From positions 1 through 64,000 of the IMG/VR virus record IMGVR_UViG_3300017917_000723: DNA of 64,000 nucleotides. One strand, 5' to 3'. The notes beneath the pieces were generated by a model, which was given only the letters and a program-made list of their open reading frames with translations, was not told the origin of the DNA and did not search any database. This DNA comes from a virus. This document shows, one piece after another, positions 1 to 64,000 of the stretch (positions are counted from its first letter, which is position 1; every line of letters starts with the position of its first letter). The translations under genes and the position numbers were made by a program.

Positions 1-1308
1 TCGTCCAATGCTCTGTATAACGCGGACAAAGCTCTTTCCGGGCTCAATAAGAACCAGATTAAAAATCCTTGGAATATTAATACCCACAGCGGCCACACCG
101 TAAGTCGCCACAATAATCTTGCCATCGCTAGTCTTAATTTCGTCATACTCTTCTTTCCTGTCATCTAGTTTCACCGCACCACTTATAAACACAGCGTCTT
201 TTAATGCGTTAATAAGTTTATTTCCGGTATCTATTCTATTGACTAATACCAGAGTATTTCCGCTTTCAGAAATTTCTTGGATCTTATTTGCCATCCAATC
301 TATTCTTCTTTCATTGGTTACTAGCCAAGTGTATTCTTCGGCATATGTTCTAAATGCTTCAACATCTGTGGTTTGTAAAATATTGATATGCAGTTGTGCT
401 AGAACATCTTTTTGTTGTAGATCATATGCACTAACATGATTAATTACAGGACCGATGCTGGCTAGAATGCCCTGGAATTCCCATTTCTCTTTAGGTATAG
501 TTCCAGTCAACCCCCAACGAATCGCACAGTGTCTAAAATTCTGTGTTAGTAATTTTGTCAGAACATCTGCCTTGGCTTGATGTACTTCGTCTATGATGAT
601 AGCTACGACACCTTCGCAGAATTCTGCTAGTGTAAGACTTTCTTCGTCGTAGCTTTTCTTGTCTAAGACATTAAGGCTTTGCCATGTGCATATAGTATGT
701 GTCTTGTTTAATTCTTTTCGATCGCCAAAGTATACACCAACATCCAGACCTAAGTTTTTGTAATCTTCTTCCGTTTGGACAACGAGCGATTTATTCGGAA
801 CAATAACCATCGTACGGCCATACGGCTCGCAAAGATGCGATAATGTCGCAGTAGTGATCGTTTTACCTGCACCTGTTGCTACCTCCTGTAATGACTGTGG
901 ATTTTCTAAAAACTTGTTGATAACATCATACTGATAGTCTCTCAGCACGATGGGTTGTCCTTCTGCAGGATGACCTTTAGGCCATGTCTTACCTTTGTCT
1001 GCCCAATAATTTTCAGTGACTGGCGTGAATTTAAAGTCATGAGCAACACGTTCATCTTCGACTTCTATGTCATAGCCAGCTTCTTCGATGATAGGCAATA
1101 TCACATCGAGGTGAGCTAGGTAACCATTGCCGCCGATGCTGAAGTAGGTTTTAGTTCCATCCCACCGACCGAGTTTGTAGGCTGGCATATGCCTTGCATA
1201 AGGCAAATCAAATTTTAATTTGTTGACAATTTTACGTCTAGTTTCTACACTAAGTCCGTCAACCTTTATGTTTACTTCATCTCTTATTGTTAGTTTACAA
1301 ATTGACAA
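1..1308 (-). CDS. uvsW: UvsW-type DNA/RNA helicase, C-terminus outside window
   Basis: Superfamily 2 helicase that in T4 unwinds branched DNA and R-loops during recombination-dependent replication. On the minus strand the frame reads an N-terminal domain containing LGRWDGT (T4 UvsW has a similar YGNWDGR), then the P-loop ATGAGKT near 855-875, the DEVH box near 580-600, and RVIQSIGR (helicase motif VI) at the left edge. About 435 residues are visible, so roughly the last 60-70 are missing compared with T4. No ATG fits the N-terminus. The best start is TTG at 1308, preceded by AGGA, overlapping the upstream gene by 14 nt. The start is inferred; the family call is secure. Confidence 0.93.
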   Translation of the reverse strand, partial: MSICKLTIRDEVNIKVDGLSVETRRKIVNKLKFDLPYARHMPAYKLGRWDGTKTYFSIGGNGYLAHLDVILPIIEEAGYDIEVEDERVAHDFKFTPVTENYWADKGKTWPKGHPAEGQPIVLRDYQYDVINKFLENPQSLQEVATGAGKTITTATLSHLCEPYGRTMVIVPNKSLVVQTEEDYKNLGLDVGVYFGDRKELNKTHTICTWQSLNVLDKKSYDEESLTLAEFCEGVVAIIIDEVHQAKADVLTKLLTQNFRHCAIRWGLTGTIPKEKWEFQGILASIGPVINHVSAYDLQQKDVLAQLHINILQTTDVEAFRTYAEEYTWLVTNERRIDWMANKIQEISESGNTLVLVNRIDTGNKLINALKDAVFISGAVKLDDRKEEYDEIKTSDGKIIVATYGVAAVGINIPRIFNLVLIEPGKSFVRVIQSIGR

Positions 1309-2485
1309 TTTTTTGTCCTCGTTGCCCTGTAGGTTTTGTCTGTCCAAGATAAATTACACATGGATGACTACTAAACCAATCTCTCGCTAATACATTTGTA
1401 GGCGGATAAATGTTGTTAGTTACTAACATTTTAACATCTTCTTCAGACTTAAACAACCACTTAGCCGGTTTAGATTCAAAAATTAAATACTTCCCCGATT
1501 CGACAGTTCCGCCAACACCTGCCGATTTAATCCATTCATTAAGACCTGCTTTGCTCTCTTTAGGATCTCTGAAACAGACCTTAATTTCTTCTCTATCAAT
1601 GCCATTTTTATCAGCATCTGAAACAAAACTTTGAAGCCATTGAATTGTATTACTGGACCTATCGAGGACTATACAAATTTTTCCTGAGACACGAGAACTT
1701 AGGTAAAAGAATTCTTCGTTAGTCTTAATCCAAAAAGTATTTTCTTGGGACGATGCAATTTTTTCGACGAAATTTTCAGGATTTTTTTGAAGTGGAAAAC
1801 CTATGCTTTTTGCCAACAACAGATCATTAGTAGGTTCCCATTGCTTGTGACTGAACCACCATTCTCTTATCTCTGCAGATGCATTATGCAGTTCAACACA
1901 ATTTTCTTCGATAGTAGAGTAAGGTACGATTTCTTCAGAATTTTGCCAGATTTCTTCCACATCTGCCAGAACATTCATAAAGCTATCGTCGATGTCAAAT
2001 CCATGCTTCATGGCAAATTCGTAAAGACTGATTAGATTGAAATCATAGAATCGAAGTCTTCGAACCTTGTCTTCATTGTCCCAATGGCTGACTCGATGAC
2101 TGTTGGGCAAATTCACATTTATTTCGTCATCGAACTCCTTTTTTAGCTGGTAAGGAAATTTTAGACAAATTTCTAATTGTCCCGATTTGCCAGCTTCGAC
2201 ATAGATTCGTTTTTCTAAGTCGAGGACTCTAAAAGGCTGCTTCCATTCTAATTTAGTCAGTTCGCCTCGATAGTCAAGTCCTAACGATGCTGACAGATTT
2301 TTGTATTTTTCCAGTAATTTTATGATGTAGTTGGCCTGATTTTTAGTCAGTGGATTCTGGTCATAAATCTTTGTATGGAAGCTGAGGATAGGCGAGAAGT
2401 CCTGGTGTTGTACATTCAGTTGACCAGACTGCACCAAGGCATAAAATTTGAGGAAAATGTCTTCTGCGAATACCGAGTTTAGCAT
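1295..2485 (-). CDS. conserved hypothetical protein upstream of uvsW
   Basis: 396-residue soluble, charged protein of unknown function. I see no signal peptide, membrane segment, P-loop or metal motif. A lysine/asparagine-rich helical stretch near residues 45-65 is followed by an acidic region, and the C-terminus holds WFSSHPCVIYLGQ. The gene overlaps uvsW by 14 nt, so the two are co-translated and may share a role in recombination or repair. There is no good Shine-Dalgarno sequence, only an A-rich run before the ATG. Function is not assigned. Confidence 0.8.
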   Translation of the reverse strand: MLNSVFAEDIFLKFYALVQSGQLNVQHQDFSPILSFHTKIYDQNPLTKNQANYIIKLLEKYKNLSASLGLDYRGELTKLEWKQPFRVLDLEKRIYVEAGKSGQLEICLKFPYQLKKEFDDEINVNLPNSHRVSHWDNEDKVRRLRFYDFNLISLYEFAMKHGFDIDDSFMNVLADVEEIWQNSEEIVPYSTIEENCVELHNASAEIREWWFSHKQWEPTNDLLLAKSIGFPLQKNPENFVEKIASSQENTFWIKTNEEFFYLSSRVSGKICIVLDRSSNTIQWLQSFVSDADKNGIDREEIKVCFRDPKESKAGLNEWIKSAGVGGTVESGKYLIFESKPAKWLFKSEEDVKMLVTNNIYPPTNVLARDWFSSHPCVIYLGQTKPTGQRGQKIVNL

Positions 2486-2516
2486 TTTTTAATTATAGCT
2501 GACGAAAATATGAAAG

Positions 2517-3341
2517 TCAACCGAATAATCTTGCCAAAGGTATACCTTGGCGAATTTCGTCAACTGTCCATTCCGTGTGGCATAATTTTAAAAACCATTC
2601 TTCTCGATCAGATAGTGTAGGGTTTTCTAAATTTTCCCATGAAATTGATAAAGGTGCTGCTAAACTAGAGGAATCGCATAAAATCGGTACTCCCTGTATA
2701 GCCGCCTGTACAGCCGGGCCGCTATTATAGTTTATAACACAGTGATAGTTATAAAAAATATCAAAGTCATCATAGGTGTTCGGTAACCTTTGTGGTCTTT
2801 CTAATATAATGTTGGGCATCACAAAAGGAAAAGGTGACCTAGGATGTGGTCTAACTATAATTCTTCGATTAGTTTTTTCTCTTATTTTAGAAATTGTGTC
2901 CTCAACCCACTTTTTCATAGTTGGCATACCTTCCCATTGAAGACTTTCTTGGTGCTGGCATGCTATTAGAACTTCTCCGCGGCGCCTCTCTGGAGGAGGT
3001 TTAAGAAATACTCCTAATTTTTGTGGCCTGTTTGAATCAAGGTCTTTGTCGTTACCAAAAATTCCAAGACTGTTAATATGGTTTAGAGAAACACGCCACG
3101 TTTCGTTTCTTTTTAAATTACCAACTTCTATAATAATTACTGGTTTGCCAGTATTTTTGCATTCATGGTAGATTCTTCTATTTTCTCGCATACGTCCCGA
3201 CCACAGAACCGACCAAATGACAGCTACATCCTCATTTTCTGAGACAGACTCATGGCCAAGTGACCTCAGTCCTTCTTCGAAAGCATCAAAGACTGGTCTA
3301 CTGTTAAGGGCACCGTATTCGCGATAAAGTTTGAAGCGCAT
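2517..3341 (-). CDS. GT-B / capsule-transferase-like protein, paralogue A of six
   Basis: 274-residue protein resembling the C-terminal half of GT-B glycosyltransferases of the capsule KpsC/KpsS and CDP-glycerol transferase type. The sequence shows IIVRPHPR near residue 160, then VINYNSGPAVQAAIQGVPIL near 205-225, the usual nucleotide-sugar site: an N/S pair, a small helix and G-[IV]-P. It ends with W..LCHTEWTVDEIRQG, equivalent to the LSYSQF..EL.SG tail of the other five paralogues. It probably transfers a sugar or sugar-phosphate, but donor and acceptor are unknown. It reads away from the plus-strand gene at 3377. Fold-level assignment only. Confidence 0.72.
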   Translation of the reverse strand: MRFKLYREYGALNSRPVFDAFEEGLRSLGHESVSENEDVAVIWSVLWSGRMRENRRIYHECKNTGKPVIIIEVGNLKRNETWRVSLNHINSLGIFGNDKDLDSNRPQKLGVFLKPPPERRRGEVLIACQHQESLQWEGMPTMKKWVEDTISKIREKTNRRIIVRPHPRSPFPFVMPNIILERPQRLPNTYDDFDIFYNYHCVINYNSGPAVQAAIQGVPILCDSSSLAAPLSISWENLENPTLSDREEWFLKLCHTEWTVDEIRQGIPLARLFG

Positions 3342-3347
3342 ATATAA

Positions 3348-3355
3348 ACTAAATA
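3348..3355 (+). promoter_or_regulatory. late-promoter-like octamer ACTAAATA
   Basis: Matches the NNTAAATA late motif of this genome and lies 21 nt before the ATG at 3377. It is arranged back-to-back with the minus-strand motif at 3363-3370. No Shine-Dalgarno sequence is visible between motif and start. Confidence 0.45.
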
Positions 3356-3362
3356 ATCTACG

Positions 3363-3370
3363 TATTTAAT
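3363..3370 (-). promoter_or_regulatory. late-promoter-like octamer ATTAAATA
   Basis: On the minus strand this reads ATTAAATA, 21 nt before the ATG at 3341. It is the mirror partner of the plus-strand motif at 3348-3355, forming a compact divergent promoter in a 35-bp gap. Confidence 0.45.
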
Positions 3371-3376
3371 CAGATC

Positions 3377-3775
3377 ATGGACAAGTTTCAAAAAAGAGTA
3401 CAAAAAATATCTAGACCTAACGAAAATGCTGTTGTGATTGGCAGCGGGTTTGGTCGGCTTGAAGATATTTTAAAAATTTTCAATACAGTATTTGTGTTAG
3501 GCGGGCCAATGCCTGAAATAAAAGCAAAAAATTTAGTATACAAAGAATCTTATCAAAATTTAAACAACATAACACTGATAAGTGCTATATTTTTTGACTT
3601 AAATGATATAGGTAAGTTGGAAGATTTTAAAAGTTTCTGGCAAAGAAACGATTCTGTGATTATTATCGAAGGCGACGAACCTATTGGTAGAGAATTTTCT
3701 AAATCTTTGTATGATACAGGCTGGGGTTGTACTAGTTTACAAGGATTTTTTCATGTATGGGAAAAAATAAAATGA
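3377..3775 (+). CDS. small Rossmann-like hypothetical protein in glycan island
   Basis: 132-residue protein of unknown function. It has two alternating strand/helix halves: VVIGSGFGRLEDILKIF near residue 20 and VIIIEGDEPIGREFSKSL near 95-112. This suggests a small Rossmann-like fold, perhaps a degenerate methyltransferase. Its stop overlaps the next start as ATGA, so it is translationally coupled to the glycosyltransferase at 3772. Its place among sugar enzymes suggests a helper role in the same pathway, which is inference. Confidence 0.7.
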   Translation: MDKFQKRVQKISRPNENAVVIGSGFGRLEDILKIFNTVFVLGGPMPEIKAKNLVYKESYQNLNNITLISAIFFDLNDIGKLEDFKSFWQRNDSVIIIEGDEPIGREFSKSLYDTGWGCTSLQGFFHVWEKIK

Positions 3776-4608
3776 AATATGCGGTAGTTACTACCTTTCA
3801 CGAGAAAGGATTGAAGGATTACGGTCAACGAATGATTGACACATTCTGTAAAAACTGGCCAGAAGAGGTAACCTTACACATTTATCCTGAACTTTGTAAT
3901 CCTGCTATCAGCAATCATAACCATGTAACCTTAAAACGTCTTGAAGAACTAGAAGATTTGATGAAATTTAAAGAAAAATGGAAAGATGTTCCGAAAGCCA
4001 ACGGAGATGTCAGTGCGGACCCAGTAAGAAGTAAAAGAAAAGATGCAGGTAAGGGGTTTAAGTGGAACGCTATTAGGTTCGCTCATAAAGTTTATGCAAT
4101 TTTTCATTGTGCGCAAACTACAGATGCCGATATTATCATATGGATGGATGCGGACACTGTATGTCACAGTCCTATTTCGTTAAAAGACATTGAAAGATTA
4201 ATTCCTGCTGATTCCGAACTATGTTATCTTGGTAGAAAAGGAAAATATAGCGAGTGCGGACTTTACTCAATGAATTTAAGATCAGAAAATGTTAAAAATT
4301 TTCTAAAAGAATTTCAAAAATTTTACGACGATGCAGAAAACGGTATTTTTACACTAGAGGAATGGCATGATAGTTTTGTTTTTGATGCTGTTCGTAAAAA
4401 ATTTCCTCAAATGAGACAAATAGACTGGGCAGCATCATTGCAAGATCTTCGTCCTCGTCCCGGAATGAGCTCGGGCGAAGGACATCCTCTAATTAATAGC
4501 GACTGGGGCGCTTGGTTAGACCATTTAAAAGGTGGTAGAAAAAATAGAGGTCGAAGTAGTAAGGAAGATCTTAAGGTAAAACGTAACGAACCGTATTGGA
4601 ACCAATGA
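3772..4608 (+). CDS. GT-A fold glycosyltransferase
   Basis: 278-residue protein with a nucleotide-sugar transferase pattern: N-terminal strand KYAVVTTFH, then IIIWMDADTVCHSP around residues 120-135 with the metal-binding DAD (DxD) triad. After it come CYLGRKGKYSECGLYSMN and LEEWHDSFVFD, as in phage GT-A enzymes that use a late acidic/His residue. The start is taken at the ATG in the ATGA overlap with the upstream stop, not at the earlier ATG at 3757, which lies deep in the upstream gene. The last 40 residues are basic. The acceptor is unknown. Confidence 0.82.
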   Translation: MKYAVVTTFHEKGLKDYGQRMIDTFCKNWPEEVTLHIYPELCNPAISNHNHVTLKRLEELEDLMKFKEKWKDVPKANGDVSADPVRSKRKDAGKGFKWNAIRFAHKVYAIFHCAQTTDADIIIWMDADTVCHSPISLKDIERLIPADSELCYLGRKGKYSECGLYSMNLRSENVKNFLKEFQKFYDDAENGIFTLEEWHDSFVFDAVRKKFPQMRQIDWAASLQDLRPRPGMSSGEGHPLINSDWGAWLDHLKGGRKNRGRSSKEDLKVKRNEPYWNQ

Positions 4609-5384
4609 AAACTCCTAATTTTATTTGTTTAGAGAACACAGGTTACGGTGCAGATGAATTTACCCGAGGCAGTGGTGGAATATTTGTTGCCGATAGAGAA
4701 GCTATGTACTCTAATACCACATTACCAATGTGTTGGGCTGGATTTTTTAAACCTCAATGGTTAGAGATTTGTGAAAAACATTTTTTAGATTTTTATAATT
4801 TAGATAGTGCTTATTTTGGAAACAAAAAAACTAAAACAATTTTTAGACTTACAAAAAACGGATTTCAAAATACCAACAACATCATCGATCGGCCAATAGA
4901 TAGATGGGAAAAACTTAAATTAAATTTAGATAGTTTTAAACAGGGCGGAGATATTGTTATTGTACCACCTGATAGAAAAATTTGTCATACATTAAATCTA
5001 GGATCTGTTGACGAATGGACAGACAATCTTCGTAATCAAATTAAAAACTATTCAGGTAGAAGTATCAAAGTTCGGAATAGACCAGAACCTCGCAGCGAAC
5101 GCACTACAACAAACACATTTAAAGATTTTATCAAAGATAATACACATTGTGTAATCGGATTTGCATCTAATGCATTAGTGGAAGCAGCTATGTGTGATAT
5201 TCCTGTTATTTCTATTGGACGTTCTGCTACAAAAAGTTTATATTCAAATAATTTAGAACATATAGAAGATTTAAAGCCTGCCGATGCAGATAAAAAACAG
5301 GCCTGGTTGAATCACCTATCATATTCTCAATTTGATAGGGAAGAACTATTGTCTGGTTATGCTTGGGAAGTAATTAACAATTAA
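4605..5384 (+). CDS. GT-B / capsule-transferase-like protein, paralogue B
   Basis: 259-residue member of the six-copy family and the only one on the plus strand. It has the N-terminal signature LDSAYFGN followed by a basic patch, a central strand IVIVPPDR, then CVIGFASNALVEAAMCDIP (equivalent to the V.fNS.aA.E...GIP motif of its paralogues), and the C-terminal LSYSQFDREELLSGYAW. The start at the ATGA overlap is preferred to a TTG nine bases upstream. It meets the minus-strand FkbM gene tail to tail with a 4-nt overlap. Probably a glycosyltransferase; substrate unknown. Confidence 0.75.
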   Translation: MKTPNFICLENTGYGADEFTRGSGGIFVADREAMYSNTTLPMCWAGFFKPQWLEICEKHFLDFYNLDSAYFGNKKTKTIFRLTKNGFQNTNNIIDRPIDRWEKLKLNLDSFKQGGDIVIVPPDRKICHTLNLGSVDEWTDNLRNQIKNYSGRSIKVRNRPEPRSERTTTNTFKDFIKDNTHCVIGFASNALVEAAMCDIPVISIGRSATKSLYSNNLEHIEDLKPADADKKQAWLNHLSYSQFDREELLSGYAWEVINN

Positions 5385-6091
5385 CTAGCATATCTCGGAG
5401 CATACGGTCCTGGACCTAAATATCTTTTTAAGATCTTTTTATCAACTGGACTGTTATGCCCGGTTCTAGGTGCCCACACAAAATTTCGTTTACTTTTTAT
5501 ATAAACTGCTTCGTATCCGTGATCTTCCATTAATTTACAGCAGTGATCTATATCTTCGTTTATTTCTATCATTACCCAAGGTCTTTGTGTTTCTATGATA
5601 GATTTCATACCTTTTAACACTTCTAATTCCCAGCCTTGAGTATCAATTTTTACCATATCAACTTCTGTAAGATTTTCTTCATCTAGTTTTACAACAGGAA
5701 CTTTATAAGATGATTTAACTCCCTCTCGACATAATTTCCCGTCACCACAATTTTTTCCGGCTTGATGAAATTCAGCTTCACCGGAAAAATCAGCTACAGC
5801 CTTTTCTCTCAATTCTATACCAGTAGGAATATTCATTTTAATACATTCAATATTTTGTTTAGATGGCTCATATGACACTGTTTTCTTAAAATGTTTAGAC
5901 ATAGGAAGGCTCCATATTCCAACATTGGCTCCGACATCAATGAATGTTCTTTTATTAGGCAAATGATCAAGTATTGCTTGTCGATATTTGTCTTCGTATG
6001 CAGGATTTTCCATTGATTTGTCGTTTTCTAATAATCCTGTAACTCGTGTGTCGTCGTCTGGAACTAACCATCCGTTAGCTAATTGTTTCAT
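5381..6091 (-). CDS. FkbM-family SAM-dependent methyltransferase
   Basis: 236-residue methyltransferase of the FkbM family, which usually O-methylates sugars or small molecules. SAM motif I is FIDVGANVGIW at residues 50-60. VSYEPSKQN follows as the acidic post-I strand, and VDMVKIDTQGWELEVLKG near 144-161 is the family hallmark. It is the last gene of a chain of nine leftward genes joined by 4-22 nt overlaps. The context suggests it caps or decorates a glycan made by the neighbouring transferases, which is inference. Confidence 0.9.
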   Translation of the reverse strand: MKQLANGWLVPDDDTRVTGLLENDKSMENPAYEDKYRQAILDHLPNKRTFIDVGANVGIWSLPMSKHFKKTVSYEPSKQNIECIKMNIPTGIELREKAVADFSGEAEFHQAGKNCGDGKLCREGVKSSYKVPVVKLDEENLTEVDMVKIDTQGWELEVLKGMKSIIETQRPWVMIEINEDIDHCCKLMEDHGYEAVYIKSKRNFVWAPRTGHNSPVDKKILKRYLGPGPYAPRYAS

Positions 6092-6687
6092 ACTGCATCC
6101 TTATTAATTATGATTGCACATTGCATTATAGTTTTTCCATTTTCGTTTTTTTCTATAATTTCTTTTACATCTATTCCTTGAGACTTTAGTTCTTGGATAA
6201 ATTTTGCCACACCAGGAAATTTATTTTCGTAGGTGTCATCAAATATAATTATCTTACTATTTTGAACTTGTTCGTAATCCCATTTAACTGTTGAATACGA
6301 ATGTCCTCCATCTATATATACCATATCAAACTGTAGAGGACCTTTTAATACTTCATGTGTCCAGCCTTTAATAATATTATAAGATTCTAATAGATCGTTT
6401 TTTACATATTTGTCACAGCGATCTTTGATTTTTTCGTAAGACGCAGATTCTTTTCCGTTGTGTTCCATTTCTCCTGTAATAGGATTTTTTGGATATTCAA
6501 ATGTAGGTCGTTCTGCTAATTCAAATGCATCGTAACCTATATAATCTATTTTATATCCTAGTTCTTTAGATAGAGGAATTAAAGATTTTAAAGTTAATCC
6601 CTCGTGACAACCTATTTCGCAAAATGTTTTTGGTTTATATTTTTCTAATAAAGGTTTAAAAACCTGATTCCATTTATAATCTTTCAT
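6088..6687 (-). CDS. class I SAM-dependent methyltransferase
   Basis: 199-residue protein with SAM motif I TFCEIGCHEG near residues 21-30 and FDMVYIDGGHSYSTVKWD near 119-136, the pattern of Methyltransf_24-type enzymes found in sugar and antibiotic clusters. IIIFDDTY follows. It is coupled by 4-nt overlaps to both neighbours. It may methylate a sugar or aminosugar intermediate. A second, unrelated methyltransferase next door (FkbM) suggests two different methyl groups on the product. Confidence 0.85.
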   Translation of the reverse strand: MKDYKWNQVFKPLLEKYKPKTFCEIGCHEGLTLKSLIPLSKELGYKIDYIGYDAFELAERPTFEYPKNPITGEMEHNGKESASYEKIKDRCDKYVKNDLLESYNIIKGWTHEVLKGPLQFDMVYIDGGHSYSTVKWDYEQVQNSKIIIFDDTYENKFPGVAKFIQELKSQGIDVKEIIEKNENGKTIMQCAIIINKDAV

Positions 6688-7607
6688 ATATATTTTTTAA
6701 AAAAATCCCAAGCCTCTCCTGATCTTAATTCATCAAAATTCCAATGACACATAGATAATTTTTCTACCCACTGTTGTCTTTCTGGCATATTAGGATTTTC
6801 TATATCCCTTAAATTTAAATTGGCTACTGCAAGACTTTGACTGTATTCTGGTTTTGGATCTGTTAAGAAAACTGGAATCCCTTCGATTGCACTAGCTACG
6901 CTAGGAGAACTGTTATAAACCACAGTAGCCCAGGCATTAACAAAATCCTGTGTTAACAGTTTATTTTTACTTATAGAAGTATTGGGATGATTTATTTTTA
7001 GATAAGTTGAAACTTTTTTATCTCCCGGATGACTTCTTACGATTATATGTCGTGAACTATACTTTCTGATTTCACGTATTGTTCTATCTAACCATTCCAT
7101 TACTGGAAGACCTCTCATGCTCCAACCACCATTTCTTTGTAGGCAAATTAAAATATGACTTCCGTTGGATCTATAAGGTTTTAGTGTAATGCCTAAATTT
7201 TTGCTAATCTTTTCCCAACGCTGTGGATCTATATCAGTGTCAAAATAAAATCCAGTAGTTGGAAAAACTCCATCAAAACTATATCTTAGATATCTTTTAG
7301 AATTTTCCGGATCTGCGTATAAAAATAAATTACTATCGACTATTAAGCTTCTTTTACCATTACGCCGTTGTAAATCTACTGCGTCTTTTCTTAATTTTAA
7401 ATGCGGTAGATTTTTACCATCGTCGTGTACAAATCCTTGAATAAGTGCTACATCGCATTCAATAGCGTTCATGCCTCTGTGAGCTATTGCAGTGTCGCCC
7501 AATGCAGATACACCTTGACAAAAATTATCGAGGATTAGAGGTTTTTCTAAATTAGTATTTTTAGGAGGAATTCCTCCGTAATATGCTACTGCTGTTAACT
7601 TAGACAT
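6684..7607 (-). CDS. GT-B / capsule-transferase-like protein, paralogue C
   Basis: 307-residue paralogue closest in layout to A. It shows HILICLQRNGGWSMRGLP near residue 150, HIIVRSHPGD near 190 and ATVVYNSSPSVASAIEGIPVF near 230-250, ending with LSMCHWNFDELRSGEAW. The RSHPGD motif resembles the HP-containing loop of KpsC/KpsS-type Kdo transferases. It lacks the DTGYFGN N-terminal signature seen in D, E and F. Short overlaps join it to genes on both sides. Confidence 0.74.
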   Translation of the reverse strand: MSKLTAVAYYGGIPPKNTNLEKPLILDNFCQGVSALGDTAIAHRGMNAIECDVALIQGFVHDDGKNLPHLKLRKDAVDLQRRNGKRSLIVDSNLFLYADPENSKRYLRYSFDGVFPTTGFYFDTDIDPQRWEKISKNLGITLKPYRSNGSHILICLQRNGGWSMRGLPVMEWLDRTIREIRKYSSRHIIVRSHPGDKKVSTYLKINHPNTSISKNKLLTQDFVNAWATVVYNSSPSVASAIEGIPVFLTDPKPEYSQSLAVANLNLRDIENPNMPERQQWVEKLSMCHWNFDELRSGEAWDFFKKYI

Positions 7608-8682
7608 GATATTTTTTAACTATGGTATAAGCAGTTCCGTTTACAAGTTCATCAAATGTAAATTGACTATAACTTAATATCGATAACCAATTAGATAGAG
7701 ATCCCCTATAAAGATTGTTTATATCCGATAATTGATTTCTAGCCACGCTATTTGATATATGTTTGTCTAGAGTAATTACCGGAATGCCAGCCCATATAGA
7801 TTCTGTAGCTGCATTAGAATTGATACTTACAACACAGTAATAGTCTTCGTCTAACAGATGTTTATATAACGGAGCTCGTTTTTTCTTAGGAGCCTTTTCT
7901 CTAAATACGATTTTTTTATCTGTATATTTTCTTAACTCTTCTTCTACAGATTTTTTCCATTGAGATATTTCAACGTGGAAAATAGAAGCGGCAAATTCTC
8001 CCGGTTCTATAATTAAAATTTTATCTCCGCCTGTGCGCCATTGTGCCGGAAAGGTTTCAAACATTCCTAGACGATCTACCGGAGCTTCAAAATTTTTATT
8101 AAAATGTAGATGGTTTCTTACTAGACGATGCCATGTTTTGTGTGTACCTAAAAAATTTGTGTACCCGCTATCTATAAACCAAAAAGGTAACTTATCGTCT
8201 ATTTTTTTAGTTAAAAAATTTTCATTGCCTACTGTATTTCTAATTAATACATCTTCTTTAATGTCTGAATATTTTTTTCTACGACAAAATTCTCCGTTAG
8301 GATCTATCTGAAGTCCTACACTTTTACAAAAATATTCAACTTTACTGTTTTTATAATTTTCAAATATAAATTCTTCGCCAAATCGATTAATAAAATATTC
8401 TAGATGAGTTCTAACATTTTTAATGTAATGATTTCTTAATAGAGAAATTTCACTTTTAACAGTGTCGACATAAGTTTTTAAATCTTGTTCTACAGCTTTA
8501 TATACCTTGTCACGAACTTTTTCAATATTCAGATCTTTACCTTTACCTTTTCTATCCAACACCCAGCCTACTGCATCGTTAGTATTTGTTAAAGGAACTT
8601 TTATTTTTGATACGTGCTCTTTTATATCTATTAATTCTGCTAGATAATTAGAAACTTCTTTGTCGTTTAATAAAATTTTCAT
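7600..8682 (-). CDS. GT-B / capsule-transferase-like protein, paralogue D
   Basis: 360 residues, the longest copy, with an extra basic helical N-terminal region of about 130 residues. The shared core follows: FIDSGYTNFLGTHKTWHRLV near 175-195, KILIIEPGEF near 220, CVVSINSNAATESIWAGIPV near 290-310, and LSYSQFTFDELVNGTAY at the end. The longer N-terminus may carry an acceptor-binding or dimerisation role. Part of the nine-gene leftward operon. Enzyme class inferred from the motif pattern only. Confidence 0.74.
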   Translation of the reverse strand: MKILLNDKEVSNYLAELIDIKEHVSKIKVPLTNTNDAVGWVLDRKGKGKDLNIEKVRDKVYKAVEQDLKTYVDTVKSEISLLRNHYIKNVRTHLEYFINRFGEEFIFENYKNSKVEYFCKSVGLQIDPNGEFCRRKKYSDIKEDVLIRNTVGNENFLTKKIDDKLPFWFIDSGYTNFLGTHKTWHRLVRNHLHFNKNFEAPVDRLGMFETFPAQWRTGGDKILIIEPGEFAASIFHVEISQWKKSVEEELRKYTDKKIVFREKAPKKKRAPLYKHLLDEDYYCVVSINSNAATESIWAGIPVITLDKHISNSVARNQLSDINNLYRGSLSNWLSILSYSQFTFDELVNGTAYTIVKKYHV

Positions 8683-9464
8683 GGATTATACTTCTTTAAA
8701 ATTTTCCAAGCTGTTCCGTTTTCCATTTCTTGTCCGGTAAATTGACTATAAGCAAGCCCTCTGCAATGTTGTTGAACAAGATCTGCATCAGGATAATACG
8801 GATTTGAAATTTGTGTTAGATCTGTTGATGCTAACGGTGATGCTGCACACGGTGATGACACAAACGAAGGTATACCATACGCAATAGATTCCATTGCAGC
8901 AATACTATTAAAGGCAACGGTTGCAAAAACACCACTATCGAAAGCATCGTAGATTGTATAAACCGTTCCTCGATAACTTCTAGATCCTTTTTCTCTTATT
9001 TCTATGGCCATGTCTGTGTTTTGTTTAATTGTTTCTAGTGTATTCTTTACCCAGTCGTCGTAGTTTATTCCGTAAAACACACAAGATTTTCTATTAGGTA
9101 AAACAACTAGAATTTTATTTCCGTTCTTTTTCCATCCATGCCATTTTAATCTAGGATCACCTTTAACTAGACTTTCCCATCTGTCTGCAGGATAGTTCCC
9201 AATTGATGTATTTTGTAATTGATTTTTTACAATTCGATGCCAGATCTTTTTTCCGGAAGGATTTCCGTTGCTTATAAAATTACCAAAATATCCAGTATCC
9301 ATGTAGAAAAAATCACGATTTTCTTTCCATAGCTGATGAATACTTTTTCTTTTAACTATACCTCTAAAAACAGTTGGCTTGGTTAGATCATTTGAGTCTA
9401 ATGAAACTTCGCCGTTAGTTCCTTTAACAAATGCCTGTTCCCAACCTAGTTTTTCTTCATCCAT
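8679..9464 (-). CDS. GT-B / capsule-transferase-like protein, paralogue E
   Basis: 261-residue paralogue, closest by eye to F. It shows FYMDTGYFGN near residue 53, KIWHRIVKNQLQ near 75-86, KILVVLPNRK near 111, ATVAFNSIAAMESIAYGIP near 180-199, and LAYSQFTGQEMENGTAW at the end. The strong similarity to F, its direct neighbour, points to a tandem duplication followed by divergence. It overlaps D by 4 nt and F by 8 nt. Confidence 0.75.
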   Translation of the reverse strand: MDEEKLGWEQAFVKGTNGEVSLDSNDLTKPTVFRGIVKRKSIHQLWKENRDFFYMDTGYFGNFISNGNPSGKKIWHRIVKNQLQNTSIGNYPADRWESLVKGDPRLKWHGWKKNGNKILVVLPNRKSCVFYGINYDDWVKNTLETIKQNTDMAIEIREKGSRSYRGTVYTIYDAFDSGVFATVAFNSIAAMESIAYGIPSFVSSPCAASPLASTDLTQISNPYYPDADLVQQHCRGLAYSQFTGQEMENGTAWKILKKYNP

Positions 9465-10278
9465 AAAATTTTTCCAATAATTCTTTTGCTTTTCCAGATT
9501 TTAATTCGCTAATATGAAATTGTCCGTATGATAAATGACAAGCCCATGCATATAATTTATCTTTATCTGGATAGTAAGGTTCGTTTATTTTAGTGAGGTC
9601 TTGAAGTGACACAGGACTCGCAGCGTTTGTGGGTGCTAAGGTAAATGCCGGTATACCGTGGAACACACTTTCTATGGCAGCAACACTATTAAATGTTACT
9701 AGAGCAAATACGTCATCATCTAAGGCTTCTTGTAATGTATTATGAACAATCCTATCGGTTCTATTTTTTACACGTTCTCTAACAACAACAGGCCTGTCGG
9801 TATATTGTCTTATAGTTTCTACGGTAGTTTTTATCCAGTCTTGTTGTGTTGTTCCGTAAAATTTACAAGGTTTTTCGTCGGGTGCCGCAATTAAAATCTT
9901 ACGACCGTCTTTTTTCCAAGGTTGAAATTTTTTATTAAAATGTTTAAATCTGTCATCTGGTCTTGAAATTATTTCGTTTCCGTGTTGAAGATCATTTTTT
10001 ACTATGCGATGCCAATATTTCCAACCGTTAGGATTTGTATTAGTTGCCTCGTTACCAAAATATCCGGTATCCATGAAATAAAATATTCGACCGTCTTCCC
10101 AACATCTATGTATAATTTTTTTCTTTAATATCCCTCTTAGTATAATTGGGTCTTTACTATCTTCGTAATTAAAGTTGTCAGTGTTTACCACAGGACTATT
10201 GCAGCCTTTAGCAAACATATTAATATACGGATCTTCCCCGTCTTTACTAAGAAAAATCATAGACCGTGTTGTAGACAA
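9457..10278 (-). CDS. GT-B / capsule-transferase-like protein, paralogue F
   Basis: 273-residue paralogue with FYFMDTGYFGN near residue 66, YWHRIVKNDLQ near 90, KILIAAPDEKPCKFYG near 126, ALVTFNSVAAIESVFHGIP near 195-213 and LSYGQFHISELKSGKA at the end. It overlaps the upstream GT-A gene by 22 nt, a larger overlap than others in the operon. Same presumed activity class as its five relatives. Confidence 0.75.
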   Translation of the reverse strand: MSTTRSMIFLSKDGEDPYINMFAKGCNSPVVNTDNFNYEDSKDPIILRGILKKKIIHRCWEDGRIFYFMDTGYFGNEATNTNPNGWKYWHRIVKNDLQHGNEIISRPDDRFKHFNKKFQPWKKDGRKILIAAPDEKPCKFYGTTQQDWIKTTVETIRQYTDRPVVVRERVKNRTDRIVHNTLQEALDDDVFALVTFNSVAAIESVFHGIPAFTLAPTNAASPVSLQDLTKINEPYYPDKDKLYAWACHLSYGQFHISELKSGKAKELLEKFYG

Positions 10279-10937
10279 TAGTCGGTATAAATTCTTTCTC
10301 TATGCCATTCGTCTCCCATAGGAGTTGTTGCAAAATCATGAAAGCTAGGAGTACCAAGGGTATAGTGCAATAGTTTAGCATCTTGATTTGATCCAAACTC
10401 GTCGGGAAGCCAATTCCATTCTATAGGTAAAGAACCTACATCATTTTCATCAATGCACCAAGTAAATCTGTGTAATTGTGCTCCAGTAGATTTTTGTATA
10501 AATTCAGGAGTTAATATTTTATTTTTCGGATGACCACAATTCCAAAGGATGACACTAGACCAATTTTTGCAAGGATAGTCTTCGTTTTTAGCTCCGAGAT
10601 ATTTTGTAGTCATCCTAGTCTTATAATTATGCTTAACTACCATGACAGCGTGTTTATCATCTCGCATGTTCCATAGCTTAACAATATCGTCTCTTAACAG
10701 CATATCTCCGTCCATGAATATCGCCCATCCTTGATAATTCATTAGATGAGGAACAAGAAATCTGCTATAGATAAAATGATTGCTACCGTCATTGTGCATT
10801 TCTTTATATCCGTTTAAGATATTTAATGCTAACGGAGCCACGGTAACCGGTTGACTAGAATGTCTAATAATACTATTTGTGCATACGTGGTATGCTACTG
10901 CTTCTCTAGGGTCATATCCTATAAAAATTGGAATCAT
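10257..10937 (-). CDS. GT-A glycosyltransferase (GT8-like, phage type)
   Basis: 226-residue enzyme starting IPIFIGYDPREAVAYHVC, a phage glycosyltransferase opening, with FIYSRFLVP near 56-63 and WAIFMDGDML near 71-80 holding the metal-binding DGD. SSVILWNCGH and FTWCIDENDVG follow. It resembles GT8-like transferases that use UDP- or GDP-sugars. It is coupled by ATGA to the nucleotidyltransferase-cupin gene just upstream, consistent with the upstream enzyme supplying activated sugar. Acceptor unknown. Confidence 0.85.
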   Translation of the reverse strand: MIPIFIGYDPREAVAYHVCTNSIIRHSSQPVTVAPLALNILNGYKEMHNDGSNHFIYSRFLVPHLMNYQGWAIFMDGDMLLRDDIVKLWNMRDDKHAVMVVKHNYKTRMTTKYLGAKNEDYPCKNWSSVILWNCGHPKNKILTPEFIQKSTGAQLHRFTWCIDENDVGSLPIEWNWLPDEFGSNQDAKLLHYTLGTPSFHDFATTPMGDEWHRERIYTDYCLQHGL

Positions 10938-11692
10938 TTTCTTTCTATATCCTCTTCTTCACATTTTTCACCGTATTGGATTTCTACTATTTTACATGGA
11001 ACATCATACGGATTGGTAAGTTGATGCCATTCGCCTACAGGAACCCGATATTCTAAATGTTCTTTTAACATCGTAGGAGGCAAGTTATAGCCGCCCTCTG
11101 TCGTAGAGTTTACCACACAAGCACCGTGAGTTACTAACCAGTATTCTGCGCGATGATTATGTTTTTGCATACTGAGACTTTTGCCAGGTTCAACGGTTAA
11201 TTCTTTAACTTTACAACCCGAAACTTCGTGCAATACTCTATAGTATCCCCACTGCCGTTCGGTCTTAGGTGCCTTCCATTCTTCTAATATCCACGAACTA
11301 GAATTCATTTTGTTTTCACCGCCGACTCCAAAAACAAATTGTAGATTATCATCCACAATATCCATTTCTGGAATATTTGACGATGTGCGGTCGCCGCCGT
11401 TGGCAAAAATAATTGTATCAGTGGGATAATTTAATCGAACTTTTCGAATAGCATCTTTAGCTGTTCCGTCAGAGTCGTCAAATTGAACGGTCCAATTAAC
11501 TCCTCTAATATTTTTAACCACAGCTAATCGATCTTCCCATTTCATAAATGGACGACCTTTTTTGCGTGTGAGCCATTCGTCGCTGTTAAGACCAACGATG
11601 AGTTGATCTCCTAACTTTTTTGCCTCTTCAAAATATTTGATATGGCCAGAATGTAAGGGGTCAAACCCGCCCGTAATTAAGACTATTTTCAT
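10934..11692 (-). CDS. nucleotidyltransferase - cupin fusion (RfaE/TagD-like plus mannose-6-P-isomerase-like cupin)
   Basis: 252-residue two-domain protein. Residues 1-140 form a cytidylyl/adenylyltransferase with GGFDPLHSGH (HxGH at 14-17) and GLNSDEWLTRKKGRP, as in RfaE-C/TagD enzymes that activate sugar or polyol phosphates. Residues 150-248 form a cupin with SMQKHNHRAEYWLV (His178, His180), like the type II mannose-6-phosphate isomerase C-terminus. It is the first gene of the leftward glycan operon. A perfect TATAAATA stands exactly 5 nt before its ATG, so expression is likely late. The substrate is not known. Confidence 0.87.
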   Translation of the reverse strand: MKIVLITGGFDPLHSGHIKYFEEAKKLGDQLIVGLNSDEWLTRKKGRPFMKWEDRLAVVKNIRGVNWTVQFDDSDGTAKDAIRKVRLNYPTDTIIFANGGDRTSSNIPEMDIVDDNLQFVFGVGGENKMNSSSWILEEWKAPKTERQWGYYRVLHEVSGCKVKELTVEPGKSLSMQKHNHRAEYWLVTHGACVVNSTTEGGYNLPPTMLKEHLEYRVPVGEWHQLTNPYDVPCKIVEIQYGEKCEEEDIERK

Positions 11693-11697
11693 AGTCT

Positions 11698-11705
11698 TAT
11701 TTATA
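11698..11705 (-). promoter_or_regulatory. late promoter TATAAATA, 5 nt from ATG
   Basis: A perfect T4-type late promoter on the minus strand, 5 nt before the ATG at 11692. With T4 geometry transcription would start at or next to the A of the start codon, giving a leaderless transcript for the glycan operon. Confidence 0.75.
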
Positions 11706-11724
11706 TGAGCAGTTTATTGGAAAA

Positions 11725-12180
11725 TTAAAGAGTGGCGTCTTCTAAGCCTGCTACTCGCAGTTTAACGATGTTGCTTAGATGCCATTGTTTTTGATCTAGG
11801 GCTTTGATAATGCCTAGCCATTTGTTTCTTAGTAATGCAAAGTCATTGATAATCTTTTCAAAATCAACAACGTCAGCTTCACCTTCTACGAACTTTTCAC
11901 AGTCCCTAGAAGATAAAGCTCGTTGATAATTTTCAAGATATTTGCGGAAGTATTGACTACGAATTCGACGCAACTCGATGTTTAGATATTCTAGAATTGC
12001 TTCGATTTCCTGAAGTTGGTTAAATCGGTTTTCAACAATGCCAGGCATACTGGCGGATGCTTTCTCTATGTTTCCCGCTATGCGAGCATCTAACTTTGCC
12101 GCCTGTAATTCAGCTTCGTAGTATGCCACAGCATTTGGAATCTGCGAGATATCCTTTGAAACCTGATCATACCAATTCAT
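11725..12180 (-). CDS. uvsY: UvsY recombination mediator
   Basis: 151-residue helical protein matching UvsY (T4: 137 aa) in size, neighbourhood and C-terminal pattern: LLRNKWLGIIKALDQKQWHLSNIVKLRVAGLE parallels T4's W..LL..C..AL.AI..R....I......R..EAG. UvsY loads UvsX recombinase onto gp32-coated single-stranded DNA. It ends the operon gp32 - ORF - UvsX - ORF - UvsY, starting immediately after the stop of the acidic 79-aa ORF. No late motif is seen here. Confidence 0.85.
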   Translation of the reverse strand: MNWYDQVSKDISQIPNAVAYYEAELQAAKLDARIAGNIEKASASMPGIVENRFNQLQEIEAILEYLNIELRRIRSQYFRKYLENYQRALSSRDCEKFVEGEADVVDFEKIINDFALLRNKWLGIIKALDQKQWHLSNIVKLRVAGLEDATL

Positions 12181-12420
12181 TTAATCCTCATCTTGCCCGT
12201 AGTCATAATCTTCTTCGTCTTCGATTTCCTCACCGTCGATTGCGTATTCTATAGCATCATCTAGGTAAGGGTCAACTCCCAATAAATGGTCCAAGGTAGA
12301 TTCTTTGATACCATAATCCATTAAGGTGTTAACAAAGTCAGTGGCAACGTTTGCACGTTGCTTTTCTGGAATATGTTCTACTACCACTGACCACAAATCT
12401 GCAATTAAATCTTCTTTCAT
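12181..12420 (-). CDS. small acidic protein between uvsX and uvsY
   Basis: 79-residue protein with a helical first half and a strongly acidic tail (IEDEEDYDYGQDED). Its start overlaps the uvsX stop as TAATG, and its stop abuts the uvsY start, so it belongs to the recombination operon. The acidic tail could mimic nucleic acid or contact gp32/UvsX, which is speculation. I do not recognise a family. Confidence 0.78.
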   Translation of the reverse strand: MKEDLIADLWSVVVEHIPEKQRANVATDFVNTLMDYGIKESTLDHLLGVDPYLDDAIEYAIDGEEIEDEEDYDYGQDED

Positions 12421-13496
12421 TATGCGCTCTCCGTTTCAGGCTCAACTTTAGTAGTTATCTCGGAAACGGAATTTTCGCCGTGTTTTGAAATGTCTGCCAT
12501 GATAGCATCTAAGCCACCATTCTCGTTTCTTTCCCACGCCTTGCGGAACTGCTTAATGATTTCGCCGTCTTTAGTTGTGTAAACAAGGCTATTTCCTTCT
12601 TTCTTTAGAAGACCCTTTTCTTCTGCCAGGTCTACCAGTCCACTATATGGATTCATACCTGTTTCATAAGGAATCTTAACCTGTACACTTTCAAAAGGTT
12701 TTGCATAGCGAGTTTTCATAATCTTACAGGCAGCGCGAATACCTTTGACTTCGGAGATCTTATTACCATCTTCGTCTTCTTTCAACTTCAATTTGCGCAT
12801 CGCTACAACAATCGAAGAAGCATAGATAAATCCTTGACCGCCACTGATCTTGTCATCAGGATCAAACATATCTTGTGAAGCGTATGTGTGATTAGTTGCG
12901 ACTAGACCGATGTTTAGTGAACCAAACATATTAACACAGTTGCGAACCAATGCTGTCAAGGCCTTAGGCTTACGGCCCATATCACCTTTCAAATCACCTG
13001 CTTCGAACTGATTAACGTCAGTTGGGGTTAACAACATACCTAGTGAATCTAATACAAACAACACCTTTGGACGAGTGTCTTCTGGCATGGCCTTGTACTC
13101 AGCAACAAATTCTGTAATAGTTTTTGCTACATCATCGATCATAGCCATATTAAGTTTTAACAACTTATCTTCGCTAGTATCAACACCCAATGCCTTAAGC
13201 CAATCTTCGTCGAGTGCGTTTTCTGTATCAACTAGGATGGGATAAATTCCTTGTGCCTGTGCTGCCTTAATAAGATTGCCAGAACAAATATACGATTTAC
13301 CTGCACCACTTTCGCCTGCAAACACAGTTACCTTACCCAGAGGAACGCCTTTGTGGAAGTCGCCACTAATTAGATAATTTAATGCGTAATTACCTGTGCT
13401 AACCCAATCTGTTGGATCATTGAAGCCAATTGACAAACCTTCGATAGACTTTGTAATTGACTTTCTAAATTTAGAAATATCAAATGCTTTAGCCAT
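12420..13496 (-). CDS. uvsX: UvsX RecA-like recombinase
   Basis: 358-residue strand-exchange protein (T4: 391 aa). Walker A is GESGAGKS at residues 61-68. PILVDTENALD follows with the acidic catalytic region, then VLFVLDSLGMLLTP as Walker B, and GLVATNHTYASQ and ISGGQGFIYASSIVVAM as in UvsX. It drives homologous recombination and recombination-dependent replication with UvsY and gp32. TAATG overlaps join it to small ORFs on both sides. Confidence 0.95.
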   Translation of the reverse strand: MAKAFDISKFRKSITKSIEGLSIGFNDPTDWVSTGNYALNYLISGDFHKGVPLGKVTVFAGESGAGKSYICSGNLIKAAQAQGIYPILVDTENALDEDWLKALGVDTSEDKLLKLNMAMIDDVAKTITEFVAEYKAMPEDTRPKVLFVLDSLGMLLTPTDVNQFEAGDLKGDMGRKPKALTALVRNCVNMFGSLNIGLVATNHTYASQDMFDPDDKISGGQGFIYASSIVVAMRKLKLKEDEDGNKISEVKGIRAACKIMKTRYAKPFESVQVKIPYETGMNPYSGLVDLAEEKGLLKKEGNSLVYTTKDGEIIKQFRKAWERNENGGLDAIMADISKHGENSVSEITTKVEPETESA

Positions 13497-13687
13497 TAGT
13501 TGTCAACCTCCATCGTATTCCATTCTTTTACAACAGCGATCATTTCTTCTTCTGAATTACAGAGAATCTTCGCTGTCTTCCATTCGCTGTCTTCATCACG
13601 ACCGCCTACTTCGACCATAAAGCCGTTGTCATAACGGTTAAGAGTGATCGACTCGTTTACTTTTGCTAATTTAGATAATTTTGCCAT
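13496..13687 (-). CDS. small hypothetical protein between gp32 and uvsX
   Basis: 63-residue protein beginning MAKLSKLAKVNESITLNRYD. The ATG at 13687 is preferred over an upstream in-frame ATG because GGAG lies 7 nt before it. It has alternating strands and a short acidic centre (GGRDEDSEW), with no recognised domain. It follows a hairpin after gp32 and overlaps uvsX as TAATG, so its job is probably in recombination or DNA metabolism. Confidence 0.75.
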   Translation of the reverse strand: MAKLSKLAKVNESITLNRYDNGFMVEVGGRDEDSEWKTAKILCNSEEEMIAVVKEWNTMEVDN

Positions 13688-13705
13688 AGTTATTCTCCAG
13701 TGAAG

Positions 13706-13729
13706 AGAGTGCGAGCAAGCCCGCACTCT
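13706..13729 (-). terminator. intercistronic hairpin after gp32
   Basis: An 8-bp perfect stem, AGAGTGCG / CGCACTCT, with an 8-nt loop lies in the 51-bp gap between gp32 and the next gene. Only a weak T-rich tail follows on the minus strand. It may be a partial terminator or an RNA-stability hairpin that raises gp32 over downstream genes. Confidence 0.55.
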
Positions 13730-13738
13730 TGTTTATTA

Positions 13739-14743
13739 TTATTGCTTTTGACGATTGCGAATCATGGCCAAGATATCTTGAGCACGTGATGCGCCTTCGC
13801 TGCCTGCTGCCGGAGCTTCTGCTTTTGGAGCAGGTGCTGCCTTTTGAGCAGGCTCATCTTCCCAAGGAAGTTCTTCTTCACTAGATGCAGGAGCAGCAGC
13901 CTTTGGAGCAGCCGCAGTTCTAGCTACTGGATCACCAGTTGCAGAACCCATACCTGCTGGTTTGAAATATTGACCCCAACGGTCCATGTCGTAGGCTTCG
14001 CCGTCGACTGATGCTTCAAACATTTCTTTCATTACCTTAAGCTCAACATCAGTTGGCTTCTTAGGAAGGAATGCTGAAAGATCAAATAGACCATATTGAT
14101 CAATAGCTGCCTTTTCAGCGTCAGATAGTGTACGCTCACGACGGCTCCACTTAGATGTAGAGTAGTCTGCGAAACCACCTTTGCTAGTCTTGGCGATTTT
14201 GAAGTCAACACCTCGGAGGTAATCAGTTGGAAGTTCTTCCAACTCTGGGTCCATTAGCGCAGATTTAATCGTTTGGAAAATCTGAGGACCAATGATGAAT
14301 CTACGAATCGGATTTTCGGGTGTGTTTTCTTCTTTAAGGGCATCTTCTACTACAAAGCCTTGGAAGATGTAAGAACGCTTCTTCCAATACTTACGACCCA
14401 TGTCTTCCAATGACTTGTCTTTGAACCAACCACGGACTTCGCTTAGGATAGGACAAACTGATCCGTCATTGTACATTTCAACACAGGGAACCTGTACTTG
14501 AACTGGACGTGAATCTGTTTCACCTTTAATACCTGCGAATGGGAGTTTGATCATCGCACGTTCTACCCAGAAGAATGTGTTGTTTGCATTGCCATCTGGA
14601 AGAAAACGAACTACGGCTTCTTTGCCTTCTTGCATATTCCAATGCGGATAAATCGCATTGTCGCCGCCTGATGATGATGTAGAATTTGAACCTTTATTTT
14701 GTGCTTCTTGAAGTTTCGCACGAATTTCTGCTAATGTTGCCAT
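13739..14743 (-). CDS. 32: gp32 single-stranded DNA-binding protein
   Basis: 334-residue ssDNA-binding protein (T4: 301 aa). The basic N-terminus (LAEIRAKLQEAQNKG) matches the cooperativity domain, the core holds VVRFLPDG, VERAMIKLPF and YWKKRSYIFQGFVV, and the C-terminal third is Ala/Pro/acidic (SSEEELPWEDEP), the protein-interaction tail. The zinc region reads C-x9-C-P-I-L, where T4 has C-x9-C-P-V-C, so the third cysteine is absent. AGGAGG precedes the ATG closely, and a sigma70-like promoter lies about 50 nt upstream. Confidence 0.93.
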   Translation of the reverse strand: MATLAEIRAKLQEAQNKGSNSTSSSGGDNAIYPHWNMQEGKEAVVRFLPDGNANNTFFWVERAMIKLPFAGIKGETDSRPVQVQVPCVEMYNDGSVCPILSEVRGWFKDKSLEDMGRKYWKKRSYIFQGFVVEDALKEENTPENPIRRFIIGPQIFQTIKSALMDPELEELPTDYLRGVDFKIAKTSKGGFADYSTSKWSRRERTLSDAEKAAIDQYGLFDLSAFLPKKPTDVELKVMKEMFEASVDGEAYDMDRWGQYFKPAGMGSATGDPVARTAAAPKAAAPASSEEELPWEDEPAQKAAPAPKAEAPAAGSEGASRAQDILAMIRNRQKQ

Positions 14744-14798
14744 TTTAATTTAGCCTCCTATAATTTGCCTTAAAATGTATGCCTTGCGCATAAAACTT

Positions 14799-14827
14799 AT
14801 TATGCGTGTTTTATTTAGCAAGGTCAA
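14799..14827 (-). promoter_or_regulatory. sigma70-like promoter of gp32, with embedded late motif
   Basis: On the minus strand TTGACC is followed after exactly 17 nt by CATAAT, a near-consensus host promoter, giving a leader of about 50 nt that ends in AGGAGG before gp32. The spacer contains GCTAAATA (14812-14819), the late-type octamer, so gp32 may have both early and late transcription. This is the clearest host-type promoter I noticed in the window. Confidence 0.75.
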
Positions 14828-14852
14828 GTATATATCGAGATTTTATTTCACC

Positions 14853-14883
14853 AAAAAGAAAAATCCACGTTAACCGTGGATTT
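14853..14883 (-). terminator. rho-independent terminator with stop codon in loop
   Basis: A perfect 9-bp stem (AAATCCACG / CGTGGATTT) with a 5-nt loop, followed on the minus strand by a T-rich run. The TAA stop of the upstream small ORF lies in the loop. Confidence 0.8.
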
Positions 14884-15079
14884 CTCTATACTTGAGTAAT
14901 GCTAGTTGTCTAGCTAAAAACAATCTCCATTTGATATGTTCTGGAAGATCGTCGTCCTGATCATCGTGTTCTAACCTTGGTCTACTGTAGCCTCGATGAA
15001 TCGAATCTTCAAATTCAAACTCAACTTCAGTGTCGTCAAGAGTTAGAACAATAGATCGATAAGGATTACTTCTTAGCAG
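14870..15079 (-). CDS. small hypothetical protein with uncertain start
   Basis: The reading frame ending at 14870 encodes a plausible protein from about residue SIVLTLDDTEVEFEF onward, with WRLFLARQLALLKYREIHG at its C-terminus. The upper part of the frame, inside the Ala/Pro-rich gene, is low-complexity His/Gln and is likely spurious. There is no ATG, GTG or TTG start near the plausible region. CTG at 15079 or ATT at 15052, possibly coupled to the upstream stop at 15066, are the best guesses. The stop codon sits in the terminator hairpin. Roughly 60-70 residues, no recognised family. Confidence 0.42.
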   Translation of the reverse strand: MLRSNPYRSIVLTLDDTEVEFEFEDSIHRGYSRPRLEHDDQDDDLPEHIKWRLFLARQLALLKYREIHG

Positions 15080-15272
15080 GCTCAGCTTTTTTGTCGCTGC
15101 TTTTGGTGGCGTCAGCGGCCTTCTTTTCAGCCGGCTTGGCTGCAGATGCTGCTGGTGCTGCGGCTGCTGGTTTGGCTTCTTCTTTCTTAGCAGGTGCTGC
15201 TGGTGCTGCTGGTGCTTGTGCGAAAGCGGATACTGCAAATAAAGATACTACTAGAGCTAATACTGATTTCAT
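15066..15272 (-). CDS. small secreted Ala/Pro/Lys-rich protein
   Basis: 68-residue protein with a clear Sec signal peptide, MKSVLALVVSLFAVSAFA, cleaved before QAPAAP. The mature part of about 50 residues is almost only Ala, Pro, Lys, Glu and Ser, so it is probably unstructured. The start at 15272 is set by AGGAGA just upstream and by the signal peptide; an in-frame ATG 12 codons earlier is less likely. Such proteins are common in betaproteobacterial genomes, so it may be host-derived and act in the periplasm. It is isolated between two terminators. Confidence 0.78.
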   Translation of the reverse strand: MKSVLALVVSLFAVSAFAQAPAAPAAPAKKEEAKPAAAAPAASAAKPAEKKAADATKSSDKKAEPAKK

Positions 15273-15350
15273 GTGAAATCTCCTTTTAAGTATCGCAGAC
15301 AATATCATCTGCGTATATATACAACGCCTTAGGAATAGAATTAGTTGACA

Positions 15351-15373
15351 AAAGAAAGGGCACCGAAGTGCCC
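15351..15373 (-). terminator. strong rho-independent terminator after head/packaging operon
   Basis: GGGCAC - TTCG - GTGCCC followed by TTTCTTTT on the minus strand: a 6-bp GC-rich stem with a stable UUCG tetraloop. It lies 23 nt after the stop of the 625-aa gene and ends the leftward head/tail transcript. Confidence 0.88.
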
Positions 15374-15395
15374 AATCTAACTGCTACGAACAATA

Positions 15396-17273
15396 TTAAA
15401 TTCTTGCTAGTTCTTTAATACGAGCCAATTCTGCTAATTCTGGGTTTTGGTCTGTGCTTTGTTGTGGTGCCATTCTTTCTACAAATTTACGAGCAACTTG
15501 TTCTGCCTGTTCGCCAAACTTTTTGCCTACCATTGTTACCACACCCTCTGGGCCTTTAGGGAAAGTGTTAGATTCTTTGTCATAAAAGCTCATAATGAAC
15601 TCAGCTAATGACTTAGTATCCATACTTTCACCACTTTCGCCTCTCATTTTTCTTAGTGTATCTTTATCGCTAATGTTTCTTTCTTTTTCTTTTTCTAGAT
15701 CGTCGTGGCTAACTTTCCAGTCATCACCGCCTTTTGCCTTACGCATATACGCAGGAACATCGCTCTTCTTAGGACCGTCTGCAGATTCTTGAGGAACTGG
15801 TTCTTCTGCTGGTGCCGCTGCTGGTTCAGCAGCTACAGGTTCTTCTGCAGGTGCTTCGCCTGCTGCTGGTTCCTCTACAAAATCGCCAAAATCTAACTGC
15901 TCTAATGCTTCAGGAGCATTTAGTTCTAACCAATCTTTAACTAGACCTCGGCAGCAACTTTCTGGATCTTGTGCAGCCTGTTCTTTAATTCTCTTGTATA
16001 ATTCCGGATCTTCAATCAGTCCCTTTAGGCTCTCGATAGCATTAGTACCATCTACACCTGCAGGAAAATGTTGACCCACTAGTTCTTGTAATTTTTGTAT
16101 TGCTGCCTGTTGCTCTTCTGGATCTTCTGAAGTAACTGCAGAATCTTCACCTAAACCCATTACCCAGTTTTCAAACTTAGCAAAAGGATCAAATGTGTCT
16201 TCTTCTACATCAACGTCTTCGTTCTGCATTTCTTCTTGTGTCATTGCGACTATGTCGTCATAGCCTATCGTGTTTCCCTCTTTCATTAGTCTATATAAGA
16301 CCGGAAATACGCTTGCGATATCTTCTTTGAATGAACGAACTGTAAATTTTTCTTTAAAATCTTCTACAACTTCTTGTGGAACTTCTTCTTGGCCTTGTGC
16401 TTGGAAGTTTTCTATATATGCCTCATAATGGCTTTGTTTGCTCAGTGCCTTGATTTGTTCACGTAGGCTGTTCAAATATGATGTTGAACGCTCTACTACA
16501 GAGTTAGTTTCGGAATTCATTAGGTCGTTACGAACAACATAATTACCAAAGCTCTTTAGTGCTGCGATTTCTTCGCTCATTCTAATAATGCTCTTACCAA
16601 CCTCGTCGTAAGGAACACCGCCGTTGGCCACGTGACGTTGCATAGCACGAGCACCTGCTAGGTGAATGAATGGATATTTAAATCTTTCTCCGTCTTGATT
16701 TTCTACAAATAATGCATTAATGTGACGTGTTCTAGCGCCTGGCTGTGTATCGTCCATGACTGCTTGATTGTGTTTAATAATAAGACGTGTGTCTAAAAGA
16801 TTTTGATAGCTCATTAATCGGCTACCATACATTGAGCTTTCTGCCATAATACTTTCTCCGACGGGCTTTTGAATAGTGTTCATTTGTTGTTTAGGTTGAG
16901 CATTTTGGCTCAAAAATTCATAATCTCGTTTATCTAGATTATCCTTAGCGATATCTCTAGTATCAAAACTTAGTAGTCTGCGTTTAGCAAACCCACGTAA
17001 TTCTTTCAAGAAACCATACCAATTAGTCTTTTGCCCATCATCCATACCTTCTGTGATTCCGTGGCTGAAATAAACTTTCATTGAATTAGGTTCAGCTAGG
17101 CTAATACTAACGTGCCCAATTGGTTGTTCGCCTTCCATATAATCAAAATCAAAGAAGCGAGCCTCTTCTGGATTAATGGTTATTTGGCCTGTTTCAGCAC
17201 CTAATTTTAGGCCTGTGAAGCGGCTGCGAATTTTATAGAATAAATCTGTAGCGATATTGTTTCTTGCGTCCAT
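15396..17273 (-). CDS. large hypothetical protein downstream of gp17
   Basis: 625-residue soluble protein of unknown function, with no signal peptide. The N-terminal 130 residues form a compact domain (VYFSHGITEGMDDGQKTNWY, FAKRRLLSFDTRD). A helical middle follows, then an Ala/Glu/Pro linker near 465-505 and a helical C-terminus. An ATG at 17288 overlaps the gp17 stop, but ATG at 17273 is preferred because GATAAATA stands exactly 5 nt before it. It sits in the late head/packaging operon, so a virion or assembly role is likely but unproven. Confidence 0.82.
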   Translation of the reverse strand: MDARNNIATDLFYKIRSRFTGLKLGAETGQITINPEEARFFDFDYMEGEQPIGHVSISLAEPNSMKVYFSHGITEGMDDGQKTNWYGFLKELRGFAKRRLLSFDTRDIAKDNLDKRDYEFLSQNAQPKQQMNTIQKPVGESIMAESSMYGSRLMSYQNLLDTRLIIKHNQAVMDDTQPGARTRHINALFVENQDGERFKYPFIHLAGARAMQRHVANGGVPYDEVGKSIIRMSEEIAALKSFGNYVVRNDLMNSETNSVVERSTSYLNSLREQIKALSKQSHYEAYIENFQAQGQEEVPQEVVEDFKEKFTVRSFKEDIASVFPVLYRLMKEGNTIGYDDIVAMTQEEMQNEDVDVEEDTFDPFAKFENWVMGLGEDSAVTSEDPEEQQAAIQKLQELVGQHFPAGVDGTNAIESLKGLIEDPELYKRIKEQAAQDPESCCRGLVKDWLELNAPEALEQLDFGDFVEEPAAGEAPAEEPVAAEPAAAPAEEPVPQESADGPKKSDVPAYMRKAKGGDDWKVSHDDLEKEKERNISDKDTLRKMRGESGESMDTKSLAEFIMSFYDKESNTFPKGPEGVVTMVGKKFGEQAEQVARKFVERMAPQQSTDQNPELAELARIKELARI

Positions 17274-17278
17274 AAGTG

Positions 17279-17286
17279 TATTTATC
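17279..17286 (-). promoter_or_regulatory. late promoter GATAAATA, 5 nt from ATG
   Basis: Lies at the very end of gp17 and 5 nt before the ATG at 17273. It gives the long downstream gene its own late start and supports that start codon. Confidence 0.62.
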
Positions 17287-18871
17287 ATAAACCCATGCTG
17301 ACAAAGATCGGCATAGGCATTGATTCTTCCGTGATTTTTTCAGTCATTTTTTCGTAGACCTGCGGATCCCAGTCTGCTAGTACTTCTGCCATGCGTACTA
17401 TTAGCAGGGTAGAACTTACTAGATCGTCATGCTCTCCAGATTTAGCTTTAAAACCTAGTCCTGTAGCCACGAATGTTTTTAGCTCAGAGATAAGCGGTTT
17501 ACTGTGGATTTTCATCTTATTAGTTTCGACCATGTTCTTAAGTATAGAACATGCTGTTATCTTAGTGCGATGTGTTGTGTTAAATCCTTTGCGGAATTTA
17601 CGCACATGTCCTTTGCGTATAGGCTCTGATAAGAATAAACCTGGAAAGTTTTCCTCGCCTATATCGCTGATAACAATTAGAGCAGCTTCACCGATGTTAT
17701 TATTTTCTACAGAATAATATATCTGCGGAACTGCGCCTTTTTCTTCGCCGCGATCGTGAATATAACGAAGTATTTCTCGCATATGTTTAACCTGTTGCTG
17801 TACAGGTGTTTCGTTATGATGCCACTCTGCAACCTGCGTCATGCTAGGCATTTCATATACCTGTATAGCACCATAGTCTCCGCCCGTACCTAAACTAGGA
17901 TCAAGTGCAACTAGATATGTACATTTAGGATCGATATCTTTATACCAACGTGTTTGCCCCATAGTCATGTAAGGCTCTGATCCCTGCATTTCTACAAGTT
18001 TTACTGAATGTATCAGTGTTTCATCATAGATCAAGAATTCACATTCAAATTCTCGACGGAAACGTTCTTCACCAATCTTAGCTTTTTCTAATCTAGCCCA
18101 AGCATCATCTCGATCGGGGTGTTCGTTCCAGTGGGCAAAGAACGCAAAGAAACCGTTTTGTCCTAACTGTTGTTCGTTGCCAAACTCATCAAACTTTTTA
18201 TTTGCTTCTGTCCAGATCATAGCGAACTGATCTTCGTCGGAGTTCGGTGTTGATGTAATAATTGCTTTACCGCCTGTGGCTAGTGTTGGTGATAACGCAG
18301 TCCAGAACTCTTTGGCCTTTTCTGGCGGTTGCACGAACGCAAACTCGTCGCAGTATATTAGAGAAAGAGATTTACCACGACCGGTATTTTCTGTAGTTGT
18401 AGTTGCTTGTATACGACTTCCATTATCGTATTCGATAGTATTTCTGTTGTAGGAATAAACACCTGCACGAATAAAGTCTGGAAGGTTTTCATAGGCATAT
18501 CGATAACGATCCATGATGTCTCGAGCACCTTCGTATTTGTGTGCTGCAATTAATACCTGAACGTCTGGAACAAACATAGTATACCATAACAAATAAGCAA
18601 CTGCACATGTAGTTTTACCCATCTGTCGAGGTAACATAGCAATACACTGTTTGTTATTATGGTATGCATGGATTAGTCTTTCCTGGAATTCATAAGGTTC
18701 AAATGGAATCGATCCTCTTACCGGGTGTTGAATCTTAATAAAGTTTTTGGCAAAATACAAAGGACCATCTACAGGATCCATGCACCTTTCAAGGTGTTGG
18801 ACTTCTTCAAGAGTATACTTGATCTGGGCATGGGCCTTCTTAATTAAATTGCCGTCTAATGATTTTGACAT
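17285..18871 (-). CDS. 17: terminase large subunit gp17
   Basis: 528-residue packaging motor ATPase-nuclease (T4: 610 aa). Residues 81-87 PRQMGKT form Walker A, LIYCDEFAF near 171-179 is Walker B, and IITSTPN near 204-210 is the coupling motif. The nuclease domain starts with VALDPSLGTGGDYGA (Asp324); VENN (Glu389) and HDDLVSS (Asp482/483) complete the metal triad. Its ATG follows AGTAAATA by 5 nt with no Shine-Dalgarno sequence, just after a terminator, so it should be transcribed independently of the upstream genes. Confidence 0.96.
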   Translation of the reverse strand: MSKSLDGNLIKKAHAQIKYTLEEVQHLERCMDPVDGPLYFAKNFIKIQHPVRGSIPFEPYEFQERLIHAYHNNKQCIAMLPRQMGKTTCAVAYLLWYTMFVPDVQVLIAAHKYEGARDIMDRYRYAYENLPDFIRAGVYSYNRNTIEYDNGSRIQATTTTENTGRGKSLSLIYCDEFAFVQPPEKAKEFWTALSPTLATGGKAIITSTPNSDEDQFAMIWTEANKKFDEFGNEQQLGQNGFFAFFAHWNEHPDRDDAWARLEKAKIGEERFRREFECEFLIYDETLIHSVKLVEMQGSEPYMTMGQTRWYKDIDPKCTYLVALDPSLGTGGDYGAIQVYEMPSMTQVAEWHHNETPVQQQVKHMREILRYIHDRGEEKGAVPQIYYSVENNNIGEAALIVISDIGEENFPGLFLSEPIRKGHVRKFRKGFNTTHRTKITACSILKNMVETNKMKIHSKPLISELKTFVATGLGFKAKSGEHDDLVSSTLLIVRMAEVLADWDPQVYEKMTEKITEESMPMPIFVSMGL

Positions 18872-18876
18872 AACTT

Positions 18877-18884
18877 TATTTACT
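18877..18884 (-). promoter_or_regulatory. late promoter AGTAAATA, 5 nt from gp17 ATG
   Basis: On the minus strand AGTAAATA lies between a terminator and the gp17 ATG with a 5-nt spacer, so gp17 mRNA is predicted to be leaderless. Confidence 0.65.
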
Positions 18885-18910
18885 GAAAAAAATAGGGCCT
18901 TGCGGCCCTA
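18885..18910 (-). terminator. rho-independent terminator before gp17
   Basis: TAGGGCC - GCAA - GGCCCTA followed by a run of T on the minus strand: a 7-bp GC-rich stem with a GNRA loop. It separates the 149-aa gene from gp17. Confidence 0.9.
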
Positions 18911-18928
18911 TTTGATATATTAGCTTAA

Positions 18929-19378
18929 TTAAGCAAATGTTAAACCTGTTAACGCTACTTCAGTAATAGTAATGTCGTTTTCGGCAACACCTAACGCTGC
19001 ACCGATAGCATCTTCTAGATTTTCGTAAGAACCGTCAAACGATGTAGAAGCACCGTACCCGTTACCAGAATCTGCTTTATTAGTATTGATTAGGGCAACA
19101 AACTGGTTAGCACCACTTGCTGTTGGAATTCCTACATAATAAATTTCAGCTAAAGACTGTAGACCTCTAACAGCTTTGGACATATTACTGTTTGCTGCTG
19201 TAGGTGTTGTTGTAAAATTAATTGTTGCAGAAACAACTTTGATAGCCTGTAACTTTGGTGTACCAAAACTTGTGTAAGGACCAACGCCGCTGGCGCCGTC
19301 TCCTAAAATTTTTCTAGCATTAGCGTCAATATTACCTGTTAAACCGCCGCCGATTGCTACTCCGTATAAGTCTGCCAT
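18929..19378 (-). CDS. putative virion protein, 149 aa
   Basis: 149-residue protein, Gly/Ala/Thr-rich and low in charge, with beta-rich stretches (LQAIKVVSATINFTTTP, ITITEVALTGLTFA). It has no signal peptide or membrane segment. It follows the 244-aa acidic protein with a shared base (stop/start) and has GGAG before the ATG. A strong terminator follows. Composition and place suggest a structural or decoration protein; I do not recognise a family. Confidence 0.75.
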   Translation of the reverse strand: MADLYGVAIGGGLTGNIDANARKILGDGASGVGPYTSFGTPKLQAIKVVSATINFTTTPTAANSNMSKAVRGLQSLAEIYYVGIPTASGANQFVALINTNKADSGNGYGASTSFDGSYENLEDAIGAALGVAENDITITEVALTGLTFA

Positions 19379-20112
19379 TATTTTGCTCCTTTAGCTTCTG
19401 CTAATTTCTTTTGTAGTTCTGAACGGATCCAAGAACGTAGTTCTTCGCCTTCCATAGCCATCGGATTATCTCCTTGACGATAGCTATGCTTGTGCATAGT
19501 CTTAGGTTTATTTAGATCGTTGCCATCTGGAATAGCATCCTTAGGTTCACCAACTTCAGGCTCTGAATCTCCTACAGAATTGCCGAATGCTTCTTCTTCC
19601 TTATCTTTCTTTTCCATGTCATGGTCGTCCATGTCATGATCGCCATCGTTATCTAGATCTCCCTGTGCCTTAGAAACTTCATCGTCTCCGCCAGGCTTGT
19701 TCATGATATCAATTTCTGGCTCTTCTCCGCCTTCATCAGAGTCTAAGTCTGGTAGCATTTTTAAAGGACCCGAATCTAGATTTCCTAATTTCATCGGAGA
19801 CATCGCGCCTGGTTTATCCATTGGCTCAATTTCGATACTAGGAGCCATGCTAGGTGCAGGCTGATCCATGTCTTTGTTCACTGCTTTGATTAGATTCATT
19901 AGCTCTTCGATGTTATCTAATCCTTGTGCATTTAGATTAATGCTCATACTTGGAGGCGGAGCATCCTGTTCTTTCGGCATAGACATACCCATTGGGCTAG
20001 GAGGCATTTCTCCACACTCGTCTGTTGCCACTGGTTCTTCAACAACCGCGGCTGCTGCCGGTGCTGGCTGATCCAGTTCATTCATCTTTGCTAATAGTTG
20101 TTGAAAGTCCAT
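19378..20112 (-). CDS. acidic, Pro/Met-rich hypothetical protein in head operon
   Basis: 244-residue protein, mostly disordered. It has a short N-terminal helix (DFQQLLAKMNELDQ), then Pro/Met-rich and acidic stretches including the near-repeat GDHDMDDHDMEKKDKEEEAFG near residues 155-175. A basic helical C-terminus follows (LRSWIRSELQKKLAEAKGAK). Its charge pattern recalls prohead-core or scaffold proteins, but homology is not evident. It lies between the capsid-targeted 192-aa protein and the 149-aa protein. Confidence 0.75.
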   Translation of the reverse strand: MDFQQLLAKMNELDQPAPAAAAVVEEPVATDECGEMPPSPMGMSMPKEQDAPPPSMSINLNAQGLDNIEELMNLIKAVNKDMDQPAPSMAPSIEIEPMDKPGAMSPMKLGNLDSGPLKMLPDLDSDEGGEEPEIDIMNKPGGDDEVSKAQGDLDNDGDHDMDDHDMEKKDKEEEAFGNSVGDSEPEVGEPKDAIPDGNDLNKPKTMHKHSYRQGDNPMAMEGEELRSWIRSELQKKLAEAKGAK

Positions 20113-20114
20113 TA

Positions 20115-20693
20115 TTATTTTCCTTTGCGTGGATCTGGATTGTCTGTCTTACTCATAGGGGACACAGATCCAGCTTTATCTGCTTTTTGTTTACTAATTT
20201 TGTATTCTGCATTGAAACCATCTTTAGTACGTTGCTTAGATGCTTTCTGTAAATCTTTTAAGAAACCTTTGTTGAAATCGTCACCGAAGTAATCTTTGTG
20301 TTTGACCTTGTCGTTATAGGGCTCTTCTAATACTGCCTTACCGCTAGGTTCCATATCGGCTGTATTGTGATCTAATTCTTCTGCATCTCCGCCGTTTCTA
20401 ACACGGAAATGTGATTCAGGAACAAACCACTTGATATGTTCTTGTAATTCAGGTGCTGTAATTGGATACTCGCAAACAACTTCAAATGTTGTGACAGGCA
20501 AGTAAGTTAATTCTGGAAAATCCAGAGGAACAGATTGAATAGGAGTCGAACTCTTTTCAACTATAGTAGGATTAGCCTTGCCAATACAGTCTTTTAGATC
20601 TTCGATAAAATTCTTAGGTACGTCGCCTGCGATTTTTAATCTAAAAGGGTATGACTTTGTGTTTTCGGCCAGATATTCTTTAAAGGTCTTCAT
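20115..20693 (-). CDS. putative internal head protein with capsid-targeting N-terminus
   Basis: 192-residue protein starting MKTFKEYLAEN. This matches, position by position, the T4 internal-protein capsid-targeting sequence MKTYQEFIAE, which ends in a gp21 prohead-protease site (L/I-x-E). Cleavage after Glu10 is therefore predicted. The rest has an alpha/beta centre (TYLPVTTFEVVCEYPI) and a basic C-terminus. The ATG lies 5 nt after CATAAATA with no Shine-Dalgarno sequence. A protein carried in the head and injected with DNA is the likely meaning; its activity is unknown. Confidence 0.76.
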   Translation of the reverse strand: MKTFKEYLAENTKSYPFRLKIAGDVPKNFIEDLKDCIGKANPTIVEKSSTPIQSVPLDFPELTYLPVTTFEVVCEYPITAPELQEHIKWFVPESHFRVRNGGDAEELDHNTADMEPSGKAVLEEPYNDKVKHKDYFGDDFNKGFLKDLQKASKQRTKDGFNAEYKISKQKADKAGSVSPMSKTDNPDPRKGK

Positions 20694-20698
20694 AGTAA

Positions 20699-20706
20699 TA
20701 TTTATG
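20699..20706 (-). promoter_or_regulatory. late promoter CATAAATA, 5 nt from ATG
   Basis: Overlaps the last codons of gp16 and lies 5 nt before the ATG at 20693. Confidence 0.65.
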
Positions 20707-21184
20707 CTTTTCCGCTTAATTTTTTCAGTAGCTCGTTGCGGTCAGTAATCACATAACCCTGACCGTTAATCACATTATTTGGATCGTTGCCTGCATCATT
20801 ATCAATTTTTAACTTCTTTAGCTGTAGATCCACTGACTTTAACTTCTTTTCGATCTTATTGGTTTTGGCAGTAATAGCATTGCCCATCATAGAACTGGCC
20901 ACTTCAAAAATGCGGCTAGCATAGCGTACTTCTACGTTCATGCCTAGATCCATTAGATCGTCATAGGCCTGCTCTGCTTTTTTGGCTAGATTATCTAGTT
21001 CCTGCTCGTCTAGATTTTCTAGTTCCTGTATTTTGGGCAAAGTTTGAACTATTTTTTCTACTGCCTGATATTGCTCGTCAAGGCTGGTTACTTCTTCGTG
21101 TGTAGGAGCAGGCGGTTTTTCAATCTCAACTTTTTTAGGTTGTGATGATTCTAGATTAAAAAGTTCTTCAAGTTTTTTGGTCAT
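20702..21184 (-). CDS. 16: terminase small subunit gp16
   Basis: 160-residue helical protein (T4: 164 aa). The central signature YDDLMDLGMNVEVRYASRIFEVASSMM...AITAKTNKIEKKLKSVDLQLKKLK is characteristic of gp16. It forms rings that recognise DNA and stimulate gp17. Unlike in T4 it is separated from gp17 by three genes. The start follows gp4 by 7 nt without a Shine-Dalgarno sequence; a degenerate GATAAGTA is nearby. Confidence 0.9.
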   Translation of the reverse strand: MTKKLEELFNLESSQPKKVEIEKPPAPTHEEVTSLDEQYQAVEKIVQTLPKIQELENLDEQELDNLAKKAEQAYDDLMDLGMNVEVRYASRIFEVASSMMGNAITAKTNKIEKKLKSVDLQLKKLKIDNDAGNDPNNVINGQGYVITDRNELLKKLSGKA

Positions 21185-21191
21185 ACTTTAC

Positions 21192-21632
21192 TTATCTACG
21201 TTTTCCACCATTATGGAAAATATCATTTTCGCTAACTACCCTAAAACGTATACCCTGTTGCTTACACCATTTTCCAGCAGCTTCCCATTTGGCCATATTT
21301 TTAACATATTGTTCTTGGTTATATAAACTTTTGCCAACTTTTTCTCTTAGTGTATGGTTGCTAGGCTTTACTTCTACAACTTCTGCATGTTTGGTTCCAT
21401 TTTTATCAACATACACGATAAAAAAATCAGGCACATATATTGTGCTTTTGCCTGTCAGGGGATCTCTATATGGAATTTGAATACTTTCGCTAGCCCAATT
21501 CTGAACCCCTGGGTGTTCGTCGAGCATTCGCATAAAAACAAATTCCCATGAACTACGGGCTAAAGGAGTTTTCTTCCCAACATATTTGTCAGGGTTTTTC
21601 ATTTCAAATTTACCCTGTGCAAACTTAGCCAT
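21192..21632 (-). CDS. 4: head completion protein gp4 (TnsA-like nuclease fold)
   Basis: 146-residue protein (T4 gp4: 150 aa) with the same layout: an N-terminal GKFEMKNPDKYVG, then RSSWEFVFMRMLDEHPGVQNWASESIQIPY (T4: RSNWEKFFFEWLDKNPEIIAWGSE...IPY), then VPDFFIV and VVEVKP, the D...E-x-K nuclease-like core. The C-terminus is KWCKQQGIRFRVVSENDI. It acts at a late step of head filling or head-neck joining. It overlaps the upstream gene by one base. Confidence 0.9.
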   Translation of the reverse strand: MAKFAQGKFEMKNPDKYVGKKTPLARSSWEFVFMRMLDEHPGVQNWASESIQIPYRDPLTGKSTIYVPDFFIVYVDKNGTKHAEVVEVKPSNHTLREKVGKSLYNQEQYVKNMAKWEAAGKWCKQQGIRFRVVSENDIFHNGGKRR

Positions 21633-21997
21633 TATGCCGATATATTCCTTGTTTGATTAGGTTTAACGTCGGTGGTTCTAAAACCTAATATAGATGTCGA
21701 AATCCTGTTATTGTTTAATATTTCGCCAACTAGTTGACTCAATGACATAGCAGAAAATCCTTTAAGACTATCTAATATTTGTCCTATAGGTGTGCCGTCA
21801 ATTTTGGCTTGTCTTAATAGTGTCATAGCTACTGTGTTTGCAGCATCGTTGTCAAAACCAACTCTTTCAAAAAAAGTTACAGCTAGTGTTACATCGTTAG
21901 CTGAAAACTCCATAGGAGTTTCGCCGTATCGATCAAAATATAACTTAGTGCCGGCGGCACTATCTTCTATAACTCTTGGAGGTAAATTAGTTGCCAT
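21632..21997 (-). CDS. conserved small protein between tube initiator and gp4
   Basis: 121-residue, mostly helical protein (VTLAVTFFERVGFDNDAANTV, ILDSLKGFSAMSLSQLVGEIL), neutral, without signal or membrane segment. It starts one base after the gp54-like gene and overlaps gp4, so it belongs to the tail/head completion operon. The function is not known to me; a neck or baseplate adaptor is possible. Confidence 0.75.
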   Translation of the reverse strand: MATNLPPRVIEDSAAGTKLYFDRYGETPMEFSANDVTLAVTFFERVGFDNDAANTVAMTLLRQAKIDGTPIGQILDSLKGFSAMSLSQLVGEILNNNRISTSILGFRTTDVKPNQTRNISA

Positions 21998-21998
21998 A

Positions 21999-23075
21999 TT
22001 ATCGACCTGTTAGATTTCTCTGGGTAGCAGATGTTGTAGGTTCAGTAGAAGCACTCTTAGGAAATACACTGCCAACAACACCACCTACGGTTGAAACTGC
22101 TGTGGCAATATTTCCAGGGTTGCTTAAAATATTAACAGCTTCATACTTTAGTTGAGCGGTTGATAATGATTTTGCATTTTTATATGTGTTAACGGCTTTT
22201 ATAGCTGTTCCTAAAAATCCACCAAAACTATCAAATGCTTGACCTGATCCAATATCTCCGAACACCTGTTCTAGGCCGTCGAGTACGCCACCTTCGCCTG
22301 TAAGAGTAGCAACACCACCACCGGCAACAGATAGTGGACTAGGAGTTGAATCGTAATGTAAATTAGCAAATCCTTTTGGATTATTATAGCTAACATTTCC
22401 TGCAGAATATTTTACAGCTTCGTATTCCAATGTCATTTGGCTATCGTTAAATTCCGAAGCAGAGTAATCCATTGTTCCGTGAGTCCAAGACTTGATTCTA
22501 GGATTAACTAATGTGTAGCCGATAAATCTTCTACGACTCATTGTATAAATTGTAACGGAATCAAAGAAGGGTGCTCCTACATCATTGTCTAAACCGTATC
22601 TAAAATTATCTTTAGGAGTCTTTGTTGGTCTTAATTGACTAGCATCATATGCAGCATTTGGTTGCAATCTATCTGCGATATAGTATCCGTAATAGATCGC
22701 CCACATAGCACTAATTATACCTGCACTATCATCGTGCATTGTGATAGAGACTGGCTCATAATTAATTTGTTTGTAAACTATTTTCTTTCTATTGTATTGA
22801 TTTTTTACAACACTATCAAAGTTAAATTTAGGTAAGTCTGCTGACTTTACTAGTAGGCCAACTTCTTCTTGATGTTTGTTAGTAAAAGACGGAGCTCTAA
22901 TGGCACGTTTATTGATTTCAAATCGAACATAAAAAAGAAATTTAGTTCGAGGCGCCAACCTCATAGTATCGTCTACAAATAGACGTGTGGCATGTCGCCA
23001 GTTGGATTGTTGTCCCTTAGGGTTTAAAACACCTTCAGCAACACCGTTAAGAAATCTTGTGAAATAATTGGCCAT
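21999..23075 (-). CDS. tail-tube paralogue, gp54-like baseplate tube initiator
   Basis: 358-residue protein. Residues 75-120 (LPKFNFDSVVKNQYNRKK, YEPVSITMHDDSAG) align with the tube protein gp19 in this genome (RPKVSFEEMTLDVYNSKV, LENVTLTLRDDASG), so it shares the tube fold. A Gly/Ala-rich C-terminal region of about 110 residues follows. Size and likeness suggest the gp54 class, which nucleates the tail tube on the baseplate; gp48 or another tube adaptor is the alternative. Its ATG is 5 nt after CATAAATA and it follows a terminator. Confidence 0.68.
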   Translation of the reverse strand: MANYFTRFLNGVAEGVLNPKGQQSNWRHATRLFVDDTMRLAPRTKFLFYVRFEINKRAIRAPSFTNKHQEEVGLLVKSADLPKFNFDSVVKNQYNRKKIVYKQINYEPVSITMHDDSAGIISAMWAIYYGYYIADRLQPNAAYDASQLRPTKTPKDNFRYGLDNDVGAPFFDSVTIYTMSRRRFIGYTLVNPRIKSWTHGTMDYSASEFNDSQMTLEYEAVKYSAGNVSYNNPKGFANLHYDSTPSPLSVAGGGVATLTGEGGVLDGLEQVFGDIGSGQAFDSFGGFLGTAIKAVNTYKNAKSLSTAQLKYEAVNILSNPGNIATAVSTVGGVVGSVFPKSASTEPTTSATQRNLTGR

Positions 23076-23080
23076 ACAAA

Positions 23081-23088
23081 TATTTATG
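23081..23088 (-). promoter_or_regulatory. late promoter CATAAATA, 5 nt from ATG
   Basis: Lies between the gp19 terminator and the ATG at 23075 with a 5-nt spacer and no Shine-Dalgarno sequence. Confidence 0.68.
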
Positions 23089-23092
23089 CCAC

Positions 23093-23116
23093 AAAAAAAG
23101 CCCGGTTAAACCGAGC
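23093..23116 (-). terminator. rho-independent terminator after gp19
   Basis: GCTCGG - TTTAA - CCGGGC followed by TTTTTTT on the minus strand (one G-T pair in the 6-bp stem), 20 nt after the gp19 stop. Confidence 0.88.
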
Positions 23117-23136
23117 TTTCTTTGTTAAAGGTTTAA

Positions 23137-23787
23137 TTAACCTTGGGCTGTAGAAGCACCTGTTGTAGCTGCACCTAAAGTACGGCCAACTGCTGCGCCA
23201 ATACCACCAACTGGACTTACTGCTGCTGCACCTGCTGCAAACTGCGATAAGTTATCGTAGGCGATTGTAAGAGCAACAGTCATGTGCTCGTTGGTGCTGT
23301 AGTTAGCATCACCGTAGTCTACGTTCTGTAAGAAGCAACCGTATAGTTCAAATGTTTCTAGTGTTTCTGGAGTTAGTGTACCGTTACCACCGTCTAGTAC
23401 TTCGATACGTGTTGTGAACTTGTAATCAATACCTGAACGAGCAGATGCCTGCTCCATGAAGTCGTATTGCTTCTGGATTTGTTGTCCAACTAACTTTTGA
23501 ACTTGTCCGCTAGCATCGTCACGTAATGTTAATGTTACGTTTTCTAACGAATACTTACCAGCAAGTTTAACCTTAGAGTTATAAACGTCTAGTGTCATTT
23601 CTTCGAATGAAACTTTTGGTCTAGTAACTTCTTGAACTTGCTTTGTTAGTTCAGTTGCAGCGGCAACTCCAAATCCTAACAGGGTAACACGGAAGCGATA
23701 TTTCAACTTCGGCATTAGAAGCACCTGAGTGCTTCCTGCCGCATTGGTTGTTGGAATACCGATGTTGTTAAGTGATGTAATTGCCAT
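23137..23787 (-). CDS. 19: tail tube protein gp19
   Basis: 216-residue tube subunit (T4: 163 aa). It shows the tube pattern: LMPKLKYRFRVTLLGFG, then a long strand pair RPKVSFEEMTLDVYNSKVKL and LENVTLTLRDDASGQVQKLV, then FELYGCFLQNVDYGDANYSTNEHMTVALTIAYDN. The extra C-terminal Gly/Ala tail of about 35 residues is absent in T4. It follows the sheath gene with a 2-nt gap, has AGGAG upstream of the ATG, and is closed by a terminator, so sheath and tube share one late transcript. Confidence 0.92.
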   Translation of the reverse strand: MAITSLNNIGIPTTNAAGSTQVLLMPKLKYRFRVTLLGFGVAAATELTKQVQEVTRPKVSFEEMTLDVYNSKVKLAGKYSLENVTLTLRDDASGQVQKLVGQQIQKQYDFMEQASARSGIDYKFTTRIEVLDGGNGTLTPETLETFELYGCFLQNVDYGDANYSTNEHMTVALTIAYDNLSQFAAGAAAVSPVGGIGAAVGRTLGAATTGASTAQG

Positions 23788-23789
23788 TT

Positions 23790-26700
23790 TTAAATTTCTC
23801 CTGTGTTCTTGACACGCAATGGAATGTAAATGAATTCAACTGCCTTCACTGGTTCAATCGCAATGTCTACATATAGTTCGTTACGATCGATACGTGATGG
23901 AGTGTTGTTGCTTTCATCACAAACAACAGCATAGTCGTAAATAGCTCTTAGACCTACTAACTCTAACAACAAGCTCTCAACTGCTTGTTTGATCTCATCA
24001 CGTGTGATCTTATCGTTAGGTTCGAAGATGTATGGACGAGCTAGTTTGTTCAACTGACTGCGTAGATATACAACTAAACGTGCTACGTTAATTCTGTCTA
24101 GTGCAGAAGCATTTCTTGCACGAGTCTTTTGACCGTATGCAACTAAACCAACACCGTTGAAGAATGGAATTGGGTTAATCTTTAGGTCATATAGTGTATC
24201 ACGCTGTCCTTCATTTAGTGCTACAGTTTGGAATTCACCTGTCATAGCATCGATATAACCAACTGCTGTAGCGTTAGTAATACCACCACGACGTGTACCT
24301 GCTGGAGCAAACCATGGATAACTTACGTTGTCGCTTAGAGCGATTGTCTTTAGCATCATGTGCGATGCTGGAACAACTGCACCTGCGCCGCTTAGGTCTG
24401 TTGTGAAACCGTTTGGATAATAAGTAGCTAGGTATTCATCATATGTAACGATACCGTCGTCACCGTTGTCTGTTACTAGGTTAGCGTTAGTACCCCATGT
24501 TGTTAACGAAGTAGCATCGCTCTTTAATCTTAATGGAGTATCACCGACAACGAACGCTGTGATACCGCGATCGATGTTTAGGTTAACTAGATTGCTTAAT
24601 AATTCTGGATAACCAGGAGCAGCAATTAAGTTAAAGTTTCTACGCTCTTCGTCACGAATTTCTTGGCTAGTATCAACAACACTCTTCATTGCCTGTACAA
24701 CAACTTTACGCTGTGCCTTGCGACCAAAGCTACCTGAACCGTCTTCGTTGTTACCAGAAGCAGTAACCCAACGATCTGTCCAGTATGTTTCCATGCTTAG
24801 ACCAGCTCCGCTGAGGAATGCTGTACCTGCTAGTGTTGCTGTACTTGTACGTGGGTTGTCACCAGTAGTGTCAATATAGCTGTTAGCATAACGCTTAACG
24901 TTACCGCCGGAACGACGTAGGTTCCATAGCAACATACCTTTTGGATATAGTGCCGGATCTGGAGCATCTGGGTCTAGGAAGTTATTTGTAACTAGGTCTT
25001 CGATTGTTGATGCTTCTTTTGATGAACCTGCTGTTGCCCAACGAGCGTCAGCAAATAGAACACCTTCTTCTGTTGTTTGATCTGTCTTATCGACTAATTC
25101 CCAACGTTGTGATTGATCAGCAATGTCTGTTAAGTTGCTGTTATATCTATAGATAGTTGGATAGTTTTCCATGTCAGCTGTGCTGATCCATAAGTCGCCA
25201 GTTGTTGTTACACCAGAAACATAAGGATTGCTTGCAGCTACGATTGGTAGATAACCTGTTCTTAGATTTGTTGTTGGGGCTTCATAATATGGAGCAGTTG
25301 AGTGTCTGTAACCTACCCATGTAGCACCGTTATGAACCATGATATCAACTTCGCTGAAGTTTGGATTATACCATAATTGTCCGTCTGTTGGCTCGTTTAG
25401 AGGAGCATCTCCGCTGGCTGCAAATCTTGGATTTGAAGCACATAGTGGTTTCCAACCAGATGCTAGATATTCTTCACTTGCGCCTGCTGATAGGTCTTCT
25501 TGGCCTACAACAACTGAACCAGTTGATAGGTTGTAGAAGTTTTCTGTACCTTCTCTTGTTTTTAAATTGTATGCTGCAAATAGCTTAGAAACAGGAGTAC
25601 CAGTACCGTCTGTAAATCTCATGTCTCCGCCAGCTGTATGAGTAATTACTAATCTGCTTGATGTTGCAGACACTGTAATTACAGAAGCTTCGATATTGGT
25701 AAAACCTGCAGAGTTTATAGCTGCGGCAATGATGTCAGCATCACCCGAATTACCTTGCAACGGATTAGCAGGTGTATTTGTTGATGCACAGCTAATTGTT
25801 TTTGCAGTATCTAAACTTTCTTGTCCTACTAAAGTTTCTTTTAATGTAAATGTATAGTTTCCTGCAGAAAAAGTTCCTGATTTAATAATATTCGATGTAA
25901 CACTAGTACCGGTTCCAGCAGCTACATTTCTGCGCCATACACGGAATTCTGCTGTGTTTGTTGTCGAATCAAAACCAGAATTTTCAGATGCATTGCTCTG
26001 TACAAATAATGCATCAGCTGCAACTTTTGCACCACCACCGCTACGGTCTAAAGAATAAAGTGCAGCATTTGTTGAAGCGTAAATTGGTGCTTCGTTGCTG
26101 ACCCATGATTCTGTAGCAGAACTCCATTGCTTTGCTCTCCAACGAGCACCGTTGTTTGGTTCTGTAGACTTAATCCAAACAGAACCTGTTGGATATCCTG
26201 CTGTTAATGGATTGTTTCCAGTAGCATTGTCTGTGATCTTAAATGCTGGCACAGAAGTATGTGGGCTGATTTGTAATTTAGGTGCTGCATATCTTCCAAC
26301 TGTTACACCTAATGTTGCCCAGCTAGCTGTACCGTCTTCTAGTTGAACTGTACCGTCTGCTGCTGAATCTAAACCAGAGGATGTTCCGTCACAGTAGACA
26401 TATAATTTGTTGTTAATAACATCTGCACATACTCCAGGTATGCTTGCACCGTTAATTGCTGTTTCAGCTGCGGCTACTCCGCCGTTAACGTTAATCTGTT
26501 GATTGTTAATGAACAATGTGCCGTTAACTGTGCTTGTAGAAGCAGTTCCAGCGTATACTGGCCAGCTAGCTTTCCATTCTGGGCTACCGACTAGTACCCA
26601 GTCACCTGAGCTAACTGCTGTTCCGCCACCTGCTACGCCACCATTACCTGCAGATTTAAAATAAATTCTTGCTAGGTCTTCGTTTGTACCGAATGATGTA

Positions 26701-27311
26701 TCGCCTTCAACAGTTTGGAATACTACAGCATAGTCACCGATCATGCCCACAGATCCCTTTGGAGCATTGTTTTCAATCTTAGCTGGATAGTCGCTGTCGG
26801 TTAAAACCACAGGAACTTTATTGCTAAATTTCTGTCCACCTGTAGTAGTAGGAGCAGCACCGTTCCATTCTTGTACACCCCAGGTTGTTGCCTGTGTGTC
26901 AATCCACCATTGTCCGTTTGTTGGGTTCGCTCCCGGGGCATCTACTTGTGCTTCTAGTTCGTCTAGGTTTACATCTGCACGAACAATAAATGCCGCGTTA
27001 CTTACACCTAATAAACTGTATGCTGCTAACAAACCGTATTCGTTACGCTCTGATCCGTGTACAGGAGTAGAACTCGCTGTCTTTTCAAAGAACGGAATAC
27101 CGAATGTTTCTGTTAAATCTCTTTGGCTGGTCATTTTAAATGCCTTACCAGCATTGGCTTTTGTTGTACCGGCGGCAACGCCTGTGCCTGCGCCGTTTGT
27201 CTTATCTTGGCCTGTTGCTACAACGATAAGAGGTGTTGTCCCAGGCTCAGCTGGTGTATAAAAACTCTCGTCGATTACCGTAACTTGTACGCCGGGTGAT
27301 GTTAGTGCCAT
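23790..27311 (-). CDS. 18: contractile tail sheath gp18 with large insertion
   Basis: 1173-residue sheath protein, far longer than T4 gp18 (659 aa). The N-terminus (SPGVQVTVIDES) and C-terminus (GVGLVAYGQKTRARNASALDRINVARLVVYLR through YIPLRVKNTG) are typical. The middle holds an added region of roughly 500 residues with recurring Trp-rich blocks: GQWWIDTQ, GSVWIKSTE, GQLWYNPN, GDLWISTA. These are likely surface domains decorating the tail. AGGAG precedes the ATG, and GCTAAATA lies 33 nt upstream. Confidence 0.93.
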   Translation of the reverse strand: MALTSPGVQVTVIDESFYTPAEPGTTPLIVVATGQDKTNGAGTGVAAGTTKANAGKAFKMTSQRDLTETFGIPFFEKTASSTPVHGSERNEYGLLAAYSLLGVSNAAFIVRADVNLDELEAQVDAPGANPTNGQWWIDTQATTWGVQEWNGAAPTTTGGQKFSNKVPVVLTDSDYPAKIENNAPKGSVGMIGDYAVVFQTVEGDTSFGTNEDLARIYFKSAGNGGVAGGGTAVSSGDWVLVGSPEWKASWPVYAGTASTSTVNGTLFINNQQINVNGGVAAAETAINGASIPGVCADVINNKLYVYCDGTSSGLDSAADGTVQLEDGTASWATLGVTVGRYAAPKLQISPHTSVPAFKITDNATGNNPLTAGYPTGSVWIKSTEPNNGARWRAKQWSSATESWVSNEAPIYASTNAALYSLDRSGGGAKVAADALFVQSNASENSGFDSTTNTAEFRVWRRNVAAGTGTSVTSNIIKSGTFSAGNYTFTLKETLVGQESLDTAKTISCASTNTPANPLQGNSGDADIIAAAINSAGFTNIEASVITVSATSSRLVITHTAGGDMRFTDGTGTPVSKLFAAYNLKTREGTENFYNLSTGSVVVGQEDLSAGASEEYLASGWKPLCASNPRFAASGDAPLNEPTDGQLWYNPNFSEVDIMVHNGATWVGYRHSTAPYYEAPTTNLRTGYLPIVAASNPYVSGVTTTGDLWISTADMENYPTIYRYNSNLTDIADQSQRWELVDKTDQTTEEGVLFADARWATAGSSKEASTIEDLVTNNFLDPDAPDPALYPKGMLLWNLRRSGGNVKRYANSYIDTTGDNPRTSTATLAGTAFLSGAGLSMETYWTDRWVTASGNNEDGSGSFGRKAQRKVVVQAMKSVVDTSQEIRDEERRNFNLIAAPGYPELLSNLVNLNIDRGITAFVVGDTPLRLKSDATSLTTWGTNANLVTDNGDDGIVTYDEYLATYYPNGFTTDLSGAGAVVPASHMMLKTIALSDNVSYPWFAPAGTRRGGITNATAVGYIDAMTGEFQTVALNEGQRDTLYDLKINPIPFFNGVGLVAYGQKTRARNASALDRINVARLVVYLRSQLNKLARPYIFEPNDKITRDEIKQAVESLLLELVGLRAIYDYAVVCDESNNTPSRIDRNELYVDIAIEPVKAVEFIYIPLRVKNTGEI

Positions 27312-27344
27312 ATTCCCTATTCTCCTGGTAATAGTTGCTCATAA

Positions 27345-27352
27345 TATTTAGC
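27345..27352 (-). promoter_or_regulatory. late-promoter-like GCTAAATA upstream of gp18
   Basis: Lies 33 nt before the sheath ATG, with AGGAG between. This is a conventional leader, in contrast to the 5-nt class. Confidence 0.55.
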
Positions 27353-27404
27353 GGCAATAAGGAAAAACGGGCAGTTATAGCCAATGAAAAAGGGGAAGAA
27401 AAGG

Positions 27405-27412
27405 TGTAAATA
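27405..27412 (+). promoter_or_regulatory. late-promoter-like TGTAAATA, 5 nt from ATG
   Basis: The plus-strand member of the 5-nt class, before the ATG at 27418. It overlaps a purine-rich stretch (GGGGAAGAAAAGG) that could also be a distant ribosome site. Confidence 0.5.
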
Positions 27413-27417
27413 TTTTT

Positions 27418-27756
27418 ATGAGACCACTTTGTAAGGCCTGCGCACAGCGGCCTAGCGCATTGAATTATTATAAAAACGGAAAACCTTACTATCGAAGGTT
27501 ATGTGAGGCATGTATGGCTCACGGTCCTAGGGCACATATACCTAGATGGCAACAAGCTGGTTATAAACCTAAGAATTACTGTGAGAAGTGCGGTTTTAAG
27601 TCACCGCACAAAGAAGTTTTTAGAGTGTTTCATATAGACGGCAACTTAGATAATTGCCGCCCTACTAACTTAAAAACAATCTGTGCCAATTGTGCTCAGG
27701 TGCTTCACAAGGAGGGCGTCACTTGGCGTCAGGGGGACCTCGTTGCTGATTACTGA
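27418..27756 (+). CDS. zinc-binding HNH-like protein, probably not catalytic
   Basis: 112-residue basic protein with four Cys pairs (CKAC, CEAC, CEKC, CANC), enough for two zinc sites. The second half has the HNH layout: CEKCGF, FRVFHIDGNLDN, NLKTICANC. In active HNH nucleases the first position is HH and the last pair is followed by His; here they read FH and CANCA, so cleavage is doubtful and nucleic-acid binding is more likely. It is a lone plus-strand gene that overlaps the 3' end of the dNMP kinase gene by 87 nt on the opposite strand. Confidence 0.77.
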   Translation: MRPLCKACAQRPSALNYYKNGKPYYRRLCEACMAHGPRAHIPRWQQAGYKPKNYCEKCGFKSPHKEVFRVFHIDGNLDNCRPTNLKTICANCAQVLHKEGVTWRQGDLVADY

Positions 27757-28356
27757 TGCAACTTTGGCATAAAGATCAGCCACAGTTCCATCGTTTTCAA
27801 TAATATGGTCAAAATCAGTACCTACCCAGGCAGTTTCGCTAGCGTGTATTTTCTGCATTTTAAGATCCTGCACAGCCCAATTGTGACCTTTATTAGCTGC
27901 CACTGCTAGATTGTACCACTCAGGAAGTTCTCCACGTTTGACCCAGATGATTTTTCCACCTGCATTACGGATACTAGAAATTTCATTAGGAAAACGACAG
28001 TCTGAAATGACTACATGATCTTTACTATTACGGAGTTTGTTTTCTAGGCTAGCAATCCAAATATCGTCATGGAAGCCTTTGCGGCATACTTCTGTGCCCC
28101 AGTATTGTAATACCCAACGAGGAGTAAGTGTAGGCATGTCAAGACGTTCTGCCCACCACGGATCTACTTGTTCACGCCATTCACGAGCTTCTTTAGTGCG
28201 TCCTTCTAACAGCATCCGGTCCCATCCAAACACCGCGCTTACAGCATCTTTAAGAGTCGACGCAAAACTCTCCCGTCTAAACTCGTGAAAATTTACCAAA
28301 TAGTCCGCGATAGTATCTTTACCGGAACCAATAAAGCCGCAAATACCTATGATCAT
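27670..28356 (-). CDS. 1: deoxynucleoside monophosphate kinase gp1
   Basis: 228-residue kinase that phosphorylates dNMPs for phage DNA synthesis. The P-loop GFIGSGKDT is at residues 7-15. RWVLQYWGTEVCR, VVISDCRFPNE and IIWVKRG match T4 gp1. The start at 28356 (MIIGICG) is fixed by GGAGG 5 nt upstream; an in-frame TTG four codons earlier is part of that ribosome site. The last 29 codons overlap the convergent plus-strand gene. Confidence 0.92.
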   Translation of the reverse strand: MIIGICGFIGSGKDTIADYLVNFHEFRRESFASTLKDAVSAVFGWDRMLLEGRTKEAREWREQVDPWWAERLDMPTLTPRWVLQYWGTEVCRKGFHDDIWIASLENKLRNSKDHVVISDCRFPNEISSIRNAGGKIIWVKRGELPEWYNLAVAANKGHNWAVQDLKMQKIHASETAWVGTDFDHIIENDGTVADLYAKVASVISNEVPLTPSDALLVKHLSTIGTDCF

Positions 28357-28402
28357 AATATCCTCCAATTAAGGACATTATAGCATACAGAAATTTATAG
28401 TG

Positions 28403-29161
28403 TCAACCAGTAATCCAAGTGTAACCGGAACCGCCAGGAACTAATTTCATCAAATCTTCAACTAATTTGTCCATCTCGGCTTGGGCTTCTGTTTTAAGTG
28501 CGGCACCGTTTAGACTGCTTCCGCCCTGTGGACCTGCTATCTGTGCAAACTTCTCACGTGCCTGACCTAGCATCATTTTGCAGTTTGCTAAAGCGTAATC
28601 TTTAATCCACTGTCCAGAGTAGACATCATCTATAATAGCAAAATCCGGTTTGCTGTTATAGACCATAAGCATGACGCTTTCTTCACCTCTTGGACGTTGC
28701 TGAACAATAAGTTTGTGTGTTTGAGGATGCCATGTAAAATTGATATATGAGCCAAACATTTTTCCTACTAGCTCTTGATACTGTGCAAACAGTTCATAGG
28801 TCAATAATCCGCCCATATTCGTAGAACTTAAAAGATAGGTATTAGTATAGGCTAAGTTGAACGGTTCAAACACTGTACCACCTGTACCGTTACCCGTTCT
28901 AGAACCAACACTTCTACGGAAAATTTGGCGAACCTGTTGTATTTCTTTAGGTAGAATATACTCGTTTTGGCTTTCTTGTAGTGTTAAAAATACATAACTT
29001 TCTTCTACGGCATTATCGGATCTTTGTCGGAAAACCGCTAGAGCACGATTTAGGGCTGTTTCGTAGTGTTGGGGATCTAGTTCTACGTCAATCATACCGT
29101 CACCTAGCATGGTGCGGCAATAGTCGTAAACTGACTGGCGGGCTTGGTCGTTTGTACTCAT
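28403..29161 (-). CDS. 13: neck protein gp13
   Basis: 252-residue protein with the layout of aquatic T4-like gp13: an N-terminal SVYDYCRTMLGDGMIDVELDPQHYETALNRAL, EYILPKEIQQVRQIFRR, a beta-rich centre (FTWHPQTHKLIVQQ) and QWIKDYALANCKMMLGQAREKF. gp13 with gp14 forms the collar that closes the portal after packaging. It is divergent from gp14, with GATAAATA 5 nt before its ATG. The assignment rests on pattern and on adjacency to gp14 and gp15. Confidence 0.75.
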   Translation of the reverse strand: MSTNDQARQSVYDYCRTMLGDGMIDVELDPQHYETALNRALAVFRQRSDNAVEESYVFLTLQESQNEYILPKEIQQVRQIFRRSVGSRTGNGTGGTVFEPFNLAYTNTYLLSSTNMGGLLTYELFAQYQELVGKMFGSYINFTWHPQTHKLIVQQRPRGEESVMLMVYNSKPDFAIIDDVYSGQWIKDYALANCKMMLGQAREKFAQIAGPQGGSSLNGAALKTEAQAEMDKLVEDLMKLVPGGSGYTWITG

Positions 29162-29166
29162 ACTAC

Positions 29167-29174
29167 TATTTATC
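29167..29174 (-). promoter_or_regulatory. late promoter GATAAATA, 5 nt from gp13 ATG
   Basis: One of a divergent pair in the gap between gp13 and gp14; no Shine-Dalgarno sequence in the 5-nt spacer. Confidence 0.65.
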
Positions 29175-29179
29175 GTAGC

Positions 29180-29187
29180 GGTAAATA
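29180..29187 (+). promoter_or_regulatory. late promoter GGTAAATA before gp14
   Basis: Lies 7 nt before the preferred gp14 ATG (29195) and 1 nt before an earlier in-frame ATG (29189). It is the only promoter-like motif I noticed ahead of the long plus-strand operon to 38320. Confidence 0.58.
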
Positions 29188-29194
29188 TATGACT

Positions 29195-30589
29195 ATGCCA
29201 AGACTTTCGCTATACCGCCCAGAAAAGGGCAACGACTACAAATTTATCGATAAAAATATCTGGGAAATGTTTCAGGTTGGCGGTACTGACGTTTTTGTAC
29301 ACAAATATTTAGGCCCAAACACTTCTGTGCAGGGCAACACACCTAGCACTCCTGAATATACTGGCGGAGATGATCCTTTTAAGATACAAGATTTGTTATT
29401 CTTAGAAAATCGAGATCGAAAATATGATCCAGATGTTTATATTCTTAGAGGAGTTTATAACTTACAGGATATTGATTTTAATCTAAGTCAATTTGGACTA
29501 TTTTTACAAAATGATACAGTGTTTATGACATTTCATATTAATGATACTGTAGAAAAACTCGGCCGTAAGATTATTGCAGGAGATGTTATCGAACTTCCGC
29601 ACCTAAAAGACGAATATGCCCTGAATGATTTTAAGTATGCTCTAAAAAGATACTATGTGATAGAAGAAGTTAGTCGAGCTGCGGAAGGATTTTCTGTAAC
29701 ATGGTATCCCCATTTATATAGAGCGAAGTGTAAACCGTTAGTTGATAGTCAAGAATACAAACAAATACTCGACGGAATCGCAAATTCTGATTCTGACAAA
29801 GGCACATATAATTCTGCTATTACATATTATCCCGGAGATATTATCACCGGACCAGATGGTAAAAAGTACGAAGTGATACAAGAAGTTACCGGTGTTGCAC
29901 CTCCTGACACAACATATTATCAGCTTGCAGATACTCTTAGAGATATCATTAGTACCTATAACAAAGAGATGGAAATCACTCAGGCTGTACTTAATCAAGC
30001 CGAGGCCGATGCACCTAAAAGTGGTTACGACACTAGCAAATATTGGACCTTACAACGTTCCGACGATGGTACAGCAGAATTGGCTACGACCGATGCTAGC
30101 CAAGTTACTGTTGATGCTGCTACACAGGCAACTGATATCGATGGAAACTTATTATATGATAATAACGGAGATCCGATATATGTAGGTCAAACAGCTAGTT
30201 CTGTTTCTATGCCCGTAGATGGAGATGGTTATAATGGATATCTAACTGCTGACGGTTTACCGCCGAACGGTGCACCTTTTACAGCAGGATTGGCATTTCC
30301 AATTAATCCTAGCACAGGACAATTCTGTTTGAGAACAGACTACTTACCTAATAGATTGTTTAGATATAACGGTAGTAGATGGGTTAAATTCGAAGATAAT
30401 GTACGTATGACAATGAGCAACTTAGGTGAAAGCGATGTCGGAACTGGTGATACTTTTGCCGGTAAGGAAGTTCGTAAGACACAGAAAACAACATTTATTA
30501 ACAATACTAATGTTGATACGATCGACGGACATACTACTCAAGAAAAACAAAGCCTTAGTAAGGCTCTTAGACCACAGGCAGACGAATAA
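29195..30589 (+). CDS. 14: neck protein gp14 with C-terminal extension
   Basis: 464-residue protein, longer than T4 gp14 (256 aa). The core reads VFVHKYLGP, LQDIDFNLSQFGLFLQNDTVFMTF, IIAGDVIELPHLKD and FSVTWYPHLYRAKCKPL, comparable to T4's SNFGMQVQDEVTL and GDLIYFP. The remaining half is an extension with a Trp-type block (GQFCLRTDYLPNRLFRYNGSRW). It forms the neck with gp13. The start MPRLSLYRPEKG is chosen over ATG 29189 or an earlier ATG. TAATG overlap couples it to gp15. Confidence 0.82.
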   Translation: MPRLSLYRPEKGNDYKFIDKNIWEMFQVGGTDVFVHKYLGPNTSVQGNTPSTPEYTGGDDPFKIQDLLFLENRDRKYDPDVYILRGVYNLQDIDFNLSQFGLFLQNDTVFMTFHINDTVEKLGRKIIAGDVIELPHLKDEYALNDFKYALKRYYVIEEVSRAAEGFSVTWYPHLYRAKCKPLVDSQEYKQILDGIANSDSDKGTYNSAITYYPGDIITGPDGKKYEVIQEVTGVAPPDTTYYQLADTLRDIISTYNKEMEITQAVLNQAEADAPKSGYDTSKYWTLQRSDDGTAELATTDASQVTVDAATQATDIDGNLLYDNNGDPIYVGQTASSVSMPVDGDGYNGYLTADGLPPNGAPFTAGLAFPINPSTGQFCLRTDYLPNRLFRYNGSRWVKFEDNVRMTMSNLGESDVGTGDTFAGKEVRKTQKTTFINNTNVDTIDGHTTQEKQSLSKALRPQADE

Positions 30590-32109
30590 TGGATTACTTT
30601 TACGACGGTCAGATAAGAAGATATGTCACACAGTTTATGCGTGTGTTTATCGGTTTTAAGTGGAAGGCCGGTGACGGTGCAGAAACTACAGTTCCTGTTA
30701 TGTACGGAGACATGACTCGTCAAGTAGCGGCATTAATTAAAGAAAATTCTGAAAACAAAATGCCTAGTGTACCTCGCATAGCCTGTTATATCACAGGTCT
30801 TGAAATGGCTACAGATCGATTAGCAGATCCAACATTCGTTAGTAAAGTTCATATTAGAGAACGTAGATATACAGATGCAGGAGGAACTAGAGACTATCAG
30901 AACGTCCAAGGCGGAAATTATACAGTTGAAAGACTAATGCCTACGCCGTTTAAATTAACCATGAAGGCCGATATCTGGACTTCAAACACTGATCAGAAAT
31001 TACAGTTACTAGAACAAATATTAGTTTTGTTTAATCCTAGTTTAGAATTACAAACCACAGACAATTACATAGACTGGACTAGTCTTAGCGCCATGTACCT
31101 AACTACAACAAATTTTACCAGTAGAACAATACCTGCAGGAGCAGAAAGTGAAATTGATGTTTGTAGTTTAGAATTTGAAATGCCTATATGGATTACTCCT
31201 CCAGCTAAGGTCAAGAAGTTAGGCATAGTACAAAGTGTTATTTCTAATGTATTCTCAGAAACAGGTGAGGTTGTAAATCTAGACGACCTAGTCTATAACA
31301 GAAGAACAGGATCATTTAGTACTACTTCTAATAGATATCGAGTATTATTGTTTAAGTCAAATACCGGTAACCTTACAGATAACTTATATGATCTAACATT
31401 AGTTAATCCCGACTCTGCTGTTCTAGCATTAGGGTTATCTCAAAAATCTGTTAAGAACGGCGAACCGATAGCATGGGAAAATATATTAGAAGTTCAAGGC
31501 GGTTACCAGCCTGGCAGCGAAGTTTGGTTTAAGAAGGAAGACGGGTCAGAGATTATCGGAACTTTCGTAATTAATTCTCTAGATAGTAGTATTTTAACAG
31601 TAACCTTAGATCCAGATACGTATCCAGTAAATACCGATATATCTAGCAATATAGAAACAAGAGGAACTGTTGATGCTATCATAGATCCTTACAAATATAA
31701 TCCTTTAGAAGTTTATGGTACACACGCTAACATCCCAGTCGGGCTTCGTTTCTTAATGTTAGACGATGTTAATAACAGCATCAATAGAGACGGATATATA
31801 GAATATCCCTCTAATCCAGCAGATAGTACCAGTGTTCCGTATAGAGGTCCTCAAGCATGGAGAGAACCAAGCAATAACGATAGTTCTTGGGAAAACCAAG
31901 ACGGAACCGATCCAATAATTCTAGCAAATTCTATAGTAGAATGGAACGGCACACAGTGGAATACTATTTGGAATCCTGCAGACCACACGGAAACTGTCTA
32001 TATCCAAAATATCCGTACAGGCATCAAATATAAGTGGGACGGAGAACAGTGGCTCAAAGCCTTTGAAGGCGAGTACGGGCCAGGACAGTGGAACTTTAAA
32101 CTAGTCTAA
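30589..32109 (+). CDS. 15: tail sheath stabiliser/terminator gp15 with C-terminal extension
   Basis: 506 residues (T4 gp15: 272). The N-terminus DYFYDGQIRRYVTQFMRVFIGF parallels T4's GYFYNSSFRRYATLMGDLF. VPVMYGDMTRQ, MPTPFKLTMKADIWTSN, QLLEQILVLFNPSLEL and EFEMPIWITPPAKVKKLG also match. It caps the contracted tail and joins it to the neck. The last 240 residues are added and include IVEWNGTQWNTIW and KYKWDGEQW, the WNG-type blocks of the fibres. It follows gp14 in the same transcript. Confidence 0.88.
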   Translation: MDYFYDGQIRRYVTQFMRVFIGFKWKAGDGAETTVPVMYGDMTRQVAALIKENSENKMPSVPRIACYITGLEMATDRLADPTFVSKVHIRERRYTDAGGTRDYQNVQGGNYTVERLMPTPFKLTMKADIWTSNTDQKLQLLEQILVLFNPSLELQTTDNYIDWTSLSAMYLTTTNFTSRTIPAGAESEIDVCSLEFEMPIWITPPAKVKKLGIVQSVISNVFSETGEVVNLDDLVYNRRTGSFSTTSNRYRVLLFKSNTGNLTDNLYDLTLVNPDSAVLALGLSQKSVKNGEPIAWENILEVQGGYQPGSEVWFKKEDGSEIIGTFVINSLDSSILTVTLDPDTYPVNTDISSNIETRGTVDAIIDPYKYNPLEVYGTHANIPVGLRFLMLDDVNNSINRDGYIEYPSNPADSTSVPYRGPQAWREPSNNDSSWENQDGTDPIILANSIVEWNGTQWNTIWNPADHTETVYIQNIRTGIKYKWDGEQWLKAFEGEYGPGQWNFKLV

Positions 32110-32122
32110 GCTAAGTAAAGGC

Positions 32123-32509
32123 ATGCAGCAGCGTGCCGGCTTATTATTCCTAGCAAAAAACACAGGAAGAGTCCTATTAATTTTAGAGGACTCTCGATGG
32201 ACTGTACCTACTTTTCCTAGAAAAGGTGCGCTCATAGATGATGCTATAGATCTTTTAAAAAATTATTCGCAAGGAAGGATATTGCCTATAGAACTTTATC
32301 TTTCCGAAGATCGTGGTTTTGAATACGGTACATACGTTTGCGTAGTTGAAGAAGAATTTTTAACCCTAGCGGCCGACACAATTTGTTGGTCTGGGTTAGA
32401 TTATCTGCCCAAACAGCTACATACTGGATTAAAAATCACACTGAATAATCAGATTATTAGAACTAAAATTGAAACAATAATGGAGTTAGAAAAAGATGCT
32501 TCAAGCTAA
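32123..32509 (+). CDS. Nudix-like protein lacking the catalytic box
   Basis: 128-residue protein. It starts QRAGLLFLAKNTGRVLLILEDSRWTVPTF, the strand pattern of Nudix hydrolases, but the expected GG...E..REL.EE.G box is replaced by RKGALIDDAIDLLKNYSQGR. It is therefore a probable non-catalytic Nudix fold, perhaps a binding or assembly subunit. It lies 13 nt after gp15 and overlaps the next gene. Confidence 0.68.
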   Translation: MQQRAGLLFLAKNTGRVLLILEDSRWTVPTFPRKGALIDDAIDLLKNYSQGRILPIELYLSEDRGFEYGTYVCVVEEEFLTLAADTICWSGLDYLPKQLHTGLKITLNNQIIRTKIETIMELEKDASS

Positions 32510-32753
32510 TCAAAGATTTCAAGAAGATGTTAAACGATATACCGAGGCTATTAATGATATGCCCGACAGTCAGGGAAAAATCGAAGCTCAAAAACTTCTT
32601 AATGATCTTATATACGAAGTAAAAAACATGGACAATATGTTTATGGATATGGTGTATTCAAAACAGCTACCTTCTCTCGGAGCAGAAATTAGAGATCGGA
32701 TAACTGATATCAGAAAAAAGTTAGATAAAAAAATAGCAAGACAGTCTGTATGA
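32496..32753 (+). CDS. small helical hypothetical protein
   Basis: 85-residue, almost entirely helical and charged protein (RFQEDVKRYTEAINDM, AEIRDRITDIRKKLDKKI), likely a coiled coil. It overlaps the Nudix-like gene by 14 nt and the halogenase start by ATGA, so all three are coupled. No recognised family. Confidence 0.72.
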   Translation: MLQANQRFQEDVKRYTEAINDMPDSQGKIEAQKLLNDLIYEVKNMDNMFMDMVYSKQLPSLGAEIRDRITDIRKKLDKKIARQSV

Positions 32754-34219
32754 TAAGAAGAATTAAAAATTTAGTAATCTTAGGAGGTGGCACATCTGCA
32801 TGGTTATCTGCTGCCTATATGAGAAGACATTTTCCAGATCTAAGAATTTCGGTGGTCGATAAAGAAGTTAGTACTCCTGTCGGTGTCGGTGAAGGAACTC
32901 TATTAAATTTCAAAACGTTCATGGAAAACTGCGGGTTTCAGGTAGACGATTGGTTTCCTAAAATTGATGCCACATACAAAGCAGGTATTTTATTTCCGAA
33001 TTGGAAAAAGAAAGGATTAACAGTTTGGCATCCCTTTAAGATGAATCCTTTAATGTATGAAAATGTTAACCTGTTTGATCTATGGAGCTCTAATCAAGAC
33101 TTAGACTTCGCGAACTATGGCACAACAATGTATGATATTACTGTTAATAGAAATAAAATAGATCTCTCGGAGAATTACGGATTTCATGTTGATTGTTTAA
33201 AATTAGTAAATTATATAAAAGAAAAATTAGGAAATTCTGTAGAACTAATAAATTCCGAAATGGTTGAAGTTATTAGAGATGAAGACCAGCATATCACTGA
33301 ACTGATATTAAAAAATAATCGGATAATTAAAGGAGATTTATTTTTTGATTGCACAGGATTTAAATCTTTGTTAAACGAATCTCCAGCGAGAGTAGATTTA
33401 AAAAATAGACTTTTCTGCGATACAGCTATTGCAGGACATGTTCCTTACGACGATCGCAAAACAGAACTAAGACCTTATGTTATTTCAGAAGCGGTTGAAT
33501 GTGGTTGGATATGGAATATCCCAACAAGGAAACGTATTGGGTCAGGATTAGTTTTTAATCGTAGCATAACAGATATTGAAGAAGCTAAGGATATATTTGT
33601 AAAGCACTGGCAGAATAGAATTTCCAAAGAAAATTTAAAAGTTATAGACTGGACTCCTTTTTATAACGAAAACTTTTGGCATGAGAATGTGATATCGATT
33701 GGCCTAAGTGCAGGATTTATAGAACCTTTAGAAAGCACAGGCATCGCCCTTATTATGGAGGGAATATATCAAGCTGCTCAACGCATCAGAGGATATAAAT
33801 TCGAAGACCTAGATATCGAAGTGTATAACAAAATCATGAAATGCTTCTTTGAAGAAAGTATAGATTTTGTAGGTATGCACTATTCTGTAACTGAACGGGA
33901 AGAACCGTTTTGGAAATTTGTTAAAGAGAATTCTAAGATTTCTCAGAGACAGCAATTCTATATAGATCAATTAAAAGATCCATCTCAAGCAGTTCCATAT
34001 CAAGGTACAAATACAAACTTCTTCTGCGGAGAAAATTGGTCAATTTGGTTGATACAATTAGGGTGGAATCCGGCTCCTAGAAATGTGTTAGTTCCCGAAG
34101 AGCAGGCCAGAGAAATACTAATTAGCTACCACGATAGAAATGAAAAATTTAGACATGTATGGTCTAGAGATCATGTTGGCGAAATAGAAAGATTAGAAAA
34201 TTTTTATAATTTGGAATAA
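32750..34219 (+). CDS. flavin-dependent tryptophan-type halogenase
   Basis: 489-residue FADH2-dependent halogenase. GGGTSAW at residues 12-18 is the FAD site, GVGEGTLLNF at 45-54 fits the family, Lys77 (TYKAGI) matches the catalytic lysine of PrnA, WIWNIP at 253-258 is the WxWxIP halogenase hallmark, and Glu328 in EPLESTG matches the catalytic glutamate. All key residues are present, so it should be active. The natural substrate may be tryptophan, a Trp in a protein, or another ring. It starts a tailoring-enzyme block inside a late operon. Confidence 0.93.
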   Translation: MIRRIKNLVILGGGTSAWLSAAYMRRHFPDLRISVVDKEVSTPVGVGEGTLLNFKTFMENCGFQVDDWFPKIDATYKAGILFPNWKKKGLTVWHPFKMNPLMYENVNLFDLWSSNQDLDFANYGTTMYDITVNRNKIDLSENYGFHVDCLKLVNYIKEKLGNSVELINSEMVEVIRDEDQHITELILKNNRIIKGDLFFDCTGFKSLLNESPARVDLKNRLFCDTAIAGHVPYDDRKTELRPYVISEAVECGWIWNIPTRKRIGSGLVFNRSITDIEEAKDIFVKHWQNRISKENLKVIDWTPFYNENFWHENVISIGLSAGFIEPLESTGIALIMEGIYQAAQRIRGYKFEDLDIEVYNKIMKCFFEESIDFVGMHYSVTEREEPFWKFVKENSKISQRQQFYIDQLKDPSQAVPYQGTNTNFFCGENWSIWLIQLGWNPAPRNVLVPEEQAREILISYHDRNEKFRHVWSRDHVGEIERLENFYNLE

Positions 34220-34222
34220 TAT

Positions 34223-34978
34223 ATGCAATTAAAATCTTCTTACTATTATTTTCAGAGTGCAATTCCTAAAGAAATTTGCCGAAGGATAATAGACCTAGGA
34301 TTAGAAAAACTCAACGACTACAAAAAAACCGGAAAACGCATTGATGCTGTAACATTCAATGACAAACAAAAGGATGCTTTACCGGATAGCGTTCCTGCTG
34401 CGGACTTAACCAAAGAAGAATTAAAAAAGAAAAACGTTGATTTGTTTTACGAAAGAGACAGTAAGGTTGCTTGGTTGAATGAAAAATGGTTGTATGATAT
34501 GATACATCCGTATGTTCATGAAGCCAACGCGAGAGCAGGGTGGAATTGGCAATGGGATTACTCTGAGCAATTTCAATTCACGATCTATGAACCGGGCGGA
34601 TTTTACAGTTGGCATTGCGATGGCCCTAGCGACCATAATGGAATCTTTAAAAGATATATTTACGGAGTGACTCCTAAACCTTTAAAATCCGACGGTAGGA
34701 TACCAGAAGGATATGCTGCCGACGATAATATGATTGGAAAGATTAGAAAACTAAGTTTAACAATTAATTTAAACGAACCCGGAGAATACGAAGGTGGAGA
34801 ATTAAAATTTGATCTTGGAGATCACAATGACGGAAAGAAGATTGTAGTCTGTGAAGAAATAAAACCTCAAGGCAGCATAGTAGTATTTCCTAGTTTCTTA
34901 CCTCACTGTGTTGCGCCGGTAACAAAAGGAACTAGGTATAGTTTAGTACTCTGGACATTAGGAAATCCGTATAAATGA
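34223..34978 (+). CDS. 2-oxoglutarate/Fe(II) oxygenase (PKHD type)
   Basis: 251-residue dioxygenase. Metal ligands are His131 and Asp133 (SWHCDG) and His228 (LPHCVAPV). Arg238 (GTRYSL) is placed to bind 2-oxoglutarate. LSLTINLN...YEGGEL is the standard jelly-roll strand pair. Hydroxylation or other C-H oxidation of a peptide or small molecule is expected. It lies 3 nt after the halogenase, and ATGA-coupled to the next oxygenase. Confidence 0.9.
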   Translation: MQLKSSYYYFQSAIPKEICRRIIDLGLEKLNDYKKTGKRIDAVTFNDKQKDALPDSVPAADLTKEELKKKNVDLFYERDSKVAWLNEKWLYDMIHPYVHEANARAGWNWQWDYSEQFQFTIYEPGGFYSWHCDGPSDHNGIFKRYIYGVTPKPLKSDGRIPEGYAADDNMIGKIRKLSLTINLNEPGEYEGGELKFDLGDHNDGKKIVVCEEIKPQGSIVVFPSFLPHCVAPVTKGTRYSLVLWTLGNPYK

Positions 34979-35631
34979 ACAATATTTCAAATATTCAAAA
35001 CTTTTTCAACAAAAACGGTTTTGTTGTTATCAAAAATTTTATAGATAGAAATATCGTTAATATTTTTTATCAATATACTATATTAAAAGTACAGAGTGTT
35101 GATTATAAAAAATTAAATTATCCTGATCATTATAACAAAGACTGGGACGGAAAGTTTGGAGACCCTCAAATTCCAAACTCATATAACTGTTATGGGGATA
35201 CTCTAATGGATAGTCTTTTGATTTCGTCTTTAAACCAGATGGAACAATACACTGGCATGTCCTTAGTACCTACATATAGTTATTGGAGATTCTATCAGCT
35301 AGGCGATGTTCTTAAAAAGCATCGAGATAGAAATAGTTGTGAAATTTCTGCTACATTATGCTTAGGTTATAATGCCGAAAACATGAAAGATTTAAATTAT
35401 TCTTGGCCGATCTGTGTTGAAAGCACTTTAGATCCTTCTAAAGATTTTACAGAAATAAATTTAGAACCCGGCGACATGATCATTTACAAAGGCTGTGAAT
35501 TGTTGCATTGGAGAGATGCGTATCAGGGATTAAATCACGCACAGGTATTTTTGCATTATAATAGAAAAGATAATCCCAATAATAATATTTTAGACGGCAG
35601 AAGCATATTGAGTATTCCTCATGGATTTTAA
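34975..35631 (+). CDS. 2-oxoglutarate/Fe(II) oxygenase-like protein
   Basis: 218-residue protein with FFNKNGFVVIKNFID at the N-terminus, as in many 2OG enzymes. The ligand pair is His116-x-Asp118 (KKHRDR), with a distal His178 (ELLHWRDAY) after LEPGDMIIYKG. An Arg at 197 may bind 2OG. It differs clearly from the neighbouring oxygenases, so the block was not built by simple tandem duplication. Coupled by ATGA upstream and an 11-nt overlap downstream. Confidence 0.8.
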   Translation: MNNISNIQNFFNKNGFVVIKNFIDRNIVNIFYQYTILKVQSVDYKKLNYPDHYNKDWDGKFGDPQIPNSYNCYGDTLMDSLLISSLNQMEQYTGMSLVPTYSYWRFYQLGDVLKKHRDRNSCEISATLCLGYNAENMKDLNYSWPICVESTLDPSKDFTEINLEPGDMIIYKGCELLHWRDAYQGLNHAQVFLHYNRKDNPNNNILDGRSILSIPHGF

Positions 35632-36244
35632 TAATTTTTCTATTCAGACGATTTTTCCTACTGCTATTTTAACAAATAACATCAGTAGAAAATTTACGGA
35701 AGAAGAATACAATTACATTAATAATTGTCTAGAGACTCGAATCTCCAACGTAGGAAATACAACTTCTTTAGAAAGTTATGTGTTAGACAATCCTGCACTA
35801 GCTGATCTAAAGAAATCAATTGAAGCCTGTATAGATTATTATAAAAAAGAAATCCTATGTCCTAAAGATGATATAGAAATTTATATCACACAATCATGGT
35901 TAAATGTTTCGGAAAAAGGACAACATCATCATATACACAATCACACAAATAGTTTTCTTTCCGGAGTTTTTTACATCCAGACAGATGATAAAAATAATAA
36001 AATAACATTTCACCGAGACAGATACGATATGATAAAGTTAATTCCAAAAGAATTCAACGAATATAATTCAAAATCTTGGTGGCTACCTGCAGAGGTTGGA
36101 AATATAATTATATTTCCGTCTCACTTACAACATGATGTTTCTATTAACGAAAGCAACGAACCTAGGATTAGTTTATCCTTTAATACATTTATAAGAGGAA
36201 CTGTTGGAGAGGCTGAGTCCCTAACTAAGATAGTACTGCGATGA
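35621..36244 (+). CDS. putative 2-oxoglutarate/Fe(II) oxygenase, TIGR02466-like
   Basis: 207-residue protein with IQTIFPTAI at the start, SWLNVSEKGQHHHIHNHTNSFLSGVFYI in the middle (His cluster 102-108) and FPSHLQHDV (His171) plus RISLSF (Arg182) at the end, the pattern of the TIGR02466 family of putative 2OG oxygenases. It is a third distinct oxygenase subfamily in this operon. Substrate unknown. Confidence 0.82.
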   Translation: MDFNNFSIQTIFPTAILTNNISRKFTEEEYNYINNCLETRISNVGNTTSLESYVLDNPALADLKKSIEACIDYYKKEILCPKDDIEIYITQSWLNVSEKGQHHHIHNHTNSFLSGVFYIQTDDKNNKITFHRDRYDMIKLIPKEFNEYNSKSWWLPAEVGNIIIFPSHLQHDVSINESNEPRISLSFNTFIRGTVGEAESLTKIVLR

Positions 36245-36801
36245 ATTTAAATTTAGATAATTATATAAAAGTTTATAATAGACTTTCTCTGTCTTTTTGT
36301 GATAACATAGTTGAAGAATTAGAAAAGTCATCTTGGGAAAAACATAGTTTCTACGTTAACTCAGAAGGAAACTATTATTCAACCGATACAGATTTTAAAG
36401 TTACATGGAATCCCCTTAAAGTCCAAGAAATTTTACATCAAGCTGTATGGGACAGTTTGTATCAATATGTTGTACAGGATATAAATTTTTCATGGTTTCA
36501 CGGATGGCAACAGTTTACTGGGGTTAGGTTCAATCGTTATGAGACTAATACAGAAATGCATAATCATTGCGATCACATACACGATATTTTTGACGGTGAG
36601 AATAAAGGAGTTCCAGTATTAAGTGTCCTCGGAATACTAAATGATGATTTCGAAGGCGGTGATTTAATATTTTTTGAAGATAAAAAAATTGAAACAAAGA
36701 AAGGAGATATAATTGTATTTCCTTCAAACTTTTTATTTCCTCATAAAGTTTCTCCAGTAACTAAAAATGTAAGGTATTCATTTGTTTCATGGGCATGGTA
36801 A
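36241..36801 (+). CDS. 2-oxoglutarate/Fe(II) oxygenase (PKHD type)
   Basis: 186-residue dioxygenase. Ligands are His109-x-Asp111 (NHCDHIH) and His168 (FPHKVSPV), with Arg178 for 2OG. LNDDFEGGDLIFFEDK is the core. It is closer to the 34223 enzyme than to the other two. ATGA overlap with the upstream gene; the carbamoyltransferase starts 1 nt after its stop. Confidence 0.87.
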   Translation: MNLNLDNYIKVYNRLSLSFCDNIVEELEKSSWEKHSFYVNSEGNYYSTDTDFKVTWNPLKVQEILHQAVWDSLYQYVVQDINFSWFHGWQQFTGVRFNRYETNTEMHNHCDHIHDIFDGENKGVPVLSVLGILNDDFEGGDLIFFEDKKIETKKGDIIVFPSNFLFPHKVSPVTKNVRYSFVSWAW

Positions 36802-36802
36802 T

Positions 36803-38320
36803 ATGAAAATTTTAGGGTTAATCATTGGACACGATGCATCTGCATGTGTTATAGAAGATGGAAAAATTGTTTACTATAGAATGGCCGAACGACTATCTAG
36901 AGTAAAACATGACTATAATATATTTCCTTGTTTACAAGATCTAGTAGAAGAAAATTTTGTCGAGTTTGATACTATAATTGTTTCTTACTTTTTAGATAGA
37001 GCCAAAGATGAATTTATAAAAAATCAAGATTTTATAAACGAAAATTTTTCATTTAATAATTTAAAATTAATCAAAGATCAACATCATCTGCATCATGCGT
37101 TTGGTGCTTTATATTCATCTGGATATAACGATGCTGTAGTTATAGTGTTAGACGGTTCGGGTAGTATTAATTATAATCTAGTAGAAGGACGGGAATCTCG
37201 AGAAATTGAAAGTATATACTATATTGATTTATCTCAAAAATCAGTTGATACAATTTATAAACACTATCACTCCGATATAGAAGAAAGGATAGTAAACAAT
37301 AATATTGAAATTAGCAACGATATTAGCGTTGGTTGGGCCTTTGAAAGATGTGCTGAGAATATAGGTTTTGATATTTGGTCAGCTGGAAAAGTTATGGGAT
37401 TATCTCAGTATCTTGGGCACGAGCAGTTATTAGAAGATCAATGGAAGAACAAAGTATTTGCAGCATATGAATGTCAAACTGCTACGGAAGCTAGAGCAGA
37501 ATTTTTACTATATAAGGCAATAACTTCAACAAGCTGTAAAAATATTGTAATTACCGGTGGATATGGTTTAAATTGTTTGGCTAATTTTAAATACAGCGAG
37601 CTATTACATCGAAACTATAATCTTTATATAGATCCTATATGCTTTGATGCTGGAATTTCAATAGGTGCTGCATTCAAAGAATATGTAGAAGAAACAAACT
37701 ATTACTTTCCAAAACATATAAAAAATGTTTTTATAGGCAACAAAAAATCTTACGATCTTAAAAATTATAATGCAGTTGATACTACAGAAGAATACATTTT
37801 ACAGCTAATAGAAAATCAAGAACCTGTGGCTGTGTACTACGGAAATTCTGAGGCTGGTCAACGAGCATTAGGCCATAGAAGTATATTATTCGACCCAAGG
37901 AATCCTAACGGTAAAGATCTAATGAACACAATAAAAAACAGAGAATCTTTTAGACCTTTTGGATGTAGTGTTCTAATCGACCTAGCATTTGAATGGTTTA
38001 GAAGTGATACAATAACATCCTCTCCGTTTATGACCTATGCTGTACCAGTCAGAGAAAAATATAAAAAATACATTCCTGCAGTCGTTCATATAGATGGAAC
38101 TTCTAGGATACAAACATTAGATCCTCAGAATAATGAGTATCTATATTCTTTAGTTGAGAAGTTTTATAAGAAAACTGGTATTCCGTTGTTAGGAAATACC
38201 AGTTTGAATTTAGCGGGAGAACCGTTAGTTGAAACTTTAGAAGATGCTGTTAACGTATTACATAACAGTGATTTAAAATATCTATATCTTCCCAAAGAAC
38301 AAAAACTTATAACAGTTTAA
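36803..38320 (+). CDS. carbamoyltransferase (NodU/TobZ/CmcH family)
   Basis: 505-residue enzyme that transfers a carbamoyl group from carbamoyl phosphate to a hydroxyl group. N-terminal GHDASACVIEDG and the His cluster DQHHLHHAFGAL (94-98) form the Kae1-like active site, and VVIVLDGSGS follows. The C-terminal domain has EAGQRALGHRSILFDPRNP, RESFRPFGCSVL and LLGNTSLNLAGEP, all family hallmarks. The ATG at 36803 is chosen over an upstream in-frame TTG. In antibiotic and Nod-factor pathways such enzymes act after hydroxylases, which fits the four oxygenases just upstream. Confidence 0.93.
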   Translation: MKILGLIIGHDASACVIEDGKIVYYRMAERLSRVKHDYNIFPCLQDLVEENFVEFDTIIVSYFLDRAKDEFIKNQDFINENFSFNNLKLIKDQHHLHHAFGALYSSGYNDAVVIVLDGSGSINYNLVEGRESREIESIYYIDLSQKSVDTIYKHYHSDIEERIVNNNIEISNDISVGWAFERCAENIGFDIWSAGKVMGLSQYLGHEQLLEDQWKNKVFAAYECQTATEARAEFLLYKAITSTSCKNIVITGGYGLNCLANFKYSELLHRNYNLYIDPICFDAGISIGAAFKEYVEETNYYFPKHIKNVFIGNKKSYDLKNYNAVDTTEEYILQLIENQEPVAVYYGNSEAGQRALGHRSILFDPRNPNGKDLMNTIKNRESFRPFGCSVLIDLAFEWFRSDTITSSPFMTYAVPVREKYKKYIPAVVHIDGTSRIQTLDPQNNEYLYSLVEKFYKKTGIPLLGNTSLNLAGEPLVETLEDAVNVLHNSDLKYLYLPKEQKLITV

Positions 38321-39360
38321 GCACCGCGTACAAATATATGTACGAATTGTATGGCGTGTCCTTCACCGTTTACTTGATTAGTACCGTTAGCATTAAATCC
38401 GGGATAATGACATTCGGATCCTGTGCTAAACCCGCTGTATTGTCCGGTGCCGCCCGCGCCACCGCCACCGGCTCCGCTGTGTCCGCTCCAGGTCCATGTA
38501 AACAAACGACGCCAGTCGTTGGCACCGCCATAATCATTGTCGGACCATGAAGTAATCGTTCCTTGAGAGGATGCAACTCCTCCTGTACACATAGGTCCAA
38601 AATATCTAGTACAGTTCACTGAAGTTGCGCTCTCTGTTGCACTTGTGCTTGAGTTATCAACGCTATTATTGCCGTTAAAATCGCTCCAGTGGAAGTTACC
38701 AGATTGGCCGGTCCAGTAATAACTATCTCCTAATTCTGGTCTGTTAATAATCATTCTAACGTTGGTCCAGGCGCTGCCGCCGCAGGCTGCACGAACCCAA
38801 TCTCTAGGCATATATCTAGGATTTCTATTACTGGTTGGAAAATTTTGAGCTGTGCCGATTCCGTTATTAAATGGTACATCTACCGAGCTGAAGCCTAAAT
38901 TGTTTGATCTTAAGCCAGTGGCAAAATCACCGTTACCAGCATTTAAATGCCAAGTATTATATCCTGCAACAGTTGCACCTTGGCGTCCTTCTCTGCCTAC
39001 ACCAACTAACATCCAGCCTCCGGTGAATCCTCCTACAGATGTAGTCATGTCGCAGAAGATTCTATAGGCTGTTTGTCCTGGTGGTTTAATCCAATAATCA
39101 CCGCTGATGTTTGTTCCTGTTAAGGTTTTAATTGCTGCTGCGTTTGGTGCTGCTAGTGCTTCGGTTGATCCGTCTAGACCAGCAACGTTTCCGTTTTCAA
39201 GATTAATCCAGTTTGTGCCGTTGTAATATTCAGTAATGTTAAATGTTGTATTAAAACGAATCATTCCAGCAGCAGGACTTCCTGGACGCTGTGCTGTAGT
39301 ACCGTTTGGTATTCTAATAAATCCTGTGTCGTTAATTGTTGTATTTTTTAATGTTGCCAT
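38317..39360 (-). CDS. adhesin with fibrinogen-like tip, copy 1
   Basis: 347-residue probable receptor-binding protein. Residues 1-55 are an anchor module (MATLKNTTINDTGF, GTTAQRP, YYNGTNW) shared with two neighbours. From about residue 86, SGDYWIKPPGQTAYRIFCDMTT followed by GGWMLVG is the start of a fibrinogen-like globular domain (the Y.I.P.G....CDM...GGW pattern). The C-terminus has a Gly-rich loop and GEGHAIQFVHIFVRG. It ends tail to tail with the carbamoyltransferase gene (4-nt overlap). Confidence 0.78.
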   Translation of the reverse strand: MATLKNTTINDTGFIRIPNGTTAQRPGSPAAGMIRFNTTFNITEYYNGTNWINLENGNVAGLDGSTEALAAPNAAAIKTLTGTNISGDYWIKPPGQTAYRIFCDMTTSVGGFTGGWMLVGVGREGRQGATVAGYNTWHLNAGNGDFATGLRSNNLGFSSVDVPFNNGIGTAQNFPTSNRNPRYMPRDWVRAACGGSAWTNVRMIINRPELGDSYYWTGQSGNFHWSDFNGNNSVDNSSTSATESATSVNCTRYFGPMCTGGVASSQGTITSWSDNDYGGANDWRRLFTWTWSGHSGAGGGGAGGTGQYSGFSTGSECHYPGFNANGTNQVNGEGHAIQFVHIFVRGA

Positions 39361-39361
39361 A

Positions 39362-40345
39362 TTATCTTACCCAAGTTGTGTAACCAACACAGTCGTATGC
39401 GTTTCCGTCGATGTGATACCATCCTTCATAAGCACCTTCAGTTGCGCCGTGGCCTATGTATGTACCTGTAGTAGGATCTCCGCTAGATCCAGCTGTTGCT
39501 GCGGCGCCAACTGTAATTTGATTAGAATTAGATGTATAACCACCGTTAAGTCTATCAGCTTTTACACTGTCTAGTATAAAATAATTTGATGAACTCTGGG
39601 TACTGCCGTATGCTCTAACACTTTGTTCTCGTCTTGTTACAGCAGTTAGTCTGGCACTACCAGTAACATCTTGGCGAATATCCCAAATCCATACTCCGCA
39701 CATTCCCAGATTTCCTGTAGATCCTGCAGTTGGCCAACTATAAAGATCAGCTCTTATAGAACCGGCGCCACCTGCTGCGGTTGCCTGCGAAGTTCCCGTA
39801 CCACCAAATAAGAAAATTCTAGCTTGGTCAAAATTTAAATTGTTAATCATAGGTCCTATGATGTAATCAAAATTAGGACTTATTACTGCTCCTACAGCAG
39901 ATGACAACAACGGGCCACTCTGACCCGGACGATCTAATTCGTAGAGTTGGTTTTGTCTAGATGTTCCGCTTGGAATAGTAGTATCTGCAGAATGATTAGA
40001 AGCTACCATCATCCAACCACCACCGTGAAAATCCATGTCACAATACAGTTGTTGAGCTGTTGCAAATCCCGAAGGTTGTATCCAATAAAGTCCGCTTGCT
40101 GCTGTAGGATTTGCTGCTAAAATATGTAAAGCACTTCTAGCTGGATTAGTTGACGTAGATCCTAGATCTACATTTCTCTTAACAGAATTAACTATCCAAG
40201 CTGTTCCGTTATATACTTCAATAACACCTGTGACAGAATTACGTCTAAGCTGTCCTACAGCGGGAGTGGGTCTTTCCGCGGTAGTGCCGACGGGTGCTTG
40301 TAAAAATCCTGTATCATTAACTGTAAGACTTGATAGTGTAGCCAT
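39362..40345 (-). CDS. adhesin with fibrinogen-like tip, copy 2
   Basis: 327-residue relative of the adjacent gene. It has the same anchor module (MATLSSLTVNDTGF, GTTAERP, VYNGTAW), then SGLYWIQPSG near 84-93, YCDMDFHGGGWMMVAS at 101-116 (fibrinogen-like), and a divergent remainder. The strong divergence of the tip compared with the anchor suggests selection for different receptors. GGTAAATA lies 20 nt before the ATG. Confidence 0.78.
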   Translation of the reverse strand: MATLSSLTVNDTGFLQAPVGTTAERPTPAVGQLRRNSVTGVIEVYNGTAWIVNSVKRNVDLGSTSTNPARSALHILAANPTAASGLYWIQPSGFATAQQLYCDMDFHGGGWMMVASNHSADTTIPSGTSRQNQLYELDRPGQSGPLLSSAVGAVISPNFDYIIGPMINNLNFDQARIFLFGGTGTSQATAAGGAGSIRADLYSWPTAGSTGNLGMCGVWIWDIRQDVTGSARLTAVTRREQSVRAYGSTQSSSNYFILDSVKADRLNGGYTSNSNQITVGAAATAGSSGDPTTGTYIGHGATEGAYEGWYHIDGNAYDCVGYTTWVR

Positions 40346-40365
40346 ATTATTTTCGCTTTATTATA

Positions 40366-40373
40366 TATTTACC
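40366..40373 (-). promoter_or_regulatory. late-promoter-like GGTAAATA before adhesin copy 2
   Basis: 20 nt before the ATG at 40345, at the 3' end of the zinc-ribbon ORF. It belongs to the spacing class of about 20 nt. Confidence 0.5.
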
Positions 40374-40551
40374 ATTTTTGCAGAGGGCAAGACTGCGACA
40401 TCATTCTCGCTTTTAAAGGCATAAAGCATAGGCATTTTGAGCACTGTTTTGTTAATTTTACAAAATTTTCGCATTTTTTACAGATCTCAATCCTACGCAC
40501 ATATTCCTGATAGTTACTGTCTGAGGTTGGGATCATCGCAGCAATTGTCAT
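40369..40551 (-). CDS. small zinc-ribbon protein
   Basis: 60-residue protein with CKKC near residues 24-27, CSKCLC near 37-42 and a final SCPLQKW, giving two or three Cys pairs for a single zinc site. It overlaps the end of the upstream 125-aa gene by 38 nt in another frame. The N-terminal 10 residues may not be translated if a later start is used. Such ribbons occur near phage fibre genes; function unknown. Confidence 0.62.
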   Translation of the reverse strand: MTIAAMIPTSDSNYQEYVRRIEICKKCENFVKLTKQCSKCLCFMPLKARMMSQSCPLQKW

Positions 40552-40891
40552 CCATAGAAACCCATGATTCTGTTGGCTCGTCCCACAGATAAGGTTTTTT
40601 TGGATCCGGATAAGGAATAGGTGGTTCCCATCTCCATATATCTCCTGACTTATTTAGAACCCACGAAGGAAACGGAGAAGGATCATAGAATTTATCTGCA
40701 CCGGCATCGTAGATAGATCCGGGGCTTGCTGGGTTTCCTCTAAATCCTACGTCTGTGTCGTTCTCTCTTTTCCATGTTTCAAGCCACTGAGCTGGGTCTC
40801 CGAAAGTTCCGTTTTGTATAACTGTCTCGTCTTGAACAACTATAACGTTTTCTACTATGTTATCTTTGTTAATTTTAGCAAAATATTTCAT
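40514..40891 (-). CDS. fibre-associated hypothetical protein, 125 aa
   Basis: 125-residue protein starting MKYFAKINKDNIVENVIVVQDE, a motif common in small proteins encoded beside phage tail fibres. A Trp/Pro-rich second half follows (WRWEPPIPYPDPKKPYLW). The start at 40891 is favoured by AGGA about 10 nt upstream; an in-frame ATG 17 codons earlier lies within the oxygenase gene. It may be a fibre-tip attachment or assembly protein. Its stop overlaps the zinc-ribbon ORF. Confidence 0.75.
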   Translation of the reverse strand: MKYFAKINKDNIVENVIVVQDETVIQNGTFGDPAQWLETWKRENDTDVGFRGNPASPGSIYDAGADKFYDPSPFPSWVLNKSGDIWRWEPPIPYPDPKKPYLWDEPTESWVSMDDNCCDDPNLRQ

Positions 40892-41529
40892 TTTTTGTAT
40901 TCCTCTCCTGTGGGCGAATAATTTGGTAAAAAATTGCACCATCCGGTAATAATATATTTAGTTGTAGTTGGGCTGGTAATTCCTCGGTGAAAATGTGTCC
41001 AGTAAGGAGGCCAAATTACAACACTTCCTGCCCTAGCTTCAGTAACTAAATTTTGGAATTTAAACTCAGTTCCGCCATCTGGTACATCGTTTAGATATAC
41101 CATCCAAACTAACATTCTAGTTACAAACTGGGGAATTGGATTAGGAGTTTCGCAGTGCCAAGCGTAGTATCCTTCTCCGGGAGTATATCGTTGTATGTTA
41201 AAGCCCGGCGATACCTGCCACGGGGCTATTCCATCTATGCCAGATATTCCAAATTCATCGGTGAAAAAACTGTAGATCTTTTTATACTCTTCGATTTCGC
41301 TGCTTAGGGAAATCATAAACTCTCTTAGAGATTCATACCAAGCATGTCCAGGAACAAAAAAATCGGGATTTAGTCCAATTTCTGTATCCTGTTTCCAGGA
41401 CGGATTATTTTTTGATAATCCGCCCGTCGAACCTCTGATATGTAAATGAGGGTGAGACTCGAATAGTTCTATTAGTTTAGAACATAATTCTGGCCGTAGT
41501 GCGTTTTCTTTGTAATGTATAAAATTCAT
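40888..41529 (-). CDS. 2-oxoglutarate/Fe(II) oxygenase within the adhesin cluster
   Basis: 213-residue dioxygenase with His125-x-Glu127 (AWHCET), MVYLNDVPDGGTEF as the jelly-roll core, and WTHFHRGI supplying the distal His. The first acidic ligand is Glu rather than the usual Asp, and Lys191 stands where Arg usually binds 2OG. It is embedded between fibre genes on the strand opposite the oxygenase operon. The 4-nt overlap with the 125-aa gene suggests they act together, perhaps on an adhesin. Confidence 0.85.
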   Translation of the reverse strand: MNFIHYKENALRPELCSKLIELFESHPHLHIRGSTGGLSKNNPSWKQDTEIGLNPDFFVPGHAWYESLREFMISLSSEIEEYKKIYSFFTDEFGISGIDGIAPWQVSPGFNIQRYTPGEGYYAWHCETPNPIPQFVTRMLVWMVYLNDVPDGGTEFKFQNLVTEARAGSVVIWPPYWTHFHRGITSPTTTKYIITGWCNFLPNYSPTGEEYKK

Positions 41530-41593
41530 ATAATCGATCCGTTAATAACTTAATTATTTTAATTATTAAAGAATTTCTTATAAAATGAATACA

Positions 41594-43429
41594 TTAAAAG
41601 TTCGGTCTCATTCTAACAGGATATCTGATGATAGCTACACCGTTACCGCCTGCTCCGCTGTTAGTGCTGTTTGGAGCCCATCCTGCGCCACCGCCACCAC
41701 CACCTAGTCCATTACCACCAGGCTGTCCTTTTGGATGTCCTGCTGAGCCACCACCGCCTGCGCCTCCAATACCAGTTCTTCCAGGACCGCCGTTGGAACA
41801 AGTTGATCCTGCACCTCCACCTGCATAGTATTGTAGACTTCCGGAAATTGTATAAGCACGTCCCTGACCGCCGTCGCCGCCGTCAGTGGTTGTTCCGTCA
41901 ACTCCCACGGTTCCTGCACCGCCACCGCCACCGCCACCCCATTCTGGGCCGCTATTATTTCCGTTGCCGCCGGCATTACCAAAACCGCCATTGGCGCTCT
42001 GTGGTTGATCTGCGCCGCCTGTTGGCGCTGTGTAAGGGTTGGCACCACCGCCACCGGAGCCGCCTGCGTTTCCTCTACCAGAGTTAACACCTGAGCCACC
42101 GCCACCGCCACCACCACCACGTGCAGTAAGTCCAAAGAATGTTGTGTTACCCCCATTATTACCAACTGCTGCTGTGCCTGAAGGTCTTGCTGCTCCTCCC
42201 GAGCCGATAGTCACAGGATATGTTCCTGGAGACACCTGCCAGGTATACTCGTGGATTAATCCGCCAGCGCCGCCGCCACCGTTTGAACAGTTGTTTTGTG
42301 CTGCGCCACCGCTGCCTCCACCGCCAACCAATAATATCTCTGCTGCTCTGGTAAATCCGCTAGATACTGTAAATGTTCCTGAATTCCAGAAAGTATGAAC
42401 TCTAAAGATCATACCATCTTCTTCATAATCGACAATTCTGTCACCGCCAGTGGCTACAACAGAATTTTCTAAATGATCCCAATATGTTCCATCATTTGTT
42501 TCTACTTGGCCGTTAACATATCTAAGTTGGCCGGCTGCTGCAGAAAGTCCATTAGGGTTAGTATATCTAATAATAACAATACCAGGGCCGCCGTTTCCGC
42601 CTCTGGCATTGTAGGAGCCATTATCAAATGAGCCACCACCGCCACCACCGCCTGTGGCAAAGCGTCCGTCTTGTCCGGCATCATTGCCGCCGCCGCCGTG
42701 GCCGCCGCCACCCCAGCCTCCCATACCACCTTGGCCTCGACCAAAAGCAGTAGATCCGCCACCGCCACCGGCATAGTAAGTTGGTTTTCCGCTGATGCTA
42801 TATCTTACACCGATTCCTCCGTGTCCACCCTGGCCGTCATTATTTGCCACACATCCTGGGCTTGAAGTTATAAATGGAACAATATTTCCGTTACCGCCAG
42901 CACCGGCAGAGCCACCACCTGCATATCCCTGTGCAGTAGTACCGCAAGATCCAGATCCAGAAGTATATGTTATTCCCGACGAAGTAGTACTACCCCCTTG
43001 GCTACCACCTCCTGCACTTAAAATTGTAGGTCCTGAACCAAATGTTGTTGCTGATCCTGCTGAACCGCCCGACGGAGAATAAGGTGAAGTTTGAGGACTA
43101 CCGTTCGCTGCTGGTCCAGTACCGCCTGCACCGATCGTAATCGGATATGTTGTTCCTGGAGATACTGGATAGCTGGCTGCTACCCTAGGACTTTCTGGAC
43201 CGTAATATAATACTGAGCCGGCTGAGCCTCCGTTAGCATGTCGTTGACCACCAGCTCCGCCTCCACCAACCATCAATAACTGAATACTAGTTACTCCAGT
43301 CGGTGCTGTCCATGATCCGCTGGCTGTAAAAATTTCAACTACGTCTCCCGGTCTTTGAGCATTAGTAGACCCTACAGGGAGTTGTAAAGCATCCGTACCT
43401 GAAATCGTAGTATTTTTTAATGTTGCCAT
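41594..43429 (-). CDS. glycine-rich adhesin with two Gly-rich modules
   Basis: 611-residue fibre or adhesin. It starts with the same anchor motif as the fibrinogen-like genes (MATLKNTTISGTD, GSTNAQRPG), then has two glycine-rich domains beginning IQLLMVGGGGAGG near residue 48 and AEILLVGGGGSGG near 365, separated by a GQLRYVNGQVETNDGTYW block. Gly-rich sheets of this kind form receptor-binding tips in several phage fibres. It has very biased Gly codons and complementary low-complexity open frames on the other strand that are not genes. Confidence 0.83.
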   Translation of the reverse strand: MATLKNTTISGTDALQLPVGSTNAQRPGDVVEIFTASGSWTAPTGVTSIQLLMVGGGGAGGQRHANGGSAGSVLYYGPESPRVAASYPVSPGTTYPITIGAGGTGPAANGSPQTSPYSPSGGSAGSATTFGSGPTILSAGGGSQGGSTTSSGITYTSGSGSCGTTAQGYAGGGSAGAGGNGNIVPFITSSPGCVANNDGQGGHGGIGVRYSISGKPTYYAGGGGGSTAFGRGQGGMGGWGGGGHGGGGNDAGQDGRFATGGGGGGGSFDNGSYNARGGNGGPGIVIIRYTNPNGLSAAAGQLRYVNGQVETNDGTYWDHLENSVVATGGDRIVDYEEDGMIFRVHTFWNSGTFTVSSGFTRAAEILLVGGGGSGGAAQNNCSNGGGGAGGLIHEYTWQVSPGTYPVTIGSGGAARPSGTAAVGNNGGNTTFFGLTARGGGGGGGGSGVNSGRGNAGGSGGGGANPYTAPTGGADQPQSANGGFGNAGGNGNNSGPEWGGGGGGGAGTVGVDGTTTDGGDGGQGRAYTISGSLQYYAGGGAGSTCSNGGPGRTGIGGAGGGGSAGHPKGQPGGNGLGGGGGGAGWAPNSTNSGAGGNGVAIIRYPVRMRPNF

Positions 43430-44397
43430 TATCTATTACCTTTTAATTGTTCGATTTCACTCTTTAAAGTTTTTATAGATTCTATTAGGTAAGCACCTAA
43501 TTTTGTATATTTAACACCGTAAGGCTTACCGTTTTCGTCCAAACTGACTAAATCTGGTGCTACCTTATAGACATGTTCAGCAATCAAACCAGCTTCGTGT
43601 TCTTTATTATCTTTACGATCATAAGTTACACCGGCTAATTGCATGATTAAATCTAAAGCATTATCGATAGGATTAATATTTTCCTTAAATGTAATACTTG
43701 AAGTTTCAACTAGTGTAGTACAGGTTAACTGCCCACTTACTCCTACACCACCAGTGACAACTAATGTTCCTGTACCTGTTGTACTTGAAGCTACACCGTC
43801 AGTCATTAGCACAGAAGCTGTTGCTTTAGTAGCCGATGTTGTACCTCTTAACGTTAAAGTTCCGCTGTTAGAAGCACTGCCATACATGTTTGCTGCTAAT
43901 AAAGCTGTAGCTGTCAATTCACCTGTACTAGGAACAAAACTTAAGTTTGTTCTAGCCAACGGTGTTAACGAACTAGGTAAAGATCCGCTGTTAGTTGCAA
44001 ATATTGGATAGTGTACAGTTGCAGTAGATCCTGGATCTGACACAGAGATTGATAAGCTCGAAGGACTGATCCAACTTAAATTACCGCTGCCATCGGAAGA
44101 AAGAACATATCCACTGCCTGCCGATACCGCTGCTGGCCAAGTAATTGTGTAATTGCTCGACATGCTGGCGCTGGCTTTGATAGCAATATAATTTGTACCG
44201 TTGGCTGTAGCTTCGAATAGTTGTAACGTCTTATTAGCAGTTATAGCTACGTCTGTGCTAGACGAAACAATACCGGTTCCGTTAGGAGCCAATGTAAGAT
44301 TGCTATTTGTTTGAGTTGTTGTTAATGTGCTTTGATTAGCCGAGACGTTACCAATTTTTTCTAAACCAACCGAAGCACCGCTTGTTCTTCTTCCCAT
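43429..44397 (-). CDS. tail fibre with C-terminal S74 intramolecular chaperone
   Basis: 322-residue fibre. Residues 1-230 are Ser/Thr/Gly-rich beta repeats (LTLAPNGTGI, GTGTLVVTGGVGVSG). From 233 the S74 peptidase/chaperone domain reads SSITFKENINPIDNALDLI...GLIAEHV...GVKYTKLGAYLIESIKTL, with a Ser233-Lys238 pair for self-cleavage after trimer folding. About 89 residues would be released. It overlaps the glycine-rich adhesin by one base and starts 12 nt after the 110-aa gene. Confidence 0.9.
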   Translation of the reverse strand: MGRRTSGASVGLEKIGNVSANQSTLTTTQTNSNLTLAPNGTGIVSSSTDVAITANKTLQLFEATANGTNYIAIKASASMSSNYTITWPAAVSAGSGYVLSSDGSGNLSWISPSSLSISVSDPGSTATVHYPIFATNSGSLPSSLTPLARTNLSFVPSTGELTATALLAANMYGSASNSGTLTLRGTTSATKATASVLMTDGVASSTTGTGTLVVTGGVGVSGQLTCTTLVETSSITFKENINPIDNALDLIMQLAGVTYDRKDNKEHEAGLIAEHVYKVAPDLVSLDENGKPYGVKYTKLGAYLIESIKTLKSEIEQLKGNR

Positions 44398-44409
44398 GTT
44401 TTATCCACC

Positions 44410-44742
44410 TTATGCTGTTGATGTTTCGATACCGTAGGCTACACACGTAACTGTTGGTGTTGCTGATGATATGTTTACTACTAAGTATTTTCCAGCATCC
44501 ATTACTAAACCTGTACGTTCTAAAACACCGTTAGCTACAATAGATGCATCATATTCGATCCATTCATCAGTCCCCGGTGTTGCAGTACCAGATATTGCTA
44601 TTCTAACAGAAGCAGCTGCTGAGCTGTTTCGGTTAACGATGTTTAAACTAACTACAGCAAAAGTACTTGCAGGTACTGTGTAGATAGTGGTATTGGTAGA
44701 AGCACTTGTAATGTTAGCTGTACCTAATCTTCCTGTTGCCAT
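44410..44742 (-). CDS. small beta-rich virion protein, 110 aa
   Basis: 110-residue Ser/Thr/Ala-rich protein made of alternating strands (FAVVSLNIVNRNSS, VRIAISGT, YLVVNISSATPTVTCVAYG), probably a small beta-sandwich. It resembles in style the 110-aa and 134-aa proteins at 58340 and 62434. GGAG precedes the ATG. It sits between the giant fibre and the S74 fibre. Likely a fibre connector or decoration; not identified. Confidence 0.72.
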   Translation of the reverse strand: MATGRLGTANITSASTNTTIYTVPASTFAVVSLNIVNRNSSAAASVRIAISGTATPGTDEWIEYDASIVANGVLERTGLVMDAGKYLVVNISSATPTVTCVAYGIETSTA

Positions 44743-44759
44743 TATAAAATCTCCATTTA

Positions 44760-47700
44760 TTAATTATTTAAGAAATAATTCCAAGCTACTGGGTAACCTC
44801 TTACTCCGGCTTGGAAGTTAAAGGTAGCCTTCATTTGGATTGTTCCGCCTGTTGTTGTTGTGATTTGTGTTCCTGAAATTGAAACAAAACCAGCTACGAT
44901 ACTATTTACGTTCAAAGATGCACCACCGCCACCGATTTGTGCAGCAATATACGCCTTAATAGCTTTTTGTGTCGGAACAACAGTATCACTATTAGCTGTT
45001 AAGAACGGATCAGTTGAAAATTCAGTAATCGTTGCTGAATTTCCGCCTAGTGTAATATTACCTAGTGATAATTCTGTTAGACCTGCAATATTAAATGCAT
45101 CAGCATTCAATGTTGCCTTACCAGTTGCTTGTTCGATAACAAACAATTCACCAACTCTAAAGTTACCGTCTTGGTCAGTACTTGTGTAGAACACGCGGCC
45201 GCCGTTTAAATCGGCTGTTTCGTTACTTTGAACAGGTGCTTGAGTAGGTTCCCCTGGATAATTAGTCTCAGTAAAGTTTCCTGTACCAATATCTAGGAAA
45301 TCGTGACCTGTTAATCTAACTTGGCTGTAGCGAATTCTAGTAGTTACTCCAGTTCCGTCTGCAGGGCTGTTGTATATGCTCATATTAGGAGAAATCTGTA
45401 AGAAAGCTCCTTTTGCACCGTCATATGTTCCGGTTGGTGAAAGTACCTGTACAAGTTTATAGACAGTATTTGGTTGTGTAGAAAATACTACGTTAGCACC
45501 AGCTTCTGGACTTCCTGATAATCTACGTACAGCTATAAACGATCCGCTTTGGAAATTATTTGCATAACCGTCGCCTGTGTCTATAGTTGCTATACCAGAA
45601 TCGTATCCTGTACCTCTATTAATAAAGTCTACGTTTGCACAAGCACCGTTTCCGATTCTAACTTCTGTCGGTGCTTCGTATAAATTGTTAGTATCTGTGA
45701 TAGTAATTGTTGGTGCAGAACTATATGCAGAACCTGGATCTGTAATTCTAATAGCATAGATCTTATTAGAAGAAACATATGCACGAGCTTTTGCAGTTGC
45801 GCCTAACACTGCACTAGAAGCTGCTGTAGTTGAAGCACTTGGAATAATTGCCCAAATTCCAGATTGACCTGGGTTACCGTGGGCTGCAAGACCAAAACCT
45901 GTACCGCTAGCTCTAGTAATAGCTCTAGTTGTCCAGTTTACACCGTCCTCTGAGCTAGAACCGTTGTTATTTGCAGAGTTTACTGCTAAAAATACTCCTT
46001 GTCCGTACTTGACAGATGTCCATGTTCCTGTAGTAGAGAGTGTTGAAGAAGACCAAGTTGTACCGTCTAGACTATATGCTGCGATCGATCCACTTGCATT
46101 AGATACTGCAACAAATTTATTCGCTCCGTAAGTTACGCTAATCCAATTTGAGCTACTTGGCAATGTTGCGCTAGACCATGTTGCACCACCGTCAGTTGAA
46201 TATGCTGCTATATCAGTAGAACTGCCTCCGCCTGTTATAGCAACAAATACTCCTGCACCATAGGCAATATCTACATAATTAGTAGCTGTTGGTAATGCGC
46301 CACCTGCAGTCCATGTTACTCCGCCGTTGGTAGAATATGCTGTAGCACCGTTAGCACCGATAGCTACCCATCTTCCGTTTCCGCTTACTTTACCGTAGGC
46401 TACCGCAACAGTATCTCCGGATAATCCTCCAGGTAGTGAGCCACCTGCAGTCCATGTTACTCCGCCGTCAGTTGAGTATGCATTTACTGTAGTGCTGCTT
46501 GAGATTGCTACAAGATGATTCGCAATCGGAGTAGCTGTACCAGTACCACTACCTGCTCCTGTAGCTACAAAGTATGTTCCTACTAGATTTGCAGAAGCTC
46601 CAATGCTGGTAAACACTGTGTTACCTAATGAAGTAATAATGTATGCACGACCTGTTACAAATCCACCAGCAGTTTCTAATACAGTTAATTCACCGCTAGC
46701 CAGTCCTCTCCAGTTAGAGGTACTTGGCAATGCTGTTGTATTAGCTACCCAGTTAATACCATCTACAGATGTGTTTACGTTTCTTGAACTTTGAGCCACA
46801 ATCGCAAATTTATTTCCGCCACCTACTCCTATAAACTCAAATGCTAATATTGCTCCAGATGTTGAATCTACTGCGGTTACAGTAATTGTGATATCGTTGG
46901 CTGTGCTTGCACCACCTACGCTGGTTCCTGCTATAGTTAGTGTATCTAATCTAGTATAAGCTGTACCTCCTGATACAATAGATACTGAACTATATTTGAT
47001 TCCTTTTTTAACAACAGTAAACGTTGCTGAACTTCCTGTACCTCCAGTTGCAGATACCGGTGTGTATACTCCGTAGGTTACAGCCCAATTTTCTGCTGAA
47101 TAAGTTTGAGCTGTAGCTAAAGTTCTTCCGGTAGAACTGTATGTAGGACCAGTAAATGATACACGTGGTTCAACAATATATGTTGAACTAGCATCGGGTG
47201 CTATAATAGCTGTTCCAGGAACAATATGATCCCATCCCGATCCTCCGGTTGATTCTTTTACCACTGTGGCAACCTTTGTTCCAGAGGTATATGCAGAAAC
47301 TATGCCCACCTGTCCAGCACCTGTTCCGCTGGTAATAATTACCTTCATACCTACATAGGCACCAGTAATTTCATCATCAGTGGCTGCAAGAGTAATCGAA
47401 GAAGTAGTTCCACCTTGTGCGGTGTTAGAATTTGAAATATATCCAAATCCTCCGTAGTTTCCGTCAACTTCTGGTGCAGCTGTAGAATCGTCAACGTTAT
47501 CTAACAATCTAACTTGATACACTGCACCATCTCTAAAATCAGTATGTTCAACGGAAGCGTTTGAGTTTCCACCTGTTACTGACCATGTTGCACGAGTATA
47601 ATCTATACCTGCATTATCATATTCAAATTGATATATTTCATCAATACCGTCTGTTAATACTGATCCAACAGTCACTGAATATGCTTTGTTGTCAACTTCT

Positions 47701-50700
47701 GCCAATATTGGAGTTTCAGTGACATCATATCCTTCTGCTACAGAACCAAAGTCACCGTAAGAATTGTTACCGTTCGTACCGCGGATACGTCCGCCGTTTT
47801 CTGATAGATAACCGATGTGTGAATAGTATGTGAACACTGAAACAAGTTCTGCTCTAGCATTATTTGTAACGTATGCTCCAATACCATCACTGATTAACTG
47901 AGTAAAGTCGTTAGAAACAATAGATTTGTTTCCGCCATTGTGTAAATCGCCGTCGATCTTTTGACCGATAGCAGCATATCCAAACGTTGCTACGTTTTGA
48001 ACATACGGAGAACGGGCCACAATCCAAGTGCGGAAATCTGCAGGACCCCAACCTGGGTCAAGACTTGCATAAGCACCTGCTGTTGTACGACTAGTTCCGT
48101 ATTCATTTTCAGGTGTTAGGTCTCCTCTTAGACCTTCTAAGGTCATGTTTCTTAAACCAGTACCGTTTCTTAACAAGAACATGTTTTCTTCTTTGTTACC
48201 GATTACCGCATTAGTGTAGAGTTTTGTAGCAACTTGAGTTGCATAACTTCCCGGAAATTGAAGATCATGTTTAAATGCATCAATGAATTCACCGACGTCT
48301 CTTTCACAAGTGGTTTGTGCATAATACATAGAAACAGTCATTGAACCAGATGCATCAGCTGTTATTTCAAACGGAGCAATTGCATTTCTAGTTGTAGAAA
48401 TTTTAAATGTTGTTGAACTTACTATGTTTTGAACATAATAAGTAGTTCCTGCAGTTATTCCACCGAATACAGTTCCAGAGAATCTAATAGCTGTGTTGCG
48501 TTGCATCCAGCTAGTATCAGCACAGGTAAACACATCAGTGGATGCTGTGACTGCTGTAACTGTTGTTTTGTAGGTATCATTAGTCCAAGCTGAAATTTCA
48601 GAAACAATATAATTTCTGTTTCGTTCTAATTGTAATCTTGCCCAATCAGCTGAACGTTGTTCTGTTTGACAAATAGATCCTTCAACCGAACCGCTATAGA
48701 TAATGTCAGCAATCAAAGTCATATTTGCTTCGATAGAGTTTTGTGCCGTAGCATTTCCGCCAACGTTTGCCTTGGCTTGATCTTTAGCGTATAACAAGGA
48801 AGCTATAGTTGCATCTTTTAATAACTGACTTTGATATACAGAACTATTGCTTCTTCTTAGATATGCGTATGCCGCTTTAAGAGCTGCATAGTTACCGCCA
48901 AACATTAAATCATATCCGATAGCTGTTAACACTAACTGAACATCTCTTTGTGTTTTTGTTGTGTTATATGTGAGTGTAGGATAAGTTGAATTAATATAAC
49001 TTACTGTATTTGATGCTATTGTAGCCGAGGCTGCACTTAATGTAGTCCATGCAGTGACTAGGCCTGCACTTACCCAAGAAGTAGCTGGCATAAACATAAC
49101 ATCTGCGTCAATGTCTAAGCTACTTCCGTTGGTAAATGATGCTAATGTAGTACCATCAAAACTTGCAGCAAGTGTGAATGTTGTTGACAAAGGAACAGAT
49201 TTTACATAATAAACTGTATCTGCTACTAAACCGTTAGCTGTAATTCTTGGTTTGATCGTATCGCCGACTGCTAAACCGTGTGCTGATCCTGTAGTGAATG
49301 TGTTGTTAGTTGCAATAGTTGTAATATTAATGCTAGGAGGATTACCGCTAGTAGAATCACCGCCCACTAGATTGATAATAATATCCATATTAGCACCAAT
49401 GAACGAACTTGCATTGCCGCCGTTTGGTAAATTTGTGCTATCAGCCCATTGTGTTTCAAGGTTACCGGCAGTCTTAGTTACTGCGGTATTTGCAACAATT
49501 TGTTGCATTACTGTTTTTAATCTACCCTGAGATGCTACTGTAGCTCCTAGTATAGATGCTGGAATCAATGGAGTTAAATCTCCATCAAAATACGCTAATC
49601 CAGTTACGATAGATTGATAAGAATCTCCGTAGGTTAAATCATAGATCATTGCATCAACAATGTATCCTACATCTTGACGAGTATCTGTTTTTCCGTATTT
49701 TAATGTTGGGTAGTTAACTGCTAGCCAAGCTATAATTTCTTCTTGTATGAATTTCTTATTTTCAATTAACAGTTTTCTAGCATCTCCGTATCCTCCCAAG
49801 TAACTAGTATTATAATTTGTTGGGTTAGGATATGATGCGGAAATCATAGTTCCTAATTCCCAATCAATCTTATACTTTGTTGCTCTAATTAATTTTTGTA
49901 GAGCAGTTACTTCTACAGAACTTGCAAAAGGAAAATCTGCACTTTGAATAGCAGTATTTCCTGTACTTTCGGTAACATTTGTTCCTAGAAGAATCTGTCC
50001 TAAGACAGTTTCCATTCTGCCAAAAGATCCAACAGTGTATTTTGCATCTGTGATATGTACTAAACTATCACTTGGTGATACATGTACTGAACGTACCTCA
50101 TCACCAACTATAGCAGTTTCTGCTGGAACAATAATCGGTAGTGTTTCAAAATAATTTCCAGTCTTAACAAAAACTGTATTATTTGGTACTATTCTAGAAG
50201 GTAAGTTAGTTGTTACTTGATCTGTTAATGCTGTGGTAATAATTCCAACTAATTCATTAACTCTATCAGTCACTCCTGTTTCAGCTGTATAATCAGTATC
50301 AATAGTCTGTGCTACGATCGATGTAGAATCTAATGCCAATGTTTGATAAACAGTTGTAGGAGCTTCGTTGGCCAATACTGCATAAATTACTTCTTCCATG
50401 TAATTATATGCTGCTATACCTTCATCGGCTTCCGATGCCAATGTCACATATGTTTGACTTTCTTCTGGTGCTGTAAATTCACCAGATTCCCCAAACGCAC
50501 CTAAAAGACTAAATGCCGCAGCACGTACCTTTAAGTTTCCTCCGTGGCTGATGTCCCAGATTAATCGATCTACAACAAATCCAACATCTCGTTCGCACTT
50601 GTATTCATCATAATCGAATGAAGATGTAAATGGACTGATGTTGTTGGTTATCTGATAACGAATCCAAGCACTTACTTCTTTCTGTATAAATGCACGATTT

Positions 50701-52418
50701 AACTCTAATAATGTTTTAGCTTGTGGATTTAGAGCACCTTTTTCGATTTGTTGGCAAGCATAACGAATACTTGCCCAAGGCTTATCTAAACTTACGCCGC
50801 AATCTGGGTAAGGTCTGTTGTCGCCGCTTGGAGCAACATAATAAACATGATCAACTTTACCCCAGGTAACCCATTCAGGAATTCCGCCTGCGCTTACTCT
50901 AAGAATCTGTCCTTCTGAACCCACTGGTAATCTTGTTGGGCCAGCGCCGCCGTAGTAAACCATGTCACCTACAGTAGTCAACACTGAAGTTTCACTGCCT
51001 ACTGTTAGAACATTCCAATATGTACCGGATGCATCTAAGTCTGGTCTACTGTTAGATTGTCCGCCACCTTCTACTCCTAGTGTAGAACCGTCGTCGCCTT
51101 CTGCTCTATGTGATTGTACACAAATATAGGCATTAGAATTAAGTCTAACAGCATCACCTACATTATATTCTGTGTCATCGGCCCAATCACCTCTCCAATT
51201 AATACCGCGTGAAATATCAACCCAATAGCCGGTATTAGGAGGTTCTGCAGAAACTCTAGCAGTCATTGATCCTGCAACATCTGCAGTTACATTAAATGTT
51301 GTTCCACCCGACGTGGTGCTGATAGTAATATATCCAGCCGCTACAGTCTTAACGTAATATCTGCCGCTAGTATTAATTCCGCCAAATGTAGTTCCTGTAA
51401 ATCTTACAGTCATTCCAGCAACAATACCAGTAGTATCTGCAATAGTAAATCTATCATTCGATGCTGTGGCTGCTGTAACTGTAAATGTTAGACTTGGACT
51501 ATCAGTTACTGCTAGATAATTATAGCCGCCGTACTGTACCACTTGACCTATTTTGTATGAAGTAGCATTAGACCAAGTTGATTGATAACTTAAACCTTGA
51601 GAAAACAGATCCCAGTCGCTGGTTCCTGTTAACGGATTAGAATTTGTGTTTAAAGTTTTTGCTATGTATCTATTTCCACCATAGATAACTACATCGCCTG
51701 GTTGATATGCTGTTGCAGAACTCCATGTACTTTCAAATTCAAATCCTTCTGTATACTGACTCCAGTATGAAGAATCAGTTGGGAATGTACTTGAAGTATG
51801 CTGTGTTGTGCAAATCCATAAACCTGCACCCCACTTAACAATATCATTTACCTTGTATCTAGTCGATGTTGTCCAGGTTCCTAAATATTCTTGACCTTGG
51901 CTGAATACTTGCCAATCACTAGAGTTTGCTTCTAATCCTAGTGCAACAGTAGCAGCAGATGTATGACCTGTTTGACAGATATAGTTAATTCCGCCGTATC
52001 TAACTATATCATTAAGTTTATATCTTGTTGAGACTGTCCAGTCACCTTTCCAATCAAAACCTTCGACAAATATATCCCAATCACCGGAGTTTGCTTCTAA
52101 ACCTAATGCAGCGGTAGCGGCAGATGTATGTCCGTCTATGCAAACATAAACAGTTCCACCGTAGTTTACTAGATCACCTTCTTGGTAAGCTGTGGCTGTT
52201 GTCCAATCGCCGGTCCATCGTTGACCGTCGCTCATTAAGTTCCACTTTGAAGGAACTATGTCTAAATCTGTATTAAAATCAGCAGCTGATGTATGACCAA
52301 TTTGACACAAATATACCTTTCCGCCAAATCTGACAACGTCATCTTTGTAGTATGCGGTACCTGTGGCCCACGCACCTTTCCATACAAATCTAATTCTACC
52401 TAGTTTAAATTCTGCCAT
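44760..52418 (-). CDS. giant fibre/structural protein, 2552 aa
   Basis: Very long modular virion protein. Residues 8-505 hold seven repeats of a chitin-binding-like (CBM5/12) pattern, W..aTaY..GD.V.YGG..Y.c...HTS.....W. A beta-helix-like region starts near HVYYVAPSGDNRPYP (KPWASIRYAC). Domains of the type NR.FI.EI.AW...RDVG.IVDA..YDL recur about four times. Propeller-like repeats follow (YSTDGGVTWTAGG, YGAGVFVAI). A C-terminus with RVFYTSTDQDGNFRVGEL and VPTQKAIKAYI is shared with the 1829-aa gene. Confidence 0.88.
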   Translation of the reverse strand: MAEFKLGRIRFVWKGAWATGTAYYKDDVVRFGGKVYLCQIGHTSAADFNTDLDIVPSKWNLMSDGQRWTGDWTTATAYQEGDLVNYGGTVYVCIDGHTSAATAALGLEANSGDWDIFVEGFDWKGDWTVSTRYKLNDIVRYGGINYICQTGHTSAATVALGLEANSSDWQVFSQGQEYLGTWTTSTRYKVNDIVKWGAGLWICTTQHTSSTFPTDSSYWSQYTEGFEFESTWSSATAYQPGDVVIYGGNRYIAKTLNTNSNPLTGTSDWDLFSQGLSYQSTWSNATSYKIGQVVQYGGYNYLAVTDSPSLTFTVTAATASNDRFTIADTTGIVAGMTVRFTGTTFGGINTSGRYYVKTVAAGYITISTTSGGTTFNVTADVAGSMTARVSAEPPNTGYWVDISRGINWRGDWADDTEYNVGDAVRLNSNAYICVQSHRAEGDDGSTLGVEGGGQSNSRPDLDASGTYWNVLTVGSETSVLTTVGDMVYYGGAGPTRLPVGSEGQILRVSAGGIPEWVTWGKVDHVYYVAPSGDNRPYPDCGVSLDKPWASIRYACQQIEKGALNPQAKTLLELNRAFIQKEVSAWIRYQITNNISPFTSSFDYDEYKCERDVGFVVDRLIWDISHGGNLKVRAAAFSLLGAFGESGEFTAPEESQTYVTLASEADEGIAAYNYMEEVIYAVLANEAPTTVYQTLALDSTSIVAQTIDTDYTAETGVTDRVNELVGIITTALTDQVTTNLPSRIVPNNTVFVKTGNYFETLPIIVPAETAIVGDEVRSVHVSPSDSLVHITDAKYTVGSFGRMETVLGQILLGTNVTESTGNTAIQSADFPFASSVEVTALQKLIRATKYKIDWELGTMISASYPNPTNYNTSYLGGYGDARKLLIENKKFIQEEIIAWLAVNYPTLKYGKTDTRQDVGYIVDAMIYDLTYGDSYQSIVTGLAYFDGDLTPLIPASILGATVASQGRLKTVMQQIVANTAVTKTAGNLETQWADSTNLPNGGNASSFIGANMDIIINLVGGDSTSGNPPSINITTIATNNTFTTGSAHGLAVGDTIKPRITANGLVADTVYYVKSVPLSTTFTLAASFDGTTLASFTNGSSLDIDADVMFMPATSWVSAGLVTAWTTLSAASATIASNTVSYINSTYPTLTYNTTKTQRDVQLVLTAIGYDLMFGGNYAALKAAYAYLRRSNSSVYQSQLLKDATIASLLYAKDQAKANVGGNATAQNSIEANMTLIADIIYSGSVEGSICQTEQRSADWARLQLERNRNYIVSEISAWTNDTYKTTVTAVTASTDVFTCADTSWMQRNTAIRFSGTVFGGITAGTTYYVQNIVSSTTFKISTTRNAIAPFEITADASGSMTVSMYYAQTTCERDVGEFIDAFKHDLQFPGSYATQVATKLYTNAVIGNKEENMFLLRNGTGLRNMTLEGLRGDLTPENEYGTSRTTAGAYASLDPGWGPADFRTWIVARSPYVQNVATFGYAAIGQKIDGDLHNGGNKSIVSNDFTQLISDGIGAYVTNNARAELVSVFTYYSHIGYLSENGGRIRGTNGNNSYGDFGSVAEGYDVTETPILAEVDNKAYSVTVGSVLTDGIDEIYQFEYDNAGIDYTRATWSVTGGNSNASVEHTDFRDGAVYQVRLLDNVDDSTAAPEVDGNYGGFGYISNSNTAQGGTTSSITLAATDDEITGAYVGMKVIITSGTGAGQVGIVSAYTSGTKVATVVKESTGGSGWDHIVPGTAIIAPDASSTYIVEPRVSFTGPTYSSTGRTLATAQTYSAENWAVTYGVYTPVSATGGTGSSATFTVVKKGIKYSSVSIVSGGTAYTRLDTLTIAGTSVGGASTANDITITVTAVDSTSGAILAFEFIGVGGGNKFAIVAQSSRNVNTSVDGINWVANTTALPSTSNWRGLASGELTVLETAGGFVTGRAYIITSLGNTVFTSIGASANLVGTYFVATGAGSGTGTATPIANHLVAISSSTTVNAYSTDGGVTWTAGGSLPGGLSGDTVAVAYGKVSGNGRWVAIGANGATAYSTNGGVTWTAGGALPTATNYVDIAYGAGVFVAITGGGSSTDIAAYSTDGGATWSSATLPSSSNWISVTYGANKFVAVSNASGSIAAYSLDGTTWSSSTLSTTGTWTSVKYGQGVFLAVNSANNNGSSSEDGVNWTTRAITRASGTGFGLAAHGNPGQSGIWAIIPSASTTAASSAVLGATAKARAYVSSNKIYAIRITDPGSAYSSAPTITITDTNNLYEAPTEVRIGNGACANVDFINRGTGYDSGIATIDTGDGYANNFQSGSFIAVRRLSGSPEAGANVVFSTQPNTVYKLVQVLSPTGTYDGAKGAFLQISPNMSIYNSPADGTGVTTRIRYSQVRLTGHDFLDIGTGNFTETNYPGEPTQAPVQSNETADLNGGRVFYTSTDQDGNFRVGELFVIEQATGKATLNADAFNIAGLTELSLGNITLGGNSATITEFSTDPFLTANSDTVVPTQKAIKAYIAAQIGGGGASLNVNSIVAGFVSISGTQITTTTGGTIQMKATFNFQAGVRGYPVAWNYFLNN
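50904..52397 (-). repeat. seven CBM5/12-like coding repeats in the 2552-aa protein
   Basis: Seven units of about 50-70 codons, each with W-x5-Y-x3-D-x-V-x-Y-G-G and a later HTS/W pair. Unit six contains an inserted 70-residue domain of the type FTGTTFGGIN..G.YYVK. The units differ enough to avoid recombination. Confidence 0.75.
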
Positions 52419-52437
52419 TATATACTCCGATATTCAT

Positions 52438-52445
52438 TATTTACC
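52438..52445 (-). promoter_or_regulatory. late-promoter-like GGTAAATA before the giant fibre gene
   Basis: 19 nt upstream of the ATG at 52418, with GGAG between them. A conventional leader. Confidence 0.55.
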
Positions 52446-52450
52446 AAAAA

Positions 52451-55400
52451 TTATCCTCTGAAGTTAAAGCTTCTAAAGAACATTGTCTGAGCCAATATAC
52501 TTCCGCCTACTCCAGCACCGCTTCCACTAAAATCTGCCATCACTTTTACATCAATTGTAAGGCCTGCTGTATTACTAAATTCTCCCGGACCAACTTTCAC
52601 AGTACCGGCTATCACAGACGGAGTTAATAAATCTTCTCCGCCTATGTTTAATCTAGATCCTAGATAAGATCTTATTGCACGTTGAGTCGGGATAATGCTA
52701 TTAGAATTTTGTAAGAACAGTGGATCTTTACTAAATTCTCTAATAATTGCTGTAGAACCAACGTTGATTCCTGCCAATCTTAATTCTGTTAATCCTGCTA
52801 GATCAAAGAAGTCGGCACTAATTGTAATAATACCTGTTGCCTGTTCAACTGCAAACAACTCACCTGCTCTAAAATTACCATCTTGGTCAGTGGATGTATA
52901 AAATACTCTACCGCCGTTTAAAGAAAATACTTCTTGCAAAGGAGAAGTTTCATAGTTGTAATCTTGATAAAGAACAGGATAATTTGTTGTTTCAAAATTA
53001 CCTGCACCAACATCTAAAAAGTCGTGGCCAGTGATACGTACTTGACTATATCTTTCACGAATAACAACTTCCATTCCGTGTTCAATAAAATCATTTAAAT
53101 CAAGGGTGGGGCTAATTTGAAACTTAATTTGATATGTTCCGTCTGGATTATCGACTTGTTCTATATTTGAAACAGCTATAAAATAATCAGTTCTTCCGCC
53201 AATATAAAACTGAGCTCCAGGTCCGGGGACTCTTGTTAAGCTATCTAAAGTCAAGAATTTTCCGTTCGGAGTAATATCTGCAAACCCGTCTCCGTTTACA
53301 ACCACTGATGTTGTACTTGTTTTGTAAGAGAACCCTTTGGCTAAGAATGTAGGTTGAGCTAATACACCGTCGGCTATTCTAGTTCTGAAAGTAGCATTTT
53401 CAGTTACACCTGGACAAATTAATGATTCCATAGTGGGCGGAGAGTCATATCCGCTTCCTGATTCCCACAATTTTACTTCTGAGATTCCGCTTCCTCCGAC
53501 CACAGCACGGCCTAATGCTCTTGCTCCTGTATAAACTTTATTAACAACTCCAGAATCTGTTCCTGAAGCTATTATCCAGGTCGGTTTACTATTAGAAACA
53601 GTACTGTCTCCTAAGGTCACATCTGGATTACCAAATGCTGCCACAGACCAATTAGCAGAAGTTGCTAATGTTCTTGTAGTCCAAACAATACCGTCATAGG
53701 ATGTTGCTGCAAATGTAGTTGGACCTAAGGTAGGATCTGCTCCTATGTCTCGGCCTGCTGTATCTCCGACAGCAAAAAACACTCCTTGTCCATATCTGAT
53801 TTGTTTCCAGTTATGTACTGTTGAACCGTCTTGCGTAGGTAGTGTTGCAGGATACCAAGTGAAACCGTCAAAGCTGTAACCTACATCACCTGTATTAGAT
53901 ATAGCAACAAATCTTCTATTACCGTAGGCAATACTGACCCATTGTTTTCTTGACGAATCAGCTACTACATCCATTATAGAACTAGTCCATGTTAGAGTAG
54001 TTCCGTTCCATGTTCCTATACCCACTACGTTTTGTTCATTAGCTAGTGCTACGAAAACTCCAGATCCGTATGCAATGTCAGTCCACTCGCAAATAGTAGA
54101 GTCGCCAACCGTTGGCATAGTTGTTGATGTCCATGAGATTCCGTTTGTAGAATAAGCTCCAGAATTTAATGTTCCCGAAACAGCAACAAATATTCCGTCA
54201 CTAACTCCTAAAGGTTGTCCGTATGCGAGTCCTCTCCAATCTCTGTCAGCTGGCATGCTACTAGCAGTCCAATCTACTCCGTTGGTGCTGTATGCAGCCT
54301 CTGCACTTGAATTTTTAATAGTTACAAATCTATTGTTTCCAGTAGCTAAACACGACCAATTACCTAAGGATGGTAAAAAGAAAGTATCCCATGTTTCGCC
54401 GTCTGACGAATATATTCCTGTATGATAATTATTTGGTGTTAGAATAAATTTTCCGCTGTTAGCGATAGCAGATACATCTGATTCGAATAATAGTATAGAA
54501 TTAGTACTGTCATCTGAAATGTTAGTAACTGTAATAACAATGTCATTTTCTAAACTTATACCTCCGACATCTGCACCGTCAATAGTTATAATATCTCCTA
54601 CAGCATATCCAGCTCCTCCCGAAGATAATGCAATTGAATATCTTCTTCCGGTTTTAGTTACAGTAAACTGTGCAGCAGCCGGAGTAACTTCTATAGTAGT
54701 TCCAGTTCCCGATGTTCCAGAAACATTTGTAAATGTTTCTGATGTTTCACCATAGATTCCTGCAGAAAATGTAATGTTATTGTTTATGATAACTTCAGAA
54801 GCCGAATAACTAGGTGCACTAAACGTAGGTCTTGGTTCAATTCGATATCTAGTTCCTGTTGTCAATAAATCTTTAGAAGGTGTTCCGGGAAGAATATGAT
54901 CCCAACCCGGTTGATTATCACTTTCTCGATACACTACGCAATTTTTAGTTCCGGCATTATAAGAATAAACATATCCGTATTGACCAGTGCCCTCACCCGA
55001 AATGATAATAATTCTCATTCCTAAAATTTCAGCTTCAGTTGCCGATTCAGCTGCGGCTAAAACTATGATAAATTGATTTCCTAATTGAGCTTGATTACCA
55101 AATTGTGAAAATCCAAGTCCTCCTGACAACACCTGGCATTCGAACATTGCATTGTCTCTAAATTCTTCTTGAATTGTAGTTGCGCCCGAACCCGAACTAG
55201 TAATAGAATATGAAGCTGTTGTATATTCTTGCCCCATATTATAAAATTCTAATCCTAAGATATAATCAAGAATTTCTCCAGCAAATGCTGATGCAACAAT
55301 GGCTTGTTCTGTTCTGGTATTCACGTAACCGTATCTAACTGTTTCGGCAGCATCTAATCCGTCAGCTAATGCGCCAAAATCTCCGTAAGAACTATTGCCG

Positions 55401-57940
55401 TTAGTAGCACGTATAATACCACCGTTGGTTGCATACATACCGACATGACAATAGTAAGTAAACACTGAAACAAGTTCTGCACGGCCACCGTCAGCTACCC
55501 ACGCACCGATACCATCTGAAATTACCTGCGTATAATCGTTAGAAACGATAGATCGATTACCACCGTTATGAAGAGTTCCGTCAATTTTTTGACCTATAGC
55601 AGCAGTACCAAATGTTGTACAGTTTTGAATGTAACAAGATCTTGTTGTAATCCATACACGTTCGTCGTTTGGTCCCCAACCTGGATCTAAAGAAACAAAT
55701 GATCCGCCTGTTGGTATTCTATAGAATTCACCTTCGACTAGTGCCGGTAGTGTACCTTCTAGTCCTTTGAAAGTCATATTTCTAAGACCAGTAGCATCTC
55801 TCACATACCACATATCTTCTAATGCGGAACCTGTTACTGCATTGGCATAATATCTTCCTGCTAATACAGATTTATAATTTCCTGGATATCGCAAATCGTA
55901 TATAACTGCATCGATAAATTTATCTAGATCTCTTTCGCATTTTTCTGTATTAAAAGAATATAAAGGATTGTTTGATGCCATATAAGCAATGGCTTCGGCT
56001 TTAATAAATGCCCGGTTGTCATTTAAAATACTACCCGTATTCAATCTTGAAAGATTAGTTGTTAATGTGTTGCTTCCTGTTACTGTTGGCCAAGTGCCAT
56101 TATTATTAACTCTGTAATCTATAGAATCAATTATTGATCCCCACAATGTATCAACTATTGCTGCTTCACTTGGTGTTACAGGAGCTACATTTAATACAGG
56201 AGTTAAGTTATTTCCTGTGCTGTTTATTATAGGAAGACCTCTAAGAATATTTGGTAATATAGTTCCGATTCTAACTAGGGTTTCAATAGTATATTGAGCA
56301 TCGTTCGCTAGTGCCGCTATTGGACTATTAGCTTTAACTGTTACACCTCTTAACTCGTCTCCTACAACCGCGGTTCTTGCTGGAACTATTAACGGTAATA
56401 TTTCTTCATATTCGCCTGTTGAAACTAAAATTGTTGTATGCCCAGCAAATCCGTCATCAGCATGTTCGAGTGCATATCTAATAGTTCTAAAAGGCTTAAA
56501 GTAATTGATTCCTCTGTTAGAGTCTGTATCGTCGTCTACACCGTTGGTTCTCACATAAAAAATTCTTTGTATGTTGCCCCAGGTTTTATATCCAATATCT
56601 CCGTTATTATTTTCAACAACTAATAACTGATCTTGCTCTCCAACAGGAACAGCGGTAGGACCAAACGTACTTCCGTCCCCAAGATTAAAAACAGTACTTC
56701 CATCTTCTAAAACATTCCTATAAAGATTAAAAGTAATTAAATCTCCTAATCTTGTTAGAGCACTGTTTTCATTACTAATAACTACAATTGTCCAATAATT
56801 AAATCCAGAACCGTTGTCTCCCGGAAAATTTTGTAGATCGCTGATATGTGGAGTGTTTGCATAATATAAAACACCTCTATAATAAACAGTATCGTATTGA
56901 TTATAATTTTCGTCGGTTCTCCATGCGCCTGTAAAATTATATGAAGAAATAACGATTTCCCAATTTGACGTATCAAACGGAGTTAAAGAGCTGTCATCGG
57001 ATAATTGATCTGTTAAACTAATCCAAAGAGTTCCGCCTCTTCTAACTAAATCTCCTTGATAGTATTTTCTATTACTACCAGAATCATATTCCCCTTCCCA
57101 AGACACTGCTTTATCAATTACTGCCCAATTTGAAGGATTTCCACTTGAATATGCTTCTGAAATTCCAGGCTCACTATTGGAATTATTTGTTTGAGCAATA
57201 TAATATGTTCCACCTTTTTTAACAACATCACCTATCGCATAAAAAACAGAACTATTCCATTCATTATGAAATTCGTATGCTGGCAAGTATGTTTCAAATT
57301 TAGTATTATCTATAGAAGACGATGCTGTGTGATCTTCGGTACATTTTAAAATAGATCCGCCGTATTTTACCAGATCATTTTTTCTATATACAACCGATTC
57401 GGCCCAAACACCAACAAAAGAATAGTTTTCTACAACAACACCCCAATTAGTTTCGTCGATAGTTGATCCCGATGTGTGTTCTGTAGTACATTGATAAGTG
57501 TATCCGTTATATCTAATGATATCACCTACACGGTATCTTGTAGTTGCAGACCATGTATTTCTAAAATTATTTCCAGTAGCTAGTAAATCCCATCTTGATA
57601 TGTCACTTACAAATTGAGAAGATGAAACATGAGATGATATGCAAAGGTAAAGATGTCCGCCAACTAATATTATTGCACCCGGGTCATATCTAGTTCCTGT
57701 AGCCCAATTTCCTTTCCATTCTCTGCCATCGGACATTTTTACCCATGCTGGGCTAGGATTGGTATCTCCAACTGCGGTGTATGTCTGTGCATCGTTAAAC
57801 ACACTTGATGTATGTGCTCTAACACAGACCCATGCTGATCCTTCATAGTATACAACATCATCTTTTTTATAAGATACAGAACTGTCGTCCCAAGGACCTG
57901 TCCAAGTATATCTAAATCTCGTAATCTTAAATTCTGCCAT
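52451..57940 (-). CDS. giant fibre/structural protein, 1829 aa, paralogue of the 2552-aa protein
   Basis: Same domain order as the downstream gene but shorter: seven CBM5/12-like repeats (residues 6-395), a beta-helix-like start (IFYVRTNGVDDDTD, KPFRTIRYALEHA), one NRAFIKAEAIAYM...CERDLDKFIDAVIYDLRYPGNY domain, the block LRNMTFKGLEGTLP...SLDPGWGPNDERVWI, propeller-like repeats (AYSTNGVDWTASSM, YGSGVFVALAN), and the common C-terminus (RVFYTSTDQDGNFRAGEL, FSKDPLFLQNSNSIIPTQRAI). Probably a long side fibre or baseplate fibre recognising a surface glycan. The similarity implies duplication. Confidence 0.87.
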   Translation of the reverse strand: MAEFKITRFRYTWTGPWDDSSVSYKKDDVVYYEGSAWVCVRAHTSSVFNDAQTYTAVGDTNPSPAWVKMSDGREWKGNWATGTRYDPGAIILVGGHLYLCISSHVSSSQFVSDISRWDLLATGNNFRNTWSATTRYRVGDIIRYNGYTYQCTTEHTSGSTIDETNWGVVVENYSFVGVWAESVVYRKNDLVKYGGSILKCTEDHTASSSIDNTKFETYLPAYEFHNEWNSSVFYAIGDVVKKGGTYYIAQTNNSNSEPGISEAYSSGNPSNWAVIDKAVSWEGEYDSGSNRKYYQGDLVRRGGTLWISLTDQLSDDSSLTPFDTSNWEIVISSYNFTGAWRTDENYNQYDTVYYRGVLYYANTPHISDLQNFPGDNGSGFNYWTIVVISNENSALTRLGDLITFNLYRNVLEDGSTVFNLGDGSTFGPTAVPVGEQDQLLVVENNNGDIGYKTWGNIQRIFYVRTNGVDDDTDSNRGINYFKPFRTIRYALEHADDGFAGHTTILVSTGEYEEILPLIVPARTAVVGDELRGVTVKANSPIAALANDAQYTIETLVRIGTILPNILRGLPIINSTGNNLTPVLNVAPVTPSEAAIVDTLWGSIIDSIDYRVNNNGTWPTVTGSNTLTTNLSRLNTGSILNDNRAFIKAEAIAYMASNNPLYSFNTEKCERDLDKFIDAVIYDLRYPGNYKSVLAGRYYANAVTGSALEDMWYVRDATGLRNMTFKGLEGTLPALVEGEFYRIPTGGSFVSLDPGWGPNDERVWITTRSCYIQNCTTFGTAAIGQKIDGTLHNGGNRSIVSNDYTQVISDGIGAWVADGGRAELVSVFTYYCHVGMYATNGGIIRATNGNSSYGDFGALADGLDAAETVRYGYVNTRTEQAIVASAFAGEILDYILGLEFYNMGQEYTTASYSITSSGSGATTIQEEFRDNAMFECQVLSGGLGFSQFGNQAQLGNQFIIVLAAAESATEAEILGMRIIIISGEGTGQYGYVYSYNAGTKNCVVYRESDNQPGWDHILPGTPSKDLLTTGTRYRIEPRPTFSAPSYSASEVIINNNITFSAGIYGETSETFTNVSGTSGTGTTIEVTPAAAQFTVTKTGRRYSIALSSGGAGYAVGDIITIDGADVGGISLENDIVITVTNISDDSTNSILLFESDVSAIANSGKFILTPNNYHTGIYSSDGETWDTFFLPSLGNWSCLATGNNRFVTIKNSSAEAAYSTNGVDWTASSMPADRDWRGLAYGQPLGVSDGIFVAVSGTLNSGAYSTNGISWTSTTMPTVGDSTICEWTDIAYGSGVFVALANEQNVVGIGTWNGTTLTWTSSIMDVVADSSRKQWVSIAYGNRRFVAISNTGDVGYSFDGFTWYPATLPTQDGSTVHNWKQIRYGQGVFFAVGDTAGRDIGADPTLGPTTFAATSYDGIVWTTRTLATSANWSVAAFGNPDVTLGDSTVSNSKPTWIIASGTDSGVVNKVYTGARALGRAVVGGSGISEVKLWESGSGYDSPPTMESLICPGVTENATFRTRIADGVLAQPTFLAKGFSYKTSTTSVVVNGDGFADITPNGKFLTLDSLTRVPGPGAQFYIGGRTDYFIAVSNIEQVDNPDGTYQIKFQISPTLDLNDFIEHGMEVVIRERYSQVRITGHDFLDVGAGNFETTNYPVLYQDYNYETSPLQEVFSLNGGRVFYTSTDQDGNFRAGELFAVEQATGIITISADFFDLAGLTELRLAGINVGSTAIIREFSKDPLFLQNSNSIIPTQRAIRSYLGSRLNIGGEDLLTPSVIAGTVKVGPGEFSNTAGLTIDVKVMADFSGSGAGVGGSILAQTMFFRSFNFRG
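56756..57925 (-). repeat. seven CBM5/12-like coding repeats in the 1829-aa protein
   Basis: Seven units of 50-60 codons with the same W...Y..(G/D)D.V.Y.G pattern and HTS/W spacing as the paralogue, so the count of seven is conserved while the sequences have diverged. Confidence 0.72.
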
Positions 57941-57954
57941 TCTTGTGTCCTAAT

Positions 57955-58329
57955 TTATGAAGAAATTCCTGTTGGATAAGAATAACCTCTATTTGCTCTT
58001 ACTACTAACATTCCTTCACTATCTACATAATAAAACAGTGGTCTATTATCCCAACGATATTGAGGATAATATAAATTTTCTTTTGGTTTTTCATGATTAG
58101 CATCTATACCGTCGAGATAATCTGTACCTATCACAAAATCAACAAAATCCTCTTCTGGAGGTCCAGGTATATTTAATTCGTATGCATCAGTGTCTAATAT
58201 TTGATCGCTTCTAACTAAAAATAATTCGCCATCTTCGTTTCTACGCATAGCATACCAATAACGAGGACTATCGCCTAATTGCTCTTGGGGAGTAGTACCT
58301 AAATAATACGGACTTGAATTTGTTGCCAT
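57955..58329 (-). CDS. small structural protein, 124 aa
   Basis: 124-residue protein rich in Tyr, Asp and Pro (SPRYWYAMRRNEDGELFLVR, YYPQYRWDNRPLFYYVDSEGMLVVRANRGY), probably a compact beta protein. AAGGAG precedes the ATG. It lies between the 110-aa protein and the 1829-aa fibre in a tight leftward row, so a fibre or baseplate part is likely. Family not recognised. Confidence 0.75.
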   Translation of the reverse strand: MATNSSPYYLGTTPQEQLGDSPRYWYAMRRNEDGELFLVRSDQILDTDAYELNIPGPPEEDFVDFVIGTDYLDGIDANHEKPKENLYYPQYRWDNRPLFYYVDSEGMLVVRANRGYSYPTGISS

Positions 58330-58339
58330 TGTATGCTCC

Positions 58340-58672
58340 TTATGATATCTCTACGTAACTAACTGTTGCATCAATGCTATCTGTTACATTACTTGTTACA
58401 CGCAAAGATGTAGATTCTGGTAATATTAATTTTTCGCCTTGTGTAACAATTTTTACTGCTGTATTAGGCGGTATAGCTAATCCTTTAATATAATAACTTG
58501 TTACAGAATCTGATCCTTTAATTTCAACATCTGCAACCACTGTATCATATTCTGTTACATTTGCTAGATTACATCCAATAACTGTCGCTCGAACTCCTAC
58601 TCCAATCTCTACTACATCTGTTGGGTTAGTTCCTATTTGTGTTACTAGACTATGTTTAAAAACTGTTGGCAT
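58340..58672 (-). CDS. small beta-sandwich-like structural protein, 110 aa
   Basis: 110-residue protein with regularly spaced strands (VVEIGVGVRATVIGCNLANVT, VVADVEIKGSDSVTSYYIKG, KLILPESTSLRVTSN). It has similar size and style to the proteins at 44410 and 62434, which may be a small paralogous set. It follows the 509-codon fibre by 4 nt. Probable fibre connector. Confidence 0.73.
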   Translation of the reverse strand: MPTVFKHSLVTQIGTNPTDVVEIGVGVRATVIGCNLANVTEYDTVVADVEIKGSDSVTSYYIKGLAIPPNTAVKIVTQGEKLILPESTSLRVTSNVTDSIDATVSYVEIS

Positions 58673-58676
58673 ATCC

Positions 58677-60185
58677 TTATCCTAAAATTAAAGCCCACTG
58701 TGCAGCAATGTCGTTGGCAGCGGTAACGCTAACAGCACCCGATGTTCCTGCTGGACTAGCCCAACTTATTCCATCCCATATTTCTAATGATTTAGAGTTG
58801 GTATTATATCTTGTCATTCCTATTGGAATAAATGCATATCCTCCCACTAAACTAGGACGTTGTGCATCTGATCCGACTGGGGGTACAAATCCATTCGTAC
58901 CTTGGATTTTAAAATATCCAATTCCTGATTGAGCGATTTCAGTTACAGCGTCTACTGATAGATTAGTGATTGTATTGTCAACTATTTTAAAATTACCTAA
59001 TCTAACACCGCCTACACCGTTTCCATCAATGTATAGATCTTGACCAGTAGTGGTTGTGATCTCATTATCGCGGAACATTATATTTCCAACATCAATTGCC
59101 GGAACTGACATTGCATCAGTATAAAATTGTCCTGCATAGACTGTTCTCCATCTGTATGAAAGAGAACCTAAATCGTATGTATTGTCAACTTCTGGAACTA
59201 GATCACTTTTAATACTTGCATTAATTACTAAGTTATCTAATAAACTATCACCGATGATAATATTTCCACCGATTGTTACATTTCCTACCGCATTAATATT
59301 TCCGCTAACTGATAAATTTCCTGTAACATTTGTATTAGCTTCTAATTCGATAGTTCCAGTTCCGTTAGGTCTAATGTCTATTGACGAATTCGAAACGATT
59401 GTGGAAATACTATTGCCAGCGATTTCATAATCGCCTACTAAAATTTTAGAATTAAAGATTACAGAATTGCCCGACGGTGTGTTAAAATTAATCGAACTAG
59501 CTGTTGAAGATATAGTATTTCCCGTAAATGAGAAAGTTCCTAATGTAAATTGATTGTTAACTACAAAATTATTTAGATAGGCGGTTCTCCATCTAAAAGA
59601 AGAACTACCTAGATCATATAAAATATCAGTTTCTGGTATTAAACTACTTTTAATACTAGCATTAATGGTAACAGTGTCTGTTAGATTGTCACCGATGATA
59701 ATATTACCGCCAATTGTTACATTACCTGTAGCACTGATATTTCCTGTAACATTTAAGTCTCCAGTAATATTTGTACTACCTAAAATTTCAAGAGTACCTG
59801 TTCCGTTGGGTCTTATTTCGATAGGAGAATTAGATACTAATGTTGAAATAGTATTTCCAGATATCTGGAAATCATCTATTTGTAATTTGGAATGATATAC
59901 GGTTGCTTGACCAGCAGATGCTGTGAAATTTATAGTCGACGAGCTGCTGTTTATTGTGTTGTTGGAGATTGTTAAATCTCCAACAGTTAACTGATTGTCT
60001 ACTTGTACTGTGGTAGCTCTTATAGTGCCGTTGACGTCTAGGTCAGCTGCAGGCGATGTTGTCTTTACTCCGATACGAGAGTTAACAACATCAAGATAGA
60101 GTAAGTCGGTCTCGAAAGCCAGGTTCTCGCCCGCACGGAGCAAGTTTGACTTCAAGAGCTGACCGGATATACGACCAATAGCCAT
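58677..60185 (-). CDS. tail fibre-like protein with tandem repeat, paralogue 1
   Basis: 502-residue fibre. The N-terminus MAIGRISGQLLKSNLLRAGENLAFETDLLYLDV matches the neighbour at 60323 closely, fixing the start at 60185 rather than an upstream ATG. Two tandem units of about 145 residues follow, each with RPNGTGT, TGNLSVSGNI, NVTIGGNIIIGD and a YDLGS.S.RWRT strand. The C-terminus has the GSDAQRP - TRYNTNSKSLEIWDGISW module and ends QWALILG. It is preceded by a long leader with a perfect late promoter. Confidence 0.85.
   Translation of the reverse strand: MAIGRISGQLLKSNLLRAGENLAFETDLLYLDVVNSRIGVKTTSPAADLDVNGTIRATTVQVDNQLTVGDLTISNNTINSSSSTINFTASAGQATVYHSKLQIDDFQISGNTISTLVSNSPIEIRPNGTGTLEILGSTNITGDLNVTGNISATGNVTIGGNIIIGDNLTDTVTINASIKSSLIPETDILYDLGSSSFRWRTAYLNNFVVNNQFTLGTFSFTGNTISSTASSINFNTPSGNSVIFNSKILVGDYEIAGNSISTIVSNSSIDIRPNGTGTIELEANTNVTGNLSVSGNINAVGNVTIGGNIIIGDSLLDNLVINASIKSDLVPEVDNTYDLGSLSYRWRTVYAGQFYTDAMSVPAIDVGNIMFRDNEITTTTGQDLYIDGNGVGGVRLGNFKIVDNTITNLSVDAVTEIAQSGIGYFKIQGTNGFVPPVGSDAQRPSLVGGYAFIPIGMTRYNTNSKSLEIWDGISWASPAGTSGAVSVTAANDIAAQWALILG
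59127..59999 (-). repeat. tandem coding repeat of about 437 nt, two units
   Basis: Units at about 59565-59999 and 59127-59561 encode parallel 145-residue blocks. The GNVTIGGNIIIGD and IKS.L.PE.D..YDLGS regions are nearly unchanged between units, so the duplication is fairly recent or maintained. Confidence 0.7.
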
Positions 60186-60322
60186 TAGCTCTCCACATAA
60201 AGACACCGTGTTGCACGGATTACCTGATTTTCAGCTTTCGCTCTTTGCCGGTATACCACAGTCGGATCTTACAAGAAATTGGTCGTTTCTTGCAATTAGT
60301 AGTATTTATACCAAATGGAAAA
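60186..60322 (-). promoter_or_regulatory. late promoter and structured 5' leader
   Basis: A perfect TATAAATA (60303-60310) opens a leader of about 110 nt before the ATG at 60185. On the minus strand the leader contains a 7-bp hairpin CAAGAAA/TTTCTTG (60272-60292), AGC-GAAA-GCT with a GNRA loop (60233-60242), and CCGTG-CAA-CACGG (60206-60218), then GGAGAG close to the start. The promoter is firm; a regulatory RNA role is a guess. Confidence 0.6.
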
Positions 60323-61858
60323 TTAGCCGAGGATGAGGGTCCAAACGTTGCTGTAATCTTCCATGTCAGCAACACCGACTGTAGGACCAGCACCGATAGA
60401 AATAACCCAGTTAGAACCGTCCCAGCATTCGAGATAACCCTGGTCGGTGTTCCATCGTGTTTCTCCCAATTCAGGAGTTGAACGACGTTCGGCATCTGTA
60501 CCTGATGGAATAAGTAGTCCATTAGTACCGTCATATCTAACATAATTTCTGCCTAGCCCTGTAAAGATGAGCGGAGTATTTGCTAAATTTGTTAGATAAT
60601 TGCCTTCCCATTTTGTACTTTCAATGTAGGTTATTCCTGTATCTGGGTTTAATAAAATATCTTCGTTAGATTGAATAGTAGATATTTTATTGGTAACTCC
60701 GTTTAATGAAGTTTGATCGCTTATTGTTACAGTTAGCGGAAATATGCCACTACCTGGCCATGCACCTGTAGATATGTTTTGCCAGCCCGGAGAATATACC
60801 TGTGCCCATCGTCTTGGACTTGAATCTCCGGGATCTGCTCCTAATGCGTAGGTTAGATCGTCTCCAGGAATAATACTTTGAGTAAAATCAGTATTAACAG
60901 TTACAGTATCTATGGTTTGATCGCCGATAGTAATAGTACCAAGAAATGCCAGATCACCAGTTAATATAGTATTACCACTAACAGCTAGATTTCCTGTAAC
61001 ATTTGTGGAAGATTCTAAATTAATAAAACCTGCACCATTAGGATTAAATCTAATATTTTGATTGCTAAATCCTTCGATTAGATTACCTTCGATACTTAGG
61101 CCAGATGTTTGTATCGCACCTGTAAAATTTGATACAGGATCAGATCCCGGAATATTAATTGATATGTTTCCAGACGAAACAGATATTGTTGACGGAGAAG
61201 AAACAGTAATATTTCCTGCAGTAAATCCGGATTTTACATCAACGTTATTTGAATATCCGTTTCTCCATCGTTTTAATCCGGATCCTAAATCATATAGAAT
61301 GTCGTTACCGGGAATAATGCTTTGTGTTAGATCCGGAGCTATTGTTACAGTATCTAAAGGACTATCACCAACAGTTACAATGCCATCCGATCTTAAATTT
61401 CCGGGAACTAAAATATTACCAGAGACTCCTAAATTTCCTGTAATATTAGTTGTAGCATAAACTTCTAAAGTACCAGTTCCGTTTGGATCTAATAGTATGT
61501 TACTATTAGAGAACGAGGATATGAAGTTATCATCGAATTCTAAAGAACTTGTAGTTAATCTATCATGATATAATGTCGGTCCGTTTATGTAAACGTCTAT
61601 TGGAGATAGTATAGAACCGATAGTATTCGGTGCGGTAAACCGGATATCATCTATCGTAGCTGTTGCAGTTGCCGTTAATCCGTTTGTTACAATATGCGAA
61701 TTAACATCAAGATCATAAACAGGATTAGATTTGCGTATGCCTATACGCTTATCTGTAACATTTAGATATAATAGATCAGTTTCAAACGCTAGATCTATTC
61801 CGGCTCGTAGCAGGTTGTCTGATAAAACCTGACCGCCTATACGTCCGATTTGACTCAT
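60323..61858 (-). CDS. tail fibre-like protein, paralogue 2
   Basis: 511-residue fibre, paralogue of the downstream gene: SQIGRIGGQVLSDNLLRAGIDLAFETDLLYLNV at the N-terminus, DPNGTGTLEVYATTNITGNLGVSGNI and LYDLGSGLKRWRNGYSNN units, then GTDAERRSTPELGETRWNTDQGYLECWDGSNW and a final VWTLILG. Beta-solenoid-like repeats with low charge suggest a long trimeric shaft. It is 3 nt from the 191-aa gene upstream. Confidence 0.85.
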   Translation of the reverse strand: MSQIGRIGGQVLSDNLLRAGIDLAFETDLLYLNVTDKRIGIRKSNPVYDLDVNSHIVTNGLTATATATIDDIRFTAPNTIGSILSPIDVYINGPTLYHDRLTTSSLEFDDNFISSFSNSNILLDPNGTGTLEVYATTNITGNLGVSGNILVPGNLRSDGIVTVGDSPLDTVTIAPDLTQSIIPGNDILYDLGSGLKRWRNGYSNNVDVKSGFTAGNITVSSPSTISVSSGNISINIPGSDPVSNFTGAIQTSGLSIEGNLIEGFSNQNIRFNPNGAGFINLESSTNVTGNLAVSGNTILTGDLAFLGTITIGDQTIDTVTVNTDFTQSIIPGDDLTYALGADPGDSSPRRWAQVYSPGWQNISTGAWPGSGIFPLTVTISDQTSLNGVTNKISTIQSNEDILLNPDTGITYIESTKWEGNYLTNLANTPLIFTGLGRNYVRYDGTNGLLIPSGTDAERRSTPELGETRWNTDQGYLECWDGSNWVISIGAGPTVGVADMEDYSNVWTLILG

Positions 61859-61861
61859 CGA

Positions 61862-62437
61862 TTAATTAGCGTAACCGTAGTATATAGTAACGTATACAGG
61901 GTTGCCGCCACCTCCTGTTGCAGGTACTGCTGATGTGAATTTAACATACCATCCGTCAGCATAGGGTGCGCTAGGTCCTGTTAAACTACCTGACACACTT
62001 TGCACAACAGTATAGTTTGTTGTAGAAATTTGCATAACGTTTTCTACAAGAACTAAGATGTTATCAGGACTTGCAGAATATGATGTAACAAAACTTGCAT
62101 TTAACGGACCAAATACAGTTTCGGTGCCGTTGCCTGGTCCTAGTGTTTGTTTAGTAATAGCCGATGCAACTGGACTAGCTACAGTGACCCAAGTGCCTCC
62201 TACGTATGCTTCTAGTACATTTAGTGTTGTATTATATCGAATAGTTCCGTTAGCATCTGTTGGCTGACGAACTCCGGTTAGTTGAGGACGCTCAGCAGTT
62301 GTGCCTTTTGGAAGCATCATTCCGCCTTTGGCATTTACTACGATTCTGTTGCCCGGGCCGTTACCGTTAGGATAGGATATCAACGATCTATCATTGATAC
62401 TAAACTTACTAATATTTTTTGTTTTTAAGAATTTCAT
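61862..62437 (-). CDS. fibre-associated structural protein with GTTAERP module
   Basis: 191-residue protein: a basic N-terminus (KFLKTKNISKFSINDRS), the module KGTTAERP ... IRYNTTLNVLEAYVGGTW near 44-88, then a beta domain (DNILVLVENVMQISTTNYTVV, YVTIYYGYAN). The module is shared with the adhesins and fibres of this region, which suggests a common joint or folding unit. Overlaps the 134-aa gene by 4 nt. Confidence 0.78.
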   Translation of the reverse strand: MKFLKTKNISKFSINDRSLISYPNGNGPGNRIVVNAKGGMMLPKGTTAERPQLTGVRQPTDANGTIRYNTTLNVLEAYVGGTWVTVASPVASAITKQTLGPGNGTETVFGPLNASFVTSYSASPDNILVLVENVMQISTTNYTVVQSVSGSLTGPSAPYADGWYVKFTSAVPATGGGGNPVYVTIYYGYAN

Positions 62438-62838
62438 ACTGCCAATGCACTCACTGTAACGCTTAGTATACTAGCTGCTGAAGTACCTATCCAAATTTCA
62501 TCGCCACCATCTAATACCATTCTTTCTTCACTAAAAAACACAGTTTCACCTGCAGGTACTGTTAAATTGCTAACAACTAAATTTCCACTACCATAACTTT
62601 TTCCGCTTCTTACAAAATAAATGTTTACATTAACAGAATTAGTAGTTTCGTCTGATGCGCTAGGCGCTGCGGTATTACACAATGCTATTGTAGTTACAGC
62701 GTTGACTCTTGCAGTTGCTCCGCCTACACCAACACCACCGCCTGTAGTAGTACTGGTAAAAACTTTTACTGGAACGGTAACGCTAGTCGAGTCAACTAAT
62801 GAAATTGTTCCTTCTGGATTTTCGTAATTTCTTATCAT
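62434..62838 (-). CDS. small beta-rich structural protein, 134 aa
   Basis: 134-residue protein with long hydrophobic strands (GTISLVDSTSVTVPVKVFTSTT, SGNLVVSNLTVPAGETVFFSEERMVLD, SAASILSVTVSALAV). Ser/Thr/Val-rich, like the small proteins at 44410 and 58340. It lies 9 nt after the 350-aa fibre and is coupled to the next gene by ATGA. Probable fibre connector. Confidence 0.73.
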   Translation of the reverse strand: MIRNYENPEGTISLVDSTSVTVPVKVFTSTTTGGGVGVGGATARVNAVTTIALCNTAAPSASDETTNSVNVNIYFVRSGKSYGSGNLVVSNLTVPAGETVFFSEERMVLDGGDEIWIGTSAASILSVTVSALAV

Positions 62839-62847
62839 ATCTGTCTC

Positions 62848-63900
62848 TTAAAATAGCATACTGAACACCAGTGCTTTATTCTTACTTATTAATTCTCCGT
62901 TACGCTTTGCAGTTTCTGCGCTATCGTTTTGAAACCAAATTCCTGTAGTTCCTATGTCTGGAGTGCTGGCATATAATAATATACTGTCTGTTACATAAGC
63001 AGGAGTAACTCCAATTTTTTCTAATTGCAATGCATAGTTTGTCTGCAACTTACCAGTACCTTGTGTTCTAATATAAATGTTTTCGTTAGTTATACTAGCT
63101 CTATTTGTGATTTCGTTCCTATCAACACCACCACCAATTTCGAGATCTCCTACTTCAAATCTATTATTGTAGAATTGTCCTATTAACATTCCGTCAACAA
63201 TCATAGAAACTGCGCTTTCGCCAAAGGTGCTGTGAGTAGTTGATGATGTGAAATAAGCTAATGAACCAGGAGTTCCTGAAGTATTAGGCGAAATATCTTT
63301 ATCAGCAATAACAACTTTTGTGTCTTGTGTCTGAGGTGCGACAATCTGGAAAGTAGGATTATTTAAAATTGCATCGTCTACGTATTTTTTATTAGGAAGA
63401 TCGTCGTCGTGTGTAACTTGATTTTCGTAATTATCTGTGCCAATGACCTTAACAACTCCTGTTCCAGTACCTATTAAAGTTAAATCTCCATCGTCTGTAG
63501 CAGAGTTTGTTAAAATTTTTCTTAATCTTAAATTACTGCTATCGTAATTAAATGGTCCGGGAGCAGTTCCATGAGCTACTATCCATGAATCTGTACTTTC
63601 ATCATAAAGCAAAGATGCATTGTTTTGAGGAGAAGTACTAGAAGTATCTCCTCTATCAATTTGTAAACCAGAATAAACTAATGTAACTCCGGGACCAATT
63701 TCTCCGTAATTTAGTGTAATGATGTTATCTTCTACATCTAAATTAGTAGCGGCAACGCTAACTGTTTCACCTTCGACTATTAAATCTCCAGTAACTCTAA
63801 CAGATCCACCTGCAGCCGCAGGACCGGTATCAAGAACAATCTTTGCACCGTCTGCTGCTTTGATGTTATAGTCGCCGTTGACTCTGAGAAATTGTCCCAT
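62848..63900 (-). CDS. tail fibre / structural protein, 350 aa
   Basis: 350-residue protein with VTGDLIVEGETVSVAATNLDVEDNIITLN near residues 36-65, a block common in long fibres of aquatic T4-like phages, then KKYVDDAI near 170 and a C-terminal domain with GNIYIRTQGTGKLQTNYALQLEKIG-like strands and GIWFQNDSAETAKRNGELISKNKAL. Beta-rich, no signal peptide. It follows the partial gene at the window edge by 14 nt. Confidence 0.8.
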   Translation of the reverse strand: MGQFLRVNGDYNIKAADGAKIVLDTGPAAAGGSVRVTGDLIVEGETVSVAATNLDVEDNIITLNYGEIGPGVTLVYSGLQIDRGDTSSTSPQNNASLLYDESTDSWIVAHGTAPGPFNYDSSNLRLRKILTNSATDDGDLTLIGTGTGVVKVIGTDNYENQVTHDDDLPNKKYVDDAILNNPTFQIVAPQTQDTKVVIADKDISPNTSGTPGSLAYFTSSTTHSTFGESAVSMIVDGMLIGQFYNNRFEVGDLEIGGGVDRNEITNRASITNENIYIRTQGTGKLQTNYALQLEKIGVTPAYVTDSILLYASTPDIGTTGIWFQNDSAETAKRNGELISKNKALVFSMLF

Positions 63901-63914
63901 TATTACTTCCTACA

Positions 63915-64000
63915 TTATAGAGGTGTTACTTCGATTTGATCGACAGTACTATCTGCATAGTTAGTCATACGCCATGTATACTTGTTTCCACTAAAATCTG
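63915..64000 (-). CDS. C-terminal end of a gene running beyond the window
   Basis: The last 27 codons of a minus-strand gene: DFSGNKYTWRMTNYADSTVDQIEVTPL then TAA. The rest lies outside. Position suggests another structural or fibre gene. Confidence 0.6.
   Translation of the reverse strand, partial: DFSGNKYTWRMTNYADSTVDQIEVTPL

Follow-up and report, generated by a model that had tools for sequence, protein, structure and literature searches.

Why does a viral gene beside the head-completion and packaging genes begin with ten residues (MKTFKEYLAE) that resemble the leader of the T4 internal proteins, and is its product injected anti-defence cargo or a part of the head itself? We addressed this question in a stretch of 64,000 nucleotides (the window), which is nearly the whole of a virus record of 65,250 bases.

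A T4-like leader within a structural gene cluster

The target gene and its leader are on the minus strand (Table 1); an initial annotation that drew attention to the leader gave no strand. The gene lies within a T4-like structural cluster in which all genes run in one direction, in the order sheath-sized protein, tail tube, tube-like protein, 121-aa protein, gp4-like protein, 160-aa protein, target, 244-aa protein, 149-aa protein and large terminase. Relatives come from contigs of up to 281 kb and from complete jumbo phages of 469-490 kb (Sinorhizobium phage Phosso and Agrobacterium phage Atu_ph07). No capsid gene was identified in the window's own record and the prohead protease is absent from its 65 kb, both being known from relatives.

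Table 1. Coordinates of the target gene, its parts and its neighbors in the window.
Feature	Position	Strand	Remarks
Target ORF, 192 aa, ATG start	20115..20693	minus	homolog of CBB_210 / PA5oct EST35_0202 / 121Q gp557
Putative capsid-targeting leader MKTFKEYLAE, residues 1-10	20664..20693	minus	determinants F4, Y7 (targeting), L8, E10 (processing)
Predicted prohead-protease scissile bond Glu10/Asn11	20661..20666	minus	YLxE↓S/N motif in relatives' major capsid protein and protease; cleavage predicted
Ferredoxin-like beta-alpha-beta-beta-alpha-beta domain, residues 14-104	20382..20654	minus	AlphaFold2 model; bS6/ACT/PII-like hits
C-terminal motif around KHKDYFGDDFNKGFLKDL, residues 131-150	20244..20303	minus	mean column identity 0.90; helix predicted from 138
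160-aa upstream neighbor, weak small-terminase profile match	20702..21184	minus	PHROG 445 E 2e-5; PHROG 16202 E 2e-15
gp4-like head completion protein (TnsA-like)	21192..21632	minus	PHROG 218 E 7.5e-39; PF08722 E 2.5e-22
244-aa downstream neighbor, no assigned function	19378..20112	minus	fastest-evolving among compared cluster genes
Large terminase (gp17-like)	17285..18871	minus	PHROG 36964 E 4e-120
Tail sheath-sized protein	23790..27311	same direction as target	
Tail tube	23137..23787	same direction as target	
Second tube-like protein	21999..23075	same direction as target	

Just 5' of the target's ATG, CATAAATA is similar to the T4 late promoter box; we rejected this candidate because it overlaps the stop codon of the preceding gene and lies too near the ATG. 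Elsewhere in the window, an 80-aa ORF (15066-15308, minus) between the SSB gene and a 630-aa virion structural protein has a signal-peptide-like start and an Ala/Lys/Pro-rich tail. The structural region also contains a metabolic cassette on the plus strand (32750-38320), with a tryptophan-halogenase-like gene, three 2OG-Fe(II)-oxygenase-like genes, a match to a family annotated as ferrochelatase, and a Nod-type carbamoyltransferase.

The leader is conserved at the positions that matter in T4

The leader of T4 IPIII reads MKTYQEFIAE (sequence and 10-residue leader peptide annotation from GenBank X04567). Six of the ten residues are identical in the target and the other four pairs (F/Y, K/Q, Y/F and L/I) score positively in BLOSUM62, which bears out the earlier claim of a match at every position. 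Against the T4 leader the target start scores 38 (BLOSUM62), and the runner-up among the 392 ATG starts in the window scores 19. By the same score, the ortholog in a 281-kb relative ranks first among 2097 starts.

Pooling 116 distinct relatives gave the pattern MK[T]-[FLY]-x-[EDQ]-Y-[LI]-[TASVIN]-E-[SNA]. Residue 4 is F, L or Y (in 108, 4 and 4 relatives, respectively), Tyr7 and Glu10 are invariant, Leu or Ile is at residue 8 in 116/116, and position 9 is free. The L-x-E ending noted in the initial annotation, with Asn11 as the would-be new N-terminus, is thus upheld, [LI]xE being present at residues 8-10 in all 116 members of the window's clade; it is missing in several RaK2-like homologs. 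Lys12 and Lys13 are likewise conserved. The leader codons vary synonymously across relatives, so the constraint acts on the protein. In an alignment of 56 sequences (the family set filtered at 90% identity), mean identity is 0.89 for columns 2-13 but 0.65 for residues 14-105. Our first search for relatives had the leader among its seeds; when it was repeated with leader-free queries it still recovered relatives bearing the same leader, which is kept in relatives down to about 40% identity.

Mutational work by Black on T4 IPIII, as summarized in a review, assigns targeting mainly to residues 4 and 7 and processing to residues 8 and 10; Asp at position 10 blocks processing and still allows targeting (PMC9026906). 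The residues that are important in T4 (4, 7, 8 and 10) are the ones conserved in the target family, whereas residue 9 is not. When the family's N-terminal 40 residues were searched against 50,697 phage records, the hits were a true homolog and, for the most part, T4-like internal head proteins of Klebsiella and E. coli phages, whose alignments start at residue 1 but whose individual E-values are no better than 0.7-9. Sequence comparison gives good support to a T4-type capsid-targeting leader on the target and to a prohead-protease site at its end.

Each contig has one leader-bearing gene. A search for the same leader on other proteins had been suggested, and in the 281-kb relative it yielded a single second candidate (MKHLQEFVVE, in a 58-aa frame), which starts at an internal ATG and which we judged to be a chance likeness.

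Candidate prohead-protease sites in relatives

The S77 prohead protease (PF03420) is encoded in 9 of the 12 relatives' records searched and in 10 of 10 jumbo-phage records, and relatives also encode a gp23-type capsid protein. The capsid protein has RKYL[AS]E↓SATAGATS (the arrow marks the predicted cut) at residue 41 in all eight relatives tested, a position that corresponds to FLTE65↓AE in T4 gp23; judged by this position, the putative maturation site of the major capsid protein reads KYLAE↓SATAGA. The protease itself has KYLAE or [KR]YIAE about 10 residues from its C-terminus in the six relatives read, again a site proposed from its position. In one relative, the YLAES of the capsid protein recurs in the S77 protease (90481-91113, minus), ten residues before the C-terminus (KYLAE↓SLKRII), as a candidate self-cleavage site. 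In the giant phage SPN3US, the S77-type protease cuts off the C-terminal end of its own chain and has a preference for Ser at P1' (PMC10052503).

The motif Y[LI][ASTV]E[SN] occurs four times in the 303 ORFs of the 281-kb relative (shuffle mean 0.86, maximum 4). Since shuffling can also reach four, the number by itself does not settle the matter; the remarkable point is which proteins have the motif, and where. It sits in the target leader, at Glu41 of the capsid protein, at residue 200 of the S77 protease (210 residues long) and in one large tail protein. T4 has a similar pairing between gp23 (FLTE65↓A) and IPIII (FIAE10↓A). From these motifs we infer that the target is probably clipped after Glu10 during maturation.

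The 244-aa downstream neighbor has the LxE-type motif LQKKLAEAKGAK at its C-terminal end, and the 630-aa virion structural protein (15396-17288, minus) has SIMAESSMYG about 145 residues in, possibly a further prohead-protease site.

The target belongs to a virion protein family of jumbo phages

With the Phosso homolog as TBLASTN query, 56 phage records proved to have the gene, and almost all of these are jumbo phages. The window's order of gp4, one gene (160 aa) and target is the RaK2-like order, kept in the RaK2-like records that we opened (CBB, GAP32, 121Q, RaK2, Vibrio 2.275.O and others). In PA5oct there are two genes between gp4 and the target homolog, and Phosso and Atu_ph07 have an insertion of ribonucleotide reductase genes. 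In RaK2-like jumbo phages too, whose hosts differ widely, the target gene has one copy and lies between gp4 and the gene for the large terminase. We found no relatives in bacterial genome contigs; searches of viral contigs gave no match with the PA5oct query and only its own record with the Atu_ph07 query.

Two homologs have been detected in virions. CBB_210 was found in CBB particles by mass spectrometry (13 unique peptides, 60.5% coverage; PMC5259590), and the record of PA5oct EST35_0202 carries an ESI-MS/MS note. Both results concern whole particles, and are also compatible with a location in the neck or tail. The initial description of the target as an unknown protein holds for Pfam, where we found no family for it, but not for PHROGs, in which PHROG 14802 ('virion structural protein') is matched by 55 of the 56 family members in the alignment at E-values no higher than 0.1 (best 1.4e-10). 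The sole exception is the window's own copy, which joins the family by way of full-length relatives in that set that share as much as 78% identity with it. Of the 56 relatives, 45 touch PHROG 2667 ('internal head protein'). The target evolves faster than its conserved neighbors (median identity 50%, versus 82-83% for gp4 and terminase), so some host-facing role is possible. In the literature searched, we met no report of a T4-type tag on the RaK2-like family; this counts as weak evidence that the finding is new.

Among the RaK2-like homologs, hydrophobic residues are kept at positions 4, 7 and mostly 8, and the leader has diverged (for example, MNKLQKILTE). Position 10 is Glu in CBB, GAP32, 121Q, Vibrio 2.275.O and Atu_ph07, Asp in RaK2, BF, SNUABM_47 and Hallingskeid, Ser in 7t3 and Phosso, and Ala in XaC1 and PA5oct. 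Because distant homologs have Asp, Ser or Ala at this position, cleavage cannot be general in the family. The proteins found in virions include one with Glu10 (CBB) and one without it (PA5oct), which fits packaging that is independent of the cut. If the rule from the T4 mutant applies, homologs lacking Glu10 are predicted to be targeted yet unclipped. The family therefore offers a natural experiment, in which Glu10 homologs are expected to be clipped and the Asp, Ser or Ala ones to be packaged intact, like the T4 Asp10 mutant.

Fold and charge of the mature protein

An AlphaFold2 model of moderate confidence, built from the 56 sequences (mean pLDDT 62, pTM 0.39), has a helix at residues 4-10, a ferredoxin-like domain at 14-100 (pLDDT about 60-80), and a C-terminal helix at residues 138-157. 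No PDB sequence was matched in a profile search with the target. The fold matches in the PDB (bS6, ACT and PII; Z up to 8.4) are uninformative about function because they are generic for ferredoxin-like folds. Near the C-terminus, the motif around KHKDYFGDDFNKGFLKDL is conserved as strongly as the leader.

A basic mature protein is a trait of the T4 internal proteins, and the target lacks it. Its mature form has a pI of 6.1 (family median 6.2; distant homologs 4.4-5.4), that is, neutral to acidic, as against 9.65 for T4 IPIII and a range of 9.3-9.7 for T4 IPIII, IPII and T-even IP7.

A core head component or injected cargo

The proposal that the protein is packed in the head and trimmed after Glu10 gains good comparative support from the T4 determinants, the YLxE↓S sites and the presence of homologs in virions, with the cut itself predicted. 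We consider it probable that the target is a conserved core component of the head, which a T4-type tag brings in and which is probably clipped in maturation. The gene would encode a head protein conserved in RaK2-like jumbo phages of the T4 superfamily, whose first ten residues form a short helix that serves for capsid targeting in the T4 manner. The leader would be docked on the scaffold core of the prohead by Phe4 and Tyr7, and a cut by the S77 prohead protease after Leu8-x-Glu10 would then free a 182-residue mature protein (the ferredoxin-like domain and the conserved C-terminal helix), presumably inside the head. An anti-restriction inhibitor is a less likely role for the mature protein than that of a structural or ejected component of the head (at the portal vertex, in the inner body or in the core), because the gene is a single-copy core gene of the head-completion/terminase cluster.

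The initial annotation raised the possibility of an anti-defence effector, packed in the head like a T4 internal protein and injected to block a host defence enzyme. Several observations lean this way: the leader is like that of the T4 internal proteins, one of which, IPI, blocks the GmrSD endonuclease (PMC3012670); the search with the N-terminal residues led to T4-like internal head proteins; most relatives touch PHROG 2667; and the target evolves faster than gp4 or terminase. We nevertheless regard an effector as unlikely. T4 internal proteins are dispensable and not highly conserved (PMC9026906), unlike this single-copy gene, which is syntenic among RaK2-like phages of very different hosts; the mature protein is far from their basic pI; and no known inhibitor family was matched by the target in Pfam or PHROGs. 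It is also rather improbable that the N-terminal helix is an ordinary, uncleaved helix by which the protein docks to a partner in the neck, portal or tail, and that it resembles the T4 leader and protease site by convergence. The hydrophobic residues at 4, 7 and 8 do persist in homologs without Glu10, the neighbors are tail tube, sheath, gp4 and terminase genes, and Lys12 and Lys13 are conserved too, but docking would not need an invariant Glu10 in the window's clade, Leu or Ile at 8 and a free position 9, and YLxE↓S recurs at the putative sites of the capsid protein and the protease. A chance likeness of a short lysine-rich N-terminus is very hard to credit: although only ten residues are compared and LxE is a very short motif, the target ranks first by a wide margin (38 versus 19), and conservation of the leader in distant relatives largely refutes this reading.

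If the target is indeed a core head component, the T4-type tag is also part of core head assembly, beyond variable anti-defence cargo, and the gene that bears it is conserved and single-copy in widespread uncultured jumbo phages. Being short, the leader would also be a candidate tag with which reporter proteins might be loaded into phage heads of very large size.

Comparison with known systems

The closest parallels to the leader are T4 IPIII and IPII and T-even IP7 (PHROG 2667), which have a ten-residue leader with the same determinants and an L/I-x-E end; the Ip7 leader of RB15 reads MKTFKEFINE. In IP7, as in the target, the leader is followed by an apparent beta-alpha start. A Foldseek comparison with Ip7 of MX01 gave a weak match (E = 3e-3), and HHalign comparison to IP7 with leader-trimmed profiles gave E = 0.014 and a probability of 3%, a score reached by 2 of 200 shuffles; we treat common ancestry of the mature domains as a lead and not a result. 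The T4 and T-even internal proteins differ from the target in being basic and in lying in variable loci near e, denV or 57B, as a variable set with several genes per genome, whereas the target is a syntenic gene of a conserved head/packaging cluster. It is conceivable, though we think it doubtful, that the T4 internal-protein system and a core jumbo-phage head protein share ancestry. A structural protein with leader and ferredoxin-like domain would have come first, T-even phages would have turned leader and domain (IP7 type) into a loader of variable injected effectors, and RaK2-like lineages would have kept the targeting tag and partly lost the cut.

The RaK2-like PHROG 14802 family (CBB_210, 121Q gp557, GAP32_204 and PA5oct EST35_0202) is homologous to the target from residue 1 through the ferredoxin-like domain, and resembles it in location after gp4, with virion proteins in CBB and PA5oct. 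It differs in its diverged leader and variable residue 10; judging from the sequences compared, a leader that is cleanly T4-like and in which Glu10 never varies is a trait of the window's clade and a few others. The head and ejection proteins of SPN3US and phiKZ also have propeptides, which a gp21-like protease removes by cutting behind x-x-Glu (PMC5694885, PMC10052503), but theirs are mostly more than 100 residues long, whereas the target's propeptide would be of T4 size, at ten residues.

Follow-up and report, generated by a model that had tools for sequence, protein, structure and literature searches.

Genes for a flavin-dependent halogenase (HAL) and 2-oxoglutarate (2OG) oxygenases, with or without a carbamoyltransferase gene (CAR), form a recurring combination at phage fibre loci, and not a conserved six-step chain. 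In the window, that is, the whole 64,000-nucleotide stretch analysed here, these genes occupy a variable AT-rich locus of a T4-like phage, between gp15 (tail-sheath stabiliser) and the fibre genes (Table 1). The explanation that I favour, at roughly even confidence, is that they constitute an exchangeable accessory island which modifies the phage's own tail-fibre adhesins in late infection.

Table 1. Features of the island, its anchor and the fibre locus.
Feature	Coordinates	Strand	Evidence or remark
HAL, flavin-dependent halogenase, 489 aa	32750..34219	+	PF04820 E 5e-86; phrog_2928; PDB matches Thal, PrnA, RebH, VirX1
OX1, 2OG-Fe(II) oxygenase, 251 aa	34223..34978	+	PF13640 E 9e-14; phrog_61; HxD...H
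OX2, 2OG oxygenase, 218 aa	34975..35631	+	no Pfam hit; phrog_2954 E 4e-47; invariant H116, D118, H178
OX3, 2OG-FeII_Oxy_5 oxygenase, 207 aa, HxH...H variant	35621..36244	+	PF13759 E 7e-26; alignment
OX4, 2OG-Fe(II) oxygenase, 186 aa	36241..36801	+	PF13640 E 1e-14; HxD...H
CAR, NodU/TobZ-type O-carbamoyltransferase, 505 aa from ATG 36803	36803..38320	+	PF16861 E 4e-52; PF02543; phrog_1601
OX5, fifth 2OG oxygenase, within fibre gene array	40888..41529	-	PF13640 E 1.5e-8; HxE...H in alignment
Conserved locus anchor: gp13-like neck protein (-), then gp14-like, gp15, 128-aa and 85-aa genes (+)	28403..32753		phrog_211; PF16724 gp15; synteny
Tail-fibre protein, conserved fibre head; candidate substrate	38317..39360	-	fibre-head HMM, fibre-anchored scan
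Tail-fibre protein, fibrinogen_C-like domain; candidate substrate	39362..40345	-	PF00147 E 2e-5
p142, small Pro/Trp-rich fibre-locus protein (phrog_7759), adjoins OX5	40514..40894	-	unsupported as substrate
Glycine-rich fibre adhesin, 30.6% Gly; candidate substrate	41594..43429	-	PF21722 E 1e-42; composition
Glycan cassette: cytidylyltransferase/mannose-6-P isomerase, GT8, FkbM and further methyltransferases; might provide CAR with a sugar	5381..11692	-	

The six consecutive same-strand genes, in the order HAL-OX1-OX2-OX3-OX4-CAR, were all found where the initial annotation had placed them. They are translationally coupled, as proposed there: neighbouring genes overlap by 4–11 bases or are separated by 1–3 bases. 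Because the junctions are tight and the start of HAL overlaps the preceding 85-aa gene, the island extends the plus-strand run of gp14, gp15, the 128-aa and the 85-aa genes. Its GC content is 30–37%, whereas most of the flanking sequence lies at 38–52%. Scans for promoters and terminators yielded no more than they did on shuffled sequence. CAR most likely begins at the ATG and not at the TTG with which the longest ORF starts. The count of four oxygenases holds for the coupled run, to which must be added a fifth, OX5, overlooked among the fibre genes; a profile search for PF13640 domains found none elsewhere in the 65-kb record.

Catalytic residues previously described as intact are indeed conserved. 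G12–G14, K77, W253/W255/P258 and E328 are invariant across 16 aligned viral halogenases, and HAL displays the sequence hallmarks of the flavin-dependent enzymes (FAD GxGxxG-type motif, WxWxIP, catalytic Lys and Glu). The HxD...H triad announced for at least three oxygenases is present in OX1, OX2 and OX4, while OX5 carries HxE...H and OX3 has HxH...H in its place, invariant in the alignment. In CAR, the His cluster is likewise kept (H94, H95 and H98 are invariant), both the Carbam_trans_N and Carbam_trans_C domains are detected, the former as a partial match (46 bits), and the PDB matches are carbamoyltransferases including TobZ and GdmN. OX2 calls for a correction, since its family has been published as 'ferrochelatase'. 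This label is rejected on the grounds that H116, D118 and H178 are invariant and that the Foldseek matches of the predicted structure (AlphaFold pLDDT 94.7) are nearly all named 2OG oxygenases, the best being a P. putida prolyl hydroxylase (E 7e-10), with no ferrochelatase fold among the 50 matches listed. The OX2 family is a 2OG oxygenase family, so that two ecological results in print have to be read differently. The adjacent order OX1-OX2 is found again in phage Mosig and in locus L002.

Co-occurrence in related genomes was assessed in an anchor-neutral sample of 78 loci retrieved by the fibre head only. Genes for 2OG oxygenases were present at 12/12 HAL-bearing loci versus 6/66 HAL-less ones (p = 4e-10), and the tie persisted in the non-redundant set (11/11 versus 6/45, p = 8e-8) and when limited to the OX1–OX5 profiles (p = 5e-5); the comparison set, made of uvsX-centred loci, gave 0/57 within 5 kb. 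HAL was also found at all three CAR-bearing loci of the sample. Islands containing HAL, 2OG and CAR genes are interleaved with fibre genes in L504, L505 and L508, and a relative whose gp14 and gp15 are 83% and 81% identical to those of the window (G023) harbours at the same locus a HAL (30% identity), a CAR (33%) and 2OG genes. Co-occurrence is thus far above chance, so these genes are not scattered independently, the pattern against which the initial annotation had staked its proposal. The fixed, ordered six-gene chain that it envisaged has nevertheless to be abandoned: gene number, order, orientation and alleles vary in every relative examined, and an entire lineage (L028–L045) possesses HAL without 2OG genes. 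Most CAR loci lack HAL, which occurs at just 5/80 CAR-anchored loci, and CAR is therefore rejected as an obligatory HAL partner.

The amino acid composition of the Gly-rich fibres, the candidate substrate, covaries with the enzymes, within a limited phylogenetic resolution. Pro-Gly per 1000 was 21.3 at HAL loci, 21.2 at 2OG-only loci and 6.6 at loci with neither (n = 18, 16 and 23; p = 2e-7 and 2e-5), that is, about threefold higher with 2OG genes. The corresponding values for His were 20.9, 6.9 and 4.6, an increase seen only with HAL; Trp behaved likewise, less clearly. No increase in Pro or His was observed in the control proteins gp15 and the 128-aa protein; structural genes served as the His control, 'other' genes having been dropped because those sets contain His-rich enzymes. 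Phylogenetic regression gave p = 1e-5 for Pro-Gly on enzymes and 2.5e-4 for His on HAL, or 0.003 and 0.005 with lambda forced to 1, this correction being rough (the fibre tree, built from 80 columns, is poorly resolved). A sign test on supported branches, which comprised only 3–4 independent pairs, was not significant, and in the fibre-anchored subset alone the difference between 2OG-only loci and loci with none was marginal (p = 0.054, n = 6 versus 23). The window's own Gly-rich fibre is unremarkable, with only 11 Pro-Gly per 1000. The His enrichment is also found in non-Gly-rich fibres, and could be a lineage effect. These enzyme-linked Pro-Gly and His shifts in Gly-rich fibres are new here. 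A further caveat is that the loci carrying the enzymes differ in lineage, and possibly also in habitat.

The neighbouring protein p142 was considered as a specific substrate. In a p142-anchored scan, 2OG genes lay within 5 kb of 56/58 family members. This association was lost in the fibre-anchored sample (2OG genes at 5/30 loci with p142 versus 13/48 without, p = 0.91), where HAL and p142 occurred together in 0/12 cases, and p142 was rejected in this role. Its predicted model had no match among solved structures.

Recurrence at the same spot and a fibre make-up that shifts with the enzymes suggest that the phage probably decorates its own fibres. The initial annotation had supposed a pre-existing substrate, and the fibre option among those it named gains indirect support from the covariation. 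The observed part of this model consists of the intact motifs, the coupling to the gp14/gp15 late genes, the recurrence at fibre loci and the composition covariation. The 2OG oxygenases would hydroxylate side chains, Pro before Gly being the leading candidate, in support of which can be cited the nearest fold of OX2, a protein prolyl hydroxylase. HAL, fed with host reduced flavin, might halogenate aromatic or imidazole groups of exposed residues (His/Trp). CAR might cap a hydroxyl, for which a sugar attached to the fibre is the likeliest carrier; sequential action on one residue would not be required. The likely outcome would be a changed chemistry and stability of the receptor-binding loops, and an island swap would change them wholesale. 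Receptors bound by related Gly-rich phage tips are on record (PMC12892980). A more specific version, which I advance only tentatively and hold to be rather doubtful, is a swappable multi-enzyme diversification of receptor-binding polyglycine fibre tips, combining Pro-Gly hydroxylation, His/Trp loop halogenation and a carbamoylated cap. Counting against the fibre model, other accessory genes of cyanophages likewise insert among structural genes (PMC2984593).

Among the alignments listed, that of HAL with Thal-type enzymes ends near query residue 394. The free-tryptophan halogenases (PrnA, RebH, Thal) have C-terminal substrate-binding residues, for instance in the region of PrnA W455. I know of no established His-directed flavin-dependent halogenase, and a virion protein halogenated by a phage enzyme would, to my knowledge, be the first of its kind. 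A peptide-brominating flavin-dependent halogenase is on record (PMC10858898).

The island could instead serve surface-glycan tailoring: together with phage sugar-nucleotide genes, it would build or cap a decorated sugar carried by the virion or by the surface of the infected host (receptor masking). CAR adjoins glycosyltransferases in L424 and L425 and a weakly GT9-like gene in L507, HAL adjoins ADP-heptose-type genes (PfkB kinase, CTP_transf_like, epimerase) in many of L028–L060, the window has its own glycan cassette at 5.4–11.7 kb, and the closest HAL found (56%) belongs to a bacterial locus that also holds glycosyltransferases and a PF13759 oxygenase. I nonetheless consider glycan tailoring unlikely, though worth keeping in mind: the window's island is itself devoid of a glycosyltransferase, HAL needs an aromatic or activated substrate and is left unexplained, and so is the Pro-Gly and His covariation of the fibres.

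Genes for 2OG oxygenases and halogenases are common in marine phages; their role is unsettled, and the customary label is auxiliary metabolic genes. A host-metabolism reading, proposed in 2010 for cyanophage 2OG genes (PMC3037559), would have the oxygenases consume 2-oxoglutarate and shift the nitrogen or energy status of the host; HAL and CAR would then be unrelated passengers. This is improbable here, as one and the same island beside the fibres keeps distinct 2OG subfamilies along with HAL and CAR, and it gives no reason for the fibre covariation. Tailoring of a free small molecule (antibiotic, siderophore, signal) in the infected host suits the enzyme types, and in vitro VirX1 accepts many free heteroaromatics as halogenation substrates (PMC8407142); such tailoring is very improbable given the coupling to virion genes, the repeated placement at fibre loci and the lack, already pointed out in the initial annotation, of any scaffold enzyme seen in the record. 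Finally, DNA base hypermodification, in which CAR would carbamoylate a hydroxymethyl base made by an oxygenase or hydroxymethylase, as the phage-associated 5-hydroxymethylcytosine carbamoyltransferase might suggest (PMC8670742), is scarcely credible and is rejected: the oxygenases are of PF13640/PF13759 types, and PF00303 (thymidylate synthase/dCMP hydroxymethylase) was absent, with positive controls, from the 65-kb record, G023, G024, G004 and G002, which are fragments, so that this absence is not final.

If the fibres are the target, 2OG and halogenase genes would pertain to host recognition, not host metabolism, many of those in marine phages would share a purpose, and the long-standing question of viral halogenase targets would reduce to one mass-spectrometry experiment on cultured phages. 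The gene types and some of their combinations had been described before; the system for modifying the virion, like its substrate, is putative.

Considered one by one, the enzymes resemble characterized ones. HAL shares its superfamily, the catalytic Lys and Glu and a marine phage origin with VirX1, the halogenase of cyanophage Syn10 (Gkotsi 2019, described in PMC8407142; PDB 6qgm), to which it is about 27% identical and for which no partner chain is described. CAR has in common with NodU/TobZ O-carbamoyltransferases and the 5hmC carbamoyltransferase (PMC8670742) both Carbam_trans domains and the HHxxH cluster, the dCMP-hydroxymethylase partner of the 5hmC system not being found in the five fragment records searched for PF00303. 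OX2 shares the fold and HxD...H of prolyl-4-hydroxylase-like enzymes (P. putida P4H-EF-Tu; the viral P4H of PBCV-1, cited in PMC9301287) at only 12% identity, its putative substrate being suggested by the fibre Pro-Gly enrichment. As to combinations, the statement that only single genes of these types are known in aquatic phages was an overstatement: a 2010 tabulation of cyanophage genomes already put a halogenase, a carbamoyltransferase and several 2OG genes together (PMC3037559), and in S-SSM7 two carbamoyltransferase genes lie side by side with 2OG genes and a halogenase gene, the difference from the window being extra sugar-nucleotide genes. Similar fibre/neck islands, in which a halogenase gene, a series of 2OG genes or both lie close to fibre and neck genes, exist in cyanophages and pelagiphages (Syn9, S-RIM44, Sf-CH11, S-SSM7, Mosig EXVC030M, HTVC008M); they differ from that of the window in order, number and alleles, HAL being about 25–40% identical, and in Sf-CH11 HAL is flanked by 2OG genes, between fibre genes.

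The island of a flavin-dependent halogenase (HAL), four Fe(II)/2OG oxygenases (OX1-OX4) and a NodU/TobZ-type carbamoyltransferase (CAR) is real, coupled and recurrent. The ORF coordinates bear out the initial annotation in placing the six genes almost contiguously on one strand, neighbours overlapping by 4-11 bases or leaving gaps of 1-3. The start of HAL overlaps an 85-aa gene, before which come gp14, gp15 and a 128-aa gene in that order; this couples the six genes to the late structural genes. Domain and family profile searches gave strong assignments for all six genes. Alignments showed that the catalytic residues are kept across viral relatives, as expected from the motifs first read in the oxygenases, except that the triad of OX3 is HxH...H, not HxD...H.

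Features of the window and of related loci (L-numbers, fetched loci or contigs)
Feature	Location	Strand	Remark
HAL, OX1, OX2, OX3, OX4, CAR, in order, head to tail	32750-38320	+	CAR start most likely at 36803
OX2	34975-35631	+	phrog_2954
OX5, fifth oxygenase, HxE...H	40888-41529	-	among fibres
Trp/Pro-rich small protein	40514-40894	-	MAHFAxL family
Gly-rich fibre adhesin	41594-43429		PF21722
Glycan cassette	5.4-11.7 kb		
phrog_7084/phrog_17480, example members	L504:11519-12238; L505:8915-9670; L019:2355-3110		
Luciferase-like flavin monooxygenase	L507:11655-12686		PF00296
S-SSM7 SSSM7_124, "denV"	L010:7450-8004		

The window covers most of a 65,250-base record of a T4-like phage, with its markers (gp13-type neck protein, gp15 (PF16724), UvsX, UvsY, terminase, sheath), the terminase having its best match (54%) in PA5oct-like Pseudomonas phages. 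Positioned between gp15 and the fibre genes, the island has a GC content of 30-37%, against 38-52% in most flanking kilobases, a difference suggesting that it was acquired. This interval is variable among relatives: it holds HAL/2OG islands in L019 and L262, CAR but neither HAL nor 2OG genes in L260 and L261, fibres alone in L348, and no comparable genes in many others.

Co-occurrence was assayed in loci retrieved with six different anchors, neighbours being scored by profiles built in this analysis. Of 43 loci of halogenases near HAL, 32 had 2OG genes at a distance of no more than 5 kb, 13 had CAR and 19 had a second HAL; a further 2OG gene was found in 53/54 OX2-anchored loci. In uvsX control loci, 2OG genes were found within 5 kb in 0/57 and anywhere in the locus in 3/80. 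The fairest test is given by 78 loci retrieved solely by a fibre head, 12 of which contain HAL: 2OG genes were present in 12/12 of these versus 6/66 of those lacking HAL (p = 4e-10), so that the co-occurrence envisaged at the outset is found in related phage genomes. CAR occurred in three fibre-head loci, all with HAL (3/3, p = 0.003). The HAL-2OG link held in this set when near-duplicates were dropped (11/11 vs 6/45) and with the OX1-5 profiles alone (8/12 vs 6/66, p = 5e-5), the broader 2OG set being backed by Pfam for 8/10 sampled members and possibly containing a few false members.

The gene combination is kept while order and sequence turn over. In the 280-kb relative G023, gp14 and gp15 are 83% and 81% identical to those of the window; at the same locus, HAL and CAR are 30% and 33% identical, and G023 has another HAL+2OG+CAR island at about 88-95 kb. 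L504, L505 and L508 carry HAL, CAR and several 2OG genes between fibre genes, in both orientations. Such differences in order, orientation and alleles speak against the fixed ordered chain initially proposed, and retention of the combination despite this turnover favours a functional association over a conserved ordered pathway. The HAL/2OG/CAR island of G023 in L507 also contains a luciferase-like flavin monooxygenase, and two families of about 230-280 aa, phrog_7084 and phrog_17480, are recurrent neighbours of halogenase and 2OG genes.

Glycine-rich fibre adhesins are a frequent component of these loci, and their composition was compared among non-redundant loci with HAL (n = 18), with 2OG genes without HAL (n = 16) and with neither (n = 23). 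Pro-Gly dipeptides per 1000 residues numbered 21.3, 21.2 and 6.6, respectively (p = 2e-7 and 2e-5 versus neither); His, at 20.9, 6.9 and 4.6 per 1000, rose only with HAL (p = 1e-5 versus neither, 1e-3 versus 2OG-only), and Trp stood at 11.4, 4.8 and 7.2. Neither the Pro nor the His rise was seen in gp15 or the 128-aa protein. Both effects persisted in loci with a visible gp15 or 128-aa gene (Pro, p = 7e-4; His, p = 0.03) and in phylogenetic regression on fibre heads (p = 1e-5 and 2.5e-4; 0.003 and 0.005 at full phylogenetic weight), for which the tree is weak, with fewer supported independent pairs than a sign test needs. In the fibre-anchored subset alone, 2OG-only versus neither reached just p = 0.054; His is also high in non-Gly-rich fibres of HAL loci, and the window's own Gly-rich fibre is of middling composition. 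Since many patterns were compared, 22 of them in the main comparison, I trust only the strongest, and take enzyme-fibre covariation for a lead from which a clear experiment follows. Also common at fibre loci is the MAHFAxL family of Trp/Pro-rich small proteins, with a conserved KPYASW-like motif; 96% of one clade lie within 5 kb of 2OG genes, and the family occurs in other fibre loci without them.

The island would likely modify the virion. By analogy with the chemistry of known families, the 2OG enzymes would hydroxylate Pro (or other) side chains, HAL would halogenate exposed aromatic or imidazole residues with reduced flavin from the host, and CAR would carbamoylate a hydroxyl. Acceptors of CAR-type enzymes with known function are mostly sugars or other non-protein hydroxyls; the CAR genes of L424 and L425 have glycosyltransferase neighbours, and a glycan cassette is present in the window, so a fibre-linked sugar would be the most likely acceptor. 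Receptor-binding loops of T2-type phages are borne on a polyglycine sandwich in Gly-rich tips (PMC12892980) and structured precursor peptides are substrates of a flavin-dependent brominase (PMC10858898), which provides a precedent for each step, none found on a virion.

OX2 belongs to a "ferrochelatase" family, phrog_2954, treated as an auxiliary metabolic gene (PMC9599517; PMC11561400). HxD...H is invariant in its alignment of 56 sequences, the OX2 structure model is confident (pLDDT 94.7), and P. putida prolyl hydroxylase heads the 50 structure matches listed, which include no ferrochelatase. By motif and modelled fold, phrog_2954 looks like a 2OG oxygenase. The "denV" product of cyanophage S-SSM7, which carries the name DNA endonuclease V, has a match to PF13640 (E 5e-9), and OX4 and OX5 match phrog_2297 ("DNA endonuclease"), likely another misnamed 2OG oxygenase.

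Halogenases also occur in sugar contexts. One lineage (L028, L029, L031, L034-L036, L038, L040, L041, L043-L045) has the order gp13-gp14-gp15-128aa-HAL-HAL, followed by ADP-heptose-type genes where the contig is long enough, with no 2OG genes in the retrieved stretches; here two halogenases are coupled to a sugar-nucleotide pathway. The closest halogenase found to HAL (56% identity) lies with a PF13759 oxygenase in a bacterial surface-glycan region of an Alcaligenaceae MAG (L511, CANCMG010000041.1), a possible source of the phage gene and a hint that the host may be betaproteobacterial.

A 2010 table of cyanophage genes already lists a halogenase, a carbamoyltransferase and several 2OG genes (PMC3037559), and VirX1 of Syn10 has been characterised, its natural substrate being not known (PMC8407142). 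Pairs of 2OG and "ferrochelatase" genes are recorded in pelagiphages (PMC9599517) and have been tied to seasonality (PMC11561400). The literature searched, mostly without subscription papers, yielded no treatment of the whole set as an island for fibre modification, no statistical link of HAL to 2OG genes at fibre loci and no covariation of fibres with enzymes; an earlier description is possible. Phage accessory loci of this kind are already known, and the island is a new variation on them.
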